A stretch of DNA of 64,000 nt from Acidihalobacter yilgarnensis (lineage in GTDB: Bacteria; Pseudomonadota; Gammaproteobacteria; DSM-5130; Acidihalobacteraceae). Position numbers and translations under genes: made by a program. Positions 1-64,000 of the stretch are shown piece by piece. The stretch's first letter is position 1. Every line of letters starts with the position of its first letter. The notes below the pieces were generated by a model. It searched no databases, was not told the DNA's origin, and was given only the letters and a program-made list of their open reading frames with translations. The stretch covers positions 2,384,501-2,448,500 of the forward strand of contig NZ_CP017415.1 of assembly GCF_001753245.1 (NCBI RefSeq). Reading direction: 5' to 3'.

Positions 1-370
1 GCGCAGTCCGTCAAGGTACTCAGTCGCATCCGGAGCAGCGCTACCGTTGTCCACCACCAGGATTTCGTAGTTCGGATAGGCCGTCAGCTTGAGTAAGGAT
101 TCCAGGCAGCGCTGCAATACCGGCTGCTGATCACGCGTAGGCACAATGATCGAAACCATCGGCTGCGCCGCATGCCGGTAGCGAATGCGGTAGGTCGTCG
201 GAAGCTCGCCATTTTCGACTTCTGCATCGATAGCCAAGCGAGCGAGGTGCGCCATCAATGCTTGGCGGCCCTGTTCCAGCATCTCCGACAGCGGTATGTG
301 CGCATAACTCGACTGCTGCCTCCTCCCGTACAACGCGCCGGGCACATGCCCGATGGCGGCATCCCCCCCT
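1..370 (-). pseudogene. Out-of-frame GT2 continuation of the adjacent glycosyltransferase, cut by window edge
   Basis: On the minus strand the frame one step away from the upstream gene is open from about position 370 to the window edge. It reads as the missing half of the GT2 domain: after DAAIGHVPGALYGRR it continues through a linker into VSIIVPTRDQQPVLQRCLES and ILVVDNGSAAPDATEYLDGL, the start of another GT-A fold with its nucleotide-binding DNGS turn. This is the natural continuation of the 255-2927 gene, separated from it by a one-base shift at the run of seven C (363-369, G on the coding strand). The true end of the gene lies outside the window. Confidence 0.75.
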
Positions 371-2927
371 GTTCCCAGGCTCGCAACATCAACTCGTATT
401 CCTCCAACCCTTCGAAGGTCGGATCGAACCCGCCGAGGCGGGCAAAAAAATCTCGCCGCACCCACATCACCCCGCCGGTATAGGGCATGCTCCTGAGATA
501 ATCCAAATTAAAATCAGGCTTGAAGTGAGGATCGCCGATGGGTTCCCCACTCAAATCCACCTGGTATTCATCCGTATAAATCACCTGCCATTCGGGATGC
601 GCCACCATTGCAGTCGCCAAACGAAACAGCGCTTCAGGGGACAATTGGTCTCCCGCGTGAATCAAGCAGACCCAATCCGCCTCAAGCGCCAACAAGCTCT
701 GATTGACGGCATCGAGCACAGCAGTTTCGACTGCACACCACGGGTATTCTCGCGCCTGCGCCGGGGCATTTCCTTCACCCACCAGACTCACACTGGCAGG
801 CAACAGCCACTGCGCATCCAATGCGGCCAACGTCCGGGGCAGCAAGGCGTCGTAGGCCTCACTCGCGAGGACCACCAACCCAAACGTGGGCAACGCCCCG
901 GTAGCAATCGCTTCTTCTGCCCAGATCCGCCAGTCAATCTCAACGGGCAACGGTGGGGGCGACGTAGAAGGCCCTGGCGGTGGGTTGGCCATGGCAGCCA
1001 ACGCCTCGACCTTGCGTCGCCGGCGCGTCGGTAGCAGGTCGTATTGCGAGCGCAGCGCAGCCAAACCCGACAACCAGCGACAGGCGCCCGCATGCGCCTG
1101 GTATTCGCGCATCCTGCCACGGGCTCGCTCACCGATGCGCCGTCGCAGTTCCGCATCGCCGGCAAGTGCGCGCACCCAGACGGCCGCCTCATCAACATCC
1201 GGATCGGCCCAATTGGCCGGTTGCCCGATAAAATCGGCCGAGTACACCTGGGTATCGCCATCGACCGGAATCAAGCGATAACTCACCAGGCATGCGCTGT
1301 CCGGCGTCATATAGCTCATATTCCCCGACCAGGCAGTTGCAACCACCGGCTTGCCCAATGCCATGAATTCCATCGGCACTAGGCCCAGCCCTTCAGCACG
1401 ATGCAGCGAGATGAAGGCATCGCAGCAGGCATAAAGGCTTACGGTATCCGTATAACTGAGACTCTCCGTCATCAAGTGCACGCGGGGATGCCCTTCTAAC
1501 AGGCCAGCCAGTTGCTGCGCCCATTCACCAGGACCCGCGTTGTTGATTTTGATCAGCAAGTGCGCCTGATCTAAATCGCCAGCACCTGCCAGAAAAGCCT
1601 TGATCGCGGCGAAGGGGTTTTTTCGTTGATGGTCGCTGGCCGGCTCGAAGGCCGTCACGAACATTACCGCATCCTCTGCCTCTGGCAAGCCGAAATCCGC
1701 GCGCTGCTTGCCATTCGGCTCCGGCAGGCTCACCGGCACCGGAGCATCCAGCGCCAGGGGTCCATCGCAGGAAAAGGCCATTGCCGCCTCGACAAAGCGA
1801 GATCCGCCCAACACCACATCCATCACGCGCAACGCGGGATGCCAAACGGCGGGTACTACCGGCAACTCCCACATGGCCCAAAGTACATTGATCCGGTCCA
1901 GTAGCTGCAACGACTCACCAATGCTGGTCAGCAGCCACGGCATGGTCGCAGGCGGCAACAAAAACAGGTTGATTTCATGCGGCAGAGATTGGATATCGGT
2001 CACATGCAGGTGGGCAAAACGCAGATCGTGGCGACCGCGCCCTTGACCCGGATCGATGTCCAGAATGGCCACGGGTACGCCCAAACTCACCAGCGCTTCC
2101 ACGACTTGGCGCGCGAACACCCCCAAACCCAAATTACCGCTGACGTGGCCAATAATATTCAGGCCCTTCACGGGCGATTGCGTCACGTGCTCGGCGGCGT
2201 CATCCACCGATGGTACCCTGGGAGACGAATACGGCACGCTGGGGACCGCCGTCTCTACGGTATTGCCTACGATTGCCGCCATCTTCGGGATATTATTTTC
2301 GACGGATGTGATATCAACCTGCCGCTGAGCCAGCAAGGCAATGTCAAACCCGCCATTCAGTCGCTCGATATGGCTGATTCTGAAGCCTTCGAATTCGGCC
2401 ATAAAACTGACCAGCTCCACGGGTACGGGGCGTATGTGCGTCGGGTCCAGCCAGAATGAACGCATCGCCACCTCGGGCACCTCGATATTCGGCCACTCCA
2501 AGATCAGCAGCCCATCCGGCTTGAGGGCACGCGCGACTAGGCGGAAAAAATCCAGCTGCACTTCCCAGGGCAAATGCTCGATGACGTGAAAGGCGCTAAT
2601 CACGCCCAGAGAGCCCGGCGTAACCTCGCGCAGGCGCGTCATCAGATCACCCTCCTCCATCGGCAGGCCCATGGCGCGCGCGCGCTCCACCACCACTCGG
2701 TTGCTGTCGATACCGGTTACCGGAATACCAGCTTCCTGCAACAAGGCAACCCACTCGCCACGCCCAGCCCCCAAATCCAAGGCCGGCGCCTGTAGTGCCT
2801 CGTGAATCTGCCTCACCACTGGAAGGTAATATTCCAAACGTTGCCGTATGGTTTCAAAGCTGCCGCGAAACCGCTCCTCGAAGGCGCTGTAGAAGGCCTG
2901 CAGCCGATCCTCGTTTGCCCTTGTCAT
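255..2927 (-). CDS. Trimodular methyltransferase / GT4 / GT2 glycosyltransferase (frameshifted)
   Basis: The 890-residue product has three parts. Residues ~45-190 are a class I SAM methyltransferase (glycine loop LDLGAGRGEW, then FHVIEHLPWE). Residues ~255-625 are a GT-B glycosyltransferase of GT4 type (SGNLGLGVFARQ near its start; FISLHRAEGLGLVPMEFMA and GKPVVAT in the nucleotide-sugar site). Residues ~700-870 are the first part of a GT2 domain (VIYTDEYQ, GGFDPTFEGLEEYELMLRAW). The last ~32 residues are Arg/Cys-rich nonsense, because the frame is lost at a G7 tract; the real continuation is in the next frame. It lies 100 bp downstream of flgL on the same strand. Multi-domain glycosyltransferases next to filament genes commonly glycosylate flagellin; that role is inferred, and a surface polysaccharide role is the alternative. 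Confidence 0.85.
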   Translation of the reverse strand: MTRANEDRLQAFYSAFEERFRGSFETIRQRLEYYLPVVRQIHEALQAPALDLGAGRGEWVALLQEAGIPVTGIDSNRVVVERARAMGLPMEEGDLMTRLREVTPGSLGVISAFHVIEHLPWEVQLDFFRLVARALKPDGLLILEWPNIEVPEVAMRSFWLDPTHIRPVPVELVSFMAEFEGFRISHIERLNGGFDIALLAQRQVDITSVENNIPKMAAIVGNTVETAVPSVPYSSPRVPSVDDAAEHVTQSPVKGLNIIGHVSGNLGLGVFARQVVEALVSLGVPVAILDIDPGQGRGRHDLRFAHLHVTDIQSLPHEINLFLLPPATMPWLLTSIGESLQLLDRINVLWAMWELPVVPAVWHPALRVMDVVLGGSRFVEAAMAFSCDGPLALDAPVPVSLPEPNGKQRADFGLPEAEDAVMFVTAFEPASDHQRKNPFAAIKAFLAGAGDLDQAHLLIKINNAGPGEWAQQLAGLLEGHPRVHLMTESLSYTDTVSLYACCDAFISLHRAEGLGLVPMEFMALGKPVVATAWSGNMSYMTPDSACLVSYRLIPVDGDTQVYSADFIGQPANWADPDVDEAAVWVRALAGDAELRRRIGERARGRMREYQAHAGACRWLSGLAALRSQYDLLPTRRRRKVEALAAMANPPPGPSTSPPPLPVEIDWRIWAEEAIATGALPTFGLVVLASEAYDALLPRTLAALDAQWLLPASVSLVGEGNAPAQAREYPWCAVETAVLDAVNQSLLALEADWVCLIHAGDQLSPEALFRLATAMVAHPEWQVIYTDEYQVDLSGEPIGDPHFKPDFNLDYLRSMPYTGGVMWVRRDFFARLGGFDPTFEGLEEYELMLRAWEQGGMPPSGMCPARCTGGGSSRVMRTYRCRRCWNRAAKH

Positions 2928-3027
2928 GCCCTATTCCCTTCGATTCGGATGCGGCGATCAGCCGCGCGTCATCCCGGCGGCACATTCACCGGGAACTGCG
3001 CGCACTCTGCCCGCCGACATCAAATAC

Positions 3028-4239
3028 TCAAATGTACTTAAACAACGACAGACTCTGCACCTTCTGGTAGGTCAGTTGTGAGGCCTGCAAACCCGCCAGC
3101 TGCTGGTTATATAAGCTAATTGCGCTGGCATAGTTGAGATCCTGTATCTGTGATTGTGCGGTTTGCAGCTGCAGCTTCGCATTGGATTGCAGTTGTTGCT
3201 GGTCGGTGATGGCGTTCAGGCGCGAACCCACACCCGCCTGCTTATTGATGACATTAGTCATCGCCTGATCGAGCGAGCTCAATGACTGATTCATCACGTT
3301 GTGCAGTCGCGCCTGACTCCCCGCACTGCCGCCGCTTGGCGTATTCAGGGCCGTGATCATATTCTGAACCGTCTGGAACATGCTCTGTGACTGACTTGGC
3401 GCGATCGTGAACTGGTCCCCGGTGGCCGGCGCCCCGGTGATCGATGTCTGAATCCCGGCGAAACTGATAGTGGAGCCACTCTGGAAGGCCTGATTGCTGA
3501 GTACCGTCGTCCCAGTGGTCGAATCGACGACGTTAAACTGCGTGGCGGTGGTAAATTGAATTTGATAGGTATCGCCGGTATAGCCCGTTGCCGCAGTCAC
3601 GGTACCGGGATCGATGATGCCGCTGCCAGTATTGGTGGCACCGGGAACCGCAGTGAAGCTACCGTTCCCGCTGGGGATCTGCATGAATACATTGGATCCC
3701 GCATCGTTGACCGCCACCTGCCGGTTGGCATCGATCTGCAGATAACGCTGCGCGTTGTCCCCAAAATAGCTGAAGCTGCCATTCGGATTCTGCGTGAAGG
3801 GTTTGGTTTGCGTTTGCGAGCCGCTGAAGATGTACGAACCGCCTGCGTCCTGGGTGTTGCCCATAGCGAGCAACTGCTGGAGGTTCTGACTGAGCTGCGA
3901 GGCGATACTGGCGCGACTGGCGTCGGTCTGGGTGCCGTTGTTCCCTTGCAAAGCCAGTGTTCTCACGCTTTGCAGCAAATTCCCTACGCCCTGCAGGGTG
4001 CTCTGTTCGAGACCCAGACGCGCGGTGGCTGCGTTGCCATTGGTTTGGTACTGCGTATTGGTGTCGATCGCACTCTGCAGATTGAGTGCCTGCGCCGCAC
4101 CGGCGGGGTTGTCGGCGGGGGTCAGGATCTGTCGGCCCGTCGATAGTTGTTGTTGCGTCTGCGAAAGCTGTGCTTCCTGACTCAGCATTGAGCTGATCGC
4201 CGCTTGGCTGAACTGCTGAGTGGAGATGCGTATGCTCAT
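3028..4239 (-). CDS. flgL: Flagellar hook-filament junction protein FlgL
   Basis: FlgL (HAP3) joins the hook to the flagellin filament. The 403-residue protein begins with the flagellin-like N-terminal helix (MSIRISTQQFSQAAISSML, then QLSTGRQILTPADNPAGAAQ) and ends with the matching C-terminal coiled coil (AQSQIQDLNYASAISLYNQQ, LSLFKYI). Between them is a Ser/Thr/Gly-rich surface domain. Length fits the family. It is the last gene of the flgB-L operon, starting 14 bp after flgK, and is likely read from the same transcript. Confidence 0.95.
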   Translation of the reverse strand: MSIRISTQQFSQAAISSMLSQEAQLSQTQQQLSTGRQILTPADNPAGAAQALNLQSAIDTNTQYQTNGNAATARLGLEQSTLQGVGNLLQSVRTLALQGNNGTQTDASRASIASQLSQNLQQLLAMGNTQDAGGSYIFSGSQTQTKPFTQNPNGSFSYFGDNAQRYLQIDANRQVAVNDAGSNVFMQIPSGNGSFTAVPGATNTGSGIIDPGTVTAATGYTGDTYQIQFTTATQFNVVDSTTGTTVLSNQAFQSGSTISFAGIQTSITGAPATGDQFTIAPSQSQSMFQTVQNMITALNTPSGGSAGSQARLHNVMNQSLSSLDQAMTNVINKQAGVGSRLNAITDQQQLQSNAKLQLQTAQSQIQDLNYASAISLYNQQLAGLQASQLTYQKVQSLSLFKYI

Positions 4240-4253
4240 GGCGATAACCTCGC

Positions 4254-6167
4254 TTACACCGCGTTCAACAGTGTCTGAAACAGGGTATTGGCCGTGGTGA
4301 TCACCTTGGCCGATGCTTGATAAGCCTGCTGGTACTGCACCAGATTGGCAGCCTGCTGGTCAAGATTCACGCCGGAGATCGATTGCTGCAACGAGGTCGC
4401 CTGATTCAGCAAGGTCTGCTGGTTGGTAGCGCTCGATTTCGCCCCCTGGGTCTCATTGCCCACATTGGCGACCAGCTGATTGTAGATGTCGCCAACGCTT
4501 GCCGTACCCCCACTCATGAACTTGTTCTGCTGAATCTGCGCCAAAGCCAGCGCGTTGCCGTTGTCGCCCGGACCCGAGGGGGAAACGGTGAACGTATCAC
4601 CCGCCTTCGCCGTACCGCCAATGGTCGCCTGCCAGCCGTTATAACTCACCGTCGTACCTGCGGTGGTGTACGGCTGAGTCACCGATGTGCCGGTGGTCGC
4701 ATCAGTCAACGTGTAGCTGGTCGGGGGATTGTTGAAGGTGATCGTCACCGGATTGCGCAGATTGGCGTTGCCCACGGTGCTCGCCGTCACTTGCGGTGCG
4801 GTAATGGTCGCCGTGCCGGTATTGGTCTGGCTGGCCGCGCTGACCACTGGCGCCGCGGCGGCGATCTGACGCGGGTCGGTCGCCGCCATGGTGATGTCGC
4901 GGGCGGCATAGCGCGTCGGCTGGATGGAATAGGTATCGCCCGCGCTCACCGTGGTGGGCACCACGATACTCAGACCATCGGCCACGAAGGGATTGGCTGC
5001 CGTGCCGGTGCCGCTCATGGTGATCGGTTGATTGCTGCCGGCGACCTGCAAGGTCCAGGCACTGCCGCTGTAACTGAGCTGATAGTCGTTAGCGGTCAAC
5101 TGCGCGACATTACTGACCGTCACCGACGGCGAACCGCTGCCGGCCGCATTACTCGAACCGGCATAGACGCTCGGCCCAGGCACGTTGAAGAAATTCTGAC
5201 CAAGTGTGCCGGTCAGGTCCACACCCAGCTTCTGCTGCGCATTGAATGCCTGGCCAACTCCGATGGCCAGCTGCCCAAGGGCGTTTTCCGCTGGAACCAC
5301 GACCTGATTGCGCGCTTCAAGCAAGCCACCGATATTACCGCCAACGTTACCGCTGGCAACGGGAATACTGCCATTTGACGTCTTGAAAACCAGATTCAAT
5401 TGATTCGGATCGCCACTGGTCGGGGCCGTGCCCAAAGCCGTAGTCGCCGTGCCAACCACCAGGGCCTGACCGGTGCCGATCATCACGTTCACCGAGCCAT
5501 CACTCTGGGTCACGGTGCTCACGTTCACCGATTTCGACAGTTGAGTGAGGAGTGCATCGCGCTGATCGAGCAGATCATTGGGCTGTCCGACGGGATTGCT
5601 GTTCGTCGTTGCCACGATCTGCTTGTTGAGCTGCGCGATCTGTGTCGCCAGCTGGTTCACCGTGTTGACCTCGGTCGTCAACTGACCGTTGATCTGGCTG
5701 CTGGTTTGATTGATCTGGCTGTACAGGCTGTTGAAACGTGCGGTCAATTGCCCTCCCTGAGACAGCAAGGTCTGGCGCGCAGGGATCGATGAAGGCGCAT
5801 TGGCGACACCTTGTACCGCGTTGAAAAAGTTCTGCACCGCGGGCTGCAGACCGGCGGTAGCGTTGGCCAGCAGGTTGTCGACCTGGGAAGAGTATTGACT
5901 GTAGGTCTGGTAGCGCGCGTTGGCCGAGGTGGCATTATTGACCTGGGCGTTGACCACACCGCTGAATATCCGCTGCACGCCGGTAACCTGTACGCCGCTG
6001 CCGAGATAATAATTTCCTCCGGTTTGCGGCAGGCTCGCGCTTAAGTCGACGCGTTGCCGGCTGTAACCAGGCGTATTGACGTTGCTGATGTTCTGACTCG
6101 TGGTTTGCAATGCCTGCTGGAAGGCCAGCAGGGCCGAAGTGCCTACACCGAGGATATTTGTCGCCAT
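4254..6167 (-). CDS. flgK: Flagellar hook-filament junction protein FlgK
   Basis: FlgK (HAP1) is the first junction protein on the hook tip. The N-terminus carries the rod/hook signature (ALQTTSQNISNVNTPGYSRQ) and the C-terminus the conserved partner helix ([20 protein letters not shown], then LFQTLLNAV). The 637 residues are typical. The central part is rich in short Ser/Thr/Gly/Asn segments, the usual variable surface domain. It follows flgJ by 37 bp and precedes flgL by 14 bp, so all three should be co-transcribed. Confidence 0.96.
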   Translation of the reverse strand: MATNILGVGTSALLAFQQALQTTSQNISNVNTPGYSRQRVDLSASLPQTGGNYYLGSGVQVTGVQRIFSGVVNAQVNNATSANARYQTYSQYSSQVDNLLANATAGLQPAVQNFFNAVQGVANAPSSIPARQTLLSQGGQLTARFNSLYSQINQTSSQINGQLTTEVNTVNQLATQIAQLNKQIVATTNSNPVGQPNDLLDQRDALLTQLSKSVNVSTVTQSDGSVNVMIGTGQALVVGTATTALGTAPTSGDPNQLNLVFKTSNGSIPVASGNVGGNIGGLLEARNQVVVPAENALGQLAIGVGQAFNAQQKLGVDLTGTLGQNFFNVPGPSVYAGSSNAAGSGSPSVTVSNVAQLTANDYQLSYSGSAWTLQVAGSNQPITMSGTGTAANPFVADGLSIVVPTTVSAGDTYSIQPTRYAARDITMAATDPRQIAAAAPVVSAASQTNTGTATITAPQVTASTVGNANLRNPVTITFNNPPTSYTLTDATTGTSVTQPYTTAGTTVSYNGWQATIGGTAKAGDTFTVSPSGPGDNGNALALAQIQQNKFMSGGTASVGDIYNQLVANVGNETQGAKSSATNQQTLLNQATSLQQSISGVNLDQQAANLVQYQQAYQASAKVITTANTLFQTLLNAV

Positions 6168-6204
6168 GCGGTACTCCCGAGGCGCGCACCGCGCCCCATC
6201 CGAT

Positions 6205-7179
6205 TCAGGTTAGCGGCCCGTTCGCGCCATTCTTGACCCCCGCATCGAGCGCCATCAGATGCTGGCCACCAAGAATGGCCTTGATCTTGTCGGCGTAGGC
6301 CGGGTCGGTGGCGTAACCGGCGCTCTGCAGACCATCGAGATAGGCCGCGGGGTTCGACGCCTGCGCCAGGGCATCGCGGTAACGCGGTTGCGTGGAGATC
6401 AGATGCGCATAATCGGCAAAACTGGCTGCGAGCGACGGGTAGGCGCGAAACGACGCCGTGTCACGTTGTAAAACTCCGCCGCGGAACTCCATCGTCGGCA
6501 CGTTGACCTGCGCGCCCTGCCAATGCGTGCCTGCCTTGATACCGAACAGATTGAAGCTGCTACGACCATCCGGTCCGCTGGGTATTTGCTTGCCCCAACC
6601 GGTTTCCAGCGCCGCTTGTGCGACCAGCACCTCCGGCGCCACGCCGATAGCGGCCGCAGCCTGACGCGCATACGGCATGACCGCCCGCACGAACTCGCCC
6701 GGCGTGGCAGGCGGCCAGACGGTAGGCCGCGCAGCCTCGCCCGCACCCGCCGACGGTGCCGAGTGTGCCGGCGGCACCGTCGGCACACTCGGCACACTCG
6801 GCACACTCGGCACACTCGGCACCGTCGATATGGTTCGCGGCGTCGAGGTCGATGGGGTTACAGGCTTGCCGCCCAAGGATTGATCGATCAGCTTGTTCAA
6901 TCCGAGGGCATTGTGACCAGCCAGGTCGATGGCAATCTGGTGATCGTATAGTCCCTGGTACAGCCGCGTTTGCGAGCTGTCCATCAACCCGTGTTGCGGC
7001 GTCGCGGCGCGCATGGCCTTGAGCATCATCTCGATGAATACGGCCTCAAACTGTTTGGCCGCGGCCTGGCGTGCCTGCGGGCTTTGGGTTTTTGCCGCCG
7101 CCTTGAGCTGAGCGAGCCCCTGAAAATCGGTGTAGTTGGAGGCCAGGGCCCCAATATTGGTGGCTTGAAGCGCGCTCAT
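6205..7179 (-). CDS. flgJ: Flagellar rod-cap protein with muramidase domain, FlgJ
   Basis: The two-domain FlgJ caps the growing rod and opens peptidoglycan for it. Residues ~1-100 are the rod-binding domain (AAKQFEAVFIEMMLKAMRAA, then LYDHQIAID). Residues ~165-310 are a GH73 beta-N-acetylglucosaminidase domain (VLVAQAALETGWGKQ with the catalytic Glu, FNLFGIKAG, FRAYPSLAASFADYAHLI). The linker holds a Ser-Val-Pro repeat encoded by 9-bp tandem repeats (6782-6826). The ATG overlaps the flgI stop. Possession of the muramidase domain matches beta/gamma-proteobacterial FlgJ. Confidence 0.95.
   Translation of the reverse strand: MSALQATNIGALASNYTDFQGLAQLKAAAKTQSPQARQAAAKQFEAVFIEMMLKAMRAATPQHGLMDSSQTRLYQGLYDHQIAIDLAGHNALGLNKLIDQSLGGKPVTPSTSTPRTISTVPSVPSVPSVPSVPTVPPAHSAPSAGAGEAARPTVWPPATPGEFVRAVMPYARQAAAAIGVAPEVLVAQAALETGWGKQIPSGPDGRSSFNLFGIKAGTHWQGAQVNVPTMEFRGGVLQRDTASFRAYPSLAASFADYAHLISTQPRYRDALAQASNPAAYLDGLQSAGYATDPAYADKIKAILGGQHLMALDAGVKNGANGPLT
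6751..6827. repeat. 9-bp tandem repeat with flanking inverted repeat inside flgJ
   Basis: GGCACACTC occurs four times head to tail (6782-6817), followed by one variant copy ggcaccgtc (6818-6826). In addition 6751-6769 (CGACGGTGCCGAGTGTGCC) is the exact reverse complement of 6809-6827, so the tract could fold into a 19-bp stem. It encodes the Ser-Val-Pro linker of FlgJ. Each copy is 9 bp, so changes in copy number keep the reading frame. Confidence 0.95.
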
Positions 7180-8315
7180 CAGATCACCACCAATTGTGCA
7201 CGCAAGGCCCCGGCACGCTTGAGTGCCTCAAGTATGGCGATCAGATCGTCGGGCGTGGCCCCCACGCGATTGATCGCCTTGACGATGGAATTGAGGGTCA
7301 CGCCAGGCTTGAACACGAAGGCATGTGCCTTGGCTTGCTTGGCACTGACGGTCGAGTTCGGCGTCACCACCGTGTTACCACCGGAGAGCGCGTTCGGCTG
7401 GCTGACCTGTGGATTCTCGGAGATCGTCACGGTCAGATTGCCGTGCGCGACCGCAGACGGCAGCACACGCACGCTGCTGCCGATGATCACCGTACCGGTA
7501 CGCGCATTGACCACGACACGCGCCGGCGGCGCAGCCGGGTGGATATTGATGTTTTCAAGATAGGACACAAAGGCCACCCGCTGACCGCGGTCTGGCGGTG
7601 CATTGACCCGTACTGAGGCGGCATCCAAGGCCTCTGCGGTACCCGGTCCCATCGCCTCGTTGATGGCGTGTGCAAGACGGGTGGCCGTGGTGTAGCTCGG
7701 ATTGTTCAGATCCAGCGTAATGCTGTTGCCACGATCGAACGACGTAGGCACATCGCGCTCGACGGTAGCGCCGTTGGGCACCATGCCGACACTGAGCACA
7801 TTGACCTGCACGCTGGAACCGCTTCCACCCTGCGCCCCGTAGCCACCGACCACCAGATTACCCTGTGCCATGGCATAGACCTGCCCGTTGGCGCCGTGCA
7901 GAGGCGTCATCACCAGCGTGCCGCCACGCAGACTCTTGGCATTGCCGATTGAGGAGACGGTGATATCAATATCCTGACCCGGCTTGGAAAATGGCGGCAA
8001 ATTCGCGGTGACCAATACCGCGGCGACATTGTTCAGCTGTGGGTTCACATTACTGGGCAGGGTCACGCCGAAGCGCGTGAGCATGTTCTCGATACTCTGG
8101 ATGGTAAACGGCGCCTGACTGGTCTGGTCGCCGGTGCCGTCGAGACCGACCACCAGGCCATAACCCACGAGTTGATTGCTGCGCACCCCGGCCAGCGTTG
8201 CGAGATCCCGCACCAATTCCGCGCGTGCGACCCCGACCATGCCGAAACACAAAGAGAAAACGGCTACGAGCGCAAACAGGCGACGACATGATTGGGATTG
8301 AATACGGGCGCACAT
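7179..8315 (-). CDS. flgI: Flagellar P-ring protein FlgI
   Basis: FlgI forms the periplasmic P-ring around the rod. The start at 8315 gives a 378-residue precursor with a signal peptide ([20 protein letters not shown] ... ARAE) and has GAGGAC in ribosome-binding position, 11 bp after the flgH stop. An in-frame start at 8366 would add 17 residues and overlap flgH; it is less likely. The mature part shows conserved FlgI blocks: [28 protein letters not shown], and [20 protein letters not shown] near the C-terminus. Stop overlaps the flgJ start, indicating coupling. Confidence 0.95.
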
Positions 8316-8326
8316 GGGCGAAGTCC

Positions 8327-9031
8327 TCACAGTGGCCACCAAGCATTGAAGAATTTCGCCAACCAACCCTCTCGGTTGGCGTCATTGAGCACGCCGCGCC
8401 CGCCATAGGCGATTTCGGCGTTGGCGACCTGGGTCGATAGCACGGTGTCCAGCGGCGTAATGTCGGCGGAGCGCACAATACCGCGAAAACGCACGTACTC
8501 TCGTCCCTGGTTCAGCGCGATCCATTTTTCACCCTGCACGATCAGATTGCCGTTGGAGAGCACCTGGGCAACGGTCACCGAGATGGTGCCACTCAGCTGG
8601 TTGCTCTGCGTGCTGCTGCCCTTGCCGGCGAAGGCGTTCTTGCTGGCGAGGCCGGCGCTGAGCAGAGACTTGCCGTTGTAGGTGACGCCGGCCCCGAGCA
8701 CCGTCGGCGCGGAGACATTGATGCTGGTGTCGCGAGAAGTCGCGGTATCTGCTGACTTGTTGGCGTTGGTGCTCTCGTTGAGGATGACCGTCAGGATATC
8801 GCCGACGTGGCGGGCGCGCTGATCCTCGAATAACGGTACGCTGTTCGCGCTCTGGTAGATCGCGCCGTTGTTCTGAGAAGCCGGCTTCGGCGGCGGCGGC
8901 ATCACCGCAGTGAAATCCGGATTGTTGCCACGCATGGGGCCCGTCTGAAGCGCGGCGCAGCCGCCGAGCAGGCCGAGCGTCGCGAATAACGCTGCCATCC
9001 TGAGGACATATCCCACTGCTTGCGCGTTCAT
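8327..9031 (-). CDS. flgH: Flagellar L-ring lipoprotein FlgH
   Basis: FlgH builds the outer-membrane L-ring. The start at 9031 is preferred: it has GGCAGGAG upstream and puts a lipoprotein signal directly at the N-terminus ([20 protein letters not shown], lipobox LLGGC). The start at 9049 would overlap flgG. The mature protein has the FlgH blocks [40 protein letters not shown] and [11 protein letters not shown]. The presence of an L-ring shows a Gram-negative cell with an outer membrane. Confidence 0.95.
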
Positions 9032-9045
9032 CCGAATCTCCTGCC

Positions 9046-9831
9046 TCACAGTGTCTGGTTGACGTACTGCAACATCTGATCGGTCGTGGCGATCGCCTTG
9101 GAATTGATCTCATAGGCGCGCTGACATTCGATCATGTTCACCAACGACTCCACGGTATTGACGTTCGAACTTTCAAGCGAACCCTGCTGCAGCGACCCCA
9201 GACCGTTGAGGCCAGGCGTGCCGGATTGGGCCGTGCCGCTGGCGGCCGTCTGCAAATAGAGATTCTGCCCGACGGCCTGCAGACCCGCCGGATTGATGAA
9301 GTCCGCCAACTGAACCGTGCCGATCTGGGTGGGTGTGGTACTGCCGGCCACGGTCGCGGTCACCGTGCCGTCGGTGCCGATGGTGATCGACTGAGTGTTG
9401 GGCGGTACGGTGATGCCAGGTTGTAGCGGATAGCCGTTGGCGGTGACTACTTGCCCACTGCTATTGAGCTGGAATTCGCCGTCACGCGTGTAAGCCACCG
9501 TGCCGTCCGGCATCGTGATCTGAAAGAAGCCGCGCCCCTGTATCGCCAGATCGAGGTTGTTGCCGGTCTGAACGATATTGCCCTGGGTGAATATTTTCTC
9601 AGTCGAGTTGATGCGAACGCCGGTGCCTAGCATCAAACCGGAGGGCAGCTGCGTGTTCTGTGAGGATTGCGCACCCGGCTGACGGACGTTCTGGTACAGC
9701 AGGTCCTCGAAGGAGGCCCGCCCCTTCTTGAAGCCGGTGGTGCTGACGTTGGCCAGATTGTTGGCGATCACGTCCATGCGCGTCTGTTGCGCATCCAAAC
9801 CGGTTTTCGCTATCCACAAGGCCGGATTCAT
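9046..9831 (-). CDS. flgG: Flagellar distal rod protein FlgG
   Basis: FlgG forms the distal rod. The 261-residue length is exactly typical. It starts [20 protein letters not shown], followed by the rod signature [19 protein letters not shown], and ends with the conserved C-terminal helix ([30 protein letters not shown]). It lies between flgF (24 bp upstream) and flgH in the canonical order. Confidence 0.97.
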
Positions 9832-9855
9832 AGGTTTATCCCTCGATTCATCTCA

Positions 9856-10596
9856 TCAAGCCAGGCGTATCAGCTGGGCGCTGGCCTGATCGTTGTTTTC
9901 CGCGGTCTTCATCATCTTCACCTGCATCTCGAACTGGCGCGCCAGCGAAATCATCTTGACCATGGCGTTGACTGTATTGACGTTGCTGCCCTCCAGAGCC
10001 CCAGACACGAGGGACACATCTGCACTGGCGGGTAATGGCTGGCCGTTGCGCGCGTGCATCAGCCCATCGAGGCCCTTGACCAGATTCGCGTCCGGCGGGT
10101 TGACCAGCTTGATGCGGTCGACCACGGCCAAAGCGTTCGGCTGCTGCCCAGAAGGCAGTACCGTGATGGTGCCGTCATGCGCGATATCGAGCTTGTCGTG
10201 CGGCGGCACCGCGATCGGGCCGGAATTGCCAATTACCGGGTAACCTTGACTGGTCGTGAGTAGTCCGTTGGCATTGATCTTGAGCTCGCCGGCACGCGTA
10301 TAGGCTTCCTGACCATTGGGTCCCTGCACCGCGATCCAGCCGGGCCCGTTGAGTGCGACATCCAGCGGCCGTCCGGTGGTGATCAGCGGCCCCTGGGTAA
10401 AGTCCGTGCCTGTGCCCTCGGTCTGCGTATACACGCGACTGGCATAGCCCGGCCCCTCGACGGGTACAGCCTTGAAGGCCTCCAAATCGCGCTTGAAGCC
10501 AACCGTATTGGCATTGGCCAAGTTGTTGGTCGTGTTCGCCTGGGCCAGGAGGATTTCCTTGGCGCCGGACATGGCGATATACAGCATGCGGTCCAT
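9856..10596 (-). CDS. flgF: Flagellar proximal rod protein FlgF
   Basis: FlgF is a proximal rod subunit. The 246-residue product has the start MDRMLYIAMSGAKEILLAQA with NTTNNLANANTVGFKRDLEA, the FlgF-type motif TTGRPLDVALNGPGWIAVQG, and the C-terminal helix EGSNVNTVNAMVKMISLARQ. It sits 20 bp after flgE and 24 bp before flgG. Confidence 0.96.
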   Translation of the reverse strand: MDRMLYIAMSGAKEILLAQANTTNNLANANTVGFKRDLEAFKAVPVEGPGYASRVYTQTEGTGTDFTQGPLITTGRPLDVALNGPGWIAVQGPNGQEAYTRAGELKINANGLLTTSQGYPVIGNSGPIAVPPHDKLDIAHDGTITVLPSGQQPNALAVVDRIKLVNPPDANLVKGLDGLMHARNGQPLPASADVSLVSGALEGSNVNTVNAMVKMISLARQFEMQVKMMKTAENNDQASAQLIRLA

Positions 10597-10616
10597 GGCG
10601 GTTTACAGATCCCCGA

Positions 10617-11885
10617 TCAGGTCATGTTGATGATGGTTTGGGTCACCGTATTGGCCGTGGTGATCACCTTGGCATTGGCCTGATAGTTACGCTGTTCGGT
10701 AATCAGGTCGACCAGTTGTTTGGCTTCGTCAACGTTCGAGTTCTCCAGCGAACCCGCTTGAACCTGTCCCAGGCTACCGGTACCCGGCGCGCCCAAAATG
10801 GGGCTACCCGAGGCATAGCTCTGCGCCCAGGCGGTGTTACCGACCGCCTGCAAACCCTGGGGGTTGGTGAAATTCGCCAGCGCAATCTGACCCAGCGCCT
10901 GCGACTGGCCGTTGGTGTAGCGTGCGGAAATCACACCCGAGTTGCTGATATTGAGACCGGCGAGCTGACCAGAGGTGTAGCCATTCTGGGTCAGGCTGTT
11001 CACGCTACTGGTGTTGCCGAACATCGTGCTCCCGGTCAGGTTCAGCGTCATATTCATCGCCGCGGCACCATTGGTCGGCGAATAGGGACCGTAGGCAATC
11101 TGCCCGTTCGTCGGGGTCACGAGGTTGCCGTTGGCGTCGAAGGTGAGCGTCGATTGCGGATTGCCGCCGCTGGGTACCGTCGTGCCATCGATCTGGGTCA
11201 ACACCTGCCAGGTCGTATTGCCGGGTGTCGTCGTGGTCGAAGGGGTCGTGGTGTCCTTGCGGAAATAAAAGATCGCGGTATGCGGGGCGCCGAGCGAATC
11301 ATAGACCGTGGAGGGCGTGGAATAGGTATACGACGCGGTATTCGCCGGGTTGATCGTCCCCGTGCCCAAATCGGTCGCCGCTGCATTCAGGTTGAGCGAG
11401 GCCGACAAGGTCGACGTTGCCTGCGGAGGGCCCGCGCTGGTGGCCAACTGCAGATTGGTCAGACTGCCCTGATTGAAGGTCGGGTTCGCCGACTGCGAGT
11501 TGATCGGCGCATAGACCTGAAGCTGCTGCCCCTGCGCATTGACGACATAGCCCTGCTGGTTGACCTGCATGGCACCCGCCCGGCTGTAGACCTGGGTGCC
11601 GTTATTGCTGAAGATGAAGAAACCTTGACCGTTGATAGCCGCATCGAGCGTGTTACCCGTATTGTTCAGCGTACCTTGGCTGAACTGCTGGGTCACCGCT
11701 TGCAGCTGCACGCCGGTGCCGACGGCCTTGTTGCTGATGCCATTGTAAGCCGTGGCGTAGATATCCCCGAACTCGGCGCGCGAGGACTTGAAACCCGTGG
11801 TGCCTGCGTTGGCAATATTGTTGGAGGTGACGTTAAGCGCCTCCGACGCCGCATTCAAACCCGTCAGTGCCGTTCCAAATGACAT
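10617..11885 (-). CDS. flgE: Flagellar hook protein FlgE
   Basis: FlgE is the hook subunit. The 422-residue product begins [20 protein letters not shown], then [20 protein letters not shown], and ends with [20 protein letters not shown] and [13 protein letters not shown]. Ribosome-binding sequence TAAGGAGAA lies just upstream of the ATG. The Thr/Asn-rich centre is the exposed hook domain. A long open frame antisense to it is a compositional shadow. Confidence 0.97.
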
Positions 11886-11939
11886 GATTCGTTCTCCTTA
11901 TTTATACTTGTCTATACGCGTCGCAACGCATCGGGCTGC

Positions 11940-12656
11940 TTAACTGATCTGTCGGATTTGCGAAAGATCGACATTCCCCATACCGCCCGACAGCGCCAAC
12001 GTAATCGGCCCACCGTTCTGCGCCAGGGTGACGCTGGAAACCTGTGCGGGCGACAACACGCCGAGTCCCTGGCTCTGTCCATTGACCTGACCAACAGCCT
12101 TGACCTCATAAGTCCCCGCCGGCATCGGCGTACCCTGCATATTCGTACCGTCCCAACTGAAATTCGCGAGCCCCTGGGCCTGTGTGCCGAGATCCATCTG
12201 CTTGACCAATTGCCCACTCGTGTCATAAATACCGACCGACACTTGAGATGCCGGCGTGGTAACGTCGACGGAGCCCTGCAGCGAGCCACTCGCGGGCAAC
12301 ACCGCCATCGACGAGGGCGCCAACACCGTCCGCCCCACCAGGCTCGCCGCCTGCAATGACTGGTTGGTCGACAGCGACTTCGACAGCGTGGCAAAGGAAG
12401 TGGACATGCTCTGGATACCGGAAACGGTACTGAACTGCGCCAGCTGTGCCAGCATGTTCTGTCCGCTCATCGGTTGCGTCGGATCCTGATTCTTGAGCTC
12501 GGCCACCATCAGATTCAGGAAGGCCTGCTGACCCAGCTGGGAGCCGGACGAACCCGTTCCGCTGGTCGCGCTCGACGAAGAGGTCGTGCTGCCGGTCAGG
12601 CCGAGCTGCGCGAGGACGCTGGGGTTAAAACTCGAATTGATGGCGCCAGTGCTCAT
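11940..12656 (-). CDS. flgD: Flagellar hook-cap protein FlgD
   Basis: FlgD is the scaffold that caps the hook while FlgE polymerises. Residues ~40-110 carry the conserved N-terminal block (LGQQAFLNLMVAELKNQDPT, QPMSGQNMLAQLAQFSTVSG). The rest is the FlgD Ig/Tudor-like part (WDGTNMQGTPMPAGTYEVKA). The Ser/Gly-rich segment near residues 22-38 is a flexible linker. GGTGGAG precedes the ATG. flgE follows after 54 bp, the largest gap between flgB and flgJ. Confidence 0.95.
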   Translation of the reverse strand: MSTGAINSSFNPSVLAQLGLTGSTTSSSSATSGTGSSGSQLGQQAFLNLMVAELKNQDPTQPMSGQNMLAQLAQFSTVSGIQSMSTSFATLSKSLSTNQSLQAASLVGRTVLAPSSMAVLPASGSLQGSVDVTTPASQVSVGIYDTSGQLVKQMDLGTQAQGLANFSWDGTNMQGTPMPAGTYEVKAVGQVNGQSQGLGVLSPAQVSSVTLAQNGGPITLALSGGMGNVDLSQIRQIS

Positions 12657-12674
12657 TTCTCCACCTCGAATGGA

Positions 12675-13091
12675 TTACTTGCCAAGCTGCTGTACGGTGC
12701 TCAGCAGCAGTTGCTGGGTTGTGGTCAGGACGTTCACATTGTTCTGGTAACTGCGCGAGGCCGAGATCATGTTCGCCATCTGCTCGACCGTGTTGACGTT
12801 GGTGGTGTAGACATACCCCTGCTTGTCGGCGAGAGGATTACCTGGCGCGTACTCGCGGCGAATCGGCGCCCGACTCTCCTGGATATCGGTCACGCGCACA
12901 CCCACCGCCGAGTCGCCACCCTGCGCCTTGAACAGCGTCGAGGCGAAGACCGGCTGGCGCGCACGGTAGGCGGCTTGCTCGCTCGACGCCACGTCGTCGG
13001 CATTGGCGAGATTGCTGGCGATCGTATTGAGGCGCACGCTCTGCGCGGCAAGCCCGGAACCCGCGATATTGAATATGCTGTACAGACTCAT
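12675..13091 (-). CDS. flgC: Flagellar proximal rod protein FlgC
   Basis: FlgC is a proximal rod subunit. The 138-residue product has the rod signature LNTIASNLANADDVASSEQA, then AYRARQPVF, and the C-terminal motif VNTVEQMANMISASRSYQNN. The length is normal. It starts 2 bp after the flgB stop, so translation is probably coupled. Confidence 0.96.
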   Translation of the reverse strand: MSLYSIFNIAGSGLAAQSVRLNTIASNLANADDVASSEQAAYRARQPVFASTLFKAQGGDSAVGVRVTDIQESRAPIRREYAPGNPLADKQGYVYTTNVNTVEQMANMISASRSYQNNVNVLTTTQQLLLSTVQQLGK

Positions 13092-13093
13092 GA

Positions 13094-13492
13094 TCAGGTC
13101 CCCATGATCGCGTTCTTGAGCCCCGTGATTCGCCCAGTCAGAAAGGCCAGCGTGGCCTGGTAGCGCAAGGCATTCTCACCAAATGCCGCCTGGTTGTACT
13201 GAAGATTGACGGTGTTTCCATCCAGAGACGGCTGCAGTGGCACCTGGTACAGCACTGGCGCGCTGACACTCCCTGATGCGGGTTCCATATGCTGCGGACT
13301 GGTCCGCACCAACGCCAGATTGCCGCCATGCCCGCTCACAGAGGCCAATGCGGCCTTGAAATCAATGTCGCGTGCCTTGTATCCAGGGGTATCGGCGTTG
13401 GCGATATTCGAGGCCAACAGCTCGGCGCGCTGCGCCTCGAGCTGTAGGGCCTGCGGAAATGAGCCCAGCGCCTGATCGATCGAAAATGGCAT
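13094..13492 (-). CDS. flgB: Flagellar proximal rod protein FlgB
   Basis: FlgB is the first rod subunit and the first gene of the operon. Starting at 13492 it gives 132 residues, MPFSIDQALGSFPQALQLEA, with the rod motif ASNIANADTPGYKARDIDFK and C-terminal ATLAFLTGRITGLKNAIMGT. An upstream in-frame ATG at 13516 would place the start almost at the transcription start expected from the sigma-54 promoter (13529-13546), so 13492 is chosen. flgA, flgM and flgN are not upstream of it. Confidence 0.93.
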   Translation of the reverse strand: MPFSIDQALGSFPQALQLEAQRAELLASNIANADTPGYKARDIDFKAALASVSGHGGNLALVRTSPQHMEPASGSVSAPVLYQVPLQPSLDGNTVNLQYNQAAFGENALRYQATLAFLTGRITGLKNAIMGT

Positions 13493-13528
13493 GTTGCCCC
13501 ATCCTAAAGTTTTCACCTACCAGGACGA

Positions 13529-13546
13529 TAGCAATTACGATGCCAA
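13529..13546 (-). promoter_or_regulatory. Sigma-54 (RpoN) promoter of the flgB operon
   Basis: Read on the minus strand the site is TTGGCATCGTAATTGCTA: a GG element, exactly ten bases, then GC, with TTGGCA and TTGC flanks close to the -24/-12 consensus. The start of transcription would fall near 13519, about 27 bases before the flgB ATG. RpoN control of rod/hook operons is established in polar-flagellated gammaproteobacteria (FleQ/FlrC type). The activator gene is not in the window. Confidence 0.8.
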
Positions 13547-13729
13547 CGCAAAAATCCAGCAATAGCGCGGGCTTGAGCGCCCATGGCAGGTCAAGACGGC
13601 AAACTTTCGCCGCCTAACGGCAAAGTCATCGGAACCGGTTGCCCGCTCCGGCATCGCGATAAAGCGTTTTGATCCGTGGCCAGACGGGGGTTAGCATGTG
13701 CGCCCCGAAACCAGACCCGACGAGCGGCC

Positions 13730-14599
13730 ATGTCCCAGGAACCCATTGAACAGTGGATGCAACGCGTCGCCGATGCGACCGGACCTCTCGTGGAGCAATC
13801 GCCAGACCACCGCTGGCTGTTGCGACAGAGCCTGTATACGCACTTTCAGCGACTGGTGACCCTGACCAGCCTCGGCGAAATGAGTGGCCCTATTTTGGAT
13901 GTCGGTGCCGGTACCGGCGCGCTGACCCTCGATCTGGCTTGGCATGCCAGCCCTGATACGCAGATCAAGGCCGTCGACAATGACCCCAAGGCACTCGCAC
14001 TGCTCCACGCCCTGGCGATGTCGCTAGGCGTCAGCGTCGAGATTCAGCTGGGTCAAGCCTCGACCTTACCGGCCGAAACAGCGAGCCAGGCGTTGACGGT
14101 GGCCCGTTACGTCTTCCAACACCTGCCTCAACCCGAAATCGCACTGGCCGAAATGTGCCGCGTCACCCAACCGGGCGGACGCGTGCTGATTATTGACGTG
14201 GACGACGGTGTCGCTTTGGGCGAGCCGCCGGAATCCCCTCATCTGGATGGACTGCGCGAGGCCATTCGCACGCTGCAATCCAGGCGCGGCGGCAATCGTC
14301 GTATCGGTCGACATCTTTATCGACTCATGCGCGACGCGGGACTCGAAGCCATTCAGATCATCCTCATGCCCCGCGTCAGATTGGGTCTGCAACATGGGCG
14401 AAGCGCTGATATGGAACTGCATCAGATCGAACGCCTGCTCGCCGAGCGCGACGATCTCATCGCTGCCGACCTGATCACCGCCGAGGCTTTCGATCTCGGC
14501 GTCACGGCTCTCCGGCAGAGTTTTGCCGAGGATCGTTTCGAGCTCGACGCGGACTTCATCGCCATTGGCCGAATGCCATCTGCCGACTCGCCGTCATAA
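13730..14599 (+). CDS. Class I SAM-dependent methyltransferase
   Basis: The product (289 residues from the ATG at 13730) has a Rossmann methyltransferase core at residues ~50-165: ILDVGAGTGALTLDLAW (SAM loop), an acidic second strand in IKAVDNDPKAL, the ARYVFQHLPQPEIALAEMCR segment and PGGRVLIIDVDDG. The substrate cannot be told; UbiE-like small-molecule methyltransferases are the nearest general type. It is divergent from the flagellar operon, sharing a 237-bp gap. A start at 13676 is possible but adds a basic, unconserved-looking leader. Confidence 0.8.
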   Translation: MSQEPIEQWMQRVADATGPLVEQSPDHRWLLRQSLYTHFQRLVTLTSLGEMSGPILDVGAGTGALTLDLAWHASPDTQIKAVDNDPKALALLHALAMSLGVSVEIQLGQASTLPAETASQALTVARYVFQHLPQPEIALAEMCRVTQPGGRVLIIDVDDGVALGEPPESPHLDGLREAIRTLQSRRGGNRRIGRHLYRLMRDAGLEAIQIILMPRVRLGLQHGRSADMELHQIERLLAERDDLIAADLITAEAFDLGVTALRQSFAEDRFELDADFIAIGRMPSADSPS

Positions 14600-14664
14600 A
14601 TCTCTATTGGCAAGTGCCCGGCACACGGCCCACAATGAATCCATTGCCGAGGGAGACGATACGC

Positions 14665-16671
14665 ATGCGAGCCGTCCTGCCAAGGGTGCTGGTCGTACTA
14701 GCGCTCATGATCACCGGCTTGAGCACGTCGGTCGCATCCGCCGACTCTGCCGCGCAGTTCAAGGCAGCGCTGGATGCTCTGTCCACCAATCAACTTGATC
14801 GCTTCGAGGCGCTATCGCGCCCATTGATCGGCAATATTCTCTATCCCTATCTGCGCTACGCCTATCTCGAACATGAGATCGAGCACGTGCACCGCGCCGA
14901 CATCGATGCCTTTCTCAAAGCCAATGCCAAATTGCCGATCAGCAACGCGTTGCACAGCGACTGGTTATTGGAACTCGCCCGCCGTCAAGACTGGACCACG
15001 TTCATCGCCGAAGATACCGGCAGCGGTGGCGGTAGCCGCCTGGCCTGTGCACGCGTGCAGGCACTCGCCGCAACTGGCCACGTCGACAAGGCGCTGACGC
15101 TCGCAAAACAGCTATGGTTGGCCGGCTACTCGCAACCGCAGAGCTGCGACCCCGTATTCAGCCTGCTCACGCAGCATGATCTGCTCACGCCAACCCTGAT
15201 CCGCCAGCGCCTTTTGCTTGCCCTCGACGCACGCAACATCAGCTTGGCCCGCTTTCTGGCACGCAAGCTACCGAGCGCCGAACAACCACTGGCGGCTCGA
15301 TGGCTGCAGGTCTATGAAACGCCGTCGAGCCTACTAGGCCAGCCGCTCCATACGCTCGGGCCGGCACCAGAACGCGACCGCATACTGCTTGCGGCGTTCG
15401 ACCACTTCGCACGCCGAGACCCTGCACAAGCTCGGCACCTCTGGGTACAAGTCGCCATAGGCAAACCGACGCTGCCACCTGCGATACGCGATGAAATCAA
15501 CCGCGACATCGCCCTCAACGCTGCCTGGGACGGACTACCCCAGGCACAGGCTTGGCTTGACGCCCTACCGAAAGGCGCCACGAACGATATCGTGCGCGTC
15601 TGGCGTGTGCGCGTTGCGCTCCGCAACGGCAATTGGATGGCCACCCTGAAGCACATTCGCGCGATGCCATCGGCACAACGCGCGGAACCGAACTGGCAAT
15701 ACTGGGAAGCCCGCTCGCTCGCCGCCCTTGGCCAGCCGGCGGCGGCGGAAAAAATTGCCCGTCCCCTGGCCAAGCGATTCAGTTATTACGGTTTCCTCGC
15801 CGCCGATTTCCTGCAAAGCCCATATGCCACCGGCAAGCCGCTACCGCCAACCGATCCCGCGTTGCAGCACAAGATTGCCGCCCATTATCTGGTTCGCGTG
15901 GCCTTCGCGCTTGAGAAAGTCGATCAGCATGCGGATGCCAAAGCCGCCTGGCGTGCTGCCCTGCGTCGCTTCAATGCCCAAGAACGGTTCGCGGCCGCCG
16001 AGCTGGCCTACCGGCGCGGCTGGGCCTACGGCACCTACGCCGCTGCCGCACGCGCCGGCATCCGCAATGCCTCACGATTGATGTTCCCCTTCGATCAAAT
16101 GCCCCACATACAGGCCGCCGCCAGTCACAACGGACTCAAGCCGGGCCTATTGCTCGCGGTCATGCGCCAGGAAAGCGCCTTCCAAACCAGCGTCTGCTCG
16201 GACAAAGGGGCTTGCGGACTGCTCCAGCTGTTGCCAAGCACCGCCTGCTGGATCGGCCGACAGACCGGGCTTGGAGATCTAACCTGCAGCCTGAAGGCGC
16301 TCTCAAAACCCTCGGTCAACATTCGCGCAGGCGCAAACTATCTTGCCTATTTGTTCAAGCAATTCGACAACGACGCTGTACTGGCCCTGGCCGCCTACAA
16401 TGCCGGTCCGCGCACCGTGAATCGTTGGTTATCCGCTCCGGCAGCAACCAAGCCCGGCTCGGCCCGCTGGCTGGCGACACTGCCCTACGGCGAGACCCGC
16501 AACTACGTCGAGGCCGTCCTGTTCAACCGAGTGGTCTATACACGACGCCTCGGACCGAGGTCCGAAGTAAAGGGGATCCAGACTGCGCCGAGATTCGCGT
16601 CCGCCAAGCAAGACCATCGTCTGGCGGACGCGCTGCTACCCCAGAGTCTCACCCCTGGGGTTGTGCGTTGA
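14665..16671 (+). CDS. slt: Soluble lytic murein transglycosylase, Slt70-like
   Basis: It cleaves peptidoglycan glycan strands to 1,6-anhydromuropeptides in the periplasm. The ATG at 14665 follows GAGGGAG and gives 668 residues with a signal peptide (MRAVLPRVLVVLALMITGLS, cleavage near VASADS). Residues ~30-470 form the long helical superhelix (U/L domain). The C-terminal SLT domain has AVMRQESAFQTS with catalytic Glu503, GACGLLQLLPSTA and ALAAYNAGPRTVNRW. Length and layout match Slt70. It converges with the DsrE-like gene, 9 bp away. Confidence 0.92.
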   Translation: MRAVLPRVLVVLALMITGLSTSVASADSAAQFKAALDALSTNQLDRFEALSRPLIGNILYPYLRYAYLEHEIEHVHRADIDAFLKANAKLPISNALHSDWLLELARRQDWTTFIAEDTGSGGGSRLACARVQALAATGHVDKALTLAKQLWLAGYSQPQSCDPVFSLLTQHDLLTPTLIRQRLLLALDARNISLARFLARKLPSAEQPLAARWLQVYETPSSLLGQPLHTLGPAPERDRILLAAFDHFARRDPAQARHLWVQVAIGKPTLPPAIRDEINRDIALNAAWDGLPQAQAWLDALPKGATNDIVRVWRVRVALRNGNWMATLKHIRAMPSAQRAEPNWQYWEARSLAALGQPAAAEKIARPLAKRFSYYGFLAADFLQSPYATGKPLPPTDPALQHKIAAHYLVRVAFALEKVDQHADAKAAWRAALRRFNAQERFAAAELAYRRGWAYGTYAAAARAGIRNASRLMFPFDQMPHIQAAASHNGLKPGLLLAVMRQESAFQTSVCSDKGACGLLQLLPSTACWIGRQTGLGDLTCSLKALSKPSVNIRAGANYLAYLFKQFDNDAVLALAAYNAGPRTVNRWLSAPAATKPGSARWLATLPYGETRNYVEAVLFNRVVYTRRLGPRSEVKGIQTAPRFASAKQDHRLADALLPQSLTPGVVR

Positions 16672-16680
16672 CCTCGTCGC

Positions 16681-17175
16681 TCAGGGCTTGATATAGCGGA
16701 AACCATGCGCCTCAAGCTGCATGATGCGCACGATACCGCCCGGCACGACCACCGCAGAATCCACCAGCTTGGGCAAATGGCCCAGCTTTTTCTTGAACCC
16801 GAGCATGGTGTTGTGACAGGCGTCGAATTCCACGCCCTCGGCGTTAAGACTTTGGATACGGGCAGCCATCTTGCTGTTCTTAAAGAGCATTTTTAGCCCA
16901 GGGCCATAGGCCACCACAACCACCTGAACCTTATCTGGACCAAAGTAATTGAGTACGTTGGCGGCGTTGTTGAGTACCAGATTCCAGCGTTTTGGATCGG
17001 CTTGACTCACCTGAATCACCACATGTTCCTTGGCAAACGGGAGGGAATGGACGAATTCCGGCTTGTCGTAGTTGTAGTTTTTGAACAGCGACCAGTTTTC
17101 GGCCTGCGCAGGCTGGAAAGCGGCCCACGCGAACAAGGCCAACACGGGTAATACCAAACGGATCTTGCGGTTCAT
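16681..17175 (-). CDS. Periplasmic DsrE/DsrF-like protein
   Basis: A 164-residue protein with a cleavable signal peptide (MNRKIRLVLPVLALFAWAAF ... AQAEN) and a DsrE-like fold: VVIQVSQADPKRWNLVLNNA, VQVVVVAYGPGLKMLF, and VEFDACHNTMLGFKK, whose single Cys sits where sulfur-handling relatives carry a reactive Cys. Secreted DsrE-like proteins are widespread in sulfur- and metal-oxidising proteobacteria but their reaction is not established. It stands alone on the minus strand after slt, with a good AAGGAG-like site before the ATG. Confidence 0.75.
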   Translation of the reverse strand: MNRKIRLVLPVLALFAWAAFQPAQAENWSLFKNYNYDKPEFVHSLPFAKEHVVIQVSQADPKRWNLVLNNAANVLNYFGPDKVQVVVVAYGPGLKMLFKNSKMAARIQSLNAEGVEFDACHNTMLGFKKKLGHLPKLVDSAVVVPGGIVRIMQLEAHGFRYIKP

Positions 17176-17682
17176 GTCCTACTCCTTAGGTGTTTTTGGT
17201 GTAATTCGAATTGCAGCCCGGCCACGGGCCCACACAGATGGCCTGGTGTCTTGACGAACCCTACCCCCTGCTCTGGGTAAGCGAAACCCGTCCGACAGTG
17301 CATGAGATACCGCAGCAGGCTGAACTATTCCATCTGCGGCGCGTCTCTGCATGAAAATATCAGCACTCAGGTAACCGAAAATGCGCGTATGCGATGGCAG
17401 CTGCAGACGACTGGCGTCAATCGAACGACGGTTGCCGCCCCTCCGAACCACACACCTGATCAACCAGCTGCGCCGCCAAGCGGCTGCGTTATCCGGTACG
17501 GGTTATGAAGACGCCGTCTCGGCACTCGCCGCAGCGGCCGATGCGCTCGAACAAATCACCCAGGATCTGGCTCGTAATACCTGAGCCCCCATCCGTTTAC
17601 GCTGTCACGAACGACCGCCTGGGTGATACGATTCGCACCCTTGACCGGGTCCCGCCCGGCGTCGACGCACACCCCAGCTGAC
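17176..17682. other. 507-bp gap between the DsrE-like gene and rep
   Basis: Apart from the small possible gene at 17381-17584, I see no recognisable RNA gene, repeat or element here. The first ~200 bp would hold the promoter of the DsrE-like gene on the minus strand and shows no clear consensus. The last ~100 bp, leading to rep, also lacks a strong promoter match. Confidence 0.5.
17381..17584 (+). CDS. Possible small helical protein of unknown function
   Basis: Only the second half looks coding: INQLRRQAAALSGTGYEDAV followed by SALAAAADALEQITQDLARN, an Ala/Leu-rich amphipathic helix with GC-rich third positions like its neighbours. The first ~25 residues (Cys/Arg-rich) look random, so the real start may be a later non-ATG codon. 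It ends 98 bp before rep. I do not recognise a family. Confidence 0.35.
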   Translation: MRVCDGSCRRLASIERRLPPLRTTHLINQLRRQAAALSGTGYEDAVSALAAAADALEQITQDLARNT

Positions 17683-19689
17683 ATGGCCACCCAAACCGAC
17701 CTCGATGGACTCAACCCCGCCCAGCGCGAGGCGGTGAAACAAACCGATCGCCCGCTCCTTGTGCTCGCTGGCGCGGGCAGCGGCAAGACCCGCGTGATCA
17801 CCACCAAAATCGCCCATCTGGTACGCCACTGCGGCATTCGGCCACGCGGCATCGTTGCCGTAACCTTCACCAACAAGGCAGCCCGCGAGATGAAGGCGCG
17901 CGCCGCTGCACAACTGGCTCGAGATGAAGCCCGCGGCCTGACGATTTCAACCTTCCACAATCTCGGGCTGAATTTTCTACGGCAGGAGTTACGCACCGCC
18001 GGCCTAAAGGCTGGATTTACCATCTTCGATGCGCAGGACAGCACCTCGCTGGTCAAGGAACTGATCCACAAGGACGGGGCCGGCGACGAGGAGCCGATCC
18101 GCCACTGTATTTCACGCTGGAAGAACGACCTTCGCTCGCCAGAGGAGGCCTTGGCTCAGGTCGAGGATGAACTCGAATCGCGCGCTGCCAAGGTCTATCA
18201 ACGCTATCAACGCTCACTGGCCGCCTACAACGCGGTGGATTTCGACGACCTGATTCTCCGCCCCGTGCGCATACTTGAGGACCACCCCGAGGCCCGTGAG
18301 CGCTGGCAGAATCGCGTACGCCATCTGTTGGTCGACGAATACCAGGACACCAATGCCTGCCAGTACGCCCTGATGCGCCTGCTGGTCGGTGTCGATGGTG
18401 GTCTCACCGTGGTTGGCGACGACGATCAATCGATCTATGCCTGGCGCGGCGCACGACCGGAGAACCTCACTCACCTGCAAACGGACTTTCCGCGCCTGCA
18501 GGTGGTCAAGCTCGAACAAAACTATCGCTCCACCGGACGCATTCTGGCCGCCGCGAACCACCTCATCGCCAATAATCCGCACACCTTCGAGAAACGCCTG
18601 TGGAGCGCGCTCGGCGCCGGTGAGATGCTGCGCGTCCAGCCCGCCAGCAGTGCCGAAGATGAGGCCGCCCGTGTGATTTCCGAGATCATCCGTCGCCACT
18701 TCCAGGATCGCTGCGAATACAGCGATTTCGCTATTCTCTACCGGGGTAACCATCAAGCCCGCCCCTTCGAACGCTGGCTACGTGAACACAGTATTCCCTA
18801 CCGACTCTCCGGCGGCACCGGCTTTTTCGAGCGTCAGGAGGTCAAGGATTTCATGGCCTACCTGCGCCTGCTGGTGAATCCAGACGACGATGCCGCCTTC
18901 CTCCGCGTGGTCAACACCCCTCGCCGCGGCATCGGTCCCTCTACCCTTGAGGCCCTCGGCGATTACGCAGGCGGACGCGGTGTAAGCCTGCTGGCCGCCG
19001 CCGGCGAATTGGGTCTGGAACAACAGCTGTCAGGACGTGCCGTCACCGCCCTTCGGCGTTTCACCGACTGGGTCGGCGAGCGTGCGCGCGAGATCGAAGA
19101 GGCTGAACCGGTCGCCTTCGTGCGTCGCGTGCTTGATGAAATCGATTACGCCGCCTGGCTGGAGGAGAACCACGAAGATCCCAAGGCCGCCGCGCGCAGG
19201 CTCGATTACATCCACGAACTCATCGACTGGATGCAGCGCCTGTGCAAGGACGAGCCGGAGCGGCGCCTGCCCGACCTCGTCTCGCACATGTCACTGATGG
19301 ACATCCTCGAACGCAACGGCGAAGAGAAGGATCTCAACGCGGTCAACCTGATGACGCTGCACGCCGCCAAGGGCCTGGAGTTTCCACATGTATTCCTGGT
19401 TGGCATGGAAGAGGAATTGTTGCCTCACCGCAGCAGCATCGAATCCGGCGATCTCGAAGAGGAACGTCGACTCGCCTATGTGGGGATCACCCGCGCGCGG
19501 CGTAGCCTGACCCTGACCTACGCGGAGAAGCGCAAGCGCTATGGCGAGGAATACGACTGCGAACCCAGCCGCTTCCTAGAGGAACTACCACCCGAACACC
19601 TGGAGTGGCGCCGCGAACCGCCGAGCGCCGAGGAGGCACGCGATCTCGGTCGCGCGCATCTGGCCAACCTCAAGGCCATGCTGGACTGA
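17683..19689 (+). CDS. rep: ATP-dependent DNA helicase Rep (UvrD/Rep superfamily 1)
   Basis: A 3'-5' helicase that clears proteins from DNA ahead of the replication fork. The 668 residues from the ATG at 17683 carry all superfamily 1A motifs: LAGAGSGKTRVIT (Walker A), TFTNKAAREMK (Ia), LLVDEYQDTN (II), VVGDDDQSIYAWRGA (III), LEQNYRST (IV), NLMTLHAAKGLEFPHVFLVG (V) and EERRLAYVGITRARRSL (VI). QYALMRLL after the DEYQDTN box and the length around 670 favour Rep over UvrD. murI follows after 4 bp. Confidence 0.92.
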   Translation: MATQTDLDGLNPAQREAVKQTDRPLLVLAGAGSGKTRVITTKIAHLVRHCGIRPRGIVAVTFTNKAAREMKARAAAQLARDEARGLTISTFHNLGLNFLRQELRTAGLKAGFTIFDAQDSTSLVKELIHKDGAGDEEPIRHCISRWKNDLRSPEEALAQVEDELESRAAKVYQRYQRSLAAYNAVDFDDLILRPVRILEDHPEARERWQNRVRHLLVDEYQDTNACQYALMRLLVGVDGGLTVVGDDDQSIYAWRGARPENLTHLQTDFPRLQVVKLEQNYRSTGRILAAANHLIANNPHTFEKRLWSALGAGEMLRVQPASSAEDEAARVISEIIRRHFQDRCEYSDFAILYRGNHQARPFERWLREHSIPYRLSGGTGFFERQEVKDFMAYLRLLVNPDDDAAFLRVVNTPRRGIGPSTLEALGDYAGGRGVSLLAAAGELGLEQQLSGRAVTALRRFTDWVGERAREIEEAEPVAFVRRVLDEIDYAAWLEENHEDPKAAARRLDYIHELIDWMQRLCKDEPERRLPDLVSHMSLMDILERNGEEKDLNAVNLMTLHAAKGLEFPHVFLVGMEEELLPHRSSIESGDLEEERRLAYVGITRARRSLTLTYAEKRKRYGEEYDCEPSRFLEELPPEHLEWRREPPSAEEARDLGRAHLANLKAMLD

Positions 19690-19693
19690 AACC

Positions 19694-20539
19694 ATGCACG
19701 AGATATCCGACGAACGCATCGCCGAACCTCGCAATGCCCTGCCCATCGGCGTATTCGATTCGGGCGTCGGCGGACTCACGGTGTTGCGCGCGCTGCGCGA
19801 ACGTCTGCCTGAAGAGGATCTGCTCTATCTCGGCGATATGGCACGACTGCCCTATGGCACCAAGAGCGCGCAAACCGTCAGCCGCTATGCCTGCCAGGCA
19901 GCCGGCGTTCTGGCCACGCGTGGTATCAAGCTGCTAGTGGTGGCTTGCAACACCGCCTCCGCGCTGGCGCTCGATGCACTGCGCGAGCACTTTCCCGGAC
20001 TGCCGGTGATCGGCGTACTCGAACCCGGCGCGGCAGCGGCCTGCGCCGCCACACGCAGCGGACGGGTTGCCGTCATCGCTACAGAGGGCACCGTACGGGG
20101 CGGCGCCTACGTCCGCGCCATCCAGGCACGACGCCCGGAGGTCCAGGTCAGCGCCACCGCCTGTCCATTGTTTGTCTCGCTGGCGGAGGAAGGCTGGCAT
20201 ACGGGACCGGTCGTCGAGGCCGTGGCCCGACATTACCTCGAACCGGTGCTCGAAGCCGCAGCGCCAGACGTACTGGTGCTCGGCTGCACCCATTTCCCGG
20301 TATTCAGCGACACCCTGAGCGCCCTGGTGGGATCCGGCACCATGCTGGTGGACTCAGCCTCAACCACCGCCGACGCCGTCGCCGAGATGCTGTTACACAA
20401 TCGACTCAACGCGGCGAGCGGGCGGATCGGCCAGAGCCATTATATGACCACCGATGCACCGGAGCGCTTCGCCCGCGTCGCGCGCGCATTTCTGGGCGCC
20501 GAGCAAGCGCCATCTCGGGTCGAGCTGGTCGACCTGTGA
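19694..20539 (+). CDS. murI: Glutamate racemase MurI
   Basis: It makes D-glutamate for peptidoglycan precursors in the cytoplasm. The 281-residue product shows IGVFDSGVGGLTVLRAL near the N-terminus, PYGTKS, the first catalytic cysteine Cys85 in VVACNTAS, and the second, Cys198, in VLGCTHFPV. It starts 4 bp after rep and is likely co-transcribed with it. Confidence 0.95.
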   Translation: MHEISDERIAEPRNALPIGVFDSGVGGLTVLRALRERLPEEDLLYLGDMARLPYGTKSAQTVSRYACQAAGVLATRGIKLLVVACNTASALALDALREHFPGLPVIGVLEPGAAAACAATRSGRVAVIATEGTVRGGAYVRAIQARRPEVQVSATACPLFVSLAEEGWHTGPVVEAVARHYLEPVLEAAAPDVLVLGCTHFPVFSDTLSALVGSGTMLVDSASTTADAVAEMLLHNRLNAASGRIGQSHYMTTDAPERFARVARAFLGAEQAPSRVELVDL

Positions 20540-20587
20540 GCTCTCATGCGTTCGTGATATGTTGGAGCCCCGCGTTGGGAATTGCCC

Positions 20588-20794
20588 ATGGATAACGAAA
20601 ATACCGCCGACCTGCAGGCCCGCATCACAGCCCTCAAGCTGGAACATCGCGATCTCGATGCCGCCATCGTCGCGATGACCCTCGCACCCGGCGCGGACCA
20701 GTTGCAATTGACCCGTCTCAAGCGCCGTAAGCTCCAACTCAAAGACAGCATCGCGCGACTGGAAAGCCGTCTGATTCCCGACCTCGACGCCTGA
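20588..20794 (+). CDS. YdcH-like (DUF465) small helical protein
   Basis: A 68-residue protein, nearly all predicted helix: LQARITALKLEHRDLDAAIV, then LQLTRLKRRKLQLKDSIARL. The paired EHRDLD and LKRRKLQLKD segments are the hallmark of the DUF465/YdcH family, whose function is unknown. The ATG at 20588 is used in preference to an upstream TTG two codons earlier. It follows murI by 48 bp. Confidence 0.8.
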   Translation: MDNENTADLQARITALKLEHRDLDAAIVAMTLAPGADQLQLTRLKRRKLQLKDSIARLESRLIPDLDA

Positions 20795-20848
20795 GCGGCG
20801 CCACCCTCACGCGCGTCATGACGCGCATCATTGAAGAAACACGCATCG

Positions 20849-21094
20849 CTAATAGTGCGGTGGCGGGGGTTCCTGCTCGGGCGACAATGACGCCGCCGGA
20901 GCAAGTTCGATCAATTGTCCCTTCAAACGATCGATGGCCAACCAGGCATCACGCAGCTCACGCTCACGCATCAGCAACGCATCGGTCAGGGCGTCCATCG
21001 AGGCCTCCAGATGGGCCATGCGCTCTTCCAGCTCGATGACCCGCTGCATGCCCGCCTCGCCCAAGCTCGTCTTTCCCACGGCACCTGAACTCAC
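20849..21094 (-). CDS. slyX: SlyX family protein
   Basis: A small coiled-coil protein (81 residues, possibly 66 from the second Met, MQRVIELEERMAHLEASMDA) ending in the SlyX signature PPPPHY. Its role is unknown. The start overlaps the stop of the upstream SPFH gene by 4 bp, so translation is coupled. Its end faces the YdcH-like gene across a 54-bp gap. Confidence 0.85.
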   Translation of the reverse strand: MSSGAVGKTSLGEAGMQRVIELEERMAHLEASMDALTDALLMRERELRDAWLAIDRLKGQLIELAPAASLSPEQEPPPPHY

Positions 21095-22038
21095 TTGACG
21101 CTCTCGCTGGGACCGGCAGATCCGACCGGCAGATCGGCGATGCGCATGGCGGTCGCCACCATGCGCGACAAATCACCGGTATCGGCGGGGATCACCACCG
21201 TGGTACCGGCCTTGGCCAGGTTGCCCCATTGGATAATAAAGTCCTTGGCCACCTGCATTCGCATGGCCTGCTCACCCCCCGGTGCCTGTAGCGAGGTTGC
21301 AATGGCACCGATCGCACTTGCAGTGGCTTCAGCTACGAGCTGAATGGCCTTGCCCTGCCCCTGAGCCTCTAGAATCCGCGCCTGACGGTCGCCCTCGGCC
21401 AAATTGATTTGCTGCTGACGCTCGCCCTCTGAGATATTGATCTGCTGCTGCTTTTCACCCTCCGAGCGCGCGATCATGGCGCGCTTCTCGCGCTCAGCGG
21501 TGATCTGCAATTCCATCGCGCGCAACACCTCCTCCGGCGGAGAGATATCGCGGATTTCATACCGCAATACCTTTACGCCCCAGTTCACTGCCGCTTCGTC
21601 AAGAACATTGACCACCTCGGTGTTAAGCTCCTGGCGCGACGACAGCACTTGATCCAGGTGCAGGTGACCGACGGTCGAACGCATGGTGGTCTGCGCCAGC
21701 TGCACCACGGCCGCCACCGGATCCGAGGTGCCATAGGCCGCAGCACGCGCATCGGTGATCTGGAAATAAAGCACGCCGTCGACACTGACCTGCGTGTTGT
21801 CCAATGTAATGCAAACCTGTTTGGGAATATCGACAGGTGTCTCGCGCAGATCGAAGCGGTAAGGCACGTTGTCGACAATGGGGATAATCACGTTAAGCCC
21901 GGGTTCCAGTACGCGGTTGAAGCGTCCCAGACGTTCAACCACCCAACCACGCTGCTGTGGCACGATGCGTATACCGCGGACAATGACGAAAACGACAATC
22001 ACGGCAAGTGCGATCAGTACGACAAACAATGGACTCAT
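21091..22038 (-). CDS. qmcA: SPFH/band 7 membrane protein (QmcA/stomatin-like)
   Basis: Starting at 22038, with AAGGAG in place, the product has 315 residues. One N-terminal membrane segment (MSPLFVVLIALAVIVVFVIV) is followed by the band 7 domain (RGWVVERLGRFNRVLEPGLN, VITLDNTQVSVDGVLYFQ-like strands, LDQVLSSRQELN) and a Glu/Gln/Ala-rich coiled coil (EKQQQINISEGERQQQINLA). These proteins form large ring-shaped membrane cages that partner with NfeD and the FtsH or other quality-control proteases. An NfeD gene lies directly upstream. A start at 22140 would add a Pro/Arg-rich leader and overlap nfeD; rejected. Confidence 0.9.
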   Translation of the reverse strand: MSPLFVVLIALAVIVVFVIVRGIRIVPQQRGWVVERLGRFNRVLEPGLNVIIPIVDNVPYRFDLRETPVDIPKQVCITLDNTQVSVDGVLYFQITDARAAAYGTSDPVAAVVQLAQTTMRSTVGHLHLDQVLSSRQELNTEVVNVLDEAAVNWGVKVLRYEIRDISPPEEVLRAMELQITAEREKRAMIARSEGEKQQQINISEGERQQQINLAEGDRQARILEAQGQGKAIQLVAEATASAIGAIATSLQAPGGEQAMRMQVAKDFIIQWGNLAKAGTTVVIPADTGDLSRMVATAMRIADLPVGSAGPSESVK

Positions 22039-22093
22039 CTTGGAACTCCTTGGGGCGGGAAACGGACGAACATCTCGATACGGCCGAACTTTA

Positions 22094-22549
22094 TCAATGC
22101 TGCTCTCTGTTTGAGACGGGGGTCGCGGGTAACGGGGCAAGGATGAGCCGGTTGCCTTCGCGGCGCAAAATGCGTAATTGCTCGCCTACATGCGCCTCGC
22201 CGCCATCGGCAAGCACAGCAGCCCATTCGGTGCCGCGGTAGCGCACACGCAGCGCATGGGTGTCGACGCGCGTCACCTCGACTTCATGCCCGCTGTCGTC
22301 CTGCGCGGTGCGTTCAGAGGCAGCATTGCTCAGGCGCCGCCGCAAGCGGTGCGCCACCACCAAAAACAGTAGCGACAACAGCGTGGCCAGTCCCAGATCG
22401 GCGGTTGCGCCCAGTCGCCAAGCAAGTTCGGCACCGCCGGCCAGCAACAATGCTGATCCGAAGGCAAACAGATAAAAGGTACCGCTGACGATCTCGGCGG
22501 CGCACAGCGCGGCTCCGATCAACACCAGCAGCGTGCCCAGACTATTCAT
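22094..22549 (-). CDS. NfeD-like membrane protein
   Basis: A 151-residue short NfeD: two to three N-terminal membrane helices (LGTLLVLIGAALCAAEIVSG, YLFAFGSALLLAGGAELAWR, LGLATLLSLLFLVVAH) and a C-terminal OB-fold (VTRVDTHALRVRYRGTEWAA, GEAHVGEQLRILRREGNRLI). NfeD OB-folds bind SPFH partners, and the qmcA-like gene starts 55 bp downstream on the same strand. The start at 22549 is preferred to 22582. Confidence 0.88.
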   Translation of the reverse strand: MNSLGTLLVLIGAALCAAEIVSGTFYLFAFGSALLLAGGAELAWRLGATADLGLATLLSLLFLVVAHRLRRRLSNAASERTAQDDSGHEVEVTRVDTHALRVRYRGTEWAAVLADGGEAHVGEQLRILRREGNRLILAPLPATPVSNREQH

Positions 22550-22713
22550 GGCGGAGGCCCCCTGACCCGTCGACTGCGACAAGCCGCCCTTAGGGCAGCA
22601 AATTGTTGGTTATCCTATACCGTGCCGATACCGAAACCCACCCAATACCGTCACCCCTTCACAGGCGCATCCGAACCCACGCCACACCGCCGGCGCAAAC
22701 GAGAACCCAGCCC

Positions 22714-23481
22714 ATGTGGCCACTGAACCGACAGCCCGCAATACCGGCTTTTTCATCAGACGCATGGATGCGAGCGAGCGCGGGACAGGCCGTGCTGGAA
22801 ATTCTGGGACAAACCGAGCGCGAACGCCTGTGGGCCCTGGCGCACGCCTTCCTGCATAGCCGTAGCATCCAACCCGTCGGCAACCTCACTCTGGACGATA
22901 GACACCGCCTACGCATCGCACTGCTCGTCGCCCTACCCGTGCTCGGACTCGATCTCGGTTGGTATCGCGGATTGCACGAATTGATCATCTACCCCGACGC
23001 GTTTGCGCCCAATCGCAACTGGATCGACGAATACGGCATTGCACACACCGGGCGGCAAGCCTTGAGCGGCGAAGCCTGGGATGAAGGCCTGATACTGCTC
23101 TCCTGGGCCGACATAGAGGCCGCCGGCCCGCTCGATGGTCATCACGTGGTACTGCACGAATGCGCCCATTGGCTAGACCTACAGAACGGCGCCGCCAACG
23201 GCCGCCCGCCGTTGCATCGGGATATGGATCCGACGGATTGGACACACCATTTCTCCGTCGCTTATGCCGATTTTTCCGCATCGCCCCGTCACTGCTGCGC
23301 AGCACTCGACCCCTATGCAGCCGAGAATCCGGCCGAGTTTTTCGCCGTCTGCTGCGAACTGTTCTTCGAGCGTCCGCAGGCACTGCATGACTGCTGGCCT
23401 GATATCCATCGACTACTCGTCGCCTTTTTCCGGCAGCGGCCGGACGACCGCATCCATCCCGATACAGGACGCCCATCATGA
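22714..23481 (+). CDS. mtfA: Zinc metallopeptidase of the MtfA (Mlc titration factor) family
   Basis: MtfA is a cytosolic zinc aminopeptidase; in E. coli it also binds the glucose regulator Mlc. The 255-residue product has the zinc motif in VVLHECAHWLDLQNG (HExxH) and the downstream glutamate ligand region AENPAEFFAVCCELFFERP, with the family block LIIYPDAF and ILLSWADIEA. The start at 22714 gives the usual family N-terminus. The stop overlaps the next gene start (ATGA). Confidence 0.88.
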   Translation: MWPLNRQPAIPAFSSDAWMRASAGQAVLEILGQTERERLWALAHAFLHSRSIQPVGNLTLDDRHRLRIALLVALPVLGLDLGWYRGLHELIIYPDAFAPNRNWIDEYGIAHTGRQALSGEAWDEGLILLSWADIEAAGPLDGHHVVLHECAHWLDLQNGAANGRPPLHRDMDPTDWTHHFSVAYADFSASPRHCCAALDPYAAENPAEFFAVCCELFFERPQALHDCWPDIHRLLVAFFRQRPDDRIHPDTGRPS

Positions 23482-24716
23482 GTCCGCAACCACAACGCGA
23501 ATCCATCCAGTTCACCAATGCGCGGGGCGAGCGCCTGGCCGGCGTGCTACACCTGCCCGCCGGCACGCCTCGCGCCAGTGTGCTCTATGCCGCCTGCTTC
23601 ACCTGCGGCAAGGACATTCCGGTAGCCCTGCGCATGGGCAACGCCCTGGCCGACGCCGGCTTTGCTATGCTGCGCTTCGATCTTGCCGGGCTCGGTGAGA
23701 GCGAGGGCAACTTTGCCGACGGTAGCTTCAGCGCCCAAGTGGAGGATCTGCTCCACGCTGCCGCCTGGCTCGGGCAACAAGGTCTGCCGCCGCAACTATT
23801 GATCGGCCACAGCATCGGTGGCGGCGCCGTACTTACGGCCGCACCGAAACTGCCTTCGGTGCGCGCGGTGGCGACCCTCGCGGCACCCGCCGGGCTCGAT
23901 CACCTCGCCGAGCTGCTGCGCACGGCCGCCGAGCATCGTGAAGACGGCAGCGCATCGCTGATGCTCGGCGGCCGCCGCTTCGAATTCGCGGCGGCATTCC
24001 TACAGGATCTGGAGCGGCATCCACCGTTCACCGAGGTCGCGCGAACACTGGCTCGACCGCTCTTCGTACTCCACGCCCCAGGGGACGACGTCGTGCCCTA
24101 TGCGCACGGCCTGGCCCTATTCGAGGCTGCCGCCGAGCCACGCAGCTTCGTCAGCCTGGACGGTGCCGATCACTTGCTGCGCCGGCAGGTCGATGTGAAT
24201 TATGTGGCCACGCTGATCACGGGCTGGGCAACCCGCCACCTCGAACCCGGGCAGCTGCCGAAGGCGGCACCACAGATCAGTCTCGACGGAACCGAGGTGC
24301 TGGTACGTAACCGTCCAGGGCAGCGTTTCACCCAGGACATTCATACCCCTGATCATCACTGGGTTGCCGACGAACCTGCCGCACGGGACGGCGATAACCT
24401 GGGACCCGCACCCTATCCCTTGCTACTCGGTGCGCTCGGCGCCTGCACCGCGATGACCCTGGAAGGTTATGCGGCGCACAAGGGCTGGCCGCTCACCGCC
24501 GTCACCGTGCGGCTGGAACACCGCATCGAAGCCGAGCGAGGGGCGGGGGCACTGGCCATCGAACGGCATATCGAGCTCGAGGGTCCGCTCGATGCAGCAC
24601 AGCGCACGCGGCTGCTGGATATTGCCAACCGCTGTCCGGTACACCGCAGCCTGAGCAGCGCCCCCATCGCCATCCGCACCGAGCTGACACCCGGCACGGC
24701 TGAACCAGACGCCTAA
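23478..24716 (+). CDS. Alpha/beta-hydrolase fused to an OsmC-like domain
   Basis: A 412-residue fusion. Residues ~10-255 are an alpha/beta-hydrolase with the nucleophile elbow GHSIGGG, an acidic residue in HAPGDDVVPY and a His in LDGADHLL. Residues ~270-405 are an OsmC-like domain with its two redox cysteines in LGACTAMTLEGYA and RCPVHRSL. OsmC/Ohr domains reduce organic peroxides; fused proteins of this kind are common and poorly characterised. It is coupled to mtfA by a 4-bp overlap. Confidence 0.88.
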   Translation: MSPQPQRESIQFTNARGERLAGVLHLPAGTPRASVLYAACFTCGKDIPVALRMGNALADAGFAMLRFDLAGLGESEGNFADGSFSAQVEDLLHAAAWLGQQGLPPQLLIGHSIGGGAVLTAAPKLPSVRAVATLAAPAGLDHLAELLRTAAEHREDGSASLMLGGRRFEFAAAFLQDLERHPPFTEVARTLARPLFVLHAPGDDVVPYAHGLALFEAAAEPRSFVSLDGADHLLRRQVDVNYVATLITGWATRHLEPGQLPKAAPQISLDGTEVLVRNRPGQRFTQDIHTPDHHWVADEPAARDGDNLGPAPYPLLLGALGACTAMTLEGYAAHKGWPLTAVTVRLEHRIEAERGAGALAIERHIELEGPLDAAQRTRLLDIANRCPVHRSLSSAPIAIRTELTPGTAEPDA

Positions 24717-25030
24717 GGCGCCTCGCGATAGGCGGAAATCAGCACCTCGTGCTGCTCCAGACGACCCTCGCCGCGAAACGCTTCCTTGGGCAGCGGATTG
24801 CGGTGCGCCTCTTTGAAGTCCTCACTACCGATCCAATTGCGGAAGGCCTCCTCGCTCTCCCAGCGCGTCAGTACGATCCAGGGCGCATCCGGCGACTTCG
24901 GACGCATCACCTCCATGCTCACGAAGCCTTGTTGATGCTCGACCTGACCGCTGCGGCGGCGGAACCGCGTCTCGAATTCCTCTTCCCAGCCTTCAGCAAC
25001 GGGCACTCGGTTGGCCACTACATACATCAT
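24713..25030 (-). CDS. Antibiotic-biosynthesis-monooxygenase-fold protein
   Basis: A 105-residue ferredoxin-like protein of the ABM family, which includes heme-degrading IsdG-like and quinol monooxygenases: MMYVVANRVPVAEGWEEEFE, GFVSMEVMRPKSPDAPWIVL, TRWESEEAFRNWIGSEDFKE. The start at 25030 follows GAGGAGA. A longer frame to 25288 runs through purT and is not real. The C-terminus overlaps the hydrolase-OsmC gene by 4 bp tail to tail. The N- plus Trp-containing motif resembles heme-degrading members, but activity is not proven. Confidence 0.78.
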   Translation of the reverse strand: MMYVVANRVPVAEGWEEEFETRFRRRSGQVEHQQGFVSMEVMRPKSPDAPWIVLTRWESEEAFRNWIGSEDFKEAHRNPLPKEAFRGEGRLEQHEVLISAYREAP

Positions 25031-25064
25031 CGGATCGTCTCCTCGGGGTGATTGTGGATAATCA

Positions 25065-26291
25065 TCAGGGTGCCACCGGGCGCACACGCGACGCAGCCTC
25101 GCTGGCACGCGCACGCGCCTCATCAATGTCATGTCCGCGGGCCAGCGCGACACCCATGCGCCGTCGCTCGAAGGCCTCCGGCTTGCCGAACAGCCGTAGC
25201 TCGGTGCCAGGGACGGCCAGCGCCTCGTCCACGCCCTCGAATACAAGGCCGCGCGCGTCCATCCCGCCGTAGACCACAGCGCTGGCACCTGGGTTCAGCA
25301 TTTCGGTCGATACCGGCAAGCCGAGGATGGCACGCGCATGTAGGGCGAACTCACTCTGAGTCTGGGTAATCAGGGTGACCAGTCCGGTGTCGTGCGGACG
25401 CGGACTGACCTCGCTGAACCAGACTTCATCACCGCGCACGAACAACTCGACGCCGAAGATACCGCGCCCACCGAGGGCGTCGGTCACCTTGAGCGCAATG
25501 TCGCGGGCACGTCCCAGCGCCACCGGATTCATCGGCTGGGGCTGCCAACTTTCCACGTAGTCGCCCAGCACCTGGCGATGCCCAATAGGCTCACAGAACT
25601 GTGTCCGCACCTCGCCATCCGCATCACGCGCACGCACCGTGAGCAAGGTGATCTCGAACTCGAAGTCGATCATTTCCTCGACGATGACCCGGTCGAGACG
25701 CACACGCCCGCCACTCTGCGCGTAGGCCCAGGCAGCTTCGACCTCGTCGGCGCTGCGCAGCGATGACTGCCCCTTGCCCGAAGACGACATCACCGGCTTG
25801 ACCAGGCAAGGAAAGCCGATGGCGTTGCAGGCCACCCGCAGATCGTCCAGCGAGTCGGCAAAGGCATAGCGCGAAGTGGGCAGCGCAAGCGTCTCTGCCG
25901 CGAGGCGCCGTATACCCTCACGGTTCATGGTCAGCTGAGCCGCGCGCGCAGTGGGGATGACCTCGGCAAGCCCTTCAGCCTCGATTTCCGCCAACGTGTC
26001 AGTGGCGATGGCCTCGATCTCAGGCACAACGAGCTGTGGACGTTCGGCCTCGATCAACGCGCGCAACGCCGCACCGTCACTCATATCGATCACCCGCGCA
26101 TGCTGGGCCACCTGATGTCCCGGGGCGTCCGCGTAACGATCCACAGCAATTACCTCGACACCGAGCCGCTGCAGCGCGATGATCACCTCTTTGCCCAGCT
26201 CGCCTGCACCAAGCAGCATCACTCGGGTGGCATTCGGGTGAACGGCGTACCCAATCGCATGTCTGATTCCTTCGATGGCAAAGGCCGCCAT
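25065..26291 (-). CDS. purT: Formate-dependent GAR transformylase PurT
   Basis: An ATP-grasp enzyme that formylates glycinamide ribonucleotide from formate in purine synthesis. The product has [20 protein letters not shown] at the N-terminus, [17 protein letters not shown] (ATP-grasp loop), [32 protein letters not shown], and [17 protein letters not shown] (metal ligands). Starting at 26291 gives 408 residues, a little longer than E. coli PurT. 34 bp before the monooxygenase gene on the same strand. Confidence 0.95.
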
Positions 26292-26389
26292 TATAGCCAC
26301 GCTCCGCACCCGCTCCGACATGCGCCTGTCGTCTAAGCGGTGCTAGGATATGCCCCCTCCGTGTTCCAATCGCCACCGAGCAAGTGCCC

Positions 26390-27418
26390 ATGAGCAGCCA
26401 AAACGACTCCCTGCGTCAAGACATCATGCGCCGCGCACAGGGCGCGGTGAGCCTAAATATTGCCTACATCGGCATCGCCAACGGCCTGTTCGCGGCCGTA
26501 GATCAGCTGACGCACGCCAGCGTACCGGAACTCGCCCAGGCCGCCGGCATGAATTCCGGCTACGTAGATCGCTGGTGCGATGCAGCCTATGCATTTGAAT
26601 TTCTTGAAGAAATAGAGCCAGGCGTATTCCGCCTCAGCGAAATGGGCCGCGCCTTCATCCCCGATGGTCCCGGTACGCTGATGCCTTTTGCAGTGCAGTC
26701 CGTACTCGCCGCGCACATGGCCGAGCGCGCCGCCGGCCTGATGCGCACGGGCGAACGCCCTGGCGAATCGGTCCTTGCCGAACGCGAGACGATCCTCCCC
26801 TGGTTCGGCCCGATGCTCGAATATCAATTCGGGCCGCTGCTGGACAAGCAAGTCCTCGAACAAGTGCCCGTATTCCGAGACGTCGACTCACGCGGTGGCT
26901 TGGCGGTCGATCTCGGTTGCGGCAACGGCTGGTATCTGCGCCGCCTTGCCCGCCGGTACCCGAATCTGCGCGGCATTGGCATGGACGGCTTCGAGGAAAA
27001 CGTCAACCAGGCCACCCGTCTGGCGGAAACCGAAGGCTTCGGCGACCGACTGAAGTTCGCCGTTGGCGACCTCAATCGCTTCCATATCGAGGAACCGGTC
27101 GACTTGATCGCCATGAATCGCGCCCTGCACCACGTCTGGGACCAAAAGGAAAATGTCTTCCGCATCTTGCGTGAACACCTCAAGCCCGGCGGTGCAGCCG
27201 TCATCTGGGAACCCAACTGGCCGGCCAATCGCGGCGACCTGCGCAGCCCCGAGCGACGCGCCATGGCCTTCCAGAATCTCACCGAACACGTCCAGGGCAA
27301 TCACTTCCTGCGCCCCGAAGAGATCGCAGAGCAATTCCGCGCCGTCGGCCTCAAGCCGGAGGTCTATTTCGTTGCTGACGGCCGCGACGCGGTGGTCACC
27401 GGCACCCTGACGGATTAA
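26390..27418 (+). CDS. SAM-dependent methyltransferase with N-terminal helical domain
   Basis: The 342-residue product has a winged-helix-like N-terminal domain (residues ~10-90: SLNIAYIGIANGLFAAVDQL, VPELAQAAGMNSGYVDRWCD), the layout of O-methyltransferase-like proteins. The class I core follows: VDLGCGNGWYLRRLARR, GIGMDGFEENVNQA, MNRALHHVWDQKENVFRILR, HLKPGGAAVIWEPNW. The substrate is unknown. The ATG at 26390 is chosen over a GTG at 26384. Confidence 0.8.
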   Translation: MSSQNDSLRQDIMRRAQGAVSLNIAYIGIANGLFAAVDQLTHASVPELAQAAGMNSGYVDRWCDAAYAFEFLEEIEPGVFRLSEMGRAFIPDGPGTLMPFAVQSVLAAHMAERAAGLMRTGERPGESVLAERETILPWFGPMLEYQFGPLLDKQVLEQVPVFRDVDSRGGLAVDLGCGNGWYLRRLARRYPNLRGIGMDGFEENVNQATRLAETEGFGDRLKFAVGDLNRFHIEEPVDLIAMNRALHHVWDQKENVFRILREHLKPGGAAVIWEPNWPANRGDLRSPERRAMAFQNLTEHVQGNHFLRPEEIAEQFRAVGLKPEVYFVADGRDAVVTGTLTD

Positions 27419-27422
27419 ACAC

Positions 27423-27860
27423 ATGGACCTGCCAGGTACCGGCCAGCCGCCCAACACGGGCACGCCGATCGAAAAACGCATCAGCCTCAAGACGCGCGAT
27501 GGCGAGCGAGTCAGCCTCGACGTCAACATCGCGGATACCAACGGCCGTCAGAGCGCGCTCGAATACCTCGAACACCTGGACGAAGCCATCCGGCGCAAGC
27601 TCGGCGATACGCCCGTGTTCGCCGGCTTTACCGCGCCAGATCCCTTCGACCAGACTCGAATCGAGGCGATCATCGTGCATATCGCCTCCTTTCACGACGC
27701 CACATTCGGCACCTTCAACCCACGCACCTCGCTACCCGAAGACGAACGCAACGAATTCGTCGAGCTATTTCTGCTCGCCTGCGCGAGCGTGCTTGAGGGC
27801 CGTCAAATCGTCATCGATCTTGCCAAAGGGCGCGTCAACCGCGACCTCAGCCTCGATTGA
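27423..27860 (+). CDS. Conserved-looking protein of unknown function
   Basis: I do not recognise this 145-residue acidic protein. It reads as genuine coding sequence, with the codon use of its neighbours, lying 4 bp after the methyltransferase and overlapping the ABC ATPase start. No signal peptide or membrane segment is visible. Features: IEKRISLKTRDGERVSLDVN, IVHIASFHDATFGTFNP, FLLACASVLEGRQIVIDLAK. A link to the ABC exporter is suggested only by overlap. Confidence 0.7.
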   Translation: MDLPGTGQPPNTGTPIEKRISLKTRDGERVSLDVNIADTNGRQSALEYLEHLDEAIRRKLGDTPVFAGFTAPDPFDQTRIEAIIVHIASFHDATFGTFNPRTSLPEDERNEFVELFLLACASVLEGRQIVIDLAKGRVNRDLSLD

Positions 27861-28753
27861 ACGCCGTGACCCAGGAGATCGCACTGGCGGCCTTCGGCCT
27901 GGAAAAGCGCTACGGCAAAGTACACGCCGTACGCGGCATCGACCTCAGCGTCACGTCCGGCCGATGCCTCGGCCTGCTCGGGCCGAACGGCGCCGGCAAG
28001 ACCTCCACCCTAGAAATGCTGGAGGGTCTGAGCCCGCCAAGCGCCGGCGAAATTCGCTATCGCGGCGAGGCCCTCGGCCCGCGCTTTCGCGACGAAGCCG
28101 GCATCATGTTCCAACACACCGCATTACCGGAACACATCACGGTACGCGAGACCCTGCGCCTGTTCTCACGGCTATACCCGCGCACGCGCTCGCAGGATGA
28201 GTTGATCGCCCGCTGTAGCCTGGAAGAATTCCTCGACCGCGACAGCCGCCGCCTATCCGGAGGCCAGCGTCAACGCTTACTGCTGGCCATCGCCCTGATC
28301 AACGACCCCTCCGTATTATTTCTGGACGAGCCGACCACAGGTCTGGACCCGCAGGCCCGGCGCAATTTCTGGCACCTGATCGAAGACATCAAGGCCGAAG
28401 GCAAAACCATCCTCCTGAGCACGCACTACATGGAGGAGGCCTATACCCTGTGCGACGAAGTCGCCATCATGGACCATGGGCAAGTGATCGCGCTGGGCAC
28501 CCCAGACGCACTGCTTGCGCGGCATTTCAGCGGTGTCGTGCTTCAATTGCCGGCAGAGGCCCTACCCGCACCGGAGTCTTTGTCCCTGGAAATCCGCCGA
28601 CACCATGACCGGATCGAAATCGAGACCAGTGACGTCAACGCCACACTGGCCAAACTGCTGGCCGCCAACATACCGCTGAACGAGCTGCGTATTCGCGGCC
28701 GCACCCTTGAGGACCTGTTTCTGGAACTCACCGGCGAGGCCCTCAGAGGTTAG
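27857..28753 (+). CDS. ABC transporter ATP-binding protein (ABC-2 type exporter)
   Basis: The ATPase of an ABC-2 exporter, with LLGPNGAGKTSTLEMLEGL (Walker A), IMFQHTALPEHITVRETL (Q loop), RLSGGQRQRLLLAIAL (signature), SVLFLDEPTTGLDP (Walker B and D loop) and LLSTHYMEEAY (H loop). The C-terminal ~70 residues resemble the regulatory tail of DrrA/NodI-like ATPases. The start is either TTG at 27857, overlapping the previous stop, or GTG at 27866. The permease follows after 9 bp. Confidence 0.92.
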   Translation: MNAVTQEIALAAFGLEKRYGKVHAVRGIDLSVTSGRCLGLLGPNGAGKTSTLEMLEGLSPPSAGEIRYRGEALGPRFRDEAGIMFQHTALPEHITVRETLRLFSRLYPRTRSQDELIARCSLEEFLDRDSRRLSGGQRQRLLLAIALINDPSVLFLDEPTTGLDPQARRNFWHLIEDIKAEGKTILLSTHYMEEAYTLCDEVAIMDHGQVIALGTPDALLARHFSGVVLQLPAEALPAPESLSLEIRRHHDRIEIETSDVNATLAKLLAANIPLNELRIRGRTLEDLFLELTGEALRG

Positions 28754-28762
28754 GGAACTATC

Positions 28763-29761
28763 ATGCTGGCTCGTATCTTCGCCGTTATACAGGCACGCAA
28801 CCTCGAATTCCTACGCGACCGCGCGGCACTGGCTTGGAACTTCGCCTTACCACTGTTCGTCGTCCTCGGATTTGCCTTCGCCTATAGCGGCAACTCGCTG
28901 AGCAGTTATAAGGTCGGTGTCTACGGACCCCACGCGGAAACCGGCTTCTTTGCCACCCGCTACATCCGTTTCGTACCGGTGAAAGCACTCGATCAAGGCG
29001 TCGCCTGGGTCGGGCACCAGAAACTCGACATGCTCATCGACCCCGGCGCCAAGCGCTACTGGATCAATGACAGCTCGCCCAAAGGCTACCTGCTCGCACG
29101 CATCCTCGCCGGCAGCGAAGCCCAGGCAAGCAGTTACCACCGCGCGATCGTCAAAGGACTGCAAATCGGTTACGTCGACTGGCTAATCCCTGGCGTGCTG
29201 GCCATGAACATGATGTTCTCCGCCCTCTTCGGCGTGGGTTATGTGATCGTCCGCTACCGCCGCAACGGCGTGCTCAAGCGCCTCAAGGCCACACCACTGG
29301 CAGCCTTCGAGTTCCTTGCTGCCCAGATACTCTCGCGCCTGTGGCTGATGCTTCTGGTCACGGCCATCATTTTCTTCGGGCTCAAGCTGATGCTTGGCTT
29401 TCCGGTAGCCGGCTCTTATTTCGATCTGCTCCTGGTCTTCCTGCTCGGCTCCGCCTGCCTCATCAGCCTCGGCATGGTCGTCGCGGCGCGCATCCGCAGC
29501 GAGGAACTCGCCGGTGGCCTACTGAATGCCATCACCTGGCCGATGATGTTCCTTTCCGGCGTCTGGTTCTCGCTCGCGGGACTAAATCCCTGGATGCAGA
29601 AATTCGCGTTGATTTTCCCGCTGACCCACATCATCGACGCCGCCCGCGCGGTGATGCTCGACGGCGATGGCCTCGCCGCCATCGCCCCCAATCTCATCAC
29701 CCTCGCGGTGATGACCATCGTATTTCTCGCCATCGGCGCCTGGAGCTTTCGCTGGGAGTAG
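28763..29761 (+). CDS. ABC-2 type transporter permease
   Basis: A 332-residue membrane protein: one helix near residues 25-45 (WNFALPLFVVLGFAFAYSGN), a periplasmic domain to ~150, then a bundle of five helices (VLAMNMMFSALFGVGYVIV, LWLMLLVTAIIFFGLKLML, LLLVFLLGSACLISLGMVVA, ITWPMMFLSGVWFSLAGL, LITLAVMTIVFLAIGAWSF). The motif MMFLSGVWF is typical of ABC-2 permeases. It pairs with the ATPase just upstream. The substrate is unknown. Confidence 0.9.
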   Translation: MLARIFAVIQARNLEFLRDRAALAWNFALPLFVVLGFAFAYSGNSLSSYKVGVYGPHAETGFFATRYIRFVPVKALDQGVAWVGHQKLDMLIDPGAKRYWINDSSPKGYLLARILAGSEAQASSYHRAIVKGLQIGYVDWLIPGVLAMNMMFSALFGVGYVIVRYRRNGVLKRLKATPLAAFEFLAAQILSRLWLMLLVTAIIFFGLKLMLGFPVAGSYFDLLLVFLLGSACLISLGMVVAARIRSEELAGGLLNAITWPMMFLSGVWFSLAGLNPWMQKFALIFPLTHIIDAARAVMLDGDGLAAIAPNLITLAVMTIVFLAIGAWSFRWE

Positions 29762-30101
29762 CGCAAACCCCACACGTCTGGCGATACCACACGCGTGGCC
29801 TCCATCTCGGCTGAATACAATCTCATTGCGATTCAGCTAATGATTTCGAGCAGAGAGGAATGCTGACATCCCCTCCGCCACTGGCTTGCGCCACCGATTG
29901 CACGCGGGAAGGACAGAGAGTCCTGCTTTTCGCATAGACAAATTCCAACCCTGTTACGTCCTTGCTGGCTGCTCTCATGTCGCGCCTTTCGGCGCCTGAC
30001 ATCGTGTGCAATTACGACTGCACCAAGATCTTACATTTGGGCGCTCCATGGAGGCGTTCCACGATCGAATGGACCCATATGCCGGATTGGGATCGTTACG
30101 A
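29762..30101. other. 340-bp gap marking the border of the polysaccharide island
   Basis: After the permease the sequence loses the dense gene packing of the first 30 kb. It contains a stretch at 29861-29880 (TGCTGACATCCCCTCCGCCA) that vaguely resembles IS200/IS605 ends, and the GH42-like gene fragment starting at 30040. I see no tRNA that could have served as an integration site. Confidence 0.5.
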
Positions 30102-30141
30102 CTACACGCTCCTCAATCGCGCGATCGACGTGATGGAAGGG
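30040..30141 (+). pseudogene. Fragment of a GH42-like glycoside hydrolase gene
   Basis: The plus-strand frame reads GAPWRRSTIEWTHMPDWDRY, then DYTLLNRAIDVMEG. This aligns without gaps with residues 270-302 of the intact hydrolase at 33337-35307 (GAPWAQSAIEGAQMPGWGGY, then NYALLAPAVDVMEL), including the Glu proposed as nucleophile. Nothing homologous flanks it. It is on the opposite strand to the intact gene, and it overlaps the 3' end of the YdcF-like gene. Confidence 0.8.
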
Positions 30142-30989
30142 TGTGATGTCAGCAACAATCGGCGTGAACGGCCATGCCGCATGCCCGCATCGACCTTACG
30201 CGGCCCCGGATATAACGAAGGGACCCAGCCGCGGAGCCAGTAATAGGCAAGCCCTAGCCATTCATGCACAGCCCAGTCCGTACGCTGCAAACCGGACACC
30301 AAACCCGGAAACAAAGGGTTACCTCTCGACCTGGTGTGATAATCGACGGGGAATGGGATAACCGGCCAACCGACGGCTCGGAAACAACCGACCGCCCGAG
30401 GCATGTCCGCGGCCGACGTTACCAGCAGCCACACCTGGCCGGGTTTGGGTTTGGCCAAGCGAAACGAGAAAACGGCATTCTCATGTGTGTTGCGACTCTT
30501 CGCATCGAAGGACATACGTGCAGGATTGATTCCGATACTCACGAATATCTTGCGCGCGACATCGGCCTCGGTTTCGCCATTCGAAAATAGCCGTGCATTA
30601 CCGCCACTGAACAAGAGCCTGGCATGCGGATAAGTTCTAGCCAAGGCCGCAAATGCAGTCATGCGTTCCGCCCTAATATTGAGCGCCGGCATATGTCGAT
30701 CCGCACTTTCCGCAAGGTTGATGGCCCCACCTAACAGAATTATACCGTTCACATGTGCCGGCATAGGCTGAGGTTGGGAAAAGCGATCCTCCAACGGCCG
30801 CATCAGCCAGGTACCCACTGGCAGAATGGCGCAGGCAGCCAATCCGCCGACACCCACGAGAAGAAGCGTGACAGCCCATGCACTACCACGGCGCCATGGC
30901 AACAATGCGGCGCCCACCATACTGAACCCCAGGAGGACGTTGCTCGGTTGAGTGAACATCTCCAGAATTCTGACGAGAATATAACCCAT
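30102..30989 (-). CDS. YdcF/ElyC-like DUF218 membrane protein
   Basis: A 295-residue protein with two N-terminal membrane helices (NVLLGFSMVGAALLPWRRGS, WAVTLLLVGVGGLAACAIL) and a DUF218 domain (VNGIILLGGAINLAESADRH, ARLLFSGGNARLFSNGETEA, SRNTHENAVFSFRLAKPKPG, WLLVTSAADMPRAVGCFRAV). DUF218 proteins such as ElyC and SanA act in envelope and carrier-lipid homeostasis. The natural end should be near WLGLAYYWLRGWVPSLYPGP; the last ~25 residues, Ser/Arg-rich, run into the antisense of the GH42 fragment and look acquired at a recombination joint. Confidence 0.85.
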   Translation of the reverse strand: MGYILVRILEMFTQPSNVLLGFSMVGAALLPWRRGSAWAVTLLLVGVGGLAACAILPVGTWLMRPLEDRFSQPQPMPAHVNGIILLGGAINLAESADRHMPALNIRAERMTAFAALARTYPHARLLFSGGNARLFSNGETEADVARKIFVSIGINPARMSFDAKSRNTHENAVFSFRLAKPKPGQVWLLVTSAADMPRAVGCFRAVGWPVIPFPVDYHTRSRGNPLFPGLVSGLQRTDWAVHEWLGLAYYWLRGWVPSLYPGPRKVDAGMRHGRSRRLLLTSHPSITSIARLRSV

Positions 30990-31018
30990 ATGCTCTGTTT
31001 ATCCGTTGCTCCGAGAAA

Positions 31019-31038
31019 CCCCGCCGCTCAGGGCGGGG
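31019..31038 (-). terminator. GC-rich hairpin, terminator or transposon end
   Basis: CCCCGCC (31019-31025) pairs perfectly with GGCGGGG (31032-31038) around a six-base loop. On the minus strand it is followed by TTTC, so it could end transcripts of the beta-helix gene upstream. The same shape, with GGGGAGCAGTCAAC next to it, is also seen at right ends of IS200/IS605 elements. Confidence 0.5.
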
Positions 31039-31179
31039 AGCAGTCAACTTGCGCACCCAGCGTTTCCGCTGCCGAATCGAGGCCTGCCGCCCCTACCTTG
31101 GTACGCGTGATGCCGCATCTTTTTTTATTCTTTTCGACAGATTCCTCGACCCGCTGCAGCGTAATGGGACTCAACTCAC

Positions 31180-32289
31180 TCACCTATAATGCAACCCAAA
31201 TTTTCCCAAGATGCTGTTCACAATTGTGTGCAAATGCGCGCGTACGGGGCGGGCAAAGTCTTTAGCTTCGGCGATGACATAATGTATCGATGACTTGGTT
31301 AGAAACCAGAGATAACCTGAACGACTCAGCGGAACATCGCCCGCTCCCAAATGATTGCCTGACAACTGTGCACGAGTCCCTGTCCAGTTCAAAATGAACG
31401 TAGCGGGATGTTCGCTATCTGATTGCAAGGTATTGCCAGTAAAAACCAGCTGGTTGACCTTAGGTGCACCCACTCCCTGCATAATCCGCACGGCAATTCC
31501 CGGTTGACGTGACCGAGAGCCGCGCACGAGCGTGTTTTCATGCATGATGAGAGAACCACCGAATGGCAGATCGACTAAATAATTAGCAGCCCCCGTCTCG
31601 CCGTCTTCAATCCGGTTGGAGACAAGCTGGGTGAGTGTCGCCAGCGAATGGATAGCGTCGCCGCCAGGGGTGCCTGTGATCAGGCTATGGGAGATCTTCA
31701 ATTCAGCAATTCGCCCCACTTCGATACTATCGGCACAAGACCTCGGTCCACAGAAACCATTGTCGATGAACTGACTATTCTGGATCGTAACCGTACTGCC
31801 AGGCGAATCGGCCACCAGGATGCCACTCTGATTATCGATAAAACGAGAATCTTCAATACGCAAATCCCGCCCTTCGGCACGAATACCCGCCCCATTCCAA
31901 TCCGGCACCACCGCTCGTGCAAATGTCAGATTACGGATCGTGATATTGTGGCCCACGGTCACAAATATGGCCTTGCCTTGACAAGTTGAATCCGTAAGGC
32001 GCACACCCTGCCCTATGCCTTCTATTGTCAGGTTGTTCGCGTTCCACACCGCGCAGTCGTAATAGCCACCTGGCTTGGGTTCGATCTCAATCGTATCACC
32101 GGTTTGCACAATCCTTGCCGCCTGGCTTGGCGTCTTAAGGACCTGATCAGGACCGACTCGGTAGACGGTAGCAAATGCTGGGTAAGGTGCGAGCGCTGCA
32201 AGCACCGTTAAAATGCCAAGCAAAGTCCAGCGCCCAGTTCCAGCCGGTAAGACTTCGAAAGACCCCTGGTACGAATACAGCTTGTTCAT
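31180..32289 (-). CDS. Secreted right-handed beta-helix protein (copy 1)
   Basis: From the ATG at 32289 the product has 369 residues: a late signal segment (WTLLGILTVLAALAPYPAFA), then a parallel beta-helix of polysaccharide lyase/CASH type with repeated N-(L/I)-T-I and D-S-x-F coils: NLTIEGIGQGVRLTDSTCQG, NITIRNLTFARAVVPDWNGA, LRIEDSRFIDNQSGILVADS. It is a clear paralogue of the 35279-36220 protein, sharing the TPSxAARIV, YYxCAVW and GAGIRAEG blocks. A C-terminal tail of ~45 residues is absent from the paralogue. Such proteins bind or cut polysaccharides at the surface; no catalytic set is certain. The start is uncertain (32361 possible). Confidence 0.82.
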   Translation of the reverse strand: MNKLYSYQGSFEVLPAGTGRWTLLGILTVLAALAPYPAFATVYRVGPDQVLKTPSQAARIVQTGDTIEIEPKPGGYYDCAVWNANNLTIEGIGQGVRLTDSTCQGKAIFVTVGHNITIRNLTFARAVVPDWNGAGIRAEGRDLRIEDSRFIDNQSGILVADSPGSTVTIQNSQFIDNGFCGPRSCADSIEVGRIAELKISHSLITGTPGGDAIHSLATLTQLVSNRIEDGETGAANYLVDLPFGGSLIMHENTLVRGSRSRQPGIAVRIMQGVGAPKVNQLVFTGNTLQSDSEHPATFILNWTGTRAQLSGNHLGAGDVPLSRSGYLWFLTKSSIHYVIAEAKDFARPVRAHLHTIVNSILGKFGLHYR

Positions 32290-32459
32290 TGAAGTCTTGA
32301 CCCTGTATTCAACTTGCCTCTGCGCGCGAAACATCCACCTCATAATCACCATCAGCAGCATCCAGAATGATTCCTTCGAATTGGGGCCGATTTTTCTGCC
32401 GGCGGATCGCTCCGTTTCATTGCGCTTGTGTCAACGGGATAGTGCACTAGGGCTAAACC

Positions 32460-32527
32460 GTTCGCCTAAAGTGTCGTTTTTGATATGCGTCACAGCGATT
32501 CAGGTCCTCGGCGTTCGCCTAACGTGT
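32460..32527. repeat. Pair of imperfect 15-bp direct repeats
   Basis: GTTCGCCTAAAGTGT (32460-32474) and GTTCGCCTAACGTGT (32513-32527) differ at one base and are 53 bp apart, close to five helical turns. They lie in the gap between the toxin gene end and the beta-helix gene start. They could be a regulator site or a relic of an insertion. Confidence 0.6.
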
Positions 32528-32564
32528 TGGTTTGCTCTCAATCGCACTGCACAGAGGCATTTCA

Positions 32565-32951
32565 TCAAATCTCGACAATGGTATCGCTATAGCGAGCCAC
32601 CGCGGAGTCGTGTGTAAGGAGTCGCATTGGCTCAACCAGCGCCTGTGCAACCAAGATGCGATCAAAGGGGTCCGCATGATGGTTTGGCAGGCTTTCAACG
32701 GCTGCCGCATGCTCTGGCTCTACGGACAGGAAACCATACCCGGACGCACGGAAATAGCCGAGCGCTTCCTCTGCGGACACAGGCATGTCGCCGCGTCTCA
32801 GGGCGTGTTTGATGGCGATCTCCCAGACAGAGGCCGCACTGATCCAGATAGAGGATTTGGGCGACTCAATCAGTTTACGCGCGCTATCCGGTAAATTTTG
32901 GTGGTCAGTGATCGCCCAAAGCGCAACATGGGTGTCGAGCAGAACGTTCAC
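32565..32951 (-). CDS. PIN-domain toxin of VapC type
   Basis: A 128-residue PIN-domain ribonuclease. Acidic active-site residues are visible: Asp6 in MNVLLDTHVALWAI, the Glu in SAASVWEIAIK, Asp in HADPFDRILVAQAL and Asp in LTHDSAVARY. VapC toxins cut tRNA or rRNA and are held by their antitoxin. The start overlaps the antitoxin stop by 4 bp. Confidence 0.9.
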   Translation of the reverse strand: MNVLLDTHVALWAITDHQNLPDSARKLIESPKSSIWISAASVWEIAIKHALRRGDMPVSAEEALGYFRASGYGFLSVEPEHAAAVESLPNHHADPFDRILVAQALVEPMRLLTHDSAVARYSDTIVEI

Positions 32952-33199
32952 GCAAGGTCACCCAGAAAAAGGTGTGCTACATCCTTGTTGTGCGCATCGA
33001 TGGTGTCCGGCACTTCGAACTTGCCTTTCGCGATGCCGATGCGTTTCACGGCAGGCGTGTTGCCGAGCGGCACGAGCTTGGCGGCGGGGCGCCCGTTGCG
33101 GGCAATGATGATCTCGCGCTCACGCCCCTGCTCGATGGCGTCTACAAGACGGGATAGTGACGATTTTGCTTCCAGCATGTTCACGGAGTGGTACATCAC
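32948..33199 (-). CDS. Antitoxin of Phd/YefM type
   Basis: An 83-residue antitoxin: the N-terminal Phd/YefM DNA-binding fold (VNMLEAKSSLSRLVDAIEQG, EREIIIARNGRPAAKLVPLG) followed by a toxin-binding tail (VPDTIDAHNKDVAHLFLGDL). It precedes and overlaps the VapC-type toxin, the normal order for the module. It should repress its own promoter at 33229-33257. Confidence 0.9.
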   Translation of the reverse strand: MMYHSVNMLEAKSSLSRLVDAIEQGREREIIIARNGRPAAKLVPLGNTPAVKRIGIAKGKFEVPDTIDAHNKDVAHLFLGDLA

Positions 33200-33228
33200 G
33201 AGACCCTTACGATTTTGTATCGGCTGTT

Positions 33229-33257
33229 AGCCTAGTCTAGCTAAATCTAGGTGTCAA
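33229..33257 (-). promoter_or_regulatory. Promoter with overlapping operator of the toxin-antitoxin pair
   Basis: Read on the minus strand: TTGACA (33252-33257), a 17-base spacer, then TAGGCT (33229-33234, a weak -10). The spacer contains an inverted repeat, CCTAG ... CTAGG (33231-33235 and 33247-33251), suited to an autorepressing antitoxin. The antitoxin ATG is 30 bp downstream. Confidence 0.5.
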
Positions 33258-33336
33258 ATCGGGAACAGGCCGGATTGATTAATTTTTTAATTAAAAACAA
33301 CATGCTAGGAAAGATCCTTGCACTAAGGCATTCCTT

Positions 33337-35307
33337 TTACGGACAAGATCGCCATTGAAACACGGATGTGCAACTACGCCGAGAAAGGGGTGCTTTGCTC
33401 AAGGCAAGGACGGTCGGCTCTGTGCTGCTGACATCGACGGTAAATCTGTCCGTTTTTCCAATCAATTTTTGCGCACGGATGTCATAAACATAGGTGACCT
33501 TTGGTAGAACGATGGTCACCGGATGGGCTCCCCCATGCTGCTTCGACGTCGAATCAGAAAGCAAAGCCAGCAGCTTCACAGGGGGAAGCCGATAGATATA
33601 TTCCTCAACCTGTCCAGTAGCGTTCTCGACGCGTGCTTGCCAAGAAATGCCCGCAGTTTTCAGAAGGTTCAACAACGTTGGCATCAGTTGCGTATCTGCA
33701 ATCGGCAGGGATACGACGCGTGGATTGGCGGATGCCAAGAGATGCGACAATTCAGGTTTTGATAGGCGACGGCCGTGCCCATCAAACAATCCGGTTTGGC
33801 CAACGGTCAGCAGAACGCCACCCTTTTTGACAAAGGCCTTGATCGCCGACGCGGACTTTAGCGACAGCGCCAGCGTCTGTGGCAGGACCAGCATCTGGTC
33901 ATGGGCTTTGTGCAGGATCCCTGTGGCGATCTGGGGTTCGCTCACAAAATGCGGCGTCAGCCCGAGTCGCGCAAGCATTCGATAGACCTCGCGCCGCGCA
34001 CGGCGCACGGCATCATCCTCATTCTCGATTGCGGAACCGCGCTTGGTCCAGGCTGCTTTGAGATTACGGTGGTCCAACATCCACTGAATGCGAAAACTTT
34101 CCGGCGAGTAGAGCACGGCAATCGGGGCCATGGCACGTTTGCTCGCCTCGATGAGCGGGCCAATACCCGTATGCATCTGCCTAAAAAACGGCTCGGCTCG
34201 CTTTGCTTGCGTGCCGATCGCCCCGTCAGGATGCACGAAGCGATCATCCGGATCCCACAAAATCATGCCGCGCGTGCCACGTAGAAACTCCCGCCAGGCC
34301 TGATGCAGGGCGCCGGGGTTGCTCCAATGGGTCGTGGTCAGGGTAATAATGCCTGGATGAAAGGATTGCGCCAGCGCAAGATTTTGCCCAGCGTCATAGA
34401 GCTCCATCACATCGACGGCCGGAGCCAGGAGCGCATAATTGTAACCGCCCCAACCCGGCATTTGAGCACCCTCAATTGCTGACTGCGCCCAAGGCGCACC
34501 TCGATGAATGGCATCGGTACCGGCACGGATAGCCCGCACAAATGCCACGTCCATAAAGGCCTTGAAATCCGACCAGGCAGCATAATTTCCGTCGGTTCTA
34601 GCCATGGTCGCGGTCGTCGTGGGCGGGACGATTGCTCGCCAGAACCTATAATGTGTACCCCACTCCCGATTCAGCGCCGCTAGCGTGCCGTATTGCCGAC
34701 GAAGCCACACCCTAAAGGCATCAAGCGAAGGCTTTGAATAATCGAAATCCCATGCAGCCGTGAGATCGGCAATACCCGTTTCATCGCCGAGATTGAAGAA
34801 AAGCGGGCGACAAAAGGCATAGTCCCGAACGATCCGAGTCAGTCGAGTCTCGATCCTGCCCAGTGCATGCCTGTCAGAAAGACTGGGTTGGCGCACAAAA
34901 ACGCTCTTGTCCTGCGGATCCTGGGCGATACGGGCTTGCAGCGCGAGAAAACGCCAGTTCTTCGGCTTGCCCGGCGTCCATCGGTGATAGGCCGAATAGA
35001 AATCGGTGGCAATGTTTTCAACATAAGGCCGAAGGCCCGCCTGTACGATCGGCTCTACCTTGCGCGCAGCAGAGGCCCTTGTTTCGCCATGCCGATCAGC
35101 TTGCACGCGCGCGGCTGTGACGCCCAACGACCTGAGTACTTGATATTGGCGGGCGGTCTTCGTTTGCCACATGATGATCTGGTAACCCGGCCAAACCAAA
35201 CCGTGGGTCTCATCATGCGCCAGAGCCGGAGTGGCCAGCGTCAACGCTAGCGCAAGGGCCGTCCCGTACCGTAACAAATCAGTGCACCACCGAACCCGCG
35301 CCCACAA
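33337..35307 (-). CDS. Secreted GH42-like glycoside hydrolase
   Basis: A 656-residue protein with a signal peptide (LLRYGTALALALTLATPALA) and a (beta/alpha)8 domain like beta-galactosidase family 42: FFNLGDETGIADLTAAW (Glu176, candidate acid/base), AFRVWLRRQYGTLAALNREW, AIEGAQMPGWGGYNY and PAVDVMELYDAG (Glu302, candidate nucleophile). Residues ~395-570 resemble the GH42 trimerisation domain (LYSPESFRIQWMLDHRNLKA, AIKAFVKKGGVLLTVGQTG). The start overlaps the upstream beta-helix gene by 29 bp; a TTG at 35277 is an alternative that almost removes the overlap. A substrate in the local polysaccharide is inferred. Confidence 0.82.
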   Translation of the reverse strand: MWARVRWCTDLLRYGTALALALTLATPALAHDETHGLVWPGYQIIMWQTKTARQYQVLRSLGVTAARVQADRHGETRASAARKVEPIVQAGLRPYVENIATDFYSAYHRWTPGKPKNWRFLALQARIAQDPQDKSVFVRQPSLSDRHALGRIETRLTRIVRDYAFCRPLFFNLGDETGIADLTAAWDFDYSKPSLDAFRVWLRRQYGTLAALNREWGTHYRFWRAIVPPTTTATMARTDGNYAAWSDFKAFMDVAFVRAIRAGTDAIHRGAPWAQSAIEGAQMPGWGGYNYALLAPAVDVMELYDAGQNLALAQSFHPGIITLTTTHWSNPGALHQAWREFLRGTRGMILWDPDDRFVHPDGAIGTQAKRAEPFFRQMHTGIGPLIEASKRAMAPIAVLYSPESFRIQWMLDHRNLKAAWTKRGSAIENEDDAVRRARREVYRMLARLGLTPHFVSEPQIATGILHKAHDQMLVLPQTLALSLKSASAIKAFVKKGGVLLTVGQTGLFDGHGRRLSKPELSHLLASANPRVVSLPIADTQLMPTLLNLLKTAGISWQARVENATGQVEEYIYRLPPVKLLALLSDSTSKQHGGAHPVTIVLPKVTYVYDIRAQKLIGKTDRFTVDVSSTEPTVLALSKAPLSRRSCTSVFQWRSCP

Positions 35308-36220
35308 GCGGTATGATCGCGTTACCCTTGAAAGTATTGTTGATCAGCTGTGCGGGTGTTGCAGTGATATTGCGCACGAAGTCTGTCGGAGGGCCGTCAT
35401 TAGTGAAGGTGTTATCCTTGAAAAGTAGTTCCGGTGTCGGTTGTGTCACACCTTCCTCACCGATCATCACGGCAGTAGTATGGTTCTGATTTTTGGGGCC
35501 CTTCTCGAGCACATTGCCGATCATGACCAGTGCCCCCCCATTGGGGATGTCCACTTCATAGCTGGCGGTCCCGTTTGGCCCGTCTTCGATGTTGTTATCA
35601 ATAAGGACGGTGCGTGCCGCGCGTGACTTGATGTGATGACCTTGCTGGGTATCGTAAAAGCGCGAATGCTCAATCTTCAAGAGCGCAATGTGACCCACAT
35701 AGATACCATGCGCACAGGCTCTCAAACAGACGCCGTTGTGAACGAAATCGCTATTGCGAATGATAATGGAACTCTTTGGACTATCAGCAGCCAAGATGCC
35801 GTCCTGATTGTGGAGAAATTTGTCATTGTTCAGAGTCAAATTGACACCCTCCGCACGAATGCCAGCCCCATTACCGTCCGGTACGACGGCGCGCTGAAAC
35901 GTGATGTTGTTCACTGTCACATCATTGGCATGGACCACGAAGATGGCCTTGCCCTCGCAGGTCGTGTCAGTGAGCACGACACCAGGGCCGGCGCCTTCAA
36001 TCGTGATATTGTTTTTAGTCCAGACCGCGCAGTTATAGTAAGTCCCCGGCTTGATCTTGACCGTATCACCAGCCTTGACAACGCGTGCTGCGTCACTGGG
36101 CGTTTTATAGGTTTGGTGCGGACCGACGTTCAAGGTTGCAGCCTGCGCACTCCCCATTGTCATGAATGCACAGGCCAGTGCGGCCAGAGTTGACGATATG
36201 CGGATTGCATGAGTGGCCAT
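35279..36220 (-). CDS. Secreted right-handed beta-helix protein (copy 2)
   Basis: A 313-residue protein from the ATG at 36220: signal peptide (MATHAIRISSTLAALACAFM ... SAQA), then a parallel beta-helix: NITIEGAGPGVVLTDTTCEG, DVTVNNITFQRAVVPDGNGA, LTLNNDKFLHNQDGILAADS, RTVLIDNNIEDGPNGTASYE. It is paralogous to copy 1 over most of its length but has a different signal peptide and no C-terminal tail. It is coupled to the downstream GH42-like gene. It probably acts with that enzyme on a polysaccharide; function not proven. Confidence 0.85.
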   Translation of the reverse strand: MATHAIRISSTLAALACAFMTMGSAQAATLNVGPHQTYKTPSDAARVVKAGDTVKIKPGTYYNCAVWTKNNITIEGAGPGVVLTDTTCEGKAIFVVHANDVTVNNITFQRAVVPDGNGAGIRAEGVNLTLNNDKFLHNQDGILAADSPKSSIIIRNSDFVHNGVCLRACAHGIYVGHIALLKIEHSRFYDTQQGHHIKSRAARTVLIDNNIEDGPNGTASYEVDIPNGGALVMIGNVLEKGPKNQNHTTAVMIGEEGVTQPTPELLFKDNTFTNDGPPTDFVRNITATPAQLINNTFKGNAIIPLVGAGSVVH

Positions 36221-36808
36221 GGTTACAGTTCCATTGGGGTGGGTGGTGTTAACGAAGATAGATGAAAAGGAGTGAGGACACGACATACCTCGCATATAAC
36301 CATAGTAGACCTGATTGATTGTTAAAGATTCAATCATTGAAAATCCCGTAACTCAAACCGGCTAACAACCATAGCGTCCTCATATACTTGATTGATCCGC
36401 CCCAGCGTCACCATGGCGTCGATCATGGGCTCTACGAAGCGGCCAAGGCGAGAAATCCTGCGCGCTGAACAGGCGATATTCGTAATTGGACGCCCACCGA
36501 TGCGGTGGATTTCACCTTGCAACGGCAGGATACGAAGGCAGCTTGAAAAAGGGAGACGCGACAACGACCAGACCAGACCTTGACAGACGTTGTAGCATTG
36601 AGGACGATATGCCTATATCTGTTCGATAATACCAGCATAACGGCCTATCGCTCCACCACAGCACAGGGGCGTGTCGGGTTAGAGTTGTCCTTATGGGCAT
36701 GACACTCATTACGCTTGATGGTACAAACCACCCTTGCAAGCACAGGACAACCTCAAAACAACGTTCTGCCCAGGAACGGCTGGCAAGAGCACAATCGACG
36801 GCCTTCTA
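36221..36808. other. 588-bp divergent gap with no assignable gene
   Basis: This stretch separates the leftward beta-helix/hydrolase pair from the rightward ATP-grasp gene and should hold both promoters; I find no convincing -35/-10 pair. A minus-strand frame (36334-36564) ends in GRFVEPMIDAMVTLGRINQV, then YEDAMVVSRFELRDFQ, which looks protein-like, but I do not recognise it; it may be a gene relic. Confidence 0.45.
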
Positions 36809-38527
36809 ATGAACCATAGAGCGATCAACGCTGAAAAAGTGCTGGTTCTAGGCGATGACACAAGAAGCTTCCTGAGTATCGTACGGTCTTTGGGGCGCCA
36901 GGGACTGGAAGTACATGCCAGTCCATTCAACTTTCGAGCGCCCGCTCTGAAATCACGCTACATCAAGCGAATTCATTGGCTCCCTTATTATCTCGGTGAT
37001 GGAAGCGAATGGCTAAACGCCATCAAGCAACTGCTCCTGAAAGAAAGTTACAAGCTGATCATCCCGTGTGATGAACGTACGCTGCTCCCGTTGCATTGGC
37101 ACAGAGACGAGATCGGCAAGATTGCTGGCATAGCCATCCCTGCAGCCAATGGCGTTGAAATATTCTTCGACAAGCACAAAACACGCTTGCTGGCTGACTC
37201 ACTGGGCATCCCGATCGCAAAAGGTGGATATCTTTCACCCGATGACAATCTGAAACAACTCATCGCAGAAACAGGTTTGCCGATGGCAATCAAACCGACT
37301 GCGTCATACACGGCCGATCGTCTTTATAGTCGAAACAAGATCATCATTGCGTATGACGAAACAGCCGTACAAGCTGGGCTCGAAGCGGCTCGGGATCAAC
37401 CGCACATTTATGAGGGCTTCTTCCCGGGTCAAGGAGTGGGCTTATCCATCCTGGCACATAAGGGCAATGTCTTGCAGGCCTTCGAGCATCATCGTGTTCA
37501 CGAACTTCAGGGAGCCAGTTACTACCGCGTGAGCGCCTCGATCTCACCGCCCTTAATGGATGCTGTCCAAAAAATGATGCAAGCGACCCAGTACACGGGT
37601 ATCGCAATGACAGAATTCCGCATTAACCATGAAACCAGCGAATGGATTTTGCTTGAAATCAACGCACGCCCCTGGGGTTCGTTACCTCTGCCGATCGCGC
37701 TGGGCATCGACTTCCCCTTTCGCTGGTACCAACTGCTGACCCATGGTGTCGAAATACCTATGCAGAACTACCGCATCGGTATTTATGGTCGGAACCTTAT
37801 TCCAGACATCCGATATTTACGCGCGCAATTACAAGCCTTGCGTAGACAGCCACTCCGCCTGACTCGGTTTATGTTGTCAACGATCAGCGAGTATCTCCGC
37901 ATTTTTACCAAGCGCGAGGTACACGATGTATTCGTCATTGATGATCCGGCTCCGGTCTGGCAGGAGCTTCGTATCATTTTGCGCGATATCTTCACTCGCA
38001 TGTCCACTCATCTATCGGTCTGGGGGCGTTTTCGCGATCGCCGACTACTGACAAAGGCACTAGCACTACAAGATACTGCTGAGATAGCCGTGGTCTGCCA
38101 AGGCAATATCTGTCGTAGCCCCTTCGCGGGTGCATTTCTGGAAAACGCCCTGAGTCAGTCAATGACGTCTCGATTCCAAGTCAGGTCATATGGCAACCTC
38201 CCTCGAGAAGGGATCACCTCACCCGCCAACGCGTTGCAAGCAGCAAAATCTTATGGCATTGACCTCACTAGGCACCGCTCTCGCCATTTCACGCATGAAG
38301 CCGCCACACGTGCACAGCTGATTATCGTCTTCGACGAAATCAATCGTCGTTGGATAGATGAACGGTATCCTACGCTGAGGGTCCCCATTCTCTTCTTAGG
38401 CAGCTTTGGCACTCACGACAGAACAATCGCGGATCCAGATGGAGGCACCCCAACGCAGTTCGACCAGACATATCGACTCATCGCCGAGGCCACAACAGGT
38501 CTCGCTGGGCGTATTTGCAATGGATAA
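36809..38527 (+). CDS. ATP-grasp enzyme fused to a low-molecular-weight protein tyrosine phosphatase
   Basis: A 572-residue fusion. Residues ~1-390: a carboxylate-amine-ligase-like ATP-grasp protein (VLVLGDDTRSFLSIVRSLGR, KTRLLADSLGIPIAKGGYLS, GLPMAIKPTASYT, and WILLEINARPWGSLPLPI with metal ligands). Residues ~425-572: a low-molecular-weight tyrosine phosphatase with P-loop VVCQGNICRSPFA (nucleophile Cys430, Arg436) and general acid in IADPDGGT. Such phosphatases (Wzb type) normally act on tyrosine kinases of polysaccharide export. The fusion suggests a link between glycan or lipid modification and export control. The start at 36809 is preferred to TTG 36734. Overlaps the deacetylase by 8 bp. 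Confidence 0.88.
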   Translation: MNHRAINAEKVLVLGDDTRSFLSIVRSLGRQGLEVHASPFNFRAPALKSRYIKRIHWLPYYLGDGSEWLNAIKQLLLKESYKLIIPCDERTLLPLHWHRDEIGKIAGIAIPAANGVEIFFDKHKTRLLADSLGIPIAKGGYLSPDDNLKQLIAETGLPMAIKPTASYTADRLYSRNKIIIAYDETAVQAGLEAARDQPHIYEGFFPGQGVGLSILAHKGNVLQAFEHHRVHELQGASYYRVSASISPPLMDAVQKMMQATQYTGIAMTEFRINHETSEWILLEINARPWGSLPLPIALGIDFPFRWYQLLTHGVEIPMQNYRIGIYGRNLIPDIRYLRAQLQALRRQPLRLTRFMLSTISEYLRIFTKREVHDVFVIDDPAPVWQELRIILRDIFTRMSTHLSVWGRFRDRRLLTKALALQDTAEIAVVCQGNICRSPFAGAFLENALSQSMTSRFQVRSYGNLPREGITSPANALQAAKSYGIDLTRHRSRHFTHEAATRAQLIIVFDEINRRWIDERYPTLRVPILFLGSFGTHDRTIADPDGGTPTQFDQTYRLIAEATTGLAGRICNG

Positions 38528-39533
38528 ACCGGTTTTTACGGCTGATCCCGCATGGCCACGGCTCTCACTCCCAGCCGATAGCCCCCCCGTGCTGACTGTC
38601 GTTGTCGACACCGAGGAGGAATTCGACTGGAACGAGCCGTTTGATCGCGATGCGCGATCAACACGCAACATATTGCAGCAGCCGCTCGCCCAAGCCATCA
38701 TGGACCGTTATGGGGTGGTGCCGACCTACGTCGTGGATTACCCCGTAGCCGACACGCCAGAGTCAGTTTCAGTATTACGCACTTTCCTCGAAGCAGGTCG
38801 ATGCGAAATCGGTGCCCACCTGCATCCATGGGTCAATCCACCCCATGAGGAATCCGTCAATGCGTTTCACTCATACCCAGGCAATCTACCCCCGCGACTG
38901 GAACGCGAAAAACTATCCCGGCTCGCAAATAAAATAGAGGAAGCCTTCGGGATACGGCCGTCAATCTACAAAGCTGGGCGATACGGCCTGGGGCCAGCCA
39001 CCTATGAAACTTTGCAAGCGCTTGGCTTCAAGATTGACGTTAGCGTCGTTCCTCACACGGACTTTTCCGACCAATATGGTCCTAATTTCATTGAGTTCCC
39101 GGACGCGCCCTTCCAAGTCACTCCCGAACTGACCACACTACCTTTATCCGTTCATTTCGTCGGGGCACTGGCTTCGCAAGGACCCGCACATTATTCGCGC
39201 ATCATGACTACTGGCCTAGCGACCAAGGCACGTATACCAGGCATAGCCGCCAAACTTGGAATATTAGAACGTCTACGACTGTCTCCCGAAGGCCACAGCC
39301 TAGCGGACATGATGCGCCAGACGAATGCCGCTCTGAAAAGCGGTAAGCGCTATTTTATGCTCACCTATCACAGCTCAAGCCTGTTACCAGGGGCAACAAA
39401 TTATGTTCGTAGCAATTCTGAGCGAGATCAATTCCTTAGATCTCTAGATGGATTTTTATCCTTCTTCCAGAAGGAGTGCCTCGGTGAAATGCAGAGTGTA
39501 AGCAGTGTAGCCAAAATGGTGAGTTGCGAATAA
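38520..39533 (+). CDS. Polysaccharide deacetylase-like protein (WalW type)
   Basis: A 337-residue NodB-homology protein: LTVVVDTEEEFDWNEPFDRD (acidic metal site), GRCEIGAHLHPWVNPP (His-x-His metal ligands), SIYKAGRYGLGPATYETLQA and FMLTYHSSSLLPG (final His). No signal peptide, so it is probably cytoplasmic. The sequence type resembles WalW-like deacetylases of surface-polysaccharide clusters. Its ATG overlaps the stop of the ATP-grasp/phosphatase gene. Confidence 0.85.
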   Translation: MDKPVFTADPAWPRLSLPADSPPVLTVVVDTEEEFDWNEPFDRDARSTRNILQQPLAQAIMDRYGVVPTYVVDYPVADTPESVSVLRTFLEAGRCEIGAHLHPWVNPPHEESVNAFHSYPGNLPPRLEREKLSRLANKIEEAFGIRPSIYKAGRYGLGPATYETLQALGFKIDVSVVPHTDFSDQYGPNFIEFPDAPFQVTPELTTLPLSVHFVGALASQGPAHYSRIMTTGLATKARIPGIAAKLGILERLRLSPEGHSLADMMRQTNAALKSGKRYFMLTYHSSSLLPGATNYVRSNSERDQFLRSLDGFLSFFQKECLGEMQSVSSVAKMVSCE

Positions 39534-39708
39534 GAATTCCCAAGAAGCCACACCCTGAAACAAGCCAAGCGCGGCATATCTGGTTGATTGGTTGTTGCGG
39601 ACCCGTCAAAAGAACCACAGAAGATACACCACTATGCGCGAAATTACGCCTCCTATGGGCCATACTCAAATCATACGCCAGAAGTGCCTAATTAACGGGG
39701 GAAGTCCA

Positions 39709-40695
39709 TTAGTCACCCCGGGTCAAATAAGCCGCTATTTGGCCGGCCATTCGTTCCGGTAGAATCGCGATAATTGCCTTAATTCGTTGCTTGAGACCCA
39801 AATTCTTATAGCCGGCCTCTTTAGCAAAATAATTAATATACGACGTCCTCCGATTAAGAAACGCCGAATCAATCGCATTGTTGCATCGGCGAATAATTTC
39901 AAAATCGACAAGCTTGACAAGGTCCGCGCTAAGACCGTGATTCTCTTTGGAGTAATTCAGTATCTCGATGGAATCCTTCAAACCTCTAATCCAGTCGGTA
40001 GAGTAATTCCCGCCATGTCGAATCACATCTACGGTCGCCTTAACGTCGATCCCAACCGAAACAGCGCCACAGGCCCAACGAAGTGTGAACTCAAGGTCTT
40101 CCGAAACATTTCGTCCGAAGGATGGATCATACCCACCCAGATTCTCATATAGTTCTTTGCGTATTGCCATACAGGAAGGAAATATGACTTGATAGTTGAT
40201 GATTTGATCGTATAGCGCCTTATCACGCACATGATAAAAATCGCATCCCAACGAATTTCCAGGCTTTGTCCAGAAGCCTGTTGGATCAGATTCAAAGTGA
40301 CTCTGCCGCATACGGACACCATCTCGCACATGACAGAAATTACTAAATACAATCTGAGCATGCGTATTTTCAATGAGCCACTTCAATCGACTCAAATGAT
40401 CAGGCTGCCAAATATCATCGTGATCGCAAAATGCTAAATATTCACCTATTGCATTCGACGCGCCAAAATGACGTGCTCCTGATGTACCTATATTGTTGAT
40501 GCTAAGTAATTTAACAGAGCCGCCGAAGCTCCTAACAATTTCAACAGTCGAATCGCTGGACTGGTCGTTGACAACAATAATTTCAGCCGGGAGGCAATCC
40601 TGGGCTAAAATACTTTCCAAAGTCAGAGCTATGTATTTTTCGCTATTGTACGCGGGTATTACTACGCTGAACGACACAACACATCCCCTCATCAA
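39709..40695 (-). CDS. Family 2 glycosyltransferase
   Basis: A 328-residue GT-A enzyme: FSVVIPAYNSEKYIALTLES, IIVVNDQSSDSTVEIV, LAFCDHDDIWQPDHLSRLKW (DxD-like metal site) and DPSFGRNVSEDLEFTLRW (acidic base region). The DNA is visibly AT-rich compared with the flagellar region (sample 42% GC). The start could also be GTG at 40677, which has GAGGGGA at good spacing. It probably adds one sugar to the local polysaccharide. Confidence 0.85.
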   Translation of the reverse strand: MMRGCVVSFSVVIPAYNSEKYIALTLESILAQDCLPAEIIVVNDQSSDSTVEIVRSFGGSVKLLSINNIGTSGARHFGASNAIGEYLAFCDHDDIWQPDHLSRLKWLIENTHAQIVFSNFCHVRDGVRMRQSHFESDPTGFWTKPGNSLGCDFYHVRDKALYDQIINYQVIFPSCMAIRKELYENLGGYDPSFGRNVSEDLEFTLRWACGAVSVGIDVKATVDVIRHGGNYSTDWIRGLKDSIEILNYSKENHGLSADLVKLVDFEIIRRCNNAIDSAFLNRRTSYINYFAKEAGYKNLGLKQRIKAIIAILPERMAGQIAAYLTRGD

Positions 40696-40759
40696 TCATC
40701 AACTGAAGCATGTTTTCTCAACGAACAAAGTATAGATTTTATTCAGCACAACACGCCGA

Positions 40760-41806
40760 CTAGGTCACACGTTCGACATGCGCGCAGACCTCCTCGACAA
40801 AGCCGTTCACCAGCGCGTCGGGTTGAATCTCACGTCTTTTTGCGTAATCCGCTGCGGCCGCAGATAGTTGCGCATAGTGATGTGGGTCGTCCCACATTTT
40901 ACCCAAAGCGGCAACCCATTCTTCGTTCAGCGAGTTATGCGGGAGGCAAATACCACCGGGCCCGACGGCCTCCAGCAATCCGCCTCTGGTACTTGCCAAC
41001 ACCGGGATACCGCTGACATGAGCTTCGGTGGCAATGCGCCCCCACGTCTCGTCACACTGACTTGGTGCAAGAACCACTCGCGCATTGCGGTAGACCTTTC
41101 TCATATCATCGAAAGGCCCCGTTATCGTGATGTTGGGTAACTTTTCGATTTCCAATCTCTGTTTTTTTTTTGTCATAACCAGGTGAAAGGGAATATCCGG
41201 ACGCGCGCGCGCCATTCCCATTACGACATCCAGGCCTTTGTACTTCGATGGGTTAATCAATACGGCCGCCGTACGATCTGTTTCAGTCTCGTAAAGTCGG
41301 CGCGGCACGATGGGCGGCAAAACCCTCACGATCCTTTTTTCCGGATGCATCGAAGCAGTAAATTTCGAATTTACCATGAATACGAGCCGGCCCTCACGGG
41401 ATAAGTCAACATCGAGCAAAAGTCGATCATGGCTATGAAGGTAACCTATGACTGGCAACTTGCGTTTAATAAACCCACTGACCAGTTTTATGAACTCATG
41501 CCCGCCTTGTACTACCACTGCATCCGGCTTAAATTCATCTACCACGAAGTCAGCGACTGCGCTGGGATCATATGTACGCCACACCGGATAGCCCATCACA
41601 TGGTCGCGGCCCCATTTTCGTCCAAGCATCTTCATTTGCAGCTTTGCAAGGGTTCCAACACGTCCCCGGCCCTCAAGCCCGACCAGAACCCCAACCGAGA
41701 TCCCCGCACTTAACAGGCGGGTGGCCAATTGGTGCGTATTGATTTCCATTCCCCCATGCAGTTCAGGGAGATATTTGTGCGTCGACGCGAACAAGATACG
41801 CATCAA
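40760..41806 (-). CDS. Family 4 glycosyltransferase
   Basis: A 348-residue GT-B enzyme. N-terminal acceptor domain: ILFASTHKYLPELHGGMEIN, PDAVVVQGGHEFIKLV. C-terminal donor domain: AAVLINPSKYKGLDVVMGMA, ITGPFDDMRKVYRNARVVLA, CDETWGRIATEAHVSGIPVL, ASTRGGLLEAVG. The E-x7-E element sits in WGRIATEAHVSG. Between a GT2 and a GT8 gene on the same strand. Confidence 0.88.
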   Translation of the reverse strand: MMRILFASTHKYLPELHGGMEINTHQLATRLLSAGISVGVLVGLEGRGRVGTLAKLQMKMLGRKWGRDHVMGYPVWRTYDPSAVADFVVDEFKPDAVVVQGGHEFIKLVSGFIKRKLPVIGYLHSHDRLLLDVDLSREGRLVFMVNSKFTASMHPEKRIVRVLPPIVPRRLYETETDRTAAVLINPSKYKGLDVVMGMARARPDIPFHLVMTKKKQRLEIEKLPNITITGPFDDMRKVYRNARVVLAPSQCDETWGRIATEAHVSGIPVLASTRGGLLEAVGPGGICLPHNSLNEEWVAALGKMWDDPHHYAQLSAAAADYAKRREIQPDALVNGFVEEVCAHVERVT

Positions 41807-41841
41807 ATCATTCCTCCGCCTGCATCTACCATCCTCGGCAT

Positions 41842-42777
41842 CTAGGACGGCGACCAGACTTTCTTGACAAACGCTTTCAGTGGCTTTGGCAATATGGCAG
41901 AACCAAACTCACGAAGCATGTTGTGTAACGTCTTGTCCGCGGGAACGTATCCACGCCATTCCGTCATCTCCAGGTACTTCCAGTATTCCTTACGTCGTGG
42001 GTGATTACTCACGAAGTCCCAGGGCTTTGTGGCTCCGTTATAGTGGATAATCACCGCATCTTCTCTGACTTTTTCAATTATTTCCCGTTTCAATGGAAGC
42101 GGGTTGGGTTCACGGAAGAAGGGGCCAATCGCGTTCCATTTGTAATCCATCTTCTTTCTGCGACTGGCGAAGCAGGCGTTCAATGCGTCCTGGTCAGGAT
42201 CCTTGAGCCTCTGATATTGCCTGGAGACGTAGTCCAGCAATGTCTCCAATGCATTGCTTTGACGCCACTGCTTCAAATCGAAAAGCAGTACCCCGGAATT
42301 GAAATAGCCATCCTCTTCCGCCATTTCCAGATTTTCGACACCGCGCATGGAGCCTGGTATGTCGACCGCGCCGAATAAGGCGCCTTCTAAATCCATCTGC
42401 CAAAGGGGGGTGACACCACCGACCACCACGATATCCGCATCGAGATAAAGCACTCTCTCCACGTCGTCATCGAAAAAATCGGAGACCCAGATACGCGACC
42501 AGATGTCCAGTGTGTACTTGGCATTGGGGTTCAGAGGGAGAACTTGCCCCATTGGCGGCAGAAATTCGCGAAAACTAATCGCATGCCAGGGAGTTGGTTC
42601 CAATGAACGCCTGAGCTTTTCCTCGTCAAGTGTTTCTCCCACACGACCGACCACGACAACATTGAAAAAAAAATCGCGGTTGTTCTCCAGCAGGGAACGC
42701 AGACAAACCGCCGCGTGTTGCAAATAGGCGGCGTTGGTGCAAATGAGTAGATTCACCATCTTGCTTGGGTTATCCAA
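41842..42777 (-). CDS. Family 8 glycosyltransferase
   Basis: A 311-residue LgtC-like retaining GT-A enzyme: VNLLICTNAAYLQHAAVCLR, VERVLYLDADIVVVGGVTPL with the DxD motif, GYFNSGVLLFDLKQWR, DQDALNACF and VIIHYNGATKPWDF. All GT8 hallmarks are present. Its start overlaps the end of the split GT2 gene by 8 bp. Confidence 0.9.
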   Translation of the reverse strand: MDNPSKMVNLLICTNAAYLQHAAVCLRSLLENNRDFFFNVVVVGRVGETLDEEKLRRSLEPTPWHAISFREFLPPMGQVLPLNPNAKYTLDIWSRIWVSDFFDDDVERVLYLDADIVVVGGVTPLWQMDLEGALFGAVDIPGSMRGVENLEMAEEDGYFNSGVLLFDLKQWRQSNALETLLDYVSRQYQRLKDPDQDALNACFASRRKKMDYKWNAIGPFFREPNPLPLKREIIEKVREDAVIIHYNGATKPWDFVSNHPRRKEYWKYLEMTEWRGYVPADKTLHNMLREFGSAILPKPLKAFVKKVWSPS

Positions 42778-43525
42778 TACCCTTTCCCCCCATCGATCGA
42801 ATCGTCAGATAATTTGCATAGACAAACCACTTCACGGTCGGTAACGCGCCCATGGCCTGCCAGGCATAGAAAGCGGCAGTCCGGTAATCTCCGGCCTGCG
42901 CCAATGTGCTTGCGATGCGCTTGAGCGTATAACCTAGGTGGCGGCGCCCGTATGCTCGAATCGCCGGGCGCTCGGCGTAAAGACTGGCCTTGTTAAACAC
43001 GCTCAGTTGATAGAGACGACGCTGCGTCTCGTTCAGCATCGTGGTCATGCTGGAGGCTGCGGCCGGGTCTGGAATATTGTGGCGTGAGACAATCACCGGG
43101 GACAGCCACATCGACTGCGCAACGTCGATGAGTCTCAAATACAGGTCGTGGTCGCATTCCCAGCGGATACCTTCATCCATGCCCCCAACACTTTCGTATA
43201 GCGCCCGGCGCACGATCATCGTATTCAGGTGGCAGAATCGGCCGTAACGCGTCAAATCATCGGCGTCGATTTTGTATAGACCGTCCGCATCTAGCGACCG
43301 GCCGGCGTTTTCCAGTTTTTCTGCGAGCCCCTCCAACCAGATTGGGCCGTCTTTCTTGCGATCATGAAAGAATGCAGACTGGTTGCTGAATACCAAATCG
43401 GGACTGGGAAAGCGGTTCGTGATCGCTTTCTCGGCACGCGCCAGATATCCGTCGTCGGTCCAGCTATCATCGTCGTCAAGAAAGCAGATATACGGGTTGG
43501 CGGCTTTAGATGCGCCGAAATTCAA
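42770..43525 (-). CDS. GT2 glycosyltransferase, C-terminal part (split gene)
   Basis: This 251-residue frame lacks the start of the GT2 fold and opens with a TTG codon inside the sequence QRPNGHGQSYALNFGASKAA. It continues with the metal site YICFLDDDDSWTDDGYLARA, then NTMIVRRALYESVGGMDEGI and WECDHDLYLRLIDVAQ. The missing N-terminus is encoded by 43522-43755 in another frame. Together they make one GT2 gene of about 328 residues. As written the sequence cannot give an active enzyme unless slippage restores the frame. Confidence 0.8.
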   Translation of the reverse strand: MNFGASKAANPYICFLDDDDSWTDDGYLARAEKAITNRFPSPDLVFSNQSAFFHDRKKDGPIWLEGLAEKLENAGRSLDADGLYKIDADDLTRYGRFCHLNTMIVRRALYESVGGMDEGIRWECDHDLYLRLIDVAQSMWLSPVIVSRHNIPDPAAASSMTTMLNETQRRLYQLSVFNKASLYAERPAIRAYGRRHLGYTLKRIASTLAQAGDYRTAAFYAWQAMGALPTVKWFVYANYLTIRSMGGKGIG

Positions 43526-43755
43526 TGCATAACTTTGGCCGTGGCCGTTCGGCCGCTGCGGCAGGGAATAGAACTCAATTGGTCGCGGGTCGCATTTAAG
43601 GCGTCTTGGTACTCGCCAAGATGCGCATCGTCAGAGCCGTCATTGACAACGATGATCTCATTGGAGTCGCCCTTTTGGACGAGTACGGAAGCTAAAGCCT
43701 CGGCAAAAAGCCTAGGCCTGTTTCGGGTCGCAATGATAATTGAGAACAAGCCCAT
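43522..43755 (-). pseudogene. GT2 glycosyltransferase, N-terminal part (frameshifted)
   Basis: The 77-residue frame starts MGLFSIIIATRNRPRLFAEA, then EIIVVNDGSDDAHLGEY, a typical GT2 nucleotide-binding start. It then drifts into SSIPCRSGRTATAKVMH. In the alternative frame the DNA reads RLKCDPRPIEFYSLPQRPNG, joining smoothly into the downstream part, so a one-base indel lies at about 43580-43620. Confidence 0.8.
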
Positions 43756-43809
43756 GCTGTGATCCCTACAAGCTACTGAAGCGTTGGTGGCTTATTCAGG
43801 CTATTGCGT

Positions 43810-44586
43810 TCAACCGTTCTTTGGGGGCTGGCGGGATTGATGGATGTGGGCATCGGTGAACATATGATTTTCAGGGGAGACTCCGACAAACTCCAGAATA
43901 CCGGCCTGGTAGCCAGGGGTATTCATCTGCTCCACATCAACAAATCTGAATACGTCATCAAGCTTCGCCGCGAGACGACTGGCTTCTTCATAGTAGTACT
44001 CACAGTACTTACGAATCGCCTCGGGTTTTGTCTTGGCTTCGAACTTCGGGAAGCACTTGTCCCAAACAGGATCTGGCATCCAACGAGTGCCATCATGATT
44101 CATCCAAAAATTACGTGATTCGTAAAAGGGCTCGCGTGTGATCCAGGCGCCGAACTTGTCGGCCAGATACTTAGAACGCCAGCGGGGAATACCGGACTTG
44201 TTCATCCAGCTTGCAATAGTCTCATCGATATCACGTCTGAGACAGAGAAAACGGGCATTCGGATTACGCTCAGCAATCGCTTCGACGTAGCTGAGATAGT
44301 AAAATGCAATGTCGCCGATCAATCGCACGCGATTCATTTTGGACAATTGATCATAAGTCTTGGCAACAACGGGACGGCCGAGATCCACGGTGAGCATCGA
44401 TGGGTCACCCCCATCGACGATGGTCTGGAACTCGTCGATGGCATTCAAAATAGGGCGTGGCGTCCCAAAAAAGCGCACGCAGGATGGGTTCATTTCGTGA
44501 AAACAAAGCGCGTCTTTCTGCGCGTTCAGTAGTTTTGCGAGTGAAGCCGTTCCTGAACGGCCAGTACCAAGACCTATCACAATCAC
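43810..44586 (-). CDS. Sulfotransferase family protein
   Basis: A 258-residue PAPS-dependent sulfotransferase-like protein: 5'-phosphosulfate loop GLGTGRSGTASLAKLL at the N-terminus, FLCLRRDIDETIASWM as the 3'-phosphate region, and a Trp/Tyr-rich C-terminal half. Bacterial members sulfate polysaccharides or lipids. It lies between the split GT2 and the flippase, which suggests sulfation of the polysaccharide. Acceptor unknown. Confidence 0.8.
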   Translation of the reverse strand: MIVIGLGTGRSGTASLAKLLNAQKDALCFHEMNPSCVRFFGTPRPILNAIDEFQTIVDGGDPSMLTVDLGRPVVAKTYDQLSKMNRVRLIGDIAFYYLSYVEAIAERNPNARFLCLRRDIDETIASWMNKSGIPRWRSKYLADKFGAWITREPFYESRNFWMNHDGTRWMPDPVWDKCFPKFEAKTKPEAIRKYCEYYYEEASRLAAKLDDVFRFVDVEQMNTPGYQAGILEFVGVSPENHMFTDAHIHQSRQPPKNG

Positions 44587-44915
44587 ATCCGATACTCCAT
44601 GGTAGCGAAAATGGGAAACACGTAGCCGCTCAAGAACTCAAGCGTGTACACTACATTATAATCAATCAAGTGCAAAAGTATCCGCTTTCACCATGCCTAA
44701 TGAAGCCTCAGCAAGTAGCATTCGCACTGAGTTCATCTCCTCTAGAAAAATCGGCTACCATCCCCAGCAGCTCTACACTGATAGCCACCCTTGGTTTGTC
44801 AGCCCACGCTTGGTACTGCAGCAATCTTGGATAGCCCCATGTTTTTAATGCGCTTGTTAACCGGGTCTTGGCCCTCCTCCTCCGGCCCCAACACATCGAC
44901 ACGGTGTTATATGCA
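44587..44915. other. 329-bp divergent gap
   Basis: Separates the sulfotransferase (minus) from the flippase (plus). I see no RNA gene, repeat or clear promoter. Long frames on both strands here lack recognisable motifs and extend those of neighbours. Confidence 0.5.
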
Positions 44916-46472
44916 ATGACTGACACACGCGACTCTGCCGAGGAAGACGTCGGCTTACATAGCCTCAAGCGCCCGGGCTCGGTGATGTCAAGAACAGCGT
45001 ATGGCACCGGCTGGGTCATTGGCTGGCGTCTGGCAACGCGTGCCCTCGGACTGCTTAGTACACTGGTTCTCGTCCGCCTGCTCGCGCCTAGCGACTTTGG
45101 CATCGTGGCGTTGGCCATGAGTTTCGTTTCAGGTTTAAACCAAATCTCAGAACTTGGCACAGAAAACGCGATCATCCGCGCTGACAAGCATGACCGAGCG
45201 CTTTATGACACGGGTTTTACCATTAATGTCCTCAGAGGCACTTTCGTGGCCATCATGCTCTTGTTGCTCGCCGTACCTGCGAGCCATTTCTTTCACAGCC
45301 CTCATTTCAAAGAAGTCGTGATGGTCGCTGCTGCCGTCAGTTTTCTCAATGGGTTCGAAAACATTGGCATCGTTGATTTCAGGCGGTTTATCGCCTTTGG
45401 TCAAGAGTTTCGTTTAAAGATCATCCCTCGGATTGTATCCGTGGCAACGGCAATAACCCTGGCATTTCTTTTGCGAGATTTTTGGGCCTTGATCATCGCG
45501 ATTCTCGTGAATCAATTCCTCACACTCATACTGAGTTACAGGATGCATCCCTACCGCCCACGATTCACGCTTTCTGCCTGGCAACGCATTGCTGCTTATT
45601 CCACGATGCTTTGGCTCAACAATCTCACGGGGCTGCTTGGCAACCTCGGGACCAAGTCAATGATCGGTAAACTTTCCGGCATCGGTGCGGTGGGTATCTT
45701 CGAGGTCGGCATGGAAATCGCTTCACTTCCATCGACTGAATTGGTCGGACCCCTGACACGCTCCGCTTTCGCGGGCTTTGCTGAAATTCGCAAGAGCGGC
45801 AACAATGGCGCAGAGATGCTCGTGCGCATTGTCGGCATCATGACGCTTATCACCCTACCCGCAGGCGTCGGACTCTCGCTTATTGCGACGCCACTTGTCG
45901 AGGTCGCCTTCGGACATCAATGGATAGGCGCCATTCCCATTCTTCAAATCCTGGGGGTTGCCCTGGCATTGACGACATTCAGTCATGTTAGCGGCACCGT
46001 GTTTGCGGTACATTCATGGATGAAGGCCATGATCAAAATCAACGTTACGCTAGCCGTCGTACAACTCTTGTTACTGGCTGTACTACTGCCGAGCCACGGG
46101 CTACTTGGAGCCGCAATAGCCATCGCCATTACACAGATTGCAGCGCAAGTCGTCTTTTTCTACGTTGCCATCAAACGGCTCGACATCCGCATCAGCGAAA
46201 TCATCCTGCAGATTTGGAGAAGCGTTTTGGCCTGCATCATCATGATAGTCACGCTCGTCGCACTTGGCCGTGGATGGACAAGCCCGACCTTATTACCGAC
46301 ATCTAGCGCCTCAGTAGGTCTGCAGTTAGCAGAGACAGTTTTGTTGGGCGCTGCGGTCTATGCCGGCTCGGTTTCGATTCTTTGGCTCCTAACTGGGCGA
46401 CCGCGAGGCCCAGAGTCAGATTTACTCGCGCAAATCAGCTCATTATTCAAACGCTCTCGCTCAGCGCCATAA
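44916..46472 (+). CDS. Lipid-linked oligosaccharide flippase (PST/MOP family, Wzx-like)
   Basis: A 518-residue protein with about 12-14 membrane helices. The start of the transporter core is YGTGWVIGWRLATRALGLLS with VLVRLLAPSDFGIVALAMSF, the hallmark of the PST branch of the MOP superfamily. Later helices include FVAIMLLLLAVPASHFF and LLLLAVLLPSHGLLGAAIAI. It should flip undecaprenyl-linked repeat units to the periplasm. Starts at 44868, 44916 and 44985 are possible. It converges with the O-glycosylation ligase gene. Confidence 0.9.
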   Translation: MTDTRDSAEEDVGLHSLKRPGSVMSRTAYGTGWVIGWRLATRALGLLSTLVLVRLLAPSDFGIVALAMSFVSGLNQISELGTENAIIRADKHDRALYDTGFTINVLRGTFVAIMLLLLAVPASHFFHSPHFKEVVMVAAAVSFLNGFENIGIVDFRRFIAFGQEFRLKIIPRIVSVATAITLAFLLRDFWALIIAILVNQFLTLILSYRMHPYRPRFTLSAWQRIAAYSTMLWLNNLTGLLGNLGTKSMIGKLSGIGAVGIFEVGMEIASLPSTELVGPLTRSAFAGFAEIRKSGNNGAEMLVRIVGIMTLITLPAGVGLSLIATPLVEVAFGHQWIGAIPILQILGVALALTTFSHVSGTVFAVHSWMKAMIKINVTLAVVQLLLLAVLLPSHGLLGAAIAIAITQIAAQVVFFYVAIKRLDIRISEIILQIWRSVLACIIMIVTLVALGRGWTSPTLLPTSSASVGLQLAETVLLGAAVYAGSVSILWLLTGRPRGPESDLLAQISSLFKRSRSAP

Positions 46473-46569
46473 GGCAGTGGGTTGAGACTCAACAGTTATT
46501 CGGTGACCCGAGTTCAAACGCCTTTCCAGTTTGGTTCTGTATCCACTCCAGTCACCTCCAAAAGATATT

Positions 46570-47838
46570 TCAGGGAACAGCCAATTTTATTGATTCAATC
46601 TTTAGCATTGACCTCATCACGACAATGACTGCCAGCAACTGAAATGTGAAATTAAAATACGCCTGCGGCAGTGCACTGCCCGTTACGACAAATCCTACAA
46701 GACTCACCTGAAGGTAACCCGCCAAATCAAAAAGCCAACGTGCACTGGTCTGATCGCGAGACCGCTTTCGTATCAAGACCAGATTCCTCCACGCAAGCGC
46801 CAGCATCCCGATGTAAAGGCCCAACCCGACAAATCCCTGCTCTGCCAGCACCTCGAACCAGATGCTATGAATGGCTAGTGCATGATTGAATTCTGGCGGA
46901 CCATATTCAGCCCATACCTGCCGACTTGCCCACACACCGAACCCACCTCCAGTCACTGGCCTATGCAAGGCAACATTGGTTGCAAATTCCCAGGACTGCA
47001 GCCGCCCCTGGAAAGACTGCGATTGAGTTGCGGACCCCGTATCCAATCCGCGCATCCGATTAACCCACGCTTGCGGCATGAAATTAAAAACAAGCGGCAG
47101 CACAATCAAAATGCTCAGAATCACGCTGACGCGTTTGCGGCTTTTGAGGATCAGCATCGGTAGTACGACTGCCAATCCGATCAAGCCTCCTCTTGAATAA
47201 GTGCCCAATATCGAAACTATCGTCAGTAACACCAATCCCCATAACCCCCATCGCAGCCATCGCGATTGGGCATGAATCTGCAGATAGCGCATCAATGGTA
47301 GCGTCATGCACATCACCAGTGCGAATTGATTATTGTCTCCAAAAAAACTAGGACTTGGCCCATAAACATGGTAATTGCCGCCATGAATTAATGTAAAGAA
47401 ACCGCCCTTGGCCGACCAAAACCCGAACGAGATGACAAATATCCAGATCAACCCATGTAAACGTGAAGGGGTGTTCACCAGCATCATGATTGCAAAGACC
47501 ACGGCCATAATCTTTAGAAACTGAATCCAGTGTGGCGTTGCAAACCAAGGGACCATCGCGAACGCTGTACTGATGCTCGTCATGATCGCAAACAACACCA
47601 TGGTAATCGACAGGGCACTCCACTCAATACGTTTTACGCTGTGTCGATTGATCAGCATGCTAAATATCGTGACGATCGATATGATAAGAACCCAGCGAAA
47701 ATCACTGGCGAATCCATAAACCTCACGATAGATATTCATGTCGCTGAGCAACACCCAGACCAATAGGCCAATATATGGCTCGGCCAACGCCATGGGTATC
47801 GTGCCTGCCATGAACAACATAAAAACCAGGGCTCGCAT
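46570..47838 (-). CDS. O-glycosylation ligase / polymerase, exosortase A-associated type
   Basis: A 422-residue multispanning protein of the O-antigen ligase/Wzy superfamily. It has the family block with STAFAMVPWFATPHWIQFLK, the central FGDNNQFALVMCMTLPLMRY, LGTYSRGGLIGLAVVLPMLI, and the conserved periplasmic region RPVTGGGFGVW and HSIWFEVLAEQGFVGLGLYI. This arrangement is the one seen in XrtA-linked ligases (TIGR03097-like). It would polymerise repeat units or transfer glycan to protein. It is the last gene of the leftward XrtA run. Confidence 0.85.
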   Translation of the reverse strand: MRALVFMLFMAGTIPMALAEPYIGLLVWVLLSDMNIYREVYGFASDFRWVLIISIVTIFSMLINRHSVKRIEWSALSITMVLFAIMTSISTAFAMVPWFATPHWIQFLKIMAVVFAIMMLVNTPSRLHGLIWIFVISFGFWSAKGGFFTLIHGGNYHVYGPSPSFFGDNNQFALVMCMTLPLMRYLQIHAQSRWLRWGLWGLVLLTIVSILGTYSRGGLIGLAVVLPMLILKSRKRVSVILSILIVLPLVFNFMPQAWVNRMRGLDTGSATQSQSFQGRLQSWEFATNVALHRPVTGGGFGVWASRQVWAEYGPPEFNHALAIHSIWFEVLAEQGFVGLGLYIGMLALAWRNLVLIRKRSRDQTSARWLFDLAGYLQVSLVGFVVTGSALPQAYFNFTFQLLAVIVVMRSMLKIESIKLAVP

Positions 47839-47840
47839 CG

Positions 47841-48130
47841 TCAGGTTATCCAGTTTGGCGCATCGCGCAACATGATGTCATCAGCCAGAGATTTGGCCGC
47901 GTAGTTGGAGTGTCGGTAGCGCATATGGCCACCATCGAACGGGTGTGAGCCCTTAGCGCCAGCCCACACAGCAGAATCTGATGAAAGCAAATTGATCTCC
48001 CTGAGACAAAAATTGATCGCTCTGCCCGCATATCGGTGCATATCAGGTCCCCTACCCAATCCGCCAGTCGCAGCCGAATGATGGCCAATTGCACATTCTC
48101 TTGATACGGTCCATTTTACGCTGACGCACC
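47841..48130 (-). pseudogene. Decayed partial copy of the alpha/alpha-toroid gene
   Basis: Two overlapping minus-strand frames together match the last ~90 residues of the 48256-49389 protein. One frame has GCVSVKWTVS and then AKGSHPFDGGHMRYRHSNYA (intact copy: VKGSHPLDGGYMRYRYPNWA). The other supplies QLAIIRLRLADWVGDL (intact: QMAVIWLRLAELVGEP). Two frame changes are needed, so this is a relic. The sequence from about 48131 to 48255 shows no further similarity that I can see. Confidence 0.85.
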
Positions 48131-48255
48131 CCTTGCTACCGATCAACCTACTGAACCGTGAAGAATGCGAACAGATGAGGAGCGCGGACGAAGCGCTATC
48201 CGTCCCCAGCTCTCCTGCCGGGGCTTCCCGCGCAAACTGATAAGTAAACGCAGCA

Positions 48256-49389
48256 TCAGCCGATGCTTGCCGGATTGTCATGCAACATCAGCGCGTCGGC
48301 AAAAAACTTGGCGGCCCAGTTCGGATAGCGGTAGCGCATATAGCCTCCATCCAAGGGGTGCGAACCTTTGACGCCTCCGCGAATACCGAGGTTGGCGTTG
48401 TTCAAGTCCATCAGGCTCAGATTAAAGTTGATCGCCCTGTCCGCTGCGGCGGTCAATGCCGGCTCGCCGACGAGCTCCGCCAACCGCAACCAGATAACCG
48501 CCATTTGCGCATTCCCGGTTACGCAACTCCAGGACACGCTGGCGCGCCATTGACGGTCCAGCCGCCCCGGCAAGGCGCCGTCAGGGCGCTGCGCCTTGGC
48601 CACGGCTTTTGCCGCACGGACCGCGAAATCCATGCCCCGCGCATCGCCGGCTGCAACCGATACCTCGAGTATGCCGCGCAGGGCGTATGCGATCGTATGC
48701 GTCAGCGGATGCTCATTGTCCTCAAGGCAATTATTCGGCAACCAGCCATTGGCTTCCGCCTGTGTCAATGCCCAGGCGACATTTCGCTGCGCCGCAAGCA
48801 AATACCGTCCGTCTCCGATCACCTTCGCTGCCACCGCCAAGCCATAGGCCGTCCTGGTGTTGTAGGTATTGAGCCTATGCGACGCAAAGGGTGAAGCGAA
48901 TCGACGCCAAGCGCCGTCGTCGTCCTGCGCATCCACCAACCAATCGGATGCGCGAACGAGTGAATCCTGGTAACGGGGTTCTTGCGTCTCCTCGAAGGCC
49001 CTCGCCCAACCGAACAATACCTGGCCCGTATTGAAGATGGCCGGGACAACCGTGGATGCATCCATCGTTCCGGCACGCACGCCTCCGTCGGACAATTGAA
49101 TCTCCGTTTCCCAATCGGCCATGCGTATGGCACGGTCACGGAATTCGGTTCGCCCGGAATGTTCTGCATAATTGAATAATGTCGGAATGATGTAACCCGT
49201 GGTTTCCGGATATGCGCCCGCCCAGTGACGCTTTTGAAGGTCATAGTTCGCACACACACCACCACAACCGCTTTCATCCTGGGCCCGGCCGAGCCAATCG
49301 GCGATGGCGTCAAGTGCCAATCTGGCTCTCGGGGCGCGAGCGCGCGGCAGCAGGCGATCCTTCCACGCCAGCAAGCATGCGTGCGTCAT
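48256..49389 (-). CDS. Alpha/alpha-toroid (terpene-cyclase/prenyltransferase-like fold) protein of unknown function
   Basis: A 377-residue protein without signal peptide, made of repeated helix pairs each ending in Gly/Trp-rich turns: YPETTGYIIPTLFNYAEHSG, AIFNTGQVLFGWARAFEETQ, LVDAQDDDGAWRRFASPFAS, TRTAYGLAVAAKVIGDGRYL, HPLTHTIAYALRGILEVSVA, VTGNAQMAVIWLRLAELVGE. This is an (alpha/alpha)6 barrel like squalene-cyclase-fold or glycan-active toroids. A DDDG motif is present but no proven active site. Its ATG overlaps the TGA that closes the upstream ATP-grasp frame. A decayed copy of its 3' end lies just downstream. Confidence 0.8.
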   Translation of the reverse strand: MTHACLLAWKDRLLPRARAPRARLALDAIADWLGRAQDESGCGGVCANYDLQKRHWAGAYPETTGYIIPTLFNYAEHSGRTEFRDRAIRMADWETEIQLSDGGVRAGTMDASTVVPAIFNTGQVLFGWARAFEETQEPRYQDSLVRASDWLVDAQDDDGAWRRFASPFASHRLNTYNTRTAYGLAVAAKVIGDGRYLLAAQRNVAWALTQAEANGWLPNNCLEDNEHPLTHTIAYALRGILEVSVAAGDARGMDFAVRAAKAVAKAQRPDGALPGRLDRQWRASVSWSCVTGNAQMAVIWLRLAELVGEPALTAAADRAINFNLSLMDLNNANLGIRGGVKGSHPLDGGYMRYRYPNWAAKFFADALMLHDNPASIG

Positions 49390-49650
49390 TTTGTTTTACA
49401 TGCCGGGTTGAATCGATTGCGAAGCGCGACGCGCTTGCGTGCTAACCGCTGCGCTTGCGCGATCAGCCAGGGCCGCGGATCATCGAGACGCCACAAGGCA
49501 TCCCGGACCGCACCATGTTTAACCGGCCAACCCTGCACGACTTGATCGGGGTGCTCGGAGGACTGCTGGTCGGCCTGCTGGTCGCGCCAGATGATCGGCG
49601 CGTTTGAAGCACACTTCTGTGATGGCAATGCCGCCCCCGCGCCGAACAAT
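49386..49650 (-). pseudogene. Out-of-frame C-terminus of the ATP-grasp gene
   Basis: The frame LFGAGAALPSQKCASNAPII, then GWPVKHGAVRDALWRLDDPR and LIAQAQRLARKRVALRNRFN, looks coding and ends in TGA overlapping the ATG of the toroid gene (ATGA). The frame actually joined to the upstream gene is Ser/Arg-rich nonsense. So a one-base shift near 49650 has detached the natural last ~85 residues. Confidence 0.75.
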
Positions 49651-50593
49651 AGTAGGCGTAAGGCAGATTCATCCCATTCAAGGTTGCCACTTCCTCCTGA
49701 TAATCGGTACGCCCCACGGTCGGTTCGATGGCGACAAATTCGCCTGTTGTCGCATGCCGTTTGTACTCCATGCTAGCTAGACCGCACATCTCGACCCGCG
49801 TGAAAAAGTTTGCCGTGATCGCGGACAGCTCCGCGCATTCGGGTGCGGCTATGCACGACGCCGTACCACCGACGTTGGGTGGCCATGAACGAATTTTTCG
49901 GCCGACGAAGCTGGCTTCTATTTGGCCATTGACCGCCAACTGCTGCAAACAGAAATAAATATCGGAATCATTCCCAGGAATCCATTCCTGTACAACCACG
50001 TCGGGTAACACATCGAGAATACGGCCGAGCAATTCACGCGCCGTGTTGGCATCCTCCACGCGGTAGGCCTTGCGGAATCGCTGCTCATAGGCCGGTGCAT
50101 GCACCGCCGGCTTGATGATCAACGGGCAAGTCAACGCAAGCGCTGTGTCGACATCGGCCGCCTCGCGCACCTGCACGGTCCTGGGGACGCGTAAGCCCGT
50201 CTGCGCGGCAAGACGATCGAATCCTGCCTTATGCATCAGGGTATCGAGGATGCCTGCCGGCGGTAGTAGAAAACGGAACAAGGGGCTCAGTATCGCCTGG
50301 GCGGACCCCACAGTACGCACCGTCTGCTCCTGCGTCAGCACCAGCACCGGTTTTGGGCCGGCCAATCGTGTTTGAGCCAGCACCTGCAAATCGCGGATCA
50401 GCGGATCACCCTGCAGTGCGGCGATCTTCAGCGGGTGAGCATAACGCGTACGCATCTCTGGGCGCTTCGTGTCGGTGTCTGCCAGATACACCGGCACGCC
50501 GAGCATTCCCAGACTGCGCGCGACGCCGAGCCCGTTGAAACCGCTACCGAGCACCAAGGCCGGCACGGGGCCGCCCATCACTTCCCGATTCAC
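49463..50593 (-). CDS. ATP-grasp carboxylate-amine-ligase-like enzyme (C-terminus frameshifted)
   Basis: A 376-residue product: N-terminal Rossmann-like domain (PALVLGSGFNGLGVARSLGM, then PVYLADTDTKRPEMRTRYAH), ATP-grasp middle (MHKAGFDRLAAQTGLRVPRT, CPLIIKPAVHAPAYEQRFRK, VVVQEWIPGNDSDIYFCLQQ) and metal region (FVAIEPTVGRTDYQEEVATL). The same family as the N-half of the fusion at 36809. Residues after LPYAYY are out of frame; see 49386-49650. Reaction unknown; relatives join carboxylates to amines. The start overlaps the upstream GT4 stop by 4 bp. Confidence 0.82.
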   Translation of the reverse strand: MNREVMGGPVPALVLGSGFNGLGVARSLGMLGVPVYLADTDTKRPEMRTRYAHPLKIAALQGDPLIRDLQVLAQTRLAGPKPVLVLTQEQTVRTVGSAQAILSPLFRFLLPPAGILDTLMHKAGFDRLAAQTGLRVPRTVQVREAADVDTALALTCPLIIKPAVHAPAYEQRFRKAYRVEDANTARELLGRILDVLPDVVVQEWIPGNDSDIYFCLQQLAVNGQIEASFVGRKIRSWPPNVGGTASCIAAPECAELSAITANFFTRVEMCGLASMEYKRHATTGEFVAIEPTVGRTDYQEEVATLNGMNLPYAYYCSARGRHCHHRSVLQTRRSSGATSRPTSSPPSTPIKSCRVGRLNMVRSGMPCGVSMIRGPG

Positions 50594-51771
50594 GGCCGCT
50601 CCCCGGTCTGTCCCTTGGCGCGGGTTTTAAGCAAGTCTTCGGCGATCTCCAAAACACGTCTGGCGTTCGTTCGCCATGTCAGTCCCTGCTCACTGATGGT
50701 ACTCGCCGCCGCTTCGCCGAGGCGCTGGCGCAACGCCGCGTCGTTGGCCAATCGTAAGATCGCATCCGTCCTCGTCTGTGGCTGTTCGGGATCAAACAAC
50801 AGCGCATTGCGTTCGTTTGTTAGAATTTCGAGAATATTCTCGCTGGCAGGGGCCACGATGGCGCAACCCGCAGCCAGATATTCAAACAATTTGAGTGGTG
50901 ATGCATAGGGGACTACCGCCGGTTGTAATGCCACGTCGAAGGCCACCACGTAAGTAGGCACCTGTTCCCGCTCGATCACCCCGGTGAACGTAATTCGATT
51001 ACTCAGTCCCAGCTCGCGCGCACGGGATTCCAGTGGCGCCCGCGCCGGGCCATCACCCACCAGCAGGAGGTGCAGATTCAAATCAGGGTATTCGACCATC
51101 AGATCGAGAATGCCATCCAAACCATGCCATTCGCGCACGAAACCGGTAAATCCCAGTACCAGGCGTCCGTTTAGCCCCAGCTGACGCTTAGCCTCCTCGC
51201 GGCTCGGCAATCCGGCGAACTGCTCCGGTTCTATGCCATTGGGGGTCACCGTAATCCGCGTATCAGCGACAGCCTCGCGTGCAATGCGCCGCGCCAATAC
51301 CCCGGTCACGGTCAATACATGATCCGCGCCACGCCAGACATGGCGCTCGCTCCATCTAGCCAATTGATGCAGCGCGATCCCGTCGTAGCGGCCACGCTCA
51401 TCGAGAAGCGGGGCATTGACTTCAAGCAGCAGCGGGAGCGCATACCGTTGCTGGGCCCAGACCCCAGAAACAAATAACAGGTTATAGCGCTCGTAAATCA
51501 CATCCGGCCGATGCTCGGCGATCGCACGACGCAATTTCCAGTAATCCAGTACGCTGTAGGTCAACTCAAGTAATTCGTAGAACGCGCGCGGCAACCGTTT
51601 CTTCAGCTGCGAGATGAGGCCAGATTCTCCGCCGAAGGACTGATTGTCGACTGCGCCCGGCCCCACCACCACCACCTCGGCACCCTCCTGCTCGAGCGCA
51701 TGCACCATCTCAGCGATGTGCACAAATTGCCCGTCCTTCGAGCCGATTCGGTGGTGATATAACACTTTCAT
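50590..51771 (-). CDS. Family 4 glycosyltransferase
   Basis: A 393-residue GT-B enzyme: MKVLYHHRIGSKDGQFVHIA, DVIYERYNLLFVSGVWAQQR, ITVTPNGIEPEQFAGLPSRE, LVLGFTGFVREWHGLDGILD, VALQPAVVPYASPLKLFEYL and AAGCAIVAPASENILEIL, which holds the donor-site Glu residues. It is linked by 4-bp overlaps to the genes on both sides, so translation of this part of the operon is coupled. Confidence 0.92.
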   Translation of the reverse strand: MKVLYHHRIGSKDGQFVHIAEMVHALEQEGAEVVVVGPGAVDNQSFGGESGLISQLKKRLPRAFYELLELTYSVLDYWKLRRAIAEHRPDVIYERYNLLFVSGVWAQQRYALPLLLEVNAPLLDERGRYDGIALHQLARWSERHVWRGADHVLTVTGVLARRIAREAVADTRITVTPNGIEPEQFAGLPSREEAKRQLGLNGRLVLGFTGFVREWHGLDGILDLMVEYPDLNLHLLLVGDGPARAPLESRARELGLSNRITFTGVIEREQVPTYVVAFDVALQPAVVPYASPLKLFEYLAAGCAIVAPASENILEILTNERNALLFDPEQPQTRTDAILRLANDAALRQRLGEAAASTISEQGLTWRTNARRVLEIAEDLLKTRAKGQTGERP

Positions 51772-52982
51772 CCGAGCGTCTCCGAGCTATCGCAGATATG
51801 CTGGAACAGCTTAAGCTGTCCGGCACTTGTTTCGTCCCAACCAAAACGCAGTGCATAAGCCCTGACGTCATCACGAGCGGGAGGCGCCGCAAGTACCTCG
51901 GCGACGAGAGATGCCAGCGTCTCGGCATCGCGTGAGGGCGCCACTCGGCCAGCGACCGCTTCAACGAGCACCTCGCTCACGCCTTCTGCATTACAGGCGA
52001 CCACGGGCGTCCCGCAGGCCAATGATTCGAGTACCACATTCGGCATGCCTTCGCGGCTGGAGGCCAGCACCGAGACGTCCGCCGCGCTGAAATAGCGTGG
52101 CAGATGCTCATGCGCGATCGGGCCGAGAAAACGCACGCGCGCAGACAACCCCGCTTCCGCAACCTGCCGCAGCAATCCCGCCTTGAGTGGCCCCTCACCC
52201 GCAATCAACAGCGTCGCCGATTCGAGTCGGCGCATGGCGTCAATCGTGATGTGATGTCCTTTACGCTCGATCAACCCGCCGACAGACAACACCACCGCCC
52301 CCTCAAGACCGAGCTCGTTTCGTAATGTTGTCCTCGCTTCGGGTTCTGGTCGGAAGACGTCCAGATCGACGCCGTTACGCAGTACGGTAATACGTTCGCG
52401 CGCGACCCCTAAATTCACCAGATGCTCGGCAAGCGCCTTGGACACCGAAATGATGCCTCGTGCGCGTGAGGCTGCCCAGCGAATCTGCTGTCTTGGCAGC
52501 CAGTACTGTGGAATCCAGTTTACATCGGTGCCCCGTGCGGTCACCACGACCGGTTTGCCTAGCTGCTTCCCCAGCCAAACGGCAGCCACACCATCGGGAT
52601 AGAAATAGTGCGCATCGATCAAATCGAAGCCACCCTCGCGTGACGCAAGTTTGCGTAATACCGGCAACAATGCTCTGGCCATCAGCCAGGGCGCAACACT
52701 CATACCGATCTTGGGCAACACCGGATAACGCGGATGCAAAACGCGTATCCCCTGCCTGAATTCCTCTGATGGCACCGCTGCGAACCGCGCATAGTGCCCA
52801 AATCGCGGGTGAGTCCATGGAAACCAGGGCACCGGCGCCAGCACCGTGACCGTGACCGACACCCCGCCACTGGCCACCAAATGTCGCAAGCGCTCCTCGA
52901 CGAATACGCCATGACGCGGTTGCGCTGCATTGGGATACAGGCTTGAGAAACTCAGGATTCTGATCGTCCTTGCGGCATCCAT
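51768..52982 (-). CDS. Family 4 glycosyltransferase
   Basis: A 404-residue GT-B enzyme: ILSFSSLYPNAAQPRHGVFV, FDLIDAHYFYPDGVAAVWLG, VVTARGTDVNWIPQY, ITVLRNGVDLDVFRPEPEAR, VVLSVGGLIERKGHHITIDA and SSREGMPNVVLESLACGTPV with the E-x7-E donor motif. The N-terminal DAHYFYPDG and GTD motifs are common in exopolysaccharide GT4 enzymes. It starts 9 bp after the truncated sulfotransferase. Confidence 0.93.
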   Translation of the reverse strand: MDAARTIRILSFSSLYPNAAQPRHGVFVEERLRHLVASGGVSVTVTVLAPVPWFPWTHPRFGHYARFAAVPSEEFRQGIRVLHPRYPVLPKIGMSVAPWLMARALLPVLRKLASREGGFDLIDAHYFYPDGVAAVWLGKQLGKPVVVTARGTDVNWIPQYWLPRQQIRWAASRARGIISVSKALAEHLVNLGVARERITVLRNGVDLDVFRPEPEARTTLRNELGLEGAVVLSVGGLIERKGHHITIDAMRRLESATLLIAGEGPLKAGLLRQVAEAGLSARVRFLGPIAHEHLPRYFSAADVSVLASSREGMPNVVLESLACGTPVVACNAEGVSEVLVEAVAGRVAPSRDAETLASLVAEVLAAPPARDDVRAYALRFGWDETSAGQLKLFQHICDSSETLG

Positions 52983-52991
52983 GAGATCGAA

Positions 52992-53651
52992 TTAGCCGGT
53001 CACGTCGGCGGCGAACCCTTTCTCGCCGAGCGGACTTTGAGCCACCAGACTCAAACCGTGTCGACGCCGGGCAGGCCCGGTCGCCAACAGCATCTCCAGT
53101 AAGCCGTAATCGTCACTGGAGGGTCGATTATCGACGAGGGTACGGGCCGCCTCACCGCGCAACACCGAGGCGATGTGGTCGCACGGGTGACGCAGTAGAT
53201 GAATCGCAACCGCATCCTTGAGGACATCGAGCAGGATACCCCATCGCCCCAGCGACTCGGCGCTTGTCCAGACAATTCGCCCATGCCCACGACGCTCGGC
53301 ACGGGGCAAAAATGGCACAGGGAAACCACTGCTCACACGTCCGACAAATTTGGCACCCAGGATGCCGGCACGCTTCAGTGCAAAGGCTGGCGCGAAGCGA
53401 TAATCCTTTGGGACTAGCGGCATTTTGCCAACAATCTTGGACTTGCGCATGTTCGGCATATCAGTGAACAACGGATGAATTTCTGCGCTATCAACGTCGG
53501 CATCCGCCAGCGCCGGAAACAAGGGCATTGACAAGCGCCGCACGCTATCAGGCTCATGCCGGTCAAGCGTTTGCGGGTGGCTATCCAAAATCTTGCCCAT
53601 CCAGGTGGTCCCTGAACGTGTCAATCCAAACAGTGAAATTGGCGGCATCAT
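52992..53651 (-). CDS. Sulfotransferase-like protein, truncated
   Basis: The 219-residue product has the PAPS loop ISLFGLTRSGTTWMGKILDS, then HEPDSVRRLSMPLF, and the 3'-phosphate region AIHLLRHPCDHIASVLRGEA. It stops soon after RRHGLSL, where family members normally continue for ~80-100 residues. No continuation is visible in any frame before the next gene starts at 52982. It is probably a shortened, perhaps inactive, sulfotransferase. Between the amidotransferase and a GT4 gene in the XrtA run. Confidence 0.75.
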   Translation of the reverse strand: MMPPISLFGLTRSGTTWMGKILDSHPQTLDRHEPDSVRRLSMPLFPALADADVDSAEIHPLFTDMPNMRKSKIVGKMPLVPKDYRFAPAFALKRAGILGAKFVGRVSSGFPVPFLPRAERRGHGRIVWTSAESLGRWGILLDVLKDAVAIHLLRHPCDHIASVLRGEAARTLVDNRPSSDDYGLLEMLLATGPARRRHGLSLVAQSPLGEKGFAADVTG

Positions 53652-53688
53652 ATAACCCTAGTCCTTGATCGAACGCCCATCACGTCGC

Positions 53689-55629
53689 TTAAACTAACGG
53701 GCGCGCAAGCGTGTCGTGCGATGCCGTATAGGCCGGATAACGTACCAGATGCTCCAATGAACTGTTCAGCATCAACAAACTCCACAGCACGGTGCCGTGG
53801 TCACTCATGCCCGTATGATGTTCACGCCAGACGCATCGTATCTCATCCATATCGAACAAGCCTGAATCCGCCAGCGCAGAATTTTGAAGAACCTTTTCGA
53901 AAGGTTCCGTCAGGGGGCCCCGGAACCATTGTTTCAGCGGCACGGAAAACCCCTGCTTACGTCGATAGATAATCTCGCTCGGCAGATCGCGTTCCAATGC
54001 ACGCTTGAGAAGATACTTGCTCTCGCCCCGATGAATCTTGCGAGCGGTCGGCAACGACATGCCCCATTCGACCACACGATGGTCAAGCAGCGGTACGCGT
54101 ACCTCCAGGGCATGCGCCATGCTCGCGCGATCGACCTTGGTGAGAATGTCTCCAGGCAACCAGGTTTTGAGATCGAGATACTGGGCAATTCGCAACGGGT
54201 CGTCCGTCGTGGCATGCCGTGCATGTTCACGGAACAGCTCCAATGCGCTATAGCCCTGTAGTTCGCTGCGAAAGCGCGTGCTATAAAGCCGCTGGCGCAC
54301 GGTGTGAGGCGTCGCGGATACCGTGTGAAAATAGGCCTCGACCGTGTCCCGCGCCAAGGCCTGCAACGTGGTCTTCGCACGTAAAGCTTGAGGCGCCCAG
54401 TCCGCCTTCGGATACCATCGCCCGAGTGTCCCAAACAGGCGTTTTCGCAACCCCAGTGGTAGCAGCTCGCGCACACGACTTTCACTCAGGTGCAAGCGGT
54501 AACGACGGTAGCCGCCGAATATTTCGTCACCACCATCGCCAGACAGTGCCACCTTGACACGCCGCCGCGCGAGCTCGCAGACCGCGTAGGTCGGCAGTGC
54601 AGAACTATCTGCGAAAGGTGCGTCGTAAACCTCCGCCAGGCGATCGAACATTTCATGACCGGCCGCGTGCACGATAAGTTCGTCATGATCCGTCGAGAAG
54701 TGTTTCGCCACCTGACGAGAATAAGGCGATTCATCGTAAGCTGGGTCATCAAAACCAATCGCACAAGTCTGCACGGCGCTAGGCATCGTCTCGGACATCA
54801 GTGCGACCACCGCACTGGAATCCACACCGCCGGAAAGAAAGGCGCCAAGCGGCACGTCTGCAATCAGGCGTAGACGCACGGCATCGGCCAGACGCTCGCG
54901 CAGTGATTCCATCAGCGATTGCTCGTCGCCATCATGCTGCTTGCTCAGATCGACATCCCAATACCGCTGAGCGACCGGCTGCATCTCTCCTGGCCGGAAA
55001 CAAAGCGTATGCCCGGCCGGCAATGTATTCACCTGTTTGAGAATAGAGCGCGGATCAGGCACATAACCCAGTGCCAGATATTCCTCGATAGCCAGTGGAT
55101 CGAGGTCGCGCGCCAATCCAGGATGTACGAGCAACGCCTTGAGTTCTGATCCGAATATGAAATCGCCTTCTCGGGTAAAACCGTAATACAGCGGCTTGAT
55201 ACCCAGACGGTCTCGCACCAGATGCAGCTCGCGTGTTTCATTGTCCCATAATGCAAAGGCGAACATCCCGATGAAACGGTCGATACAGGCACGGCCCCAT
55301 GCGCGCCAGGCCTGCAGGAGCACCTCGGTATCCGAATGGCCCTCAAAGGAGTAGCCCAATTCACTGAGTTCCTGCATCAGCTCTCGGAAATTGTAGATCT
55401 CACCGTTATAGCTCAGTACCCAGCGGCCTTCACCACCGACCATCGGTTGGCGACCATGCGTTAAATCGATGATGGAAAGCCTACGATGAACGATACCGAT
55501 GCCGACGCCTGTATAGATACCCGCCTGATCCGGGCCACGATGTGCGAGTGATTGCCCCATGCACTCAAGAAGTGCTCGATCAGGAATATGATCGAACGCG
55601 CCGCACACGATACCTGCGATTCCGCACAC
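53689..55629 (-). CDS. Asparagine synthase-like amidotransferase, exosortase A-associated
   Basis: A 646-residue class II glutamine amidotransferase: catalytic Cys2 (MCGIAGIVCGAF), the glutaminase pocket (LAHRGPDQAG, VLSYNGEIYNFRELM), and a synthetase domain with the ATP loop AFLSGGVDSSAVVALMSETM and ALSGDGGDEIFGGYRRYRLH. AsnB-like proteins are standard members of XrtA loci, where they are thought to amidate a polysaccharide component rather than make asparagine; that is inference from context. It starts 2 bp after the upstream sugar transferase stop. Confidence 0.92.
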   Translation of the reverse strand: MCGIAGIVCGAFDHIPDRALLECMGQSLAHRGPDQAGIYTGVGIGIVHRRLSIIDLTHGRQPMVGGEGRWVLSYNGEIYNFRELMQELSELGYSFEGHSDTEVLLQAWRAWGRACIDRFIGMFAFALWDNETRELHLVRDRLGIKPLYYGFTREGDFIFGSELKALLVHPGLARDLDPLAIEEYLALGYVPDPRSILKQVNTLPAGHTLCFRPGEMQPVAQRYWDVDLSKQHDGDEQSLMESLRERLADAVRLRLIADVPLGAFLSGGVDSSAVVALMSETMPSAVQTCAIGFDDPAYDESPYSRQVAKHFSTDHDELIVHAAGHEMFDRLAEVYDAPFADSSALPTYAVCELARRRVKVALSGDGGDEIFGGYRRYRLHLSESRVRELLPLGLRKRLFGTLGRWYPKADWAPQALRAKTTLQALARDTVEAYFHTVSATPHTVRQRLYSTRFRSELQGYSALELFREHARHATTDDPLRIAQYLDLKTWLPGDILTKVDRASMAHALEVRVPLLDHRVVEWGMSLPTARKIHRGESKYLLKRALERDLPSEIIYRRKQGFSVPLKQWFRGPLTEPFEKVLQNSALADSGLFDMDEIRCVWREHHTGMSDHGTVLWSLLMLNSSLEHLVRYPAYTASHDTLARPLV

Positions 55630-55631
55630 GT

Positions 55632-56846
55632 CTACGACACCCCTCTGTGATCAACCCTAGTCGGTCTGAAATTCAGTACATTGCCGTACAGCCTGCGATA
55701 TTGTTCCACCATCGCGTCAAGTGAAAATTCCGACCGCATCCGTAGACGACCCGCGGCACCATGCGCCCGCGCGAGCTTGATATCGCGCCAGTAACACGAC
55801 ATCGAATCGGCCAAGGCATTGACATCCCCCACCTCGACCAACATTCCCGTCTCAGCGTCGACAACAACTTCTGGATTACCACCGACACGGCTCGCAATGA
55901 CCGGCAGCGCACTTGCCATGGCCTCAAGCACAGCGATCGATACACCTTCGTTCTCAGAAGGCAGTGCAAACACATCAAAAGAGGCAAGCAATTCAGGCAC
56001 ATCCGTTCGGGCGCCGGTGAGTAGCACCGCGTGCTCGAGTTGCCTCGCGCGGATCAAACGCTCAAGTCGAGGACGTTCTGGACCTTCACCGACGATGAGC
56101 AAGCGAATTTTGCCATTTTCATCATGACACTCAATCAGGCGAGCAAACGCCTCTATAAGCGTCGTCTGCGCCTTGACCGGATCGAGTCTGGCGACCGTCC
56201 CAATCACAAAATCATCCATAGCCAAGCCGAGAGATTCTCGGGTACTGTTTCTCACTGATTGATCGTGTATAAATCGACTAGGATCGACGCCGTTGTGGAT
56301 ACAGACGAGTTTTTTTGCCTTGATCTCGACCACATCACGAAGCCATAACTCCAGATCTCGGGATACCGCCACAAATCGATCGACGAACGGGCGCATCAAT
56401 TTTCGCAGCCTGATATATTTCGTCGGAACGGCTTCCTTCCCCACTAACCAGCCATGCTCAGAATGCACGACTCGGCATCCTGCCAGACGCGCGATCGGCG
56501 CCATATCCAGCGCAGGCAAATTATAGGTATTCACCAGCGCGGGACTTAACCGACGCAGATACTTAAACAAACGCCAATAGCTGGGTAAATCTTTCCCTGC
56601 ACGCTTGTTCAGCGTGTAGACAACAACGTCTTCAGACTGAATACGATCCCTGAAATCCGTATAGCCAGCAAGACAAATTACCGCATGTCGATAATCAACA
56701 TTGCCCATCCGATTGATCAAATTGACTAATACGGTTTCCATGCCACCGAAATCCAGTCGATACACAACGTGCGCAATTAATGGCCGCTGATCTGGCGATA
56801 CGGCTGAGCCGACATCAATAACAGGTGCAGGTCCAGGTGGATTCAT
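55632..56846 (-). CDS. Sugar transferase, PEP-CTERM/XrtA-associated (TIGR03088-like GT4)
   Basis: A 404-residue GT-B enzyme: IAHVVYRLDFGGMETVLVNL (Gly-rich acceptor loop), ALVNTYNLPALDMAPIARLA, CRVVHSEHGW, LVCIHNGVDPSRFIHDQ, IGTVARLDPVKAQTTLIEAF and ALPSENEGVSIAVLEAMASA, with the donor-site glutamates. The start at 56846 overlaps the exosortase stop (ATGA), which selects it over 56897. Position right after xrtA matches the second sugar transferase of XrtA loci. Confidence 0.92.
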   Translation of the reverse strand: MNPPGPAPVIDVGSAVSPDQRPLIAHVVYRLDFGGMETVLVNLINRMGNVDYRHAVICLAGYTDFRDRIQSEDVVVYTLNKRAGKDLPSYWRLFKYLRRLSPALVNTYNLPALDMAPIARLAGCRVVHSEHGWLVGKEAVPTKYIRLRKLMRPFVDRFVAVSRDLELWLRDVVEIKAKKLVCIHNGVDPSRFIHDQSVRNSTRESLGLAMDDFVIGTVARLDPVKAQTTLIEAFARLIECHDENGKIRLLIVGEGPERPRLERLIRARQLEHAVLLTGARTDVPELLASFDVFALPSENEGVSIAVLEAMASALPVIASRVGGNPEVVVDAETGMLVEVGDVNALADSMSCYWRDIKLARAHGAAGRLRMRSEFSLDAMVEQYRRLYGNVLNFRPTRVDHRGVS

Positions 56847-58363
56847 CCACTCAAACCCTGACTCGGATACGCCGTGCCAGAATGGTTTCCTGCCCAATAC
56901 GCTTTGGTAAATGCCAGGAGCGCGGCTTCAGCAGATTTTGAATCGGCGCGCACCGGTGCAGACAAGATGATCAATCGGGTCACAATGGGCTTACCAAGAA
57001 CGAAATTCTCCAACTGCAATAACTTAACTGCAATCAATCCAGAAGCAGACACGCCGTTCACTTCATACCAATACCACATCAGGCGGTGCGCATTGCTACT
57101 GATCAACCAAGTTTGATGAACGGAGTACGGAATAGGAATACCTGATAGCGCATCATGTGATCTTTGTTGGACTGACCACTGGGTGCTGTCGTAACGGCGA
57201 TTCCCGATCATGAAAAGCTTATGATCATGCATGGGTCTTCCCGCATAATCCACGGCCACAAGATTTACGTTGATAACTCCATCGCCATAGGTAGACATGA
57301 CGACTTGATCCGGACGTTTAAATCGTGCGCCGAGTGGATTTGCCTGCGTCAAAAGCACATGCCAACCGTCGAATTTCGTGTTGATCATTGGCCGAGTCGC
57401 CGGTGACTTAGCAGCATAAGTCGATAACCAGATCATTCCGGGCCCACACAATAAAAACACAGCACCCAACGGCAATGCTTTCAATATGGATGATCGCCTT
57501 CCAAAATAGACGGGGAACTGCACTGTGGCAAACTCTAGTGGTGACTCTCGCCAGAACCAACCGGCACCGAACAGAAGAACCAGCACAGTCCCAAAGAATT
57601 GCCAGCCGAATATCAAGTGATCAGTGCCACTGGCATACTCGACGCCAAATACCTCACCGATAACCACAGTAAAGTAAACCCTCAAACTATTGGCTACGAT
57701 TGGGACCACGAATGCCGCGACCATGAATGCCGCACGACGACGCCAACTGGTATAAAATAAATTCGCGTATAATGCCCCCAATGCAAGGGAAGCCAGGAAA
57801 AACTTAATACCGCTACAGGCATCGGCCACATGCCAGGTTGCAACCTCAGTTTCAATTAAAACGCCATGCAGATAGGCGACATACCCAGTATGTTGCAGTA
57901 ACCAGACACTCATCGCCGCCGTGATATGCTGCAAAATAGTCGTGACATGCGCTACGGGCCATGGGAATCCAAAAAACAGATATAACAGGGGAAAGATCAG
58001 TGCGCGAAAGACACTGGTGCCATAAACGGTCAAAACAAGTGCAGGCAAAAGCGCAATTACCGAAAACTGCTGCACCAGTTGCACACCAATAATCGTACCT
58101 ACCGCCCACATCAGACTAAAAACCAAGACCAACAGGGCACCATAACCACTCACATGGAATGACAAACCCTGCGTCACGGTTCGGCGCAGGTAAATCAGGA
58201 AAACACTGATGGGCAATATAAAAAAAGCATATTGAAAAGTGCCGTCACCACTCCAAACGCCAACCATTCTCGATAGCGTCTCCCAAAACAACGCAAGATA
58301 TATCAGTATCAGCGTCCCCAATACGAAGTGCGATCTGACTCTATCGATTTGCATGACGTTCAC
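56843..58363 (-). CDS. xrtA: Exosortase A fused to an EpsI domain
   Basis: A 506-residue integral membrane protein. Residues ~10-275 form the eight-helix exosortase with the complete catalytic triad: Cys183 in VADACSGIKFFL, Arg228 in ANSLRVYF and His249 in GTDHLIFGWQF. Exosortase A processes PEP-CTERM tails at the inner membrane. Residues ~320-505 are an EpsI domain (FDGWHVLLTQANPLGARFKR, INVNLVAVDYAGRPMHDHKL, RLMWYWYEVNGVSASG). Fusion to EpsI is a known arrangement in XrtA loci. No PEP-CTERM substrate is encoded nearby. Confidence 0.95.
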   Translation of the reverse strand: MNVMQIDRVRSHFVLGTLILIYLALFWETLSRMVGVWSGDGTFQYAFFILPISVFLIYLRRTVTQGLSFHVSGYGALLVLVFSLMWAVGTIIGVQLVQQFSVIALLPALVLTVYGTSVFRALIFPLLYLFFGFPWPVAHVTTILQHITAAMSVWLLQHTGYVAYLHGVLIETEVATWHVADACSGIKFFLASLALGALYANLFYTSWRRRAAFMVAAFVVPIVANSLRVYFTVVIGEVFGVEYASGTDHLIFGWQFFGTVLVLLFGAGWFWRESPLEFATVQFPVYFGRRSSILKALPLGAVFLLCGPGMIWLSTYAAKSPATRPMINTKFDGWHVLLTQANPLGARFKRPDQVVMSTYGDGVINVNLVAVDYAGRPMHDHKLFMIGNRRYDSTQWSVQQRSHDALSGIPIPYSVHQTWLISSNAHRLMWYWYEVNGVSASGLIAVKLLQLENFVLGKPIVTRLIILSAPVRADSKSAEAALLAFTKAYWAGNHSGTAYPSQGLSG

Positions 58364-58384
58364 TCTACTCGCTGTCGAAGCACA

Positions 58385-59617
58385 TCAAACCGCACGGCGC
58401 GTATCGCTAAGGGATACGCCTTCATCACCGATTAGCGCATGGACAAGCTTATCGATCGAAGCGGGCCAATGAAACCGATCCGCAATCGTCTGTCGTCGAT
58501 CGTCAGCGAGCCCATCACCCGTCTGTAGATAGAATAAAACCGCATTGGCAAACTCATGTGACATATTGCTTCGACTCCCGAATGTACTCGAGAAGGCGCC
58601 AATTCCCTCCCAGGCGGCAGAAGTACCCACCACAGGCTTTCCCATCGCCAAGGCTTCAAGCACCTTGTTCTGTATGCCTCTGGCAACACGTAATGGTGCA
58701 CATATCGCGTTGGCATGTGCCAGGTATGGGCGCACATCGGGTACGCGCCCGGTCACGGTCACACCCGACAACTGATTCAAAGCGCTAACCGCAGAAACAG
58801 GCTTTTGTCCGACCACATAGAATTTCGCGGAGGGCAGTTGATCGATCACTAAGGGCCAGACATGTCTGCAAAACCAGACGACGCCATCCACATTGGCCTG
58901 ATAGTTCATCGCGCCGGTGAACACCAGATTCGCATCATCGGTCACAAATGGATTTTCATATACGAGATCCGGGTCAAAGTAATCCACATCAACACCATTG
59001 GTGATTGCATGGATCCGATTCGAATACTGCGGGTTGCGATCACGAAACAATTCCGCTTCGTCTTCAGACACCAAAACAGAGGCATCATACAATGCTGCCA
59101 AAGCACGCTCTTCTGTCGCGAGTGTGCGCGCTTCGCGTTTGTAGATCATGCGCATTGGAAAAGGTGCCTGACTGGCGTATTGACGCCATTTCTCCGAATC
59201 CATGTCGACAAAATCCATGACTCGCCGCATTAAACGAGGGGATGCCGACAAACCATAGCGACCCATTGCAGATGAAAATGCGTAAACAAATCCAATATCA
59301 TTATTTTCAATAGTCATGGATACCCAGCGCGCAAAGCCCGAATGCTCATAACGCGATAGAGAAAGGGGGGCACCCGATATCGCTGCGGGCAAACCACGCA
59401 ACTGACCCAACCAAGGATTTACGACAGGCAAGTAAACACTAGCGCAATATTCACGCAATTTATCTATATATTGAATATCTTCACGATCATCAATAAAAGC
59501 ACCCAGATGGATCCTGAAGTGTTTGGACAGCCCATCCAAAACATGAAATGAACGGATCTTGTCTCCCTTATCGGGAGGATAAGGGATTCTGTGCGCCAGA
59601 AACAACAAGTCCCGCAT
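58385..59617 (-). CDS. Sugar transferase, PEP-CTERM/XrtA-associated (TIGR03087-like GT4)
   Basis: A 410-residue GT-B enzyme: MRDLLFLAHRIPYPPDKGDK, IRSFHVLDGLSKHFRIHLGA, FVDMDSEKWRQYASQAPFPM, IHAITNGVDVDYFDPD, NLVFTGAMNYQANVDGVVWF and VARGIQNKVLEALAMGKPVV. The motif NRIPYPPDKGDK-like start and FVDVDSEKW are diagnostic of the first sugar transferase of XrtA loci. The ATG at 59617 shares its A with the TAA of the FemAB gene (TAATG), which decides the start; 59683 is rejected. Confidence 0.93.
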   Translation of the reverse strand: MRDLLFLAHRIPYPPDKGDKIRSFHVLDGLSKHFRIHLGAFIDDREDIQYIDKLREYCASVYLPVVNPWLGQLRGLPAAISGAPLSLSRYEHSGFARWVSMTIENNDIGFVYAFSSAMGRYGLSASPRLMRRVMDFVDMDSEKWRQYASQAPFPMRMIYKREARTLATEERALAALYDASVLVSEDEAELFRDRNPQYSNRIHAITNGVDVDYFDPDLVYENPFVTDDANLVFTGAMNYQANVDGVVWFCRHVWPLVIDQLPSAKFYVVGQKPVSAVSALNQLSGVTVTGRVPDVRPYLAHANAICAPLRVARGIQNKVLEALAMGKPVVGTSAAWEGIGAFSSTFGSRSNMSHEFANAVLFYLQTGDGLADDRRQTIADRFHWPASIDKLVHALIGDEGVSLSDTRRAV

Positions 59618-60648
59618 TAACCCAGACTCCTCGCGAGCGGAGGGCCCATCACTTGACTGACCGACAACGGTAATTTTTTCCATATTTTTATAAAATAAAT
59701 ATATTTCTTATTAACAGGACTCACATCAGGCATTTCATCAATTTTAATAAGATCATATTGATAATGTAATGGTTGTGGGACAAAACCCCAATGCATTTTG
59801 TACTTATAGGATCCGGAATCAAGCTTACTACGGCCAAAGTCGAACACACGAACACCCTTGTCGACCGCGTGTCGCATAAGTTCCCAGTACATCAAATCAT
59901 AAGCCTTCAAATCACGGGCAGCCGAACTCCCACCGCCGTAATATGGCAAAACCTCATCACGGAAATAAAAACTCATAACAGAACTGACCGGCACACCCAG
60001 ATGCCTAACCGTGAAAATCTCAACTTCTCCCGGAAACACATCCATCAATATCTGAGTGTAGCGCTTTGAAAAAACGGGCGTGCCCAGATTGCGAACGCTT
60101 TCAGAATAAACCCGATAGAAATCGTCTACATTAGCATCCACACCAACCTCAAGATTGGCATTCAATCCTTTACGAATAACGGCGCGTTGTTTTCTCGGTA
60201 TGGATTTCATATTTTCATCATGTGATTCGGATAACGCTCGGCGGAAGGTTACATATAACGCTTTTGTAGGCCAATCCTTTTGGGTAGAGTTTATTTGACG
60301 CAACTCCATATATTCAACACCCATTCTTCGTGCCATTTCGCTAGCATTTTCGAGTAACGCGTCCGACGTCTCGGAATCGACTGCCAACACGCCGCCATAA
60401 ACACAAAATGGGGTCGATATGAGCGCATCATGAAATAATCGGCTTTTGATTCTCGCCAATGGCAACACACCCACCACGGCACCCTCACGCTCAGCTAGCA
60501 GGTAGTAGCTTTTATGGTTGAATGCGCGCTCAAGTACATCACGCCAGCCGAATTTGTGAAAAAAAGTCGCCTCCGGGTGGCCGGCGACGAACCGGTCCCA
60601 CGGCGCACGATCTGATTCAATAACCAACCTGACATTCATCTCATACAA
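59617..60648 (-). CDS. FemAB-like acyltransferase, XrtA-associated
   Basis: A 343-residue double-GNAT protein of the FemAB type linked to XrtA loci (TIGR03019-like): WDRFVAGHPEATFFHKFGWR, YYLLAEREGAVVGVLPLARI, CVYGGVLAVDSETSDALLEN, MKSIPRKQRAVIRKGLNANL, VLPYYGGGSSAARDLKAYDL and GVRVFDFGRSKLDSGSYKYK. FemAB enzymes transfer amino acids from aminoacyl-tRNA; in this setting the acceptor may be the polysaccharide. Coupled to the next gene by TAATG. The alternative start is 60639. Confidence 0.92.
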   Translation of the reverse strand: MYEMNVRLVIESDRAPWDRFVAGHPEATFFHKFGWRDVLERAFNHKSYYLLAEREGAVVGVLPLARIKSRLFHDALISTPFCVYGGVLAVDSETSDALLENASEMARRMGVEYMELRQINSTQKDWPTKALYVTFRRALSESHDENMKSIPRKQRAVIRKGLNANLEVGVDANVDDFYRVYSESVRNLGTPVFSKRYTQILMDVFPGEVEIFTVRHLGVPVSSVMSFYFRDEVLPYYGGGSSAARDLKAYDLMYWELMRHAVDKGVRVFDFGRSKLDSGSYKYKMHWGFVPQPLHYQYDLIKIDEMPDVSPVNKKYIYFIKIWKKLPLSVSQVMGPPLARSLG

Positions 60649-60692
60649 CGCTCAGAAATGATCACGAGAAAACCATCACAAACACGCCATCA

Positions 60693-61544
60693 TCACTGAC
60701 GCGCAATCAATGGGGCAAAAACGCGATCCATTCGGTCCCATGTGAAATCAGACGCCAATCGCGTAAGCCGGTCTTCCATTCGCGTTAAATTCAAATAGTG
60801 TCTGAATCGGCTTCTCTTATTCAGTCCGCTGATACGAGGCTGATTTGGATCAATTTCCCAGGGATGAAAATAGAATACAGCTGCTTGATGATCATAGTTA
60901 TTAACGCGCCTGATAGCCCATCGACTAAATACATATGGGTAAAGCCGAAAATAACCGCCGCCACCACAAGGGAATTTCTTTCCAAAAGCATTGACCGTTG
61001 TAACGGGGATCTCAATCAGATTATGCTCTCTGGGTTTGAAAGCGAATCGAGGCGCCTCGGGCATTCCATAATGATCGTGTTTGATTGGATAGATACTTGA
61101 ACTATACGTAAATCCAGCTGAAGCCAATTCATCAAGGGCCCATAAGTTGTCTCTACCAATCGAATAACTGGGTGCGCGGTAACCCAACACTGCTTGCCCT
61201 GAAATAGCCTCCAATAATTGCTTGGACTGTGCTACATCTGCGCGAAACCGCTTGGGATCAAAATTGGTCACACGCTGGTGATTCATGCCATGGCTTGCAA
61301 TTTCATGACCGGCTTCTGATATCTTTACAACCATGGAGGGTAGACGCGTAGCAAGCCAGCCGAGCGTAAAGAAGGTGGCCTTGACATCATGATCATCGAA
61401 TAGCTGAAGGATGCGCTCAACGTTTTTCTCGACTCTAAGCGCGATGTTCGGCCAAGAGTTTCGAAGGACAACATTCTCAAATGCAGAAACCTGAAAATAG
61501 TCTTCAACATCCACACTCATTGCATTGACTATTACGTTACTCAC
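60693..61544 (-). CDS. Polysaccharide deacetylase, XrtA-associated
   Basis: A 283-residue NodB-type deacetylase of the XrtA type (TIGR03006-like): NAMSVDVEDYFQVSAFE with metal-site Asp residues, VKATFFTLGWLATRLPSMVV, GHEIASHGMNHQRVTNFDPK (His-x-His type ligands), YRAPSYSIGRDNLWALDELA and AAVFYFHPWEIDPNQPRI. No signal peptide, as usual for this subfamily. It would remove N-acetyl groups from a glycan precursor. 44 bp before FemAB. Confidence 0.95.
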   Translation of the reverse strand: MSNVIVNAMSVDVEDYFQVSAFENVVLRNSWPNIALRVEKNVERILQLFDDHDVKATFFTLGWLATRLPSMVVKISEAGHEIASHGMNHQRVTNFDPKRFRADVAQSKQLLEAISGQAVLGYRAPSYSIGRDNLWALDELASAGFTYSSSIYPIKHDHYGMPEAPRFAFKPREHNLIEIPVTTVNAFGKKFPCGGGGYFRLYPYVFSRWAIRRVNNYDHQAAVFYFHPWEIDPNQPRISGLNKRSRFRHYLNLTRMEDRLTRLASDFTWDRMDRVFAPLIARQ

Positions 61545-61606
61545 TAACCAGACTCCCGATAATCATTTATTGAGGCAATGGATCATCATGCCTATGCGCA
61601 AGCCGC

Positions 61607-62707
61607 TCAGTGATCGATCAGGAGGTCGGAATTTTGAATATGGGATACAATCGTCTCAAGACGCGCTATGCGCATGTGCAGCGCGTCATTTTCAGAACCA
61701 CTTATTAATAATTCATCGCTTTCGAGATTAGACAATAAATCATGCATGTGAGAGACACCCACAAGCGAGGTAATCAATCGCTCTAGATCAGCGAGCCTTT
61801 TACGTAATTCTAATGCATCCTTTACTACATTCTCATCACTTTCCAAGTCATCACGCTTGATGTGCTGCTCGTTTCCATGCTCGGAAGCGTTACGTCCATA
61901 GCCAAACTCACTGCCCAGTTCCTGAATAACCGTGCCCATATCATCTTTTGACAGGGCATGTTTCTCTTCCAAATAACCAAACAGTAAAAATCTGTCCATT
62001 AAAATATTGATTCGACGAGGTATACCCTGGGACCAATCATGTATTAACGGAAATATGGCTTCATCAAGACTAGGATCATTCGTCCATCCAGCCGTATGCA
62101 GTCGGTGATTAATGTATTTAATCGTCTCATCCAAACTCAATGGCTCAAGTTGATGCCAGGCAATGATACGCTGGAACAATTGCTCCATATTTTTTCCGTT
62201 CAGAACAGCCCTCAGGTCTGATTGACCAACCAATGCAATCTGAATTAATGCTTTTGCATTAACGCTCAGATTTGTAAGTAATCTGAGCTCTTCCAATGCA
62301 GCCGCTGAAAATGTTTGTGCCTCATCTACGATCAGCAGAACACCTTCCGGATAATCCTCACCAAGCGTACGGCTGAGCGCATCTAAATATTCGGCTTTAC
62401 TAAGATTTTTAGCCGTTAGGCCAAGCGCCGTCGAAACCAAAGGCAGCACATCATCAGCCTCTACATTTGCCGCCGCGATTTTTGCACCATATATCTTATG
62501 TTTTGACAGATAATCCAGTATCGTTTGTATGGTGAGTGTTTTTCCGGTGCCAACATCTCCTGTAATGACAATAAACCCCTCACGCTGACCCAATCCGTAT
62601 ATTAAATACGAAAGCGCTCTACGATGCGTCGCGCTCGGAAACAGGAAGCTACTATCGGGCGTCAGCGCAAAAGGGCGCCTTTCCAGTCCAAAATATTCTT
62701 CGTACAT
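61607..62707 (-). CDS. AAA ATPase, XrtA-associated (ExeA-like)
   Basis: A 366-residue AAA protein: MYEEYFGLERRPFALTPDSS, the family start FxLxxxPF, Walker A in ITGDVGTGKTLTIQTIL, Walker B in VLLIVDEAQTFSAAALEELR, sensor region IQIALVGQSDLRAVL and IPRRINILMDRFLLFGYLEE. The XrtA variant (TIGR03015-like) lacks the peptidoglycan-binding domain of ExeA; here the tail of ~90 residues is acidic coiled coil (ENVVKDALELRKRLADLERL). Probably drives or regulates polysaccharide export. 62 bp before the deacetylase. Confidence 0.93.
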   Translation of the reverse strand: MYEEYFGLERRPFALTPDSSFLFPSATHRRALSYLIYGLGQREGFIVITGDVGTGKTLTIQTILDYLSKHKIYGAKIAAANVEADDVLPLVSTALGLTAKNLSKAEYLDALSRTLGEDYPEGVLLIVDEAQTFSAAALEELRLLTNLSVNAKALIQIALVGQSDLRAVLNGKNMEQLFQRIIAWHQLEPLSLDETIKYINHRLHTAGWTNDPSLDEAIFPLIHDWSQGIPRRINILMDRFLLFGYLEEKHALSKDDMGTVIQELGSEFGYGRNASEHGNEQHIKRDDLESDENVVKDALELRKRLADLERLITSLVGVSHMHDLLSNLESDELLISGSENDALHMRIARLETIVSHIQNSDLLIDH

Positions 62708-62727
62708 ATCGACGTCACTTCATCCGA

Positions 62728-64000
62728 TTAGAAGGTCGCGTTGATGACGGCCGAAACTGAGTTCGCCACATACCCGCTGACCGGCACATTTGAAGTTCGA
62801 TTTTGTCGACTCACATCAAACGAAAAAGTTGCGGTAGGCAGCAGATAGTAAGTCCAGCCGATATTGGTGATGTTCAGATAGTCTGCTGGTTGAGCAGATG
62901 ACGAAAATCGCATTCGATCGAAATCTGCATGCACTTGACTACGTTGTGTCACTGCCCACTGGAGGCCGATATTCCCACCGGTTGTGCGGTATTCGCTAAT
63001 CGGCCCACTCTGATAAATCTGGCGCTCGTCATACAACTCCAAATTGATCGCACTCCTCGACATCGGATATGTGAATTCCACCTGCGCTCTCTTACTCAGA
63101 TATACCTGCGTATTCTGTAGTTGGCCATAATTAGCAATCGTCGATATCGCGGGTGCAACAAATGAATTTCCCGTGCCATTCATTCCCATAAGGGATGTCA
63201 CTGTTGGTATTTCAGAATAGCTTGCTGACAGTTTATAACTTTGTGGTGTATACGCCGCGTCGACCGAATAAGACCTGCCAAAAAACCTATGCCCCACCAT
63301 TACCTTTAATGAGGCATATTGCTGTTCCCATTTAAATCCGGCGCTCCAATATGGACTTGCATATCTCTTGATGACCCCATTAGCCAAATAATTGTCTTCA
63401 ATCCCGAACTTGGTTAACACGCGAAACGATTTCAGAAGCTGGTAACCCAATTCAAGCGAAGCATTATCAAAATACTGAAGCGTGCTTAGCCCCGCGTAAC
63501 TGACTTGTGTGCTACTCCAGTTCGCTACCCATGACCAGTCAGTATTCAGCGTCGGGTTACGCAAATTAAAACTAGCACCCTCACTGGTCGAGTTATGTAA
63601 CGACGGCACGCTATACACGACATGGCCATATGTATACCGAAGTGTCGCCAGGCCAAGTGATCCAAGGCTTTGTTGCCAGTACGGACTGACATATGAGTCC
63701 CATATATTGGTGCGGTTTGCTGTCGTCGAAAAAACATTATTTGTGGAATAAGTCTGCAATGGATTGATTACGGCCTGCCCATATTGTGTATTAGCATCAA
63801 TATAAAGATGGCCCGGATATAATTCTCCTAATACACGGCCATTAAATTGGCTGTAGATTTTGTTATCGGGCGGATTTTCCCAATATTTGATCGCTTGGGC
63901 TGTGTAATCAAAATTCGCAAACACACGACTCCCCGTCGTACAACCAGAAAGTTTCGGCGTCAATATTGTGGCATTATCGGATTTGGCAAACCCATTTGGT
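62728..64000 (-). CDS. XrtA-associated outer-membrane beta-barrel protein (partial)
   Basis: The frame is open to the window edge, so the N-terminus is missing; a TTG at 63963 is internal, as the frame continues upstream as PNGFAKSDNATILTPKLSG. At least 424 residues of alternating, Tyr/Ser/Thr-rich strands: LATLRYTYGHVVYSVPS, ASLELGYQLLKSFRVLTKFG, YWSAGFKWEQQYASLKVMVG, SAINLELYDERQIYQSGPIS. It ends in a terminal Phe (SAVINATF), a typical outer-membrane insertion signal. Position before the AAA ATPase matches the TIGR03016 protein of XrtA loci, a putative polysaccharide export barrel. Confidence 0.85.
   Translation of the reverse strand, partial: PNGFAKSDNATILTPKLSGCTTGSRVFANFDYTAQAIKYWENPPDNKIYSQFNGRVLGELYPGHLYIDANTQYGQAVINPLQTYSTNNVFSTTANRTNIWDSYVSPYWQQSLGSLGLATLRYTYGHVVYSVPSLHNSTSEGASFNLRNPTLNTDWSWVANWSSTQVSYAGLSTLQYFDNASLELGYQLLKSFRVLTKFGIEDNYLANGVIKRYASPYWSAGFKWEQQYASLKVMVGHRFFGRSYSVDAAYTPQSYKLSASYSEIPTVTSLMGMNGTGNSFVAPAISTIANYGQLQNTQVYLSKRAQVEFTYPMSRSAINLELYDERQIYQSGPISEYRTTGGNIGLQWAVTQRSQVHADFDRMRFSSSAQPADYLNITNIGWTYYLLPTATFSFDVSRQNRTSNVPVSGYVANSVSAVINATF

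Follow-up and report, generated by a model that had tools for sequence, protein, structure and literature searches.

Two adjacent genes of Acidihalobacter yilgarnensis, one for an ATP-grasp protein resembling carboxylate-amine ligases and one for an (alpha/alpha)6 toroid protein, lie within an XrtA (PEP-CTERM) exopolysaccharide operon; the superfamilies and the type of operon are known, but the pairing is undescribed. We propose, with moderate confidence, that the two genes belong to a cytoplasmic module that tailors exopolysaccharide precursors, wherein the toroid acts on a sugar and an exchangeable partner enzyme, here the ATP-grasp, forms an amide. The proposal draws on features seen directly, namely co-conservation, adjacency, fold, partner exchange and the complete set of active-site residues in the ATP-grasp family. 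No description of the pair was found in the literature searched, in agreement with an initial sequence-only reading of the region, which knew of no described system with this set.

The window analyzed here is a 64,000-nucleotide stretch of the A. yilgarnensis genome (NZ_CP017415.1, 2,384,501–2,448,500), to which all coordinates refer unless another locus is named. The operon runs on the minus strand. It opens with an XrtA-associated ATPase (61607–62707), which scores just below the cut-off of TIGR03015 (294.9 versus 324.5 bits), followed by an XrtA system polysaccharide deacetylase (60693–61544; TIGR03006), a FemAB family XrtA-associated protein (59617–60648; TIGR03019), a glycosyltransferase, exosortase A (XrtA) with an EpsI-like C-terminal domain (56843–58363; TIGR03109 and TIGR02914), a probable glycosyltransferase (55632–56897), assigned by its similarity to other glycosyltransferases and by synteny, its position being the same in relatives, and the AsnB-like amidotransferase of XrtA systems (53689–55629; TIGR03108, 933 bits). 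Then come a truncated sulfotransferase (52992–53651; Pfam), two GT4-like glycosyltransferases recognized by Pfam (51768–52982 and 50590–51771), the ATP-grasp gene (49463–50593 as the open frame is sequenced, 376 residues), whose start overlaps the stop of the preceding glycosyltransferase gene, the toroid gene (48256–49389, 377 residues), and a Wzy/O-antigen-ligase-like, exosortase A system-associated protein (PEP_O_lig_1, 46570–47838; TIGR03097). With TIGR03109, TIGR03019, TIGR03108, TIGR03006 and TIGR03097 all above cut-off, the genes belong to an XrtA/PEP-CTERM operon, and the earlier placement of the pair together with FemAB, an AsnB-like amidotransferase and a deacetylase stands. Whereas XrtA, FemAB, amidotransferase, deacetylase, ATPase and O-ligase all have models in this system, no NCBIfam model of it matches the ATP-grasp or the toroid above cut-off. 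The two genes occupy the downstream part of the operon, which is variable between genomes.

Co-conservation, the point on which the sequence-only reading had staked its module, holds within the clade of the window's toroid. In a tree of 86 toroids, inferred by a quick method and containing several long branches, the same ATP-grasp gene adjoins the toroid in 22 of the 24 rows of this clade (SH-aLRT 99), the two exceptions being L067, which lies at a contig end, and L080. The stop and start codons overlap in 13 of 16 relatives' pairs, as read by eye. Of 80 toroid loci taken from named genomes, 16 have this ATP-grasp, in 15 cases at a distance of no more than 1.5 kb. At the family level, both genes are adjacent in four of five genomes; the fifth has neither gene and no XrtA match. 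Among 274 genomes of the class, about seven carry a strong ATP-grasp match and four of these also carry the toroid (hypergeometric P 5e-4, a value that ignores kinship); the two genes are adjacent in all four, with the order reversed in G104 and G221. Furthermore, the order glycosyltransferase-glycosyltransferase-ATP-grasp-toroid-O-ligase is retained in the family relatives and, slightly altered, in Rhodanobacter, Oleiagrimonas and Salinisphaera. On the other hand, three genomes (G107, G068 and G213) have the ATP-grasp without the toroid, and the toroid is also found without the ATP-grasp and outside XrtA operons, haloarchaea included. Thus, the pair is co-conserved in its clade but is not an obligate unit, each gene also occurring alone. 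Separately, two toroid genes lie close together in each of three loci (L071, L087 and L126).

Outside the window's clade, the toroid keeps other company. Its neighbors there are a CapK/PaaK-like ligase with a formyltransferase, an AAC(3)-like acyltransferase, or a FemAB/GNAT-like protein, and the partner labels require 21 changes on the toroid tree, as opposed to a mean of 55.8 when they are shuffled. Counting as partners the ATP-grasp, CapK/PaaK-like, AMP ligase, AAC(3)-like, FemAB/GNAT-like and formyltransferase enzymes, 81 of 96 lie within 1.5 kb of the toroid; the selection of these clusters for their frequency within 6 kb makes them look more tightly grouped than they are, so the evidence lies in the steepness of the distribution rather than in the raw count. 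No partner enzyme is present in 11 of the 80 loci. As examples, the toroid of G249 sits in a CapK-toroid-formyltransferase locus; in a locus from Planctomycetota (L109, 6992–8938), an amino-acid adenylation enzyme scoring above the curated cut-off of TIGR01733 is found near the toroid; and in its nearest neighbor in the toroid tree, also from Planctomycetota (L085, 7070–9857), this place is taken by an AMP-binding enzyme with a GNAT protein after it. In haloarchaea, the toroid has wecB, nucleotide-sugar dehydrogenase, sulfatase or alginate-lyase-family genes in its vicinity, or else other ATP-grasp genes, and one haloarchaeal plasmid (L162, 7142–10029) has an alginate-lyase-family protein, the toroid, a sulfatase, wecB and a nucleotide-sugar dehydrogenase together. 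Genes for ManNAcA synthesis were considered as a general companion of the toroid and rejected, wecB/wecC-like genes being rare near toroids outside haloarchaea; in the window genome, a wecB-type gene and nucleotide-sugar dehydrogenases are located far from the XrtA operon. Because other toroid clades use a different enzyme for the amide-forming step, we infer that the toroid stays constant while the activating or transferring enzyme is exchanged. The amide-bond theme of the sequence-only reading is therefore plausible, as it fits the replacement of the ATP-grasp by other enzymes that activate acids or transfer acyl groups; the toroid itself is not bound to the ATP-grasp.

The AlphaFold model of the ATP-grasp protein from a relative (L059; pLDDT 90) adopts the ATP-grasp fold, with Z scores of 20–24 to PurK, GAR synthetase and PylC, and K117, K156, E198, E272 and E286 are invariant in 16 sequences including that of the window. 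The fold, at Z 21–24, and the conserved lysines, glutamates and metal-site residues are shared with PurK/PurT/PylC-like ligases, whereas the identity is only 12–17% and an EPTxxRTD motif stands where ExN is usual. No Pfam ATP-grasp family matched the protein above cut-off, phmmer against PDB sequences found no match for either the ATP-grasp or the toroid, and PHROGs gave none. The genome's sole match to the circularly permuted ATP-grasp family (PF04174) is located elsewhere.

The AlphaFold2 model of the toroid (pLDDT 94.1, pTM 0.91) is an (alpha/alpha)6 barrel, with cellobiose 2-epimerase (Z 33.3) and unsaturated glucuronyl hydrolase (Z 33.1) as best fold matches and drimenyl diphosphate synthase at about 28. 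It resembles AGE-type epimerases and GH88 unsaturated glucuronyl hydrolases over 320–348 residues (Z 30–33) but shares only 9–17% identity with them, and their catalytic residues, two histidines in AGE epimerases and an aspartate in GH88, do not all appear to be conserved. Across 59 toroid sequences covering all partner types, W56, E62, Y66, H231, Y235, C289, Q295, Y350 and K361 are invariant. The polar residues E62, Y66, H231, Y235, C289, Q295 and K361 are mostly located at the starts of alternate helices, which suggests a single conserved pocket irrespective of the partner.

How the two proteins might work together can be outlined as follows. The toroid has no hydrophobic segment by hydropathy and is therefore probably cytoplasmic; most ATP-grasp sequences likewise have no clear one, two of 16 being slightly over the threshold. 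The target would likely be a cytoplasmic nucleotide- or lipid-linked precursor, before export. The toroid would be a carbohydrate-active protein that binds, and probably acts chemically on, a particular sugar of this precursor. The ATP-grasp would activate a carboxylate with ATP and join it to an amine, the most likely product being a uronic acid whose carboxyl carries an amino acid, or else an amino sugar bearing a carboxylic acid. Both proteins would act on the same residue, the amide being formed where the toroid acts on or holds the sugar. In this outline, the reactions of both proteins, the substrate, the shared target residue and the amino acid or acyl group attached are what we infer. 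Against it stand the toroid-less ATP-grasp homologues, the partner-less toroid loci, the frameshifted gene of the window genome (see below), and the fact that fold similarity alone does not give the toroid a function, since the model is also similar to drimenyl diphosphate synthase, and family members hit squalene cyclase, LanC and GH127 profiles.

Indeed, toroid members match C5-epimerase, GH88, GH127, pectate lyase, squalene cyclase and LanC profiles, so that the fold does not reveal the precise reaction, and narrower or different roles have to be weighed. A specific form of the tailoring proposal would have the toroid act as a uronate C5-epimerase, or lyase-like enzyme, on a nucleotide- or lipid-linked aminouronic acid, whose carboxyl the ATP-grasp would amidate with glycine or another amino acid to give a residue resembling GulNAcA-Gly in Vibrio VPS. 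We regard this assignment as unlikely, even though sugar epimerases and glucuronyl hydrolases head the fold matches and, in haloarchaea, wecB and a nucleotide-sugar dehydrogenase are found in the neighborhood of the toroid, once with an alginate-lyase-family gene right beside it. The D-glucuronyl C5-epimerase profile (C5-epim_C) matches 28 of the 59 members (best E 1.1e-8), fewer than the GH127, pectate lyase and squalene cyclase profiles do, and the wecB and dehydrogenase genes are rare in other toroid loci and distant from the operon in the window genome. A residue of the predicted kind does exist, since V. cholerae VPS has GulNAcA amide-linked to glycine, for which C5 inversion of ManNAcA is proposed (PMC3901696).

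Just as improbable, to our judgment, is a toroid that merely binds or scaffolds while the ATP-grasp or its replacement does the whole modification. In its favor, no catalytic pair of a known toroid family could be assigned here: only one histidine (H231) is invariant in the 59 sequences where AGE epimerases have two, and no invariant aspartate was found among them of the kind known from GH88. However, the invariance of E62, Y66, H231, Y235, C289, Q295, Y350 and K361 across partner types exceeds what a scaffold usually needs. We give very little credence to a terpene or prenyl cyclase with a lipid substrate and no connection to sugar modification, although SQHop_cyclase_C matches the window toroid above cut-off as well as 54 of the 59 members, and deposited plasmid annotations call the toroid a 'prenyltransferase/squalene oxidase repeat-containing protein'. 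That match reflects the repeated QxxDGxW structural motif, and the catalytic DxDD motif of terpene cyclases is absent from the invariant columns of the 59 sequences. Moreover, the protein is a single 377-residue barrel, the majority of the genomic contexts inspected are loci for polysaccharides, and CAZyme folds outrank terpene cyclases in the structure matches. With no such catalytic motif and with sugar enzymes as nearest folds, the concern raised at the outset that the toroid might be a cyclase of an unrelated pathway is largely relieved.

A further alternative concerns the state of the locus in the window genome. Starting at a GTG (50593), the ATP-grasp open frame tracks the family alignment, made with 15 relatives, up to NLPYAYYCS and then diverges; its last ~55 residues are out of frame and it stops at 49463, 74 bases before the toroid gene. 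The conserved C-terminus, from PIIWRDQQ to a final KTK, picks up in another frame (49386–49625, minus strand), as supported by frame translation, by the family profile (positions 322–394) and by tblastn, in which a relative's C-terminus matches 49622–49434 with 44% identity over 63 residues. It ends with a TGA overlapping the ATG of the toroid. Judged from the sequence, the gene is thus frameshifted near 49.62–49.64 kb, and the window genome has no intact ATP-grasp reading frame; the gene is uninterrupted in a genus relative (L157) and two family relatives (L137 and L159). The ATGA stop/start overlap described earlier (49389–49386) is present but, because of the shift, it is right for the original frame only and not for the open frame. 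The frameshift is either a true lesion or a sequencing error, and given it the module may be inactive in this genome.

It is possible, though we lean somewhat against it, that in the window genome the pair is decaying, with the ATP-grasp a pseudogene and the locus under rearrangement; such decay would be compatible with the tailoring proposal for the relatives. Besides the frameshift, decay is favored by the sulfotransferase of the same operon, which is missing the final third present in its Rhodanobacter and Salinisphaera counterparts at this place in the operon (in tblastn, only the first two thirds of the relatives' proteins are covered). The stretch between toroid and O-ligase (47856–48131, minus strand), identified by tblastn, genome search and DNA alignment, points the same way: here the 3′ end of a further toroid gene survives (40% protein identity, E 9e-15) as a C-terminal remnant, the trace of a gene duplication or cassette replacement. 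Furthermore, one genus relative has no toroid, no ATP-grasp and no XrtA. Disagreeing with decay, however, every ATP-grasp active-site residue checked lies upstream of the frameshift and is intact, the toroid gene is intact, and the post-shift sequence still matches relatives, so the change would be recent or a sequencing error.

XrtA-type exopolysaccharides are widespread. A toroid that is conserved, while its carboxylate-activating or acyl-transferring partners differ from clade to clade, yields a testable prediction of how they are decorated, as well as candidate genes for uronic acids amidated with amino acids, of which Vibrio VPS has an example. More broadly, we would tentatively suggest, and with more doubt than belief, that bacteria and archaea share a widespread polysaccharide-tailoring system in which the toroid is fixed and different amide- or acyl-forming enzymes plug in, its ATP-grasp version attaching amino acids to an (epimerized) aminouronic acid. 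If so, the pair would suggest candidate enzymes for a step of a kind unassigned in VPS-like polymers. VPS, too, is an exopolysaccharide in which an aminouronic acid carries an amide-linked amino acid; the available part of its description does not name the inversion and glycine-addition enzymes (PMC3901696). A pneumococcal Rgg/SHP surface-polysaccharide cluster also combines a carboxylate-amine ligase, an AMP-binding enzyme and a UDP-aminouronate dehydrogenase in one locus; this likeness is by the description of its genes, and no toroid is named in the table that lists them (PMC5597970).

The sequence-only reading had also taken the gene at 36809 for another ATP-grasp of this family, and this did not survive comparison. 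The family profile matches it weakly and over the first 150 residues only (E 3.6e-7), and the domain make-up differs: the gene (36734–38527, plus strand) encodes an ATP-grasp fused to a low-molecular-weight phosphotyrosine phosphatase. By sequence comparison, it is a distant superfamily member of a different family. A conserved 375-residue gene follows, and the two are also adjacent in a genus relative (L158), ~20 kb from the toroid operon. Elsewhere in the window, a gene for a GH42-like glycoside hydrolase (33337–35307, minus strand) adjoins one for a repeat-containing, probably secreted protein (35279–36337).
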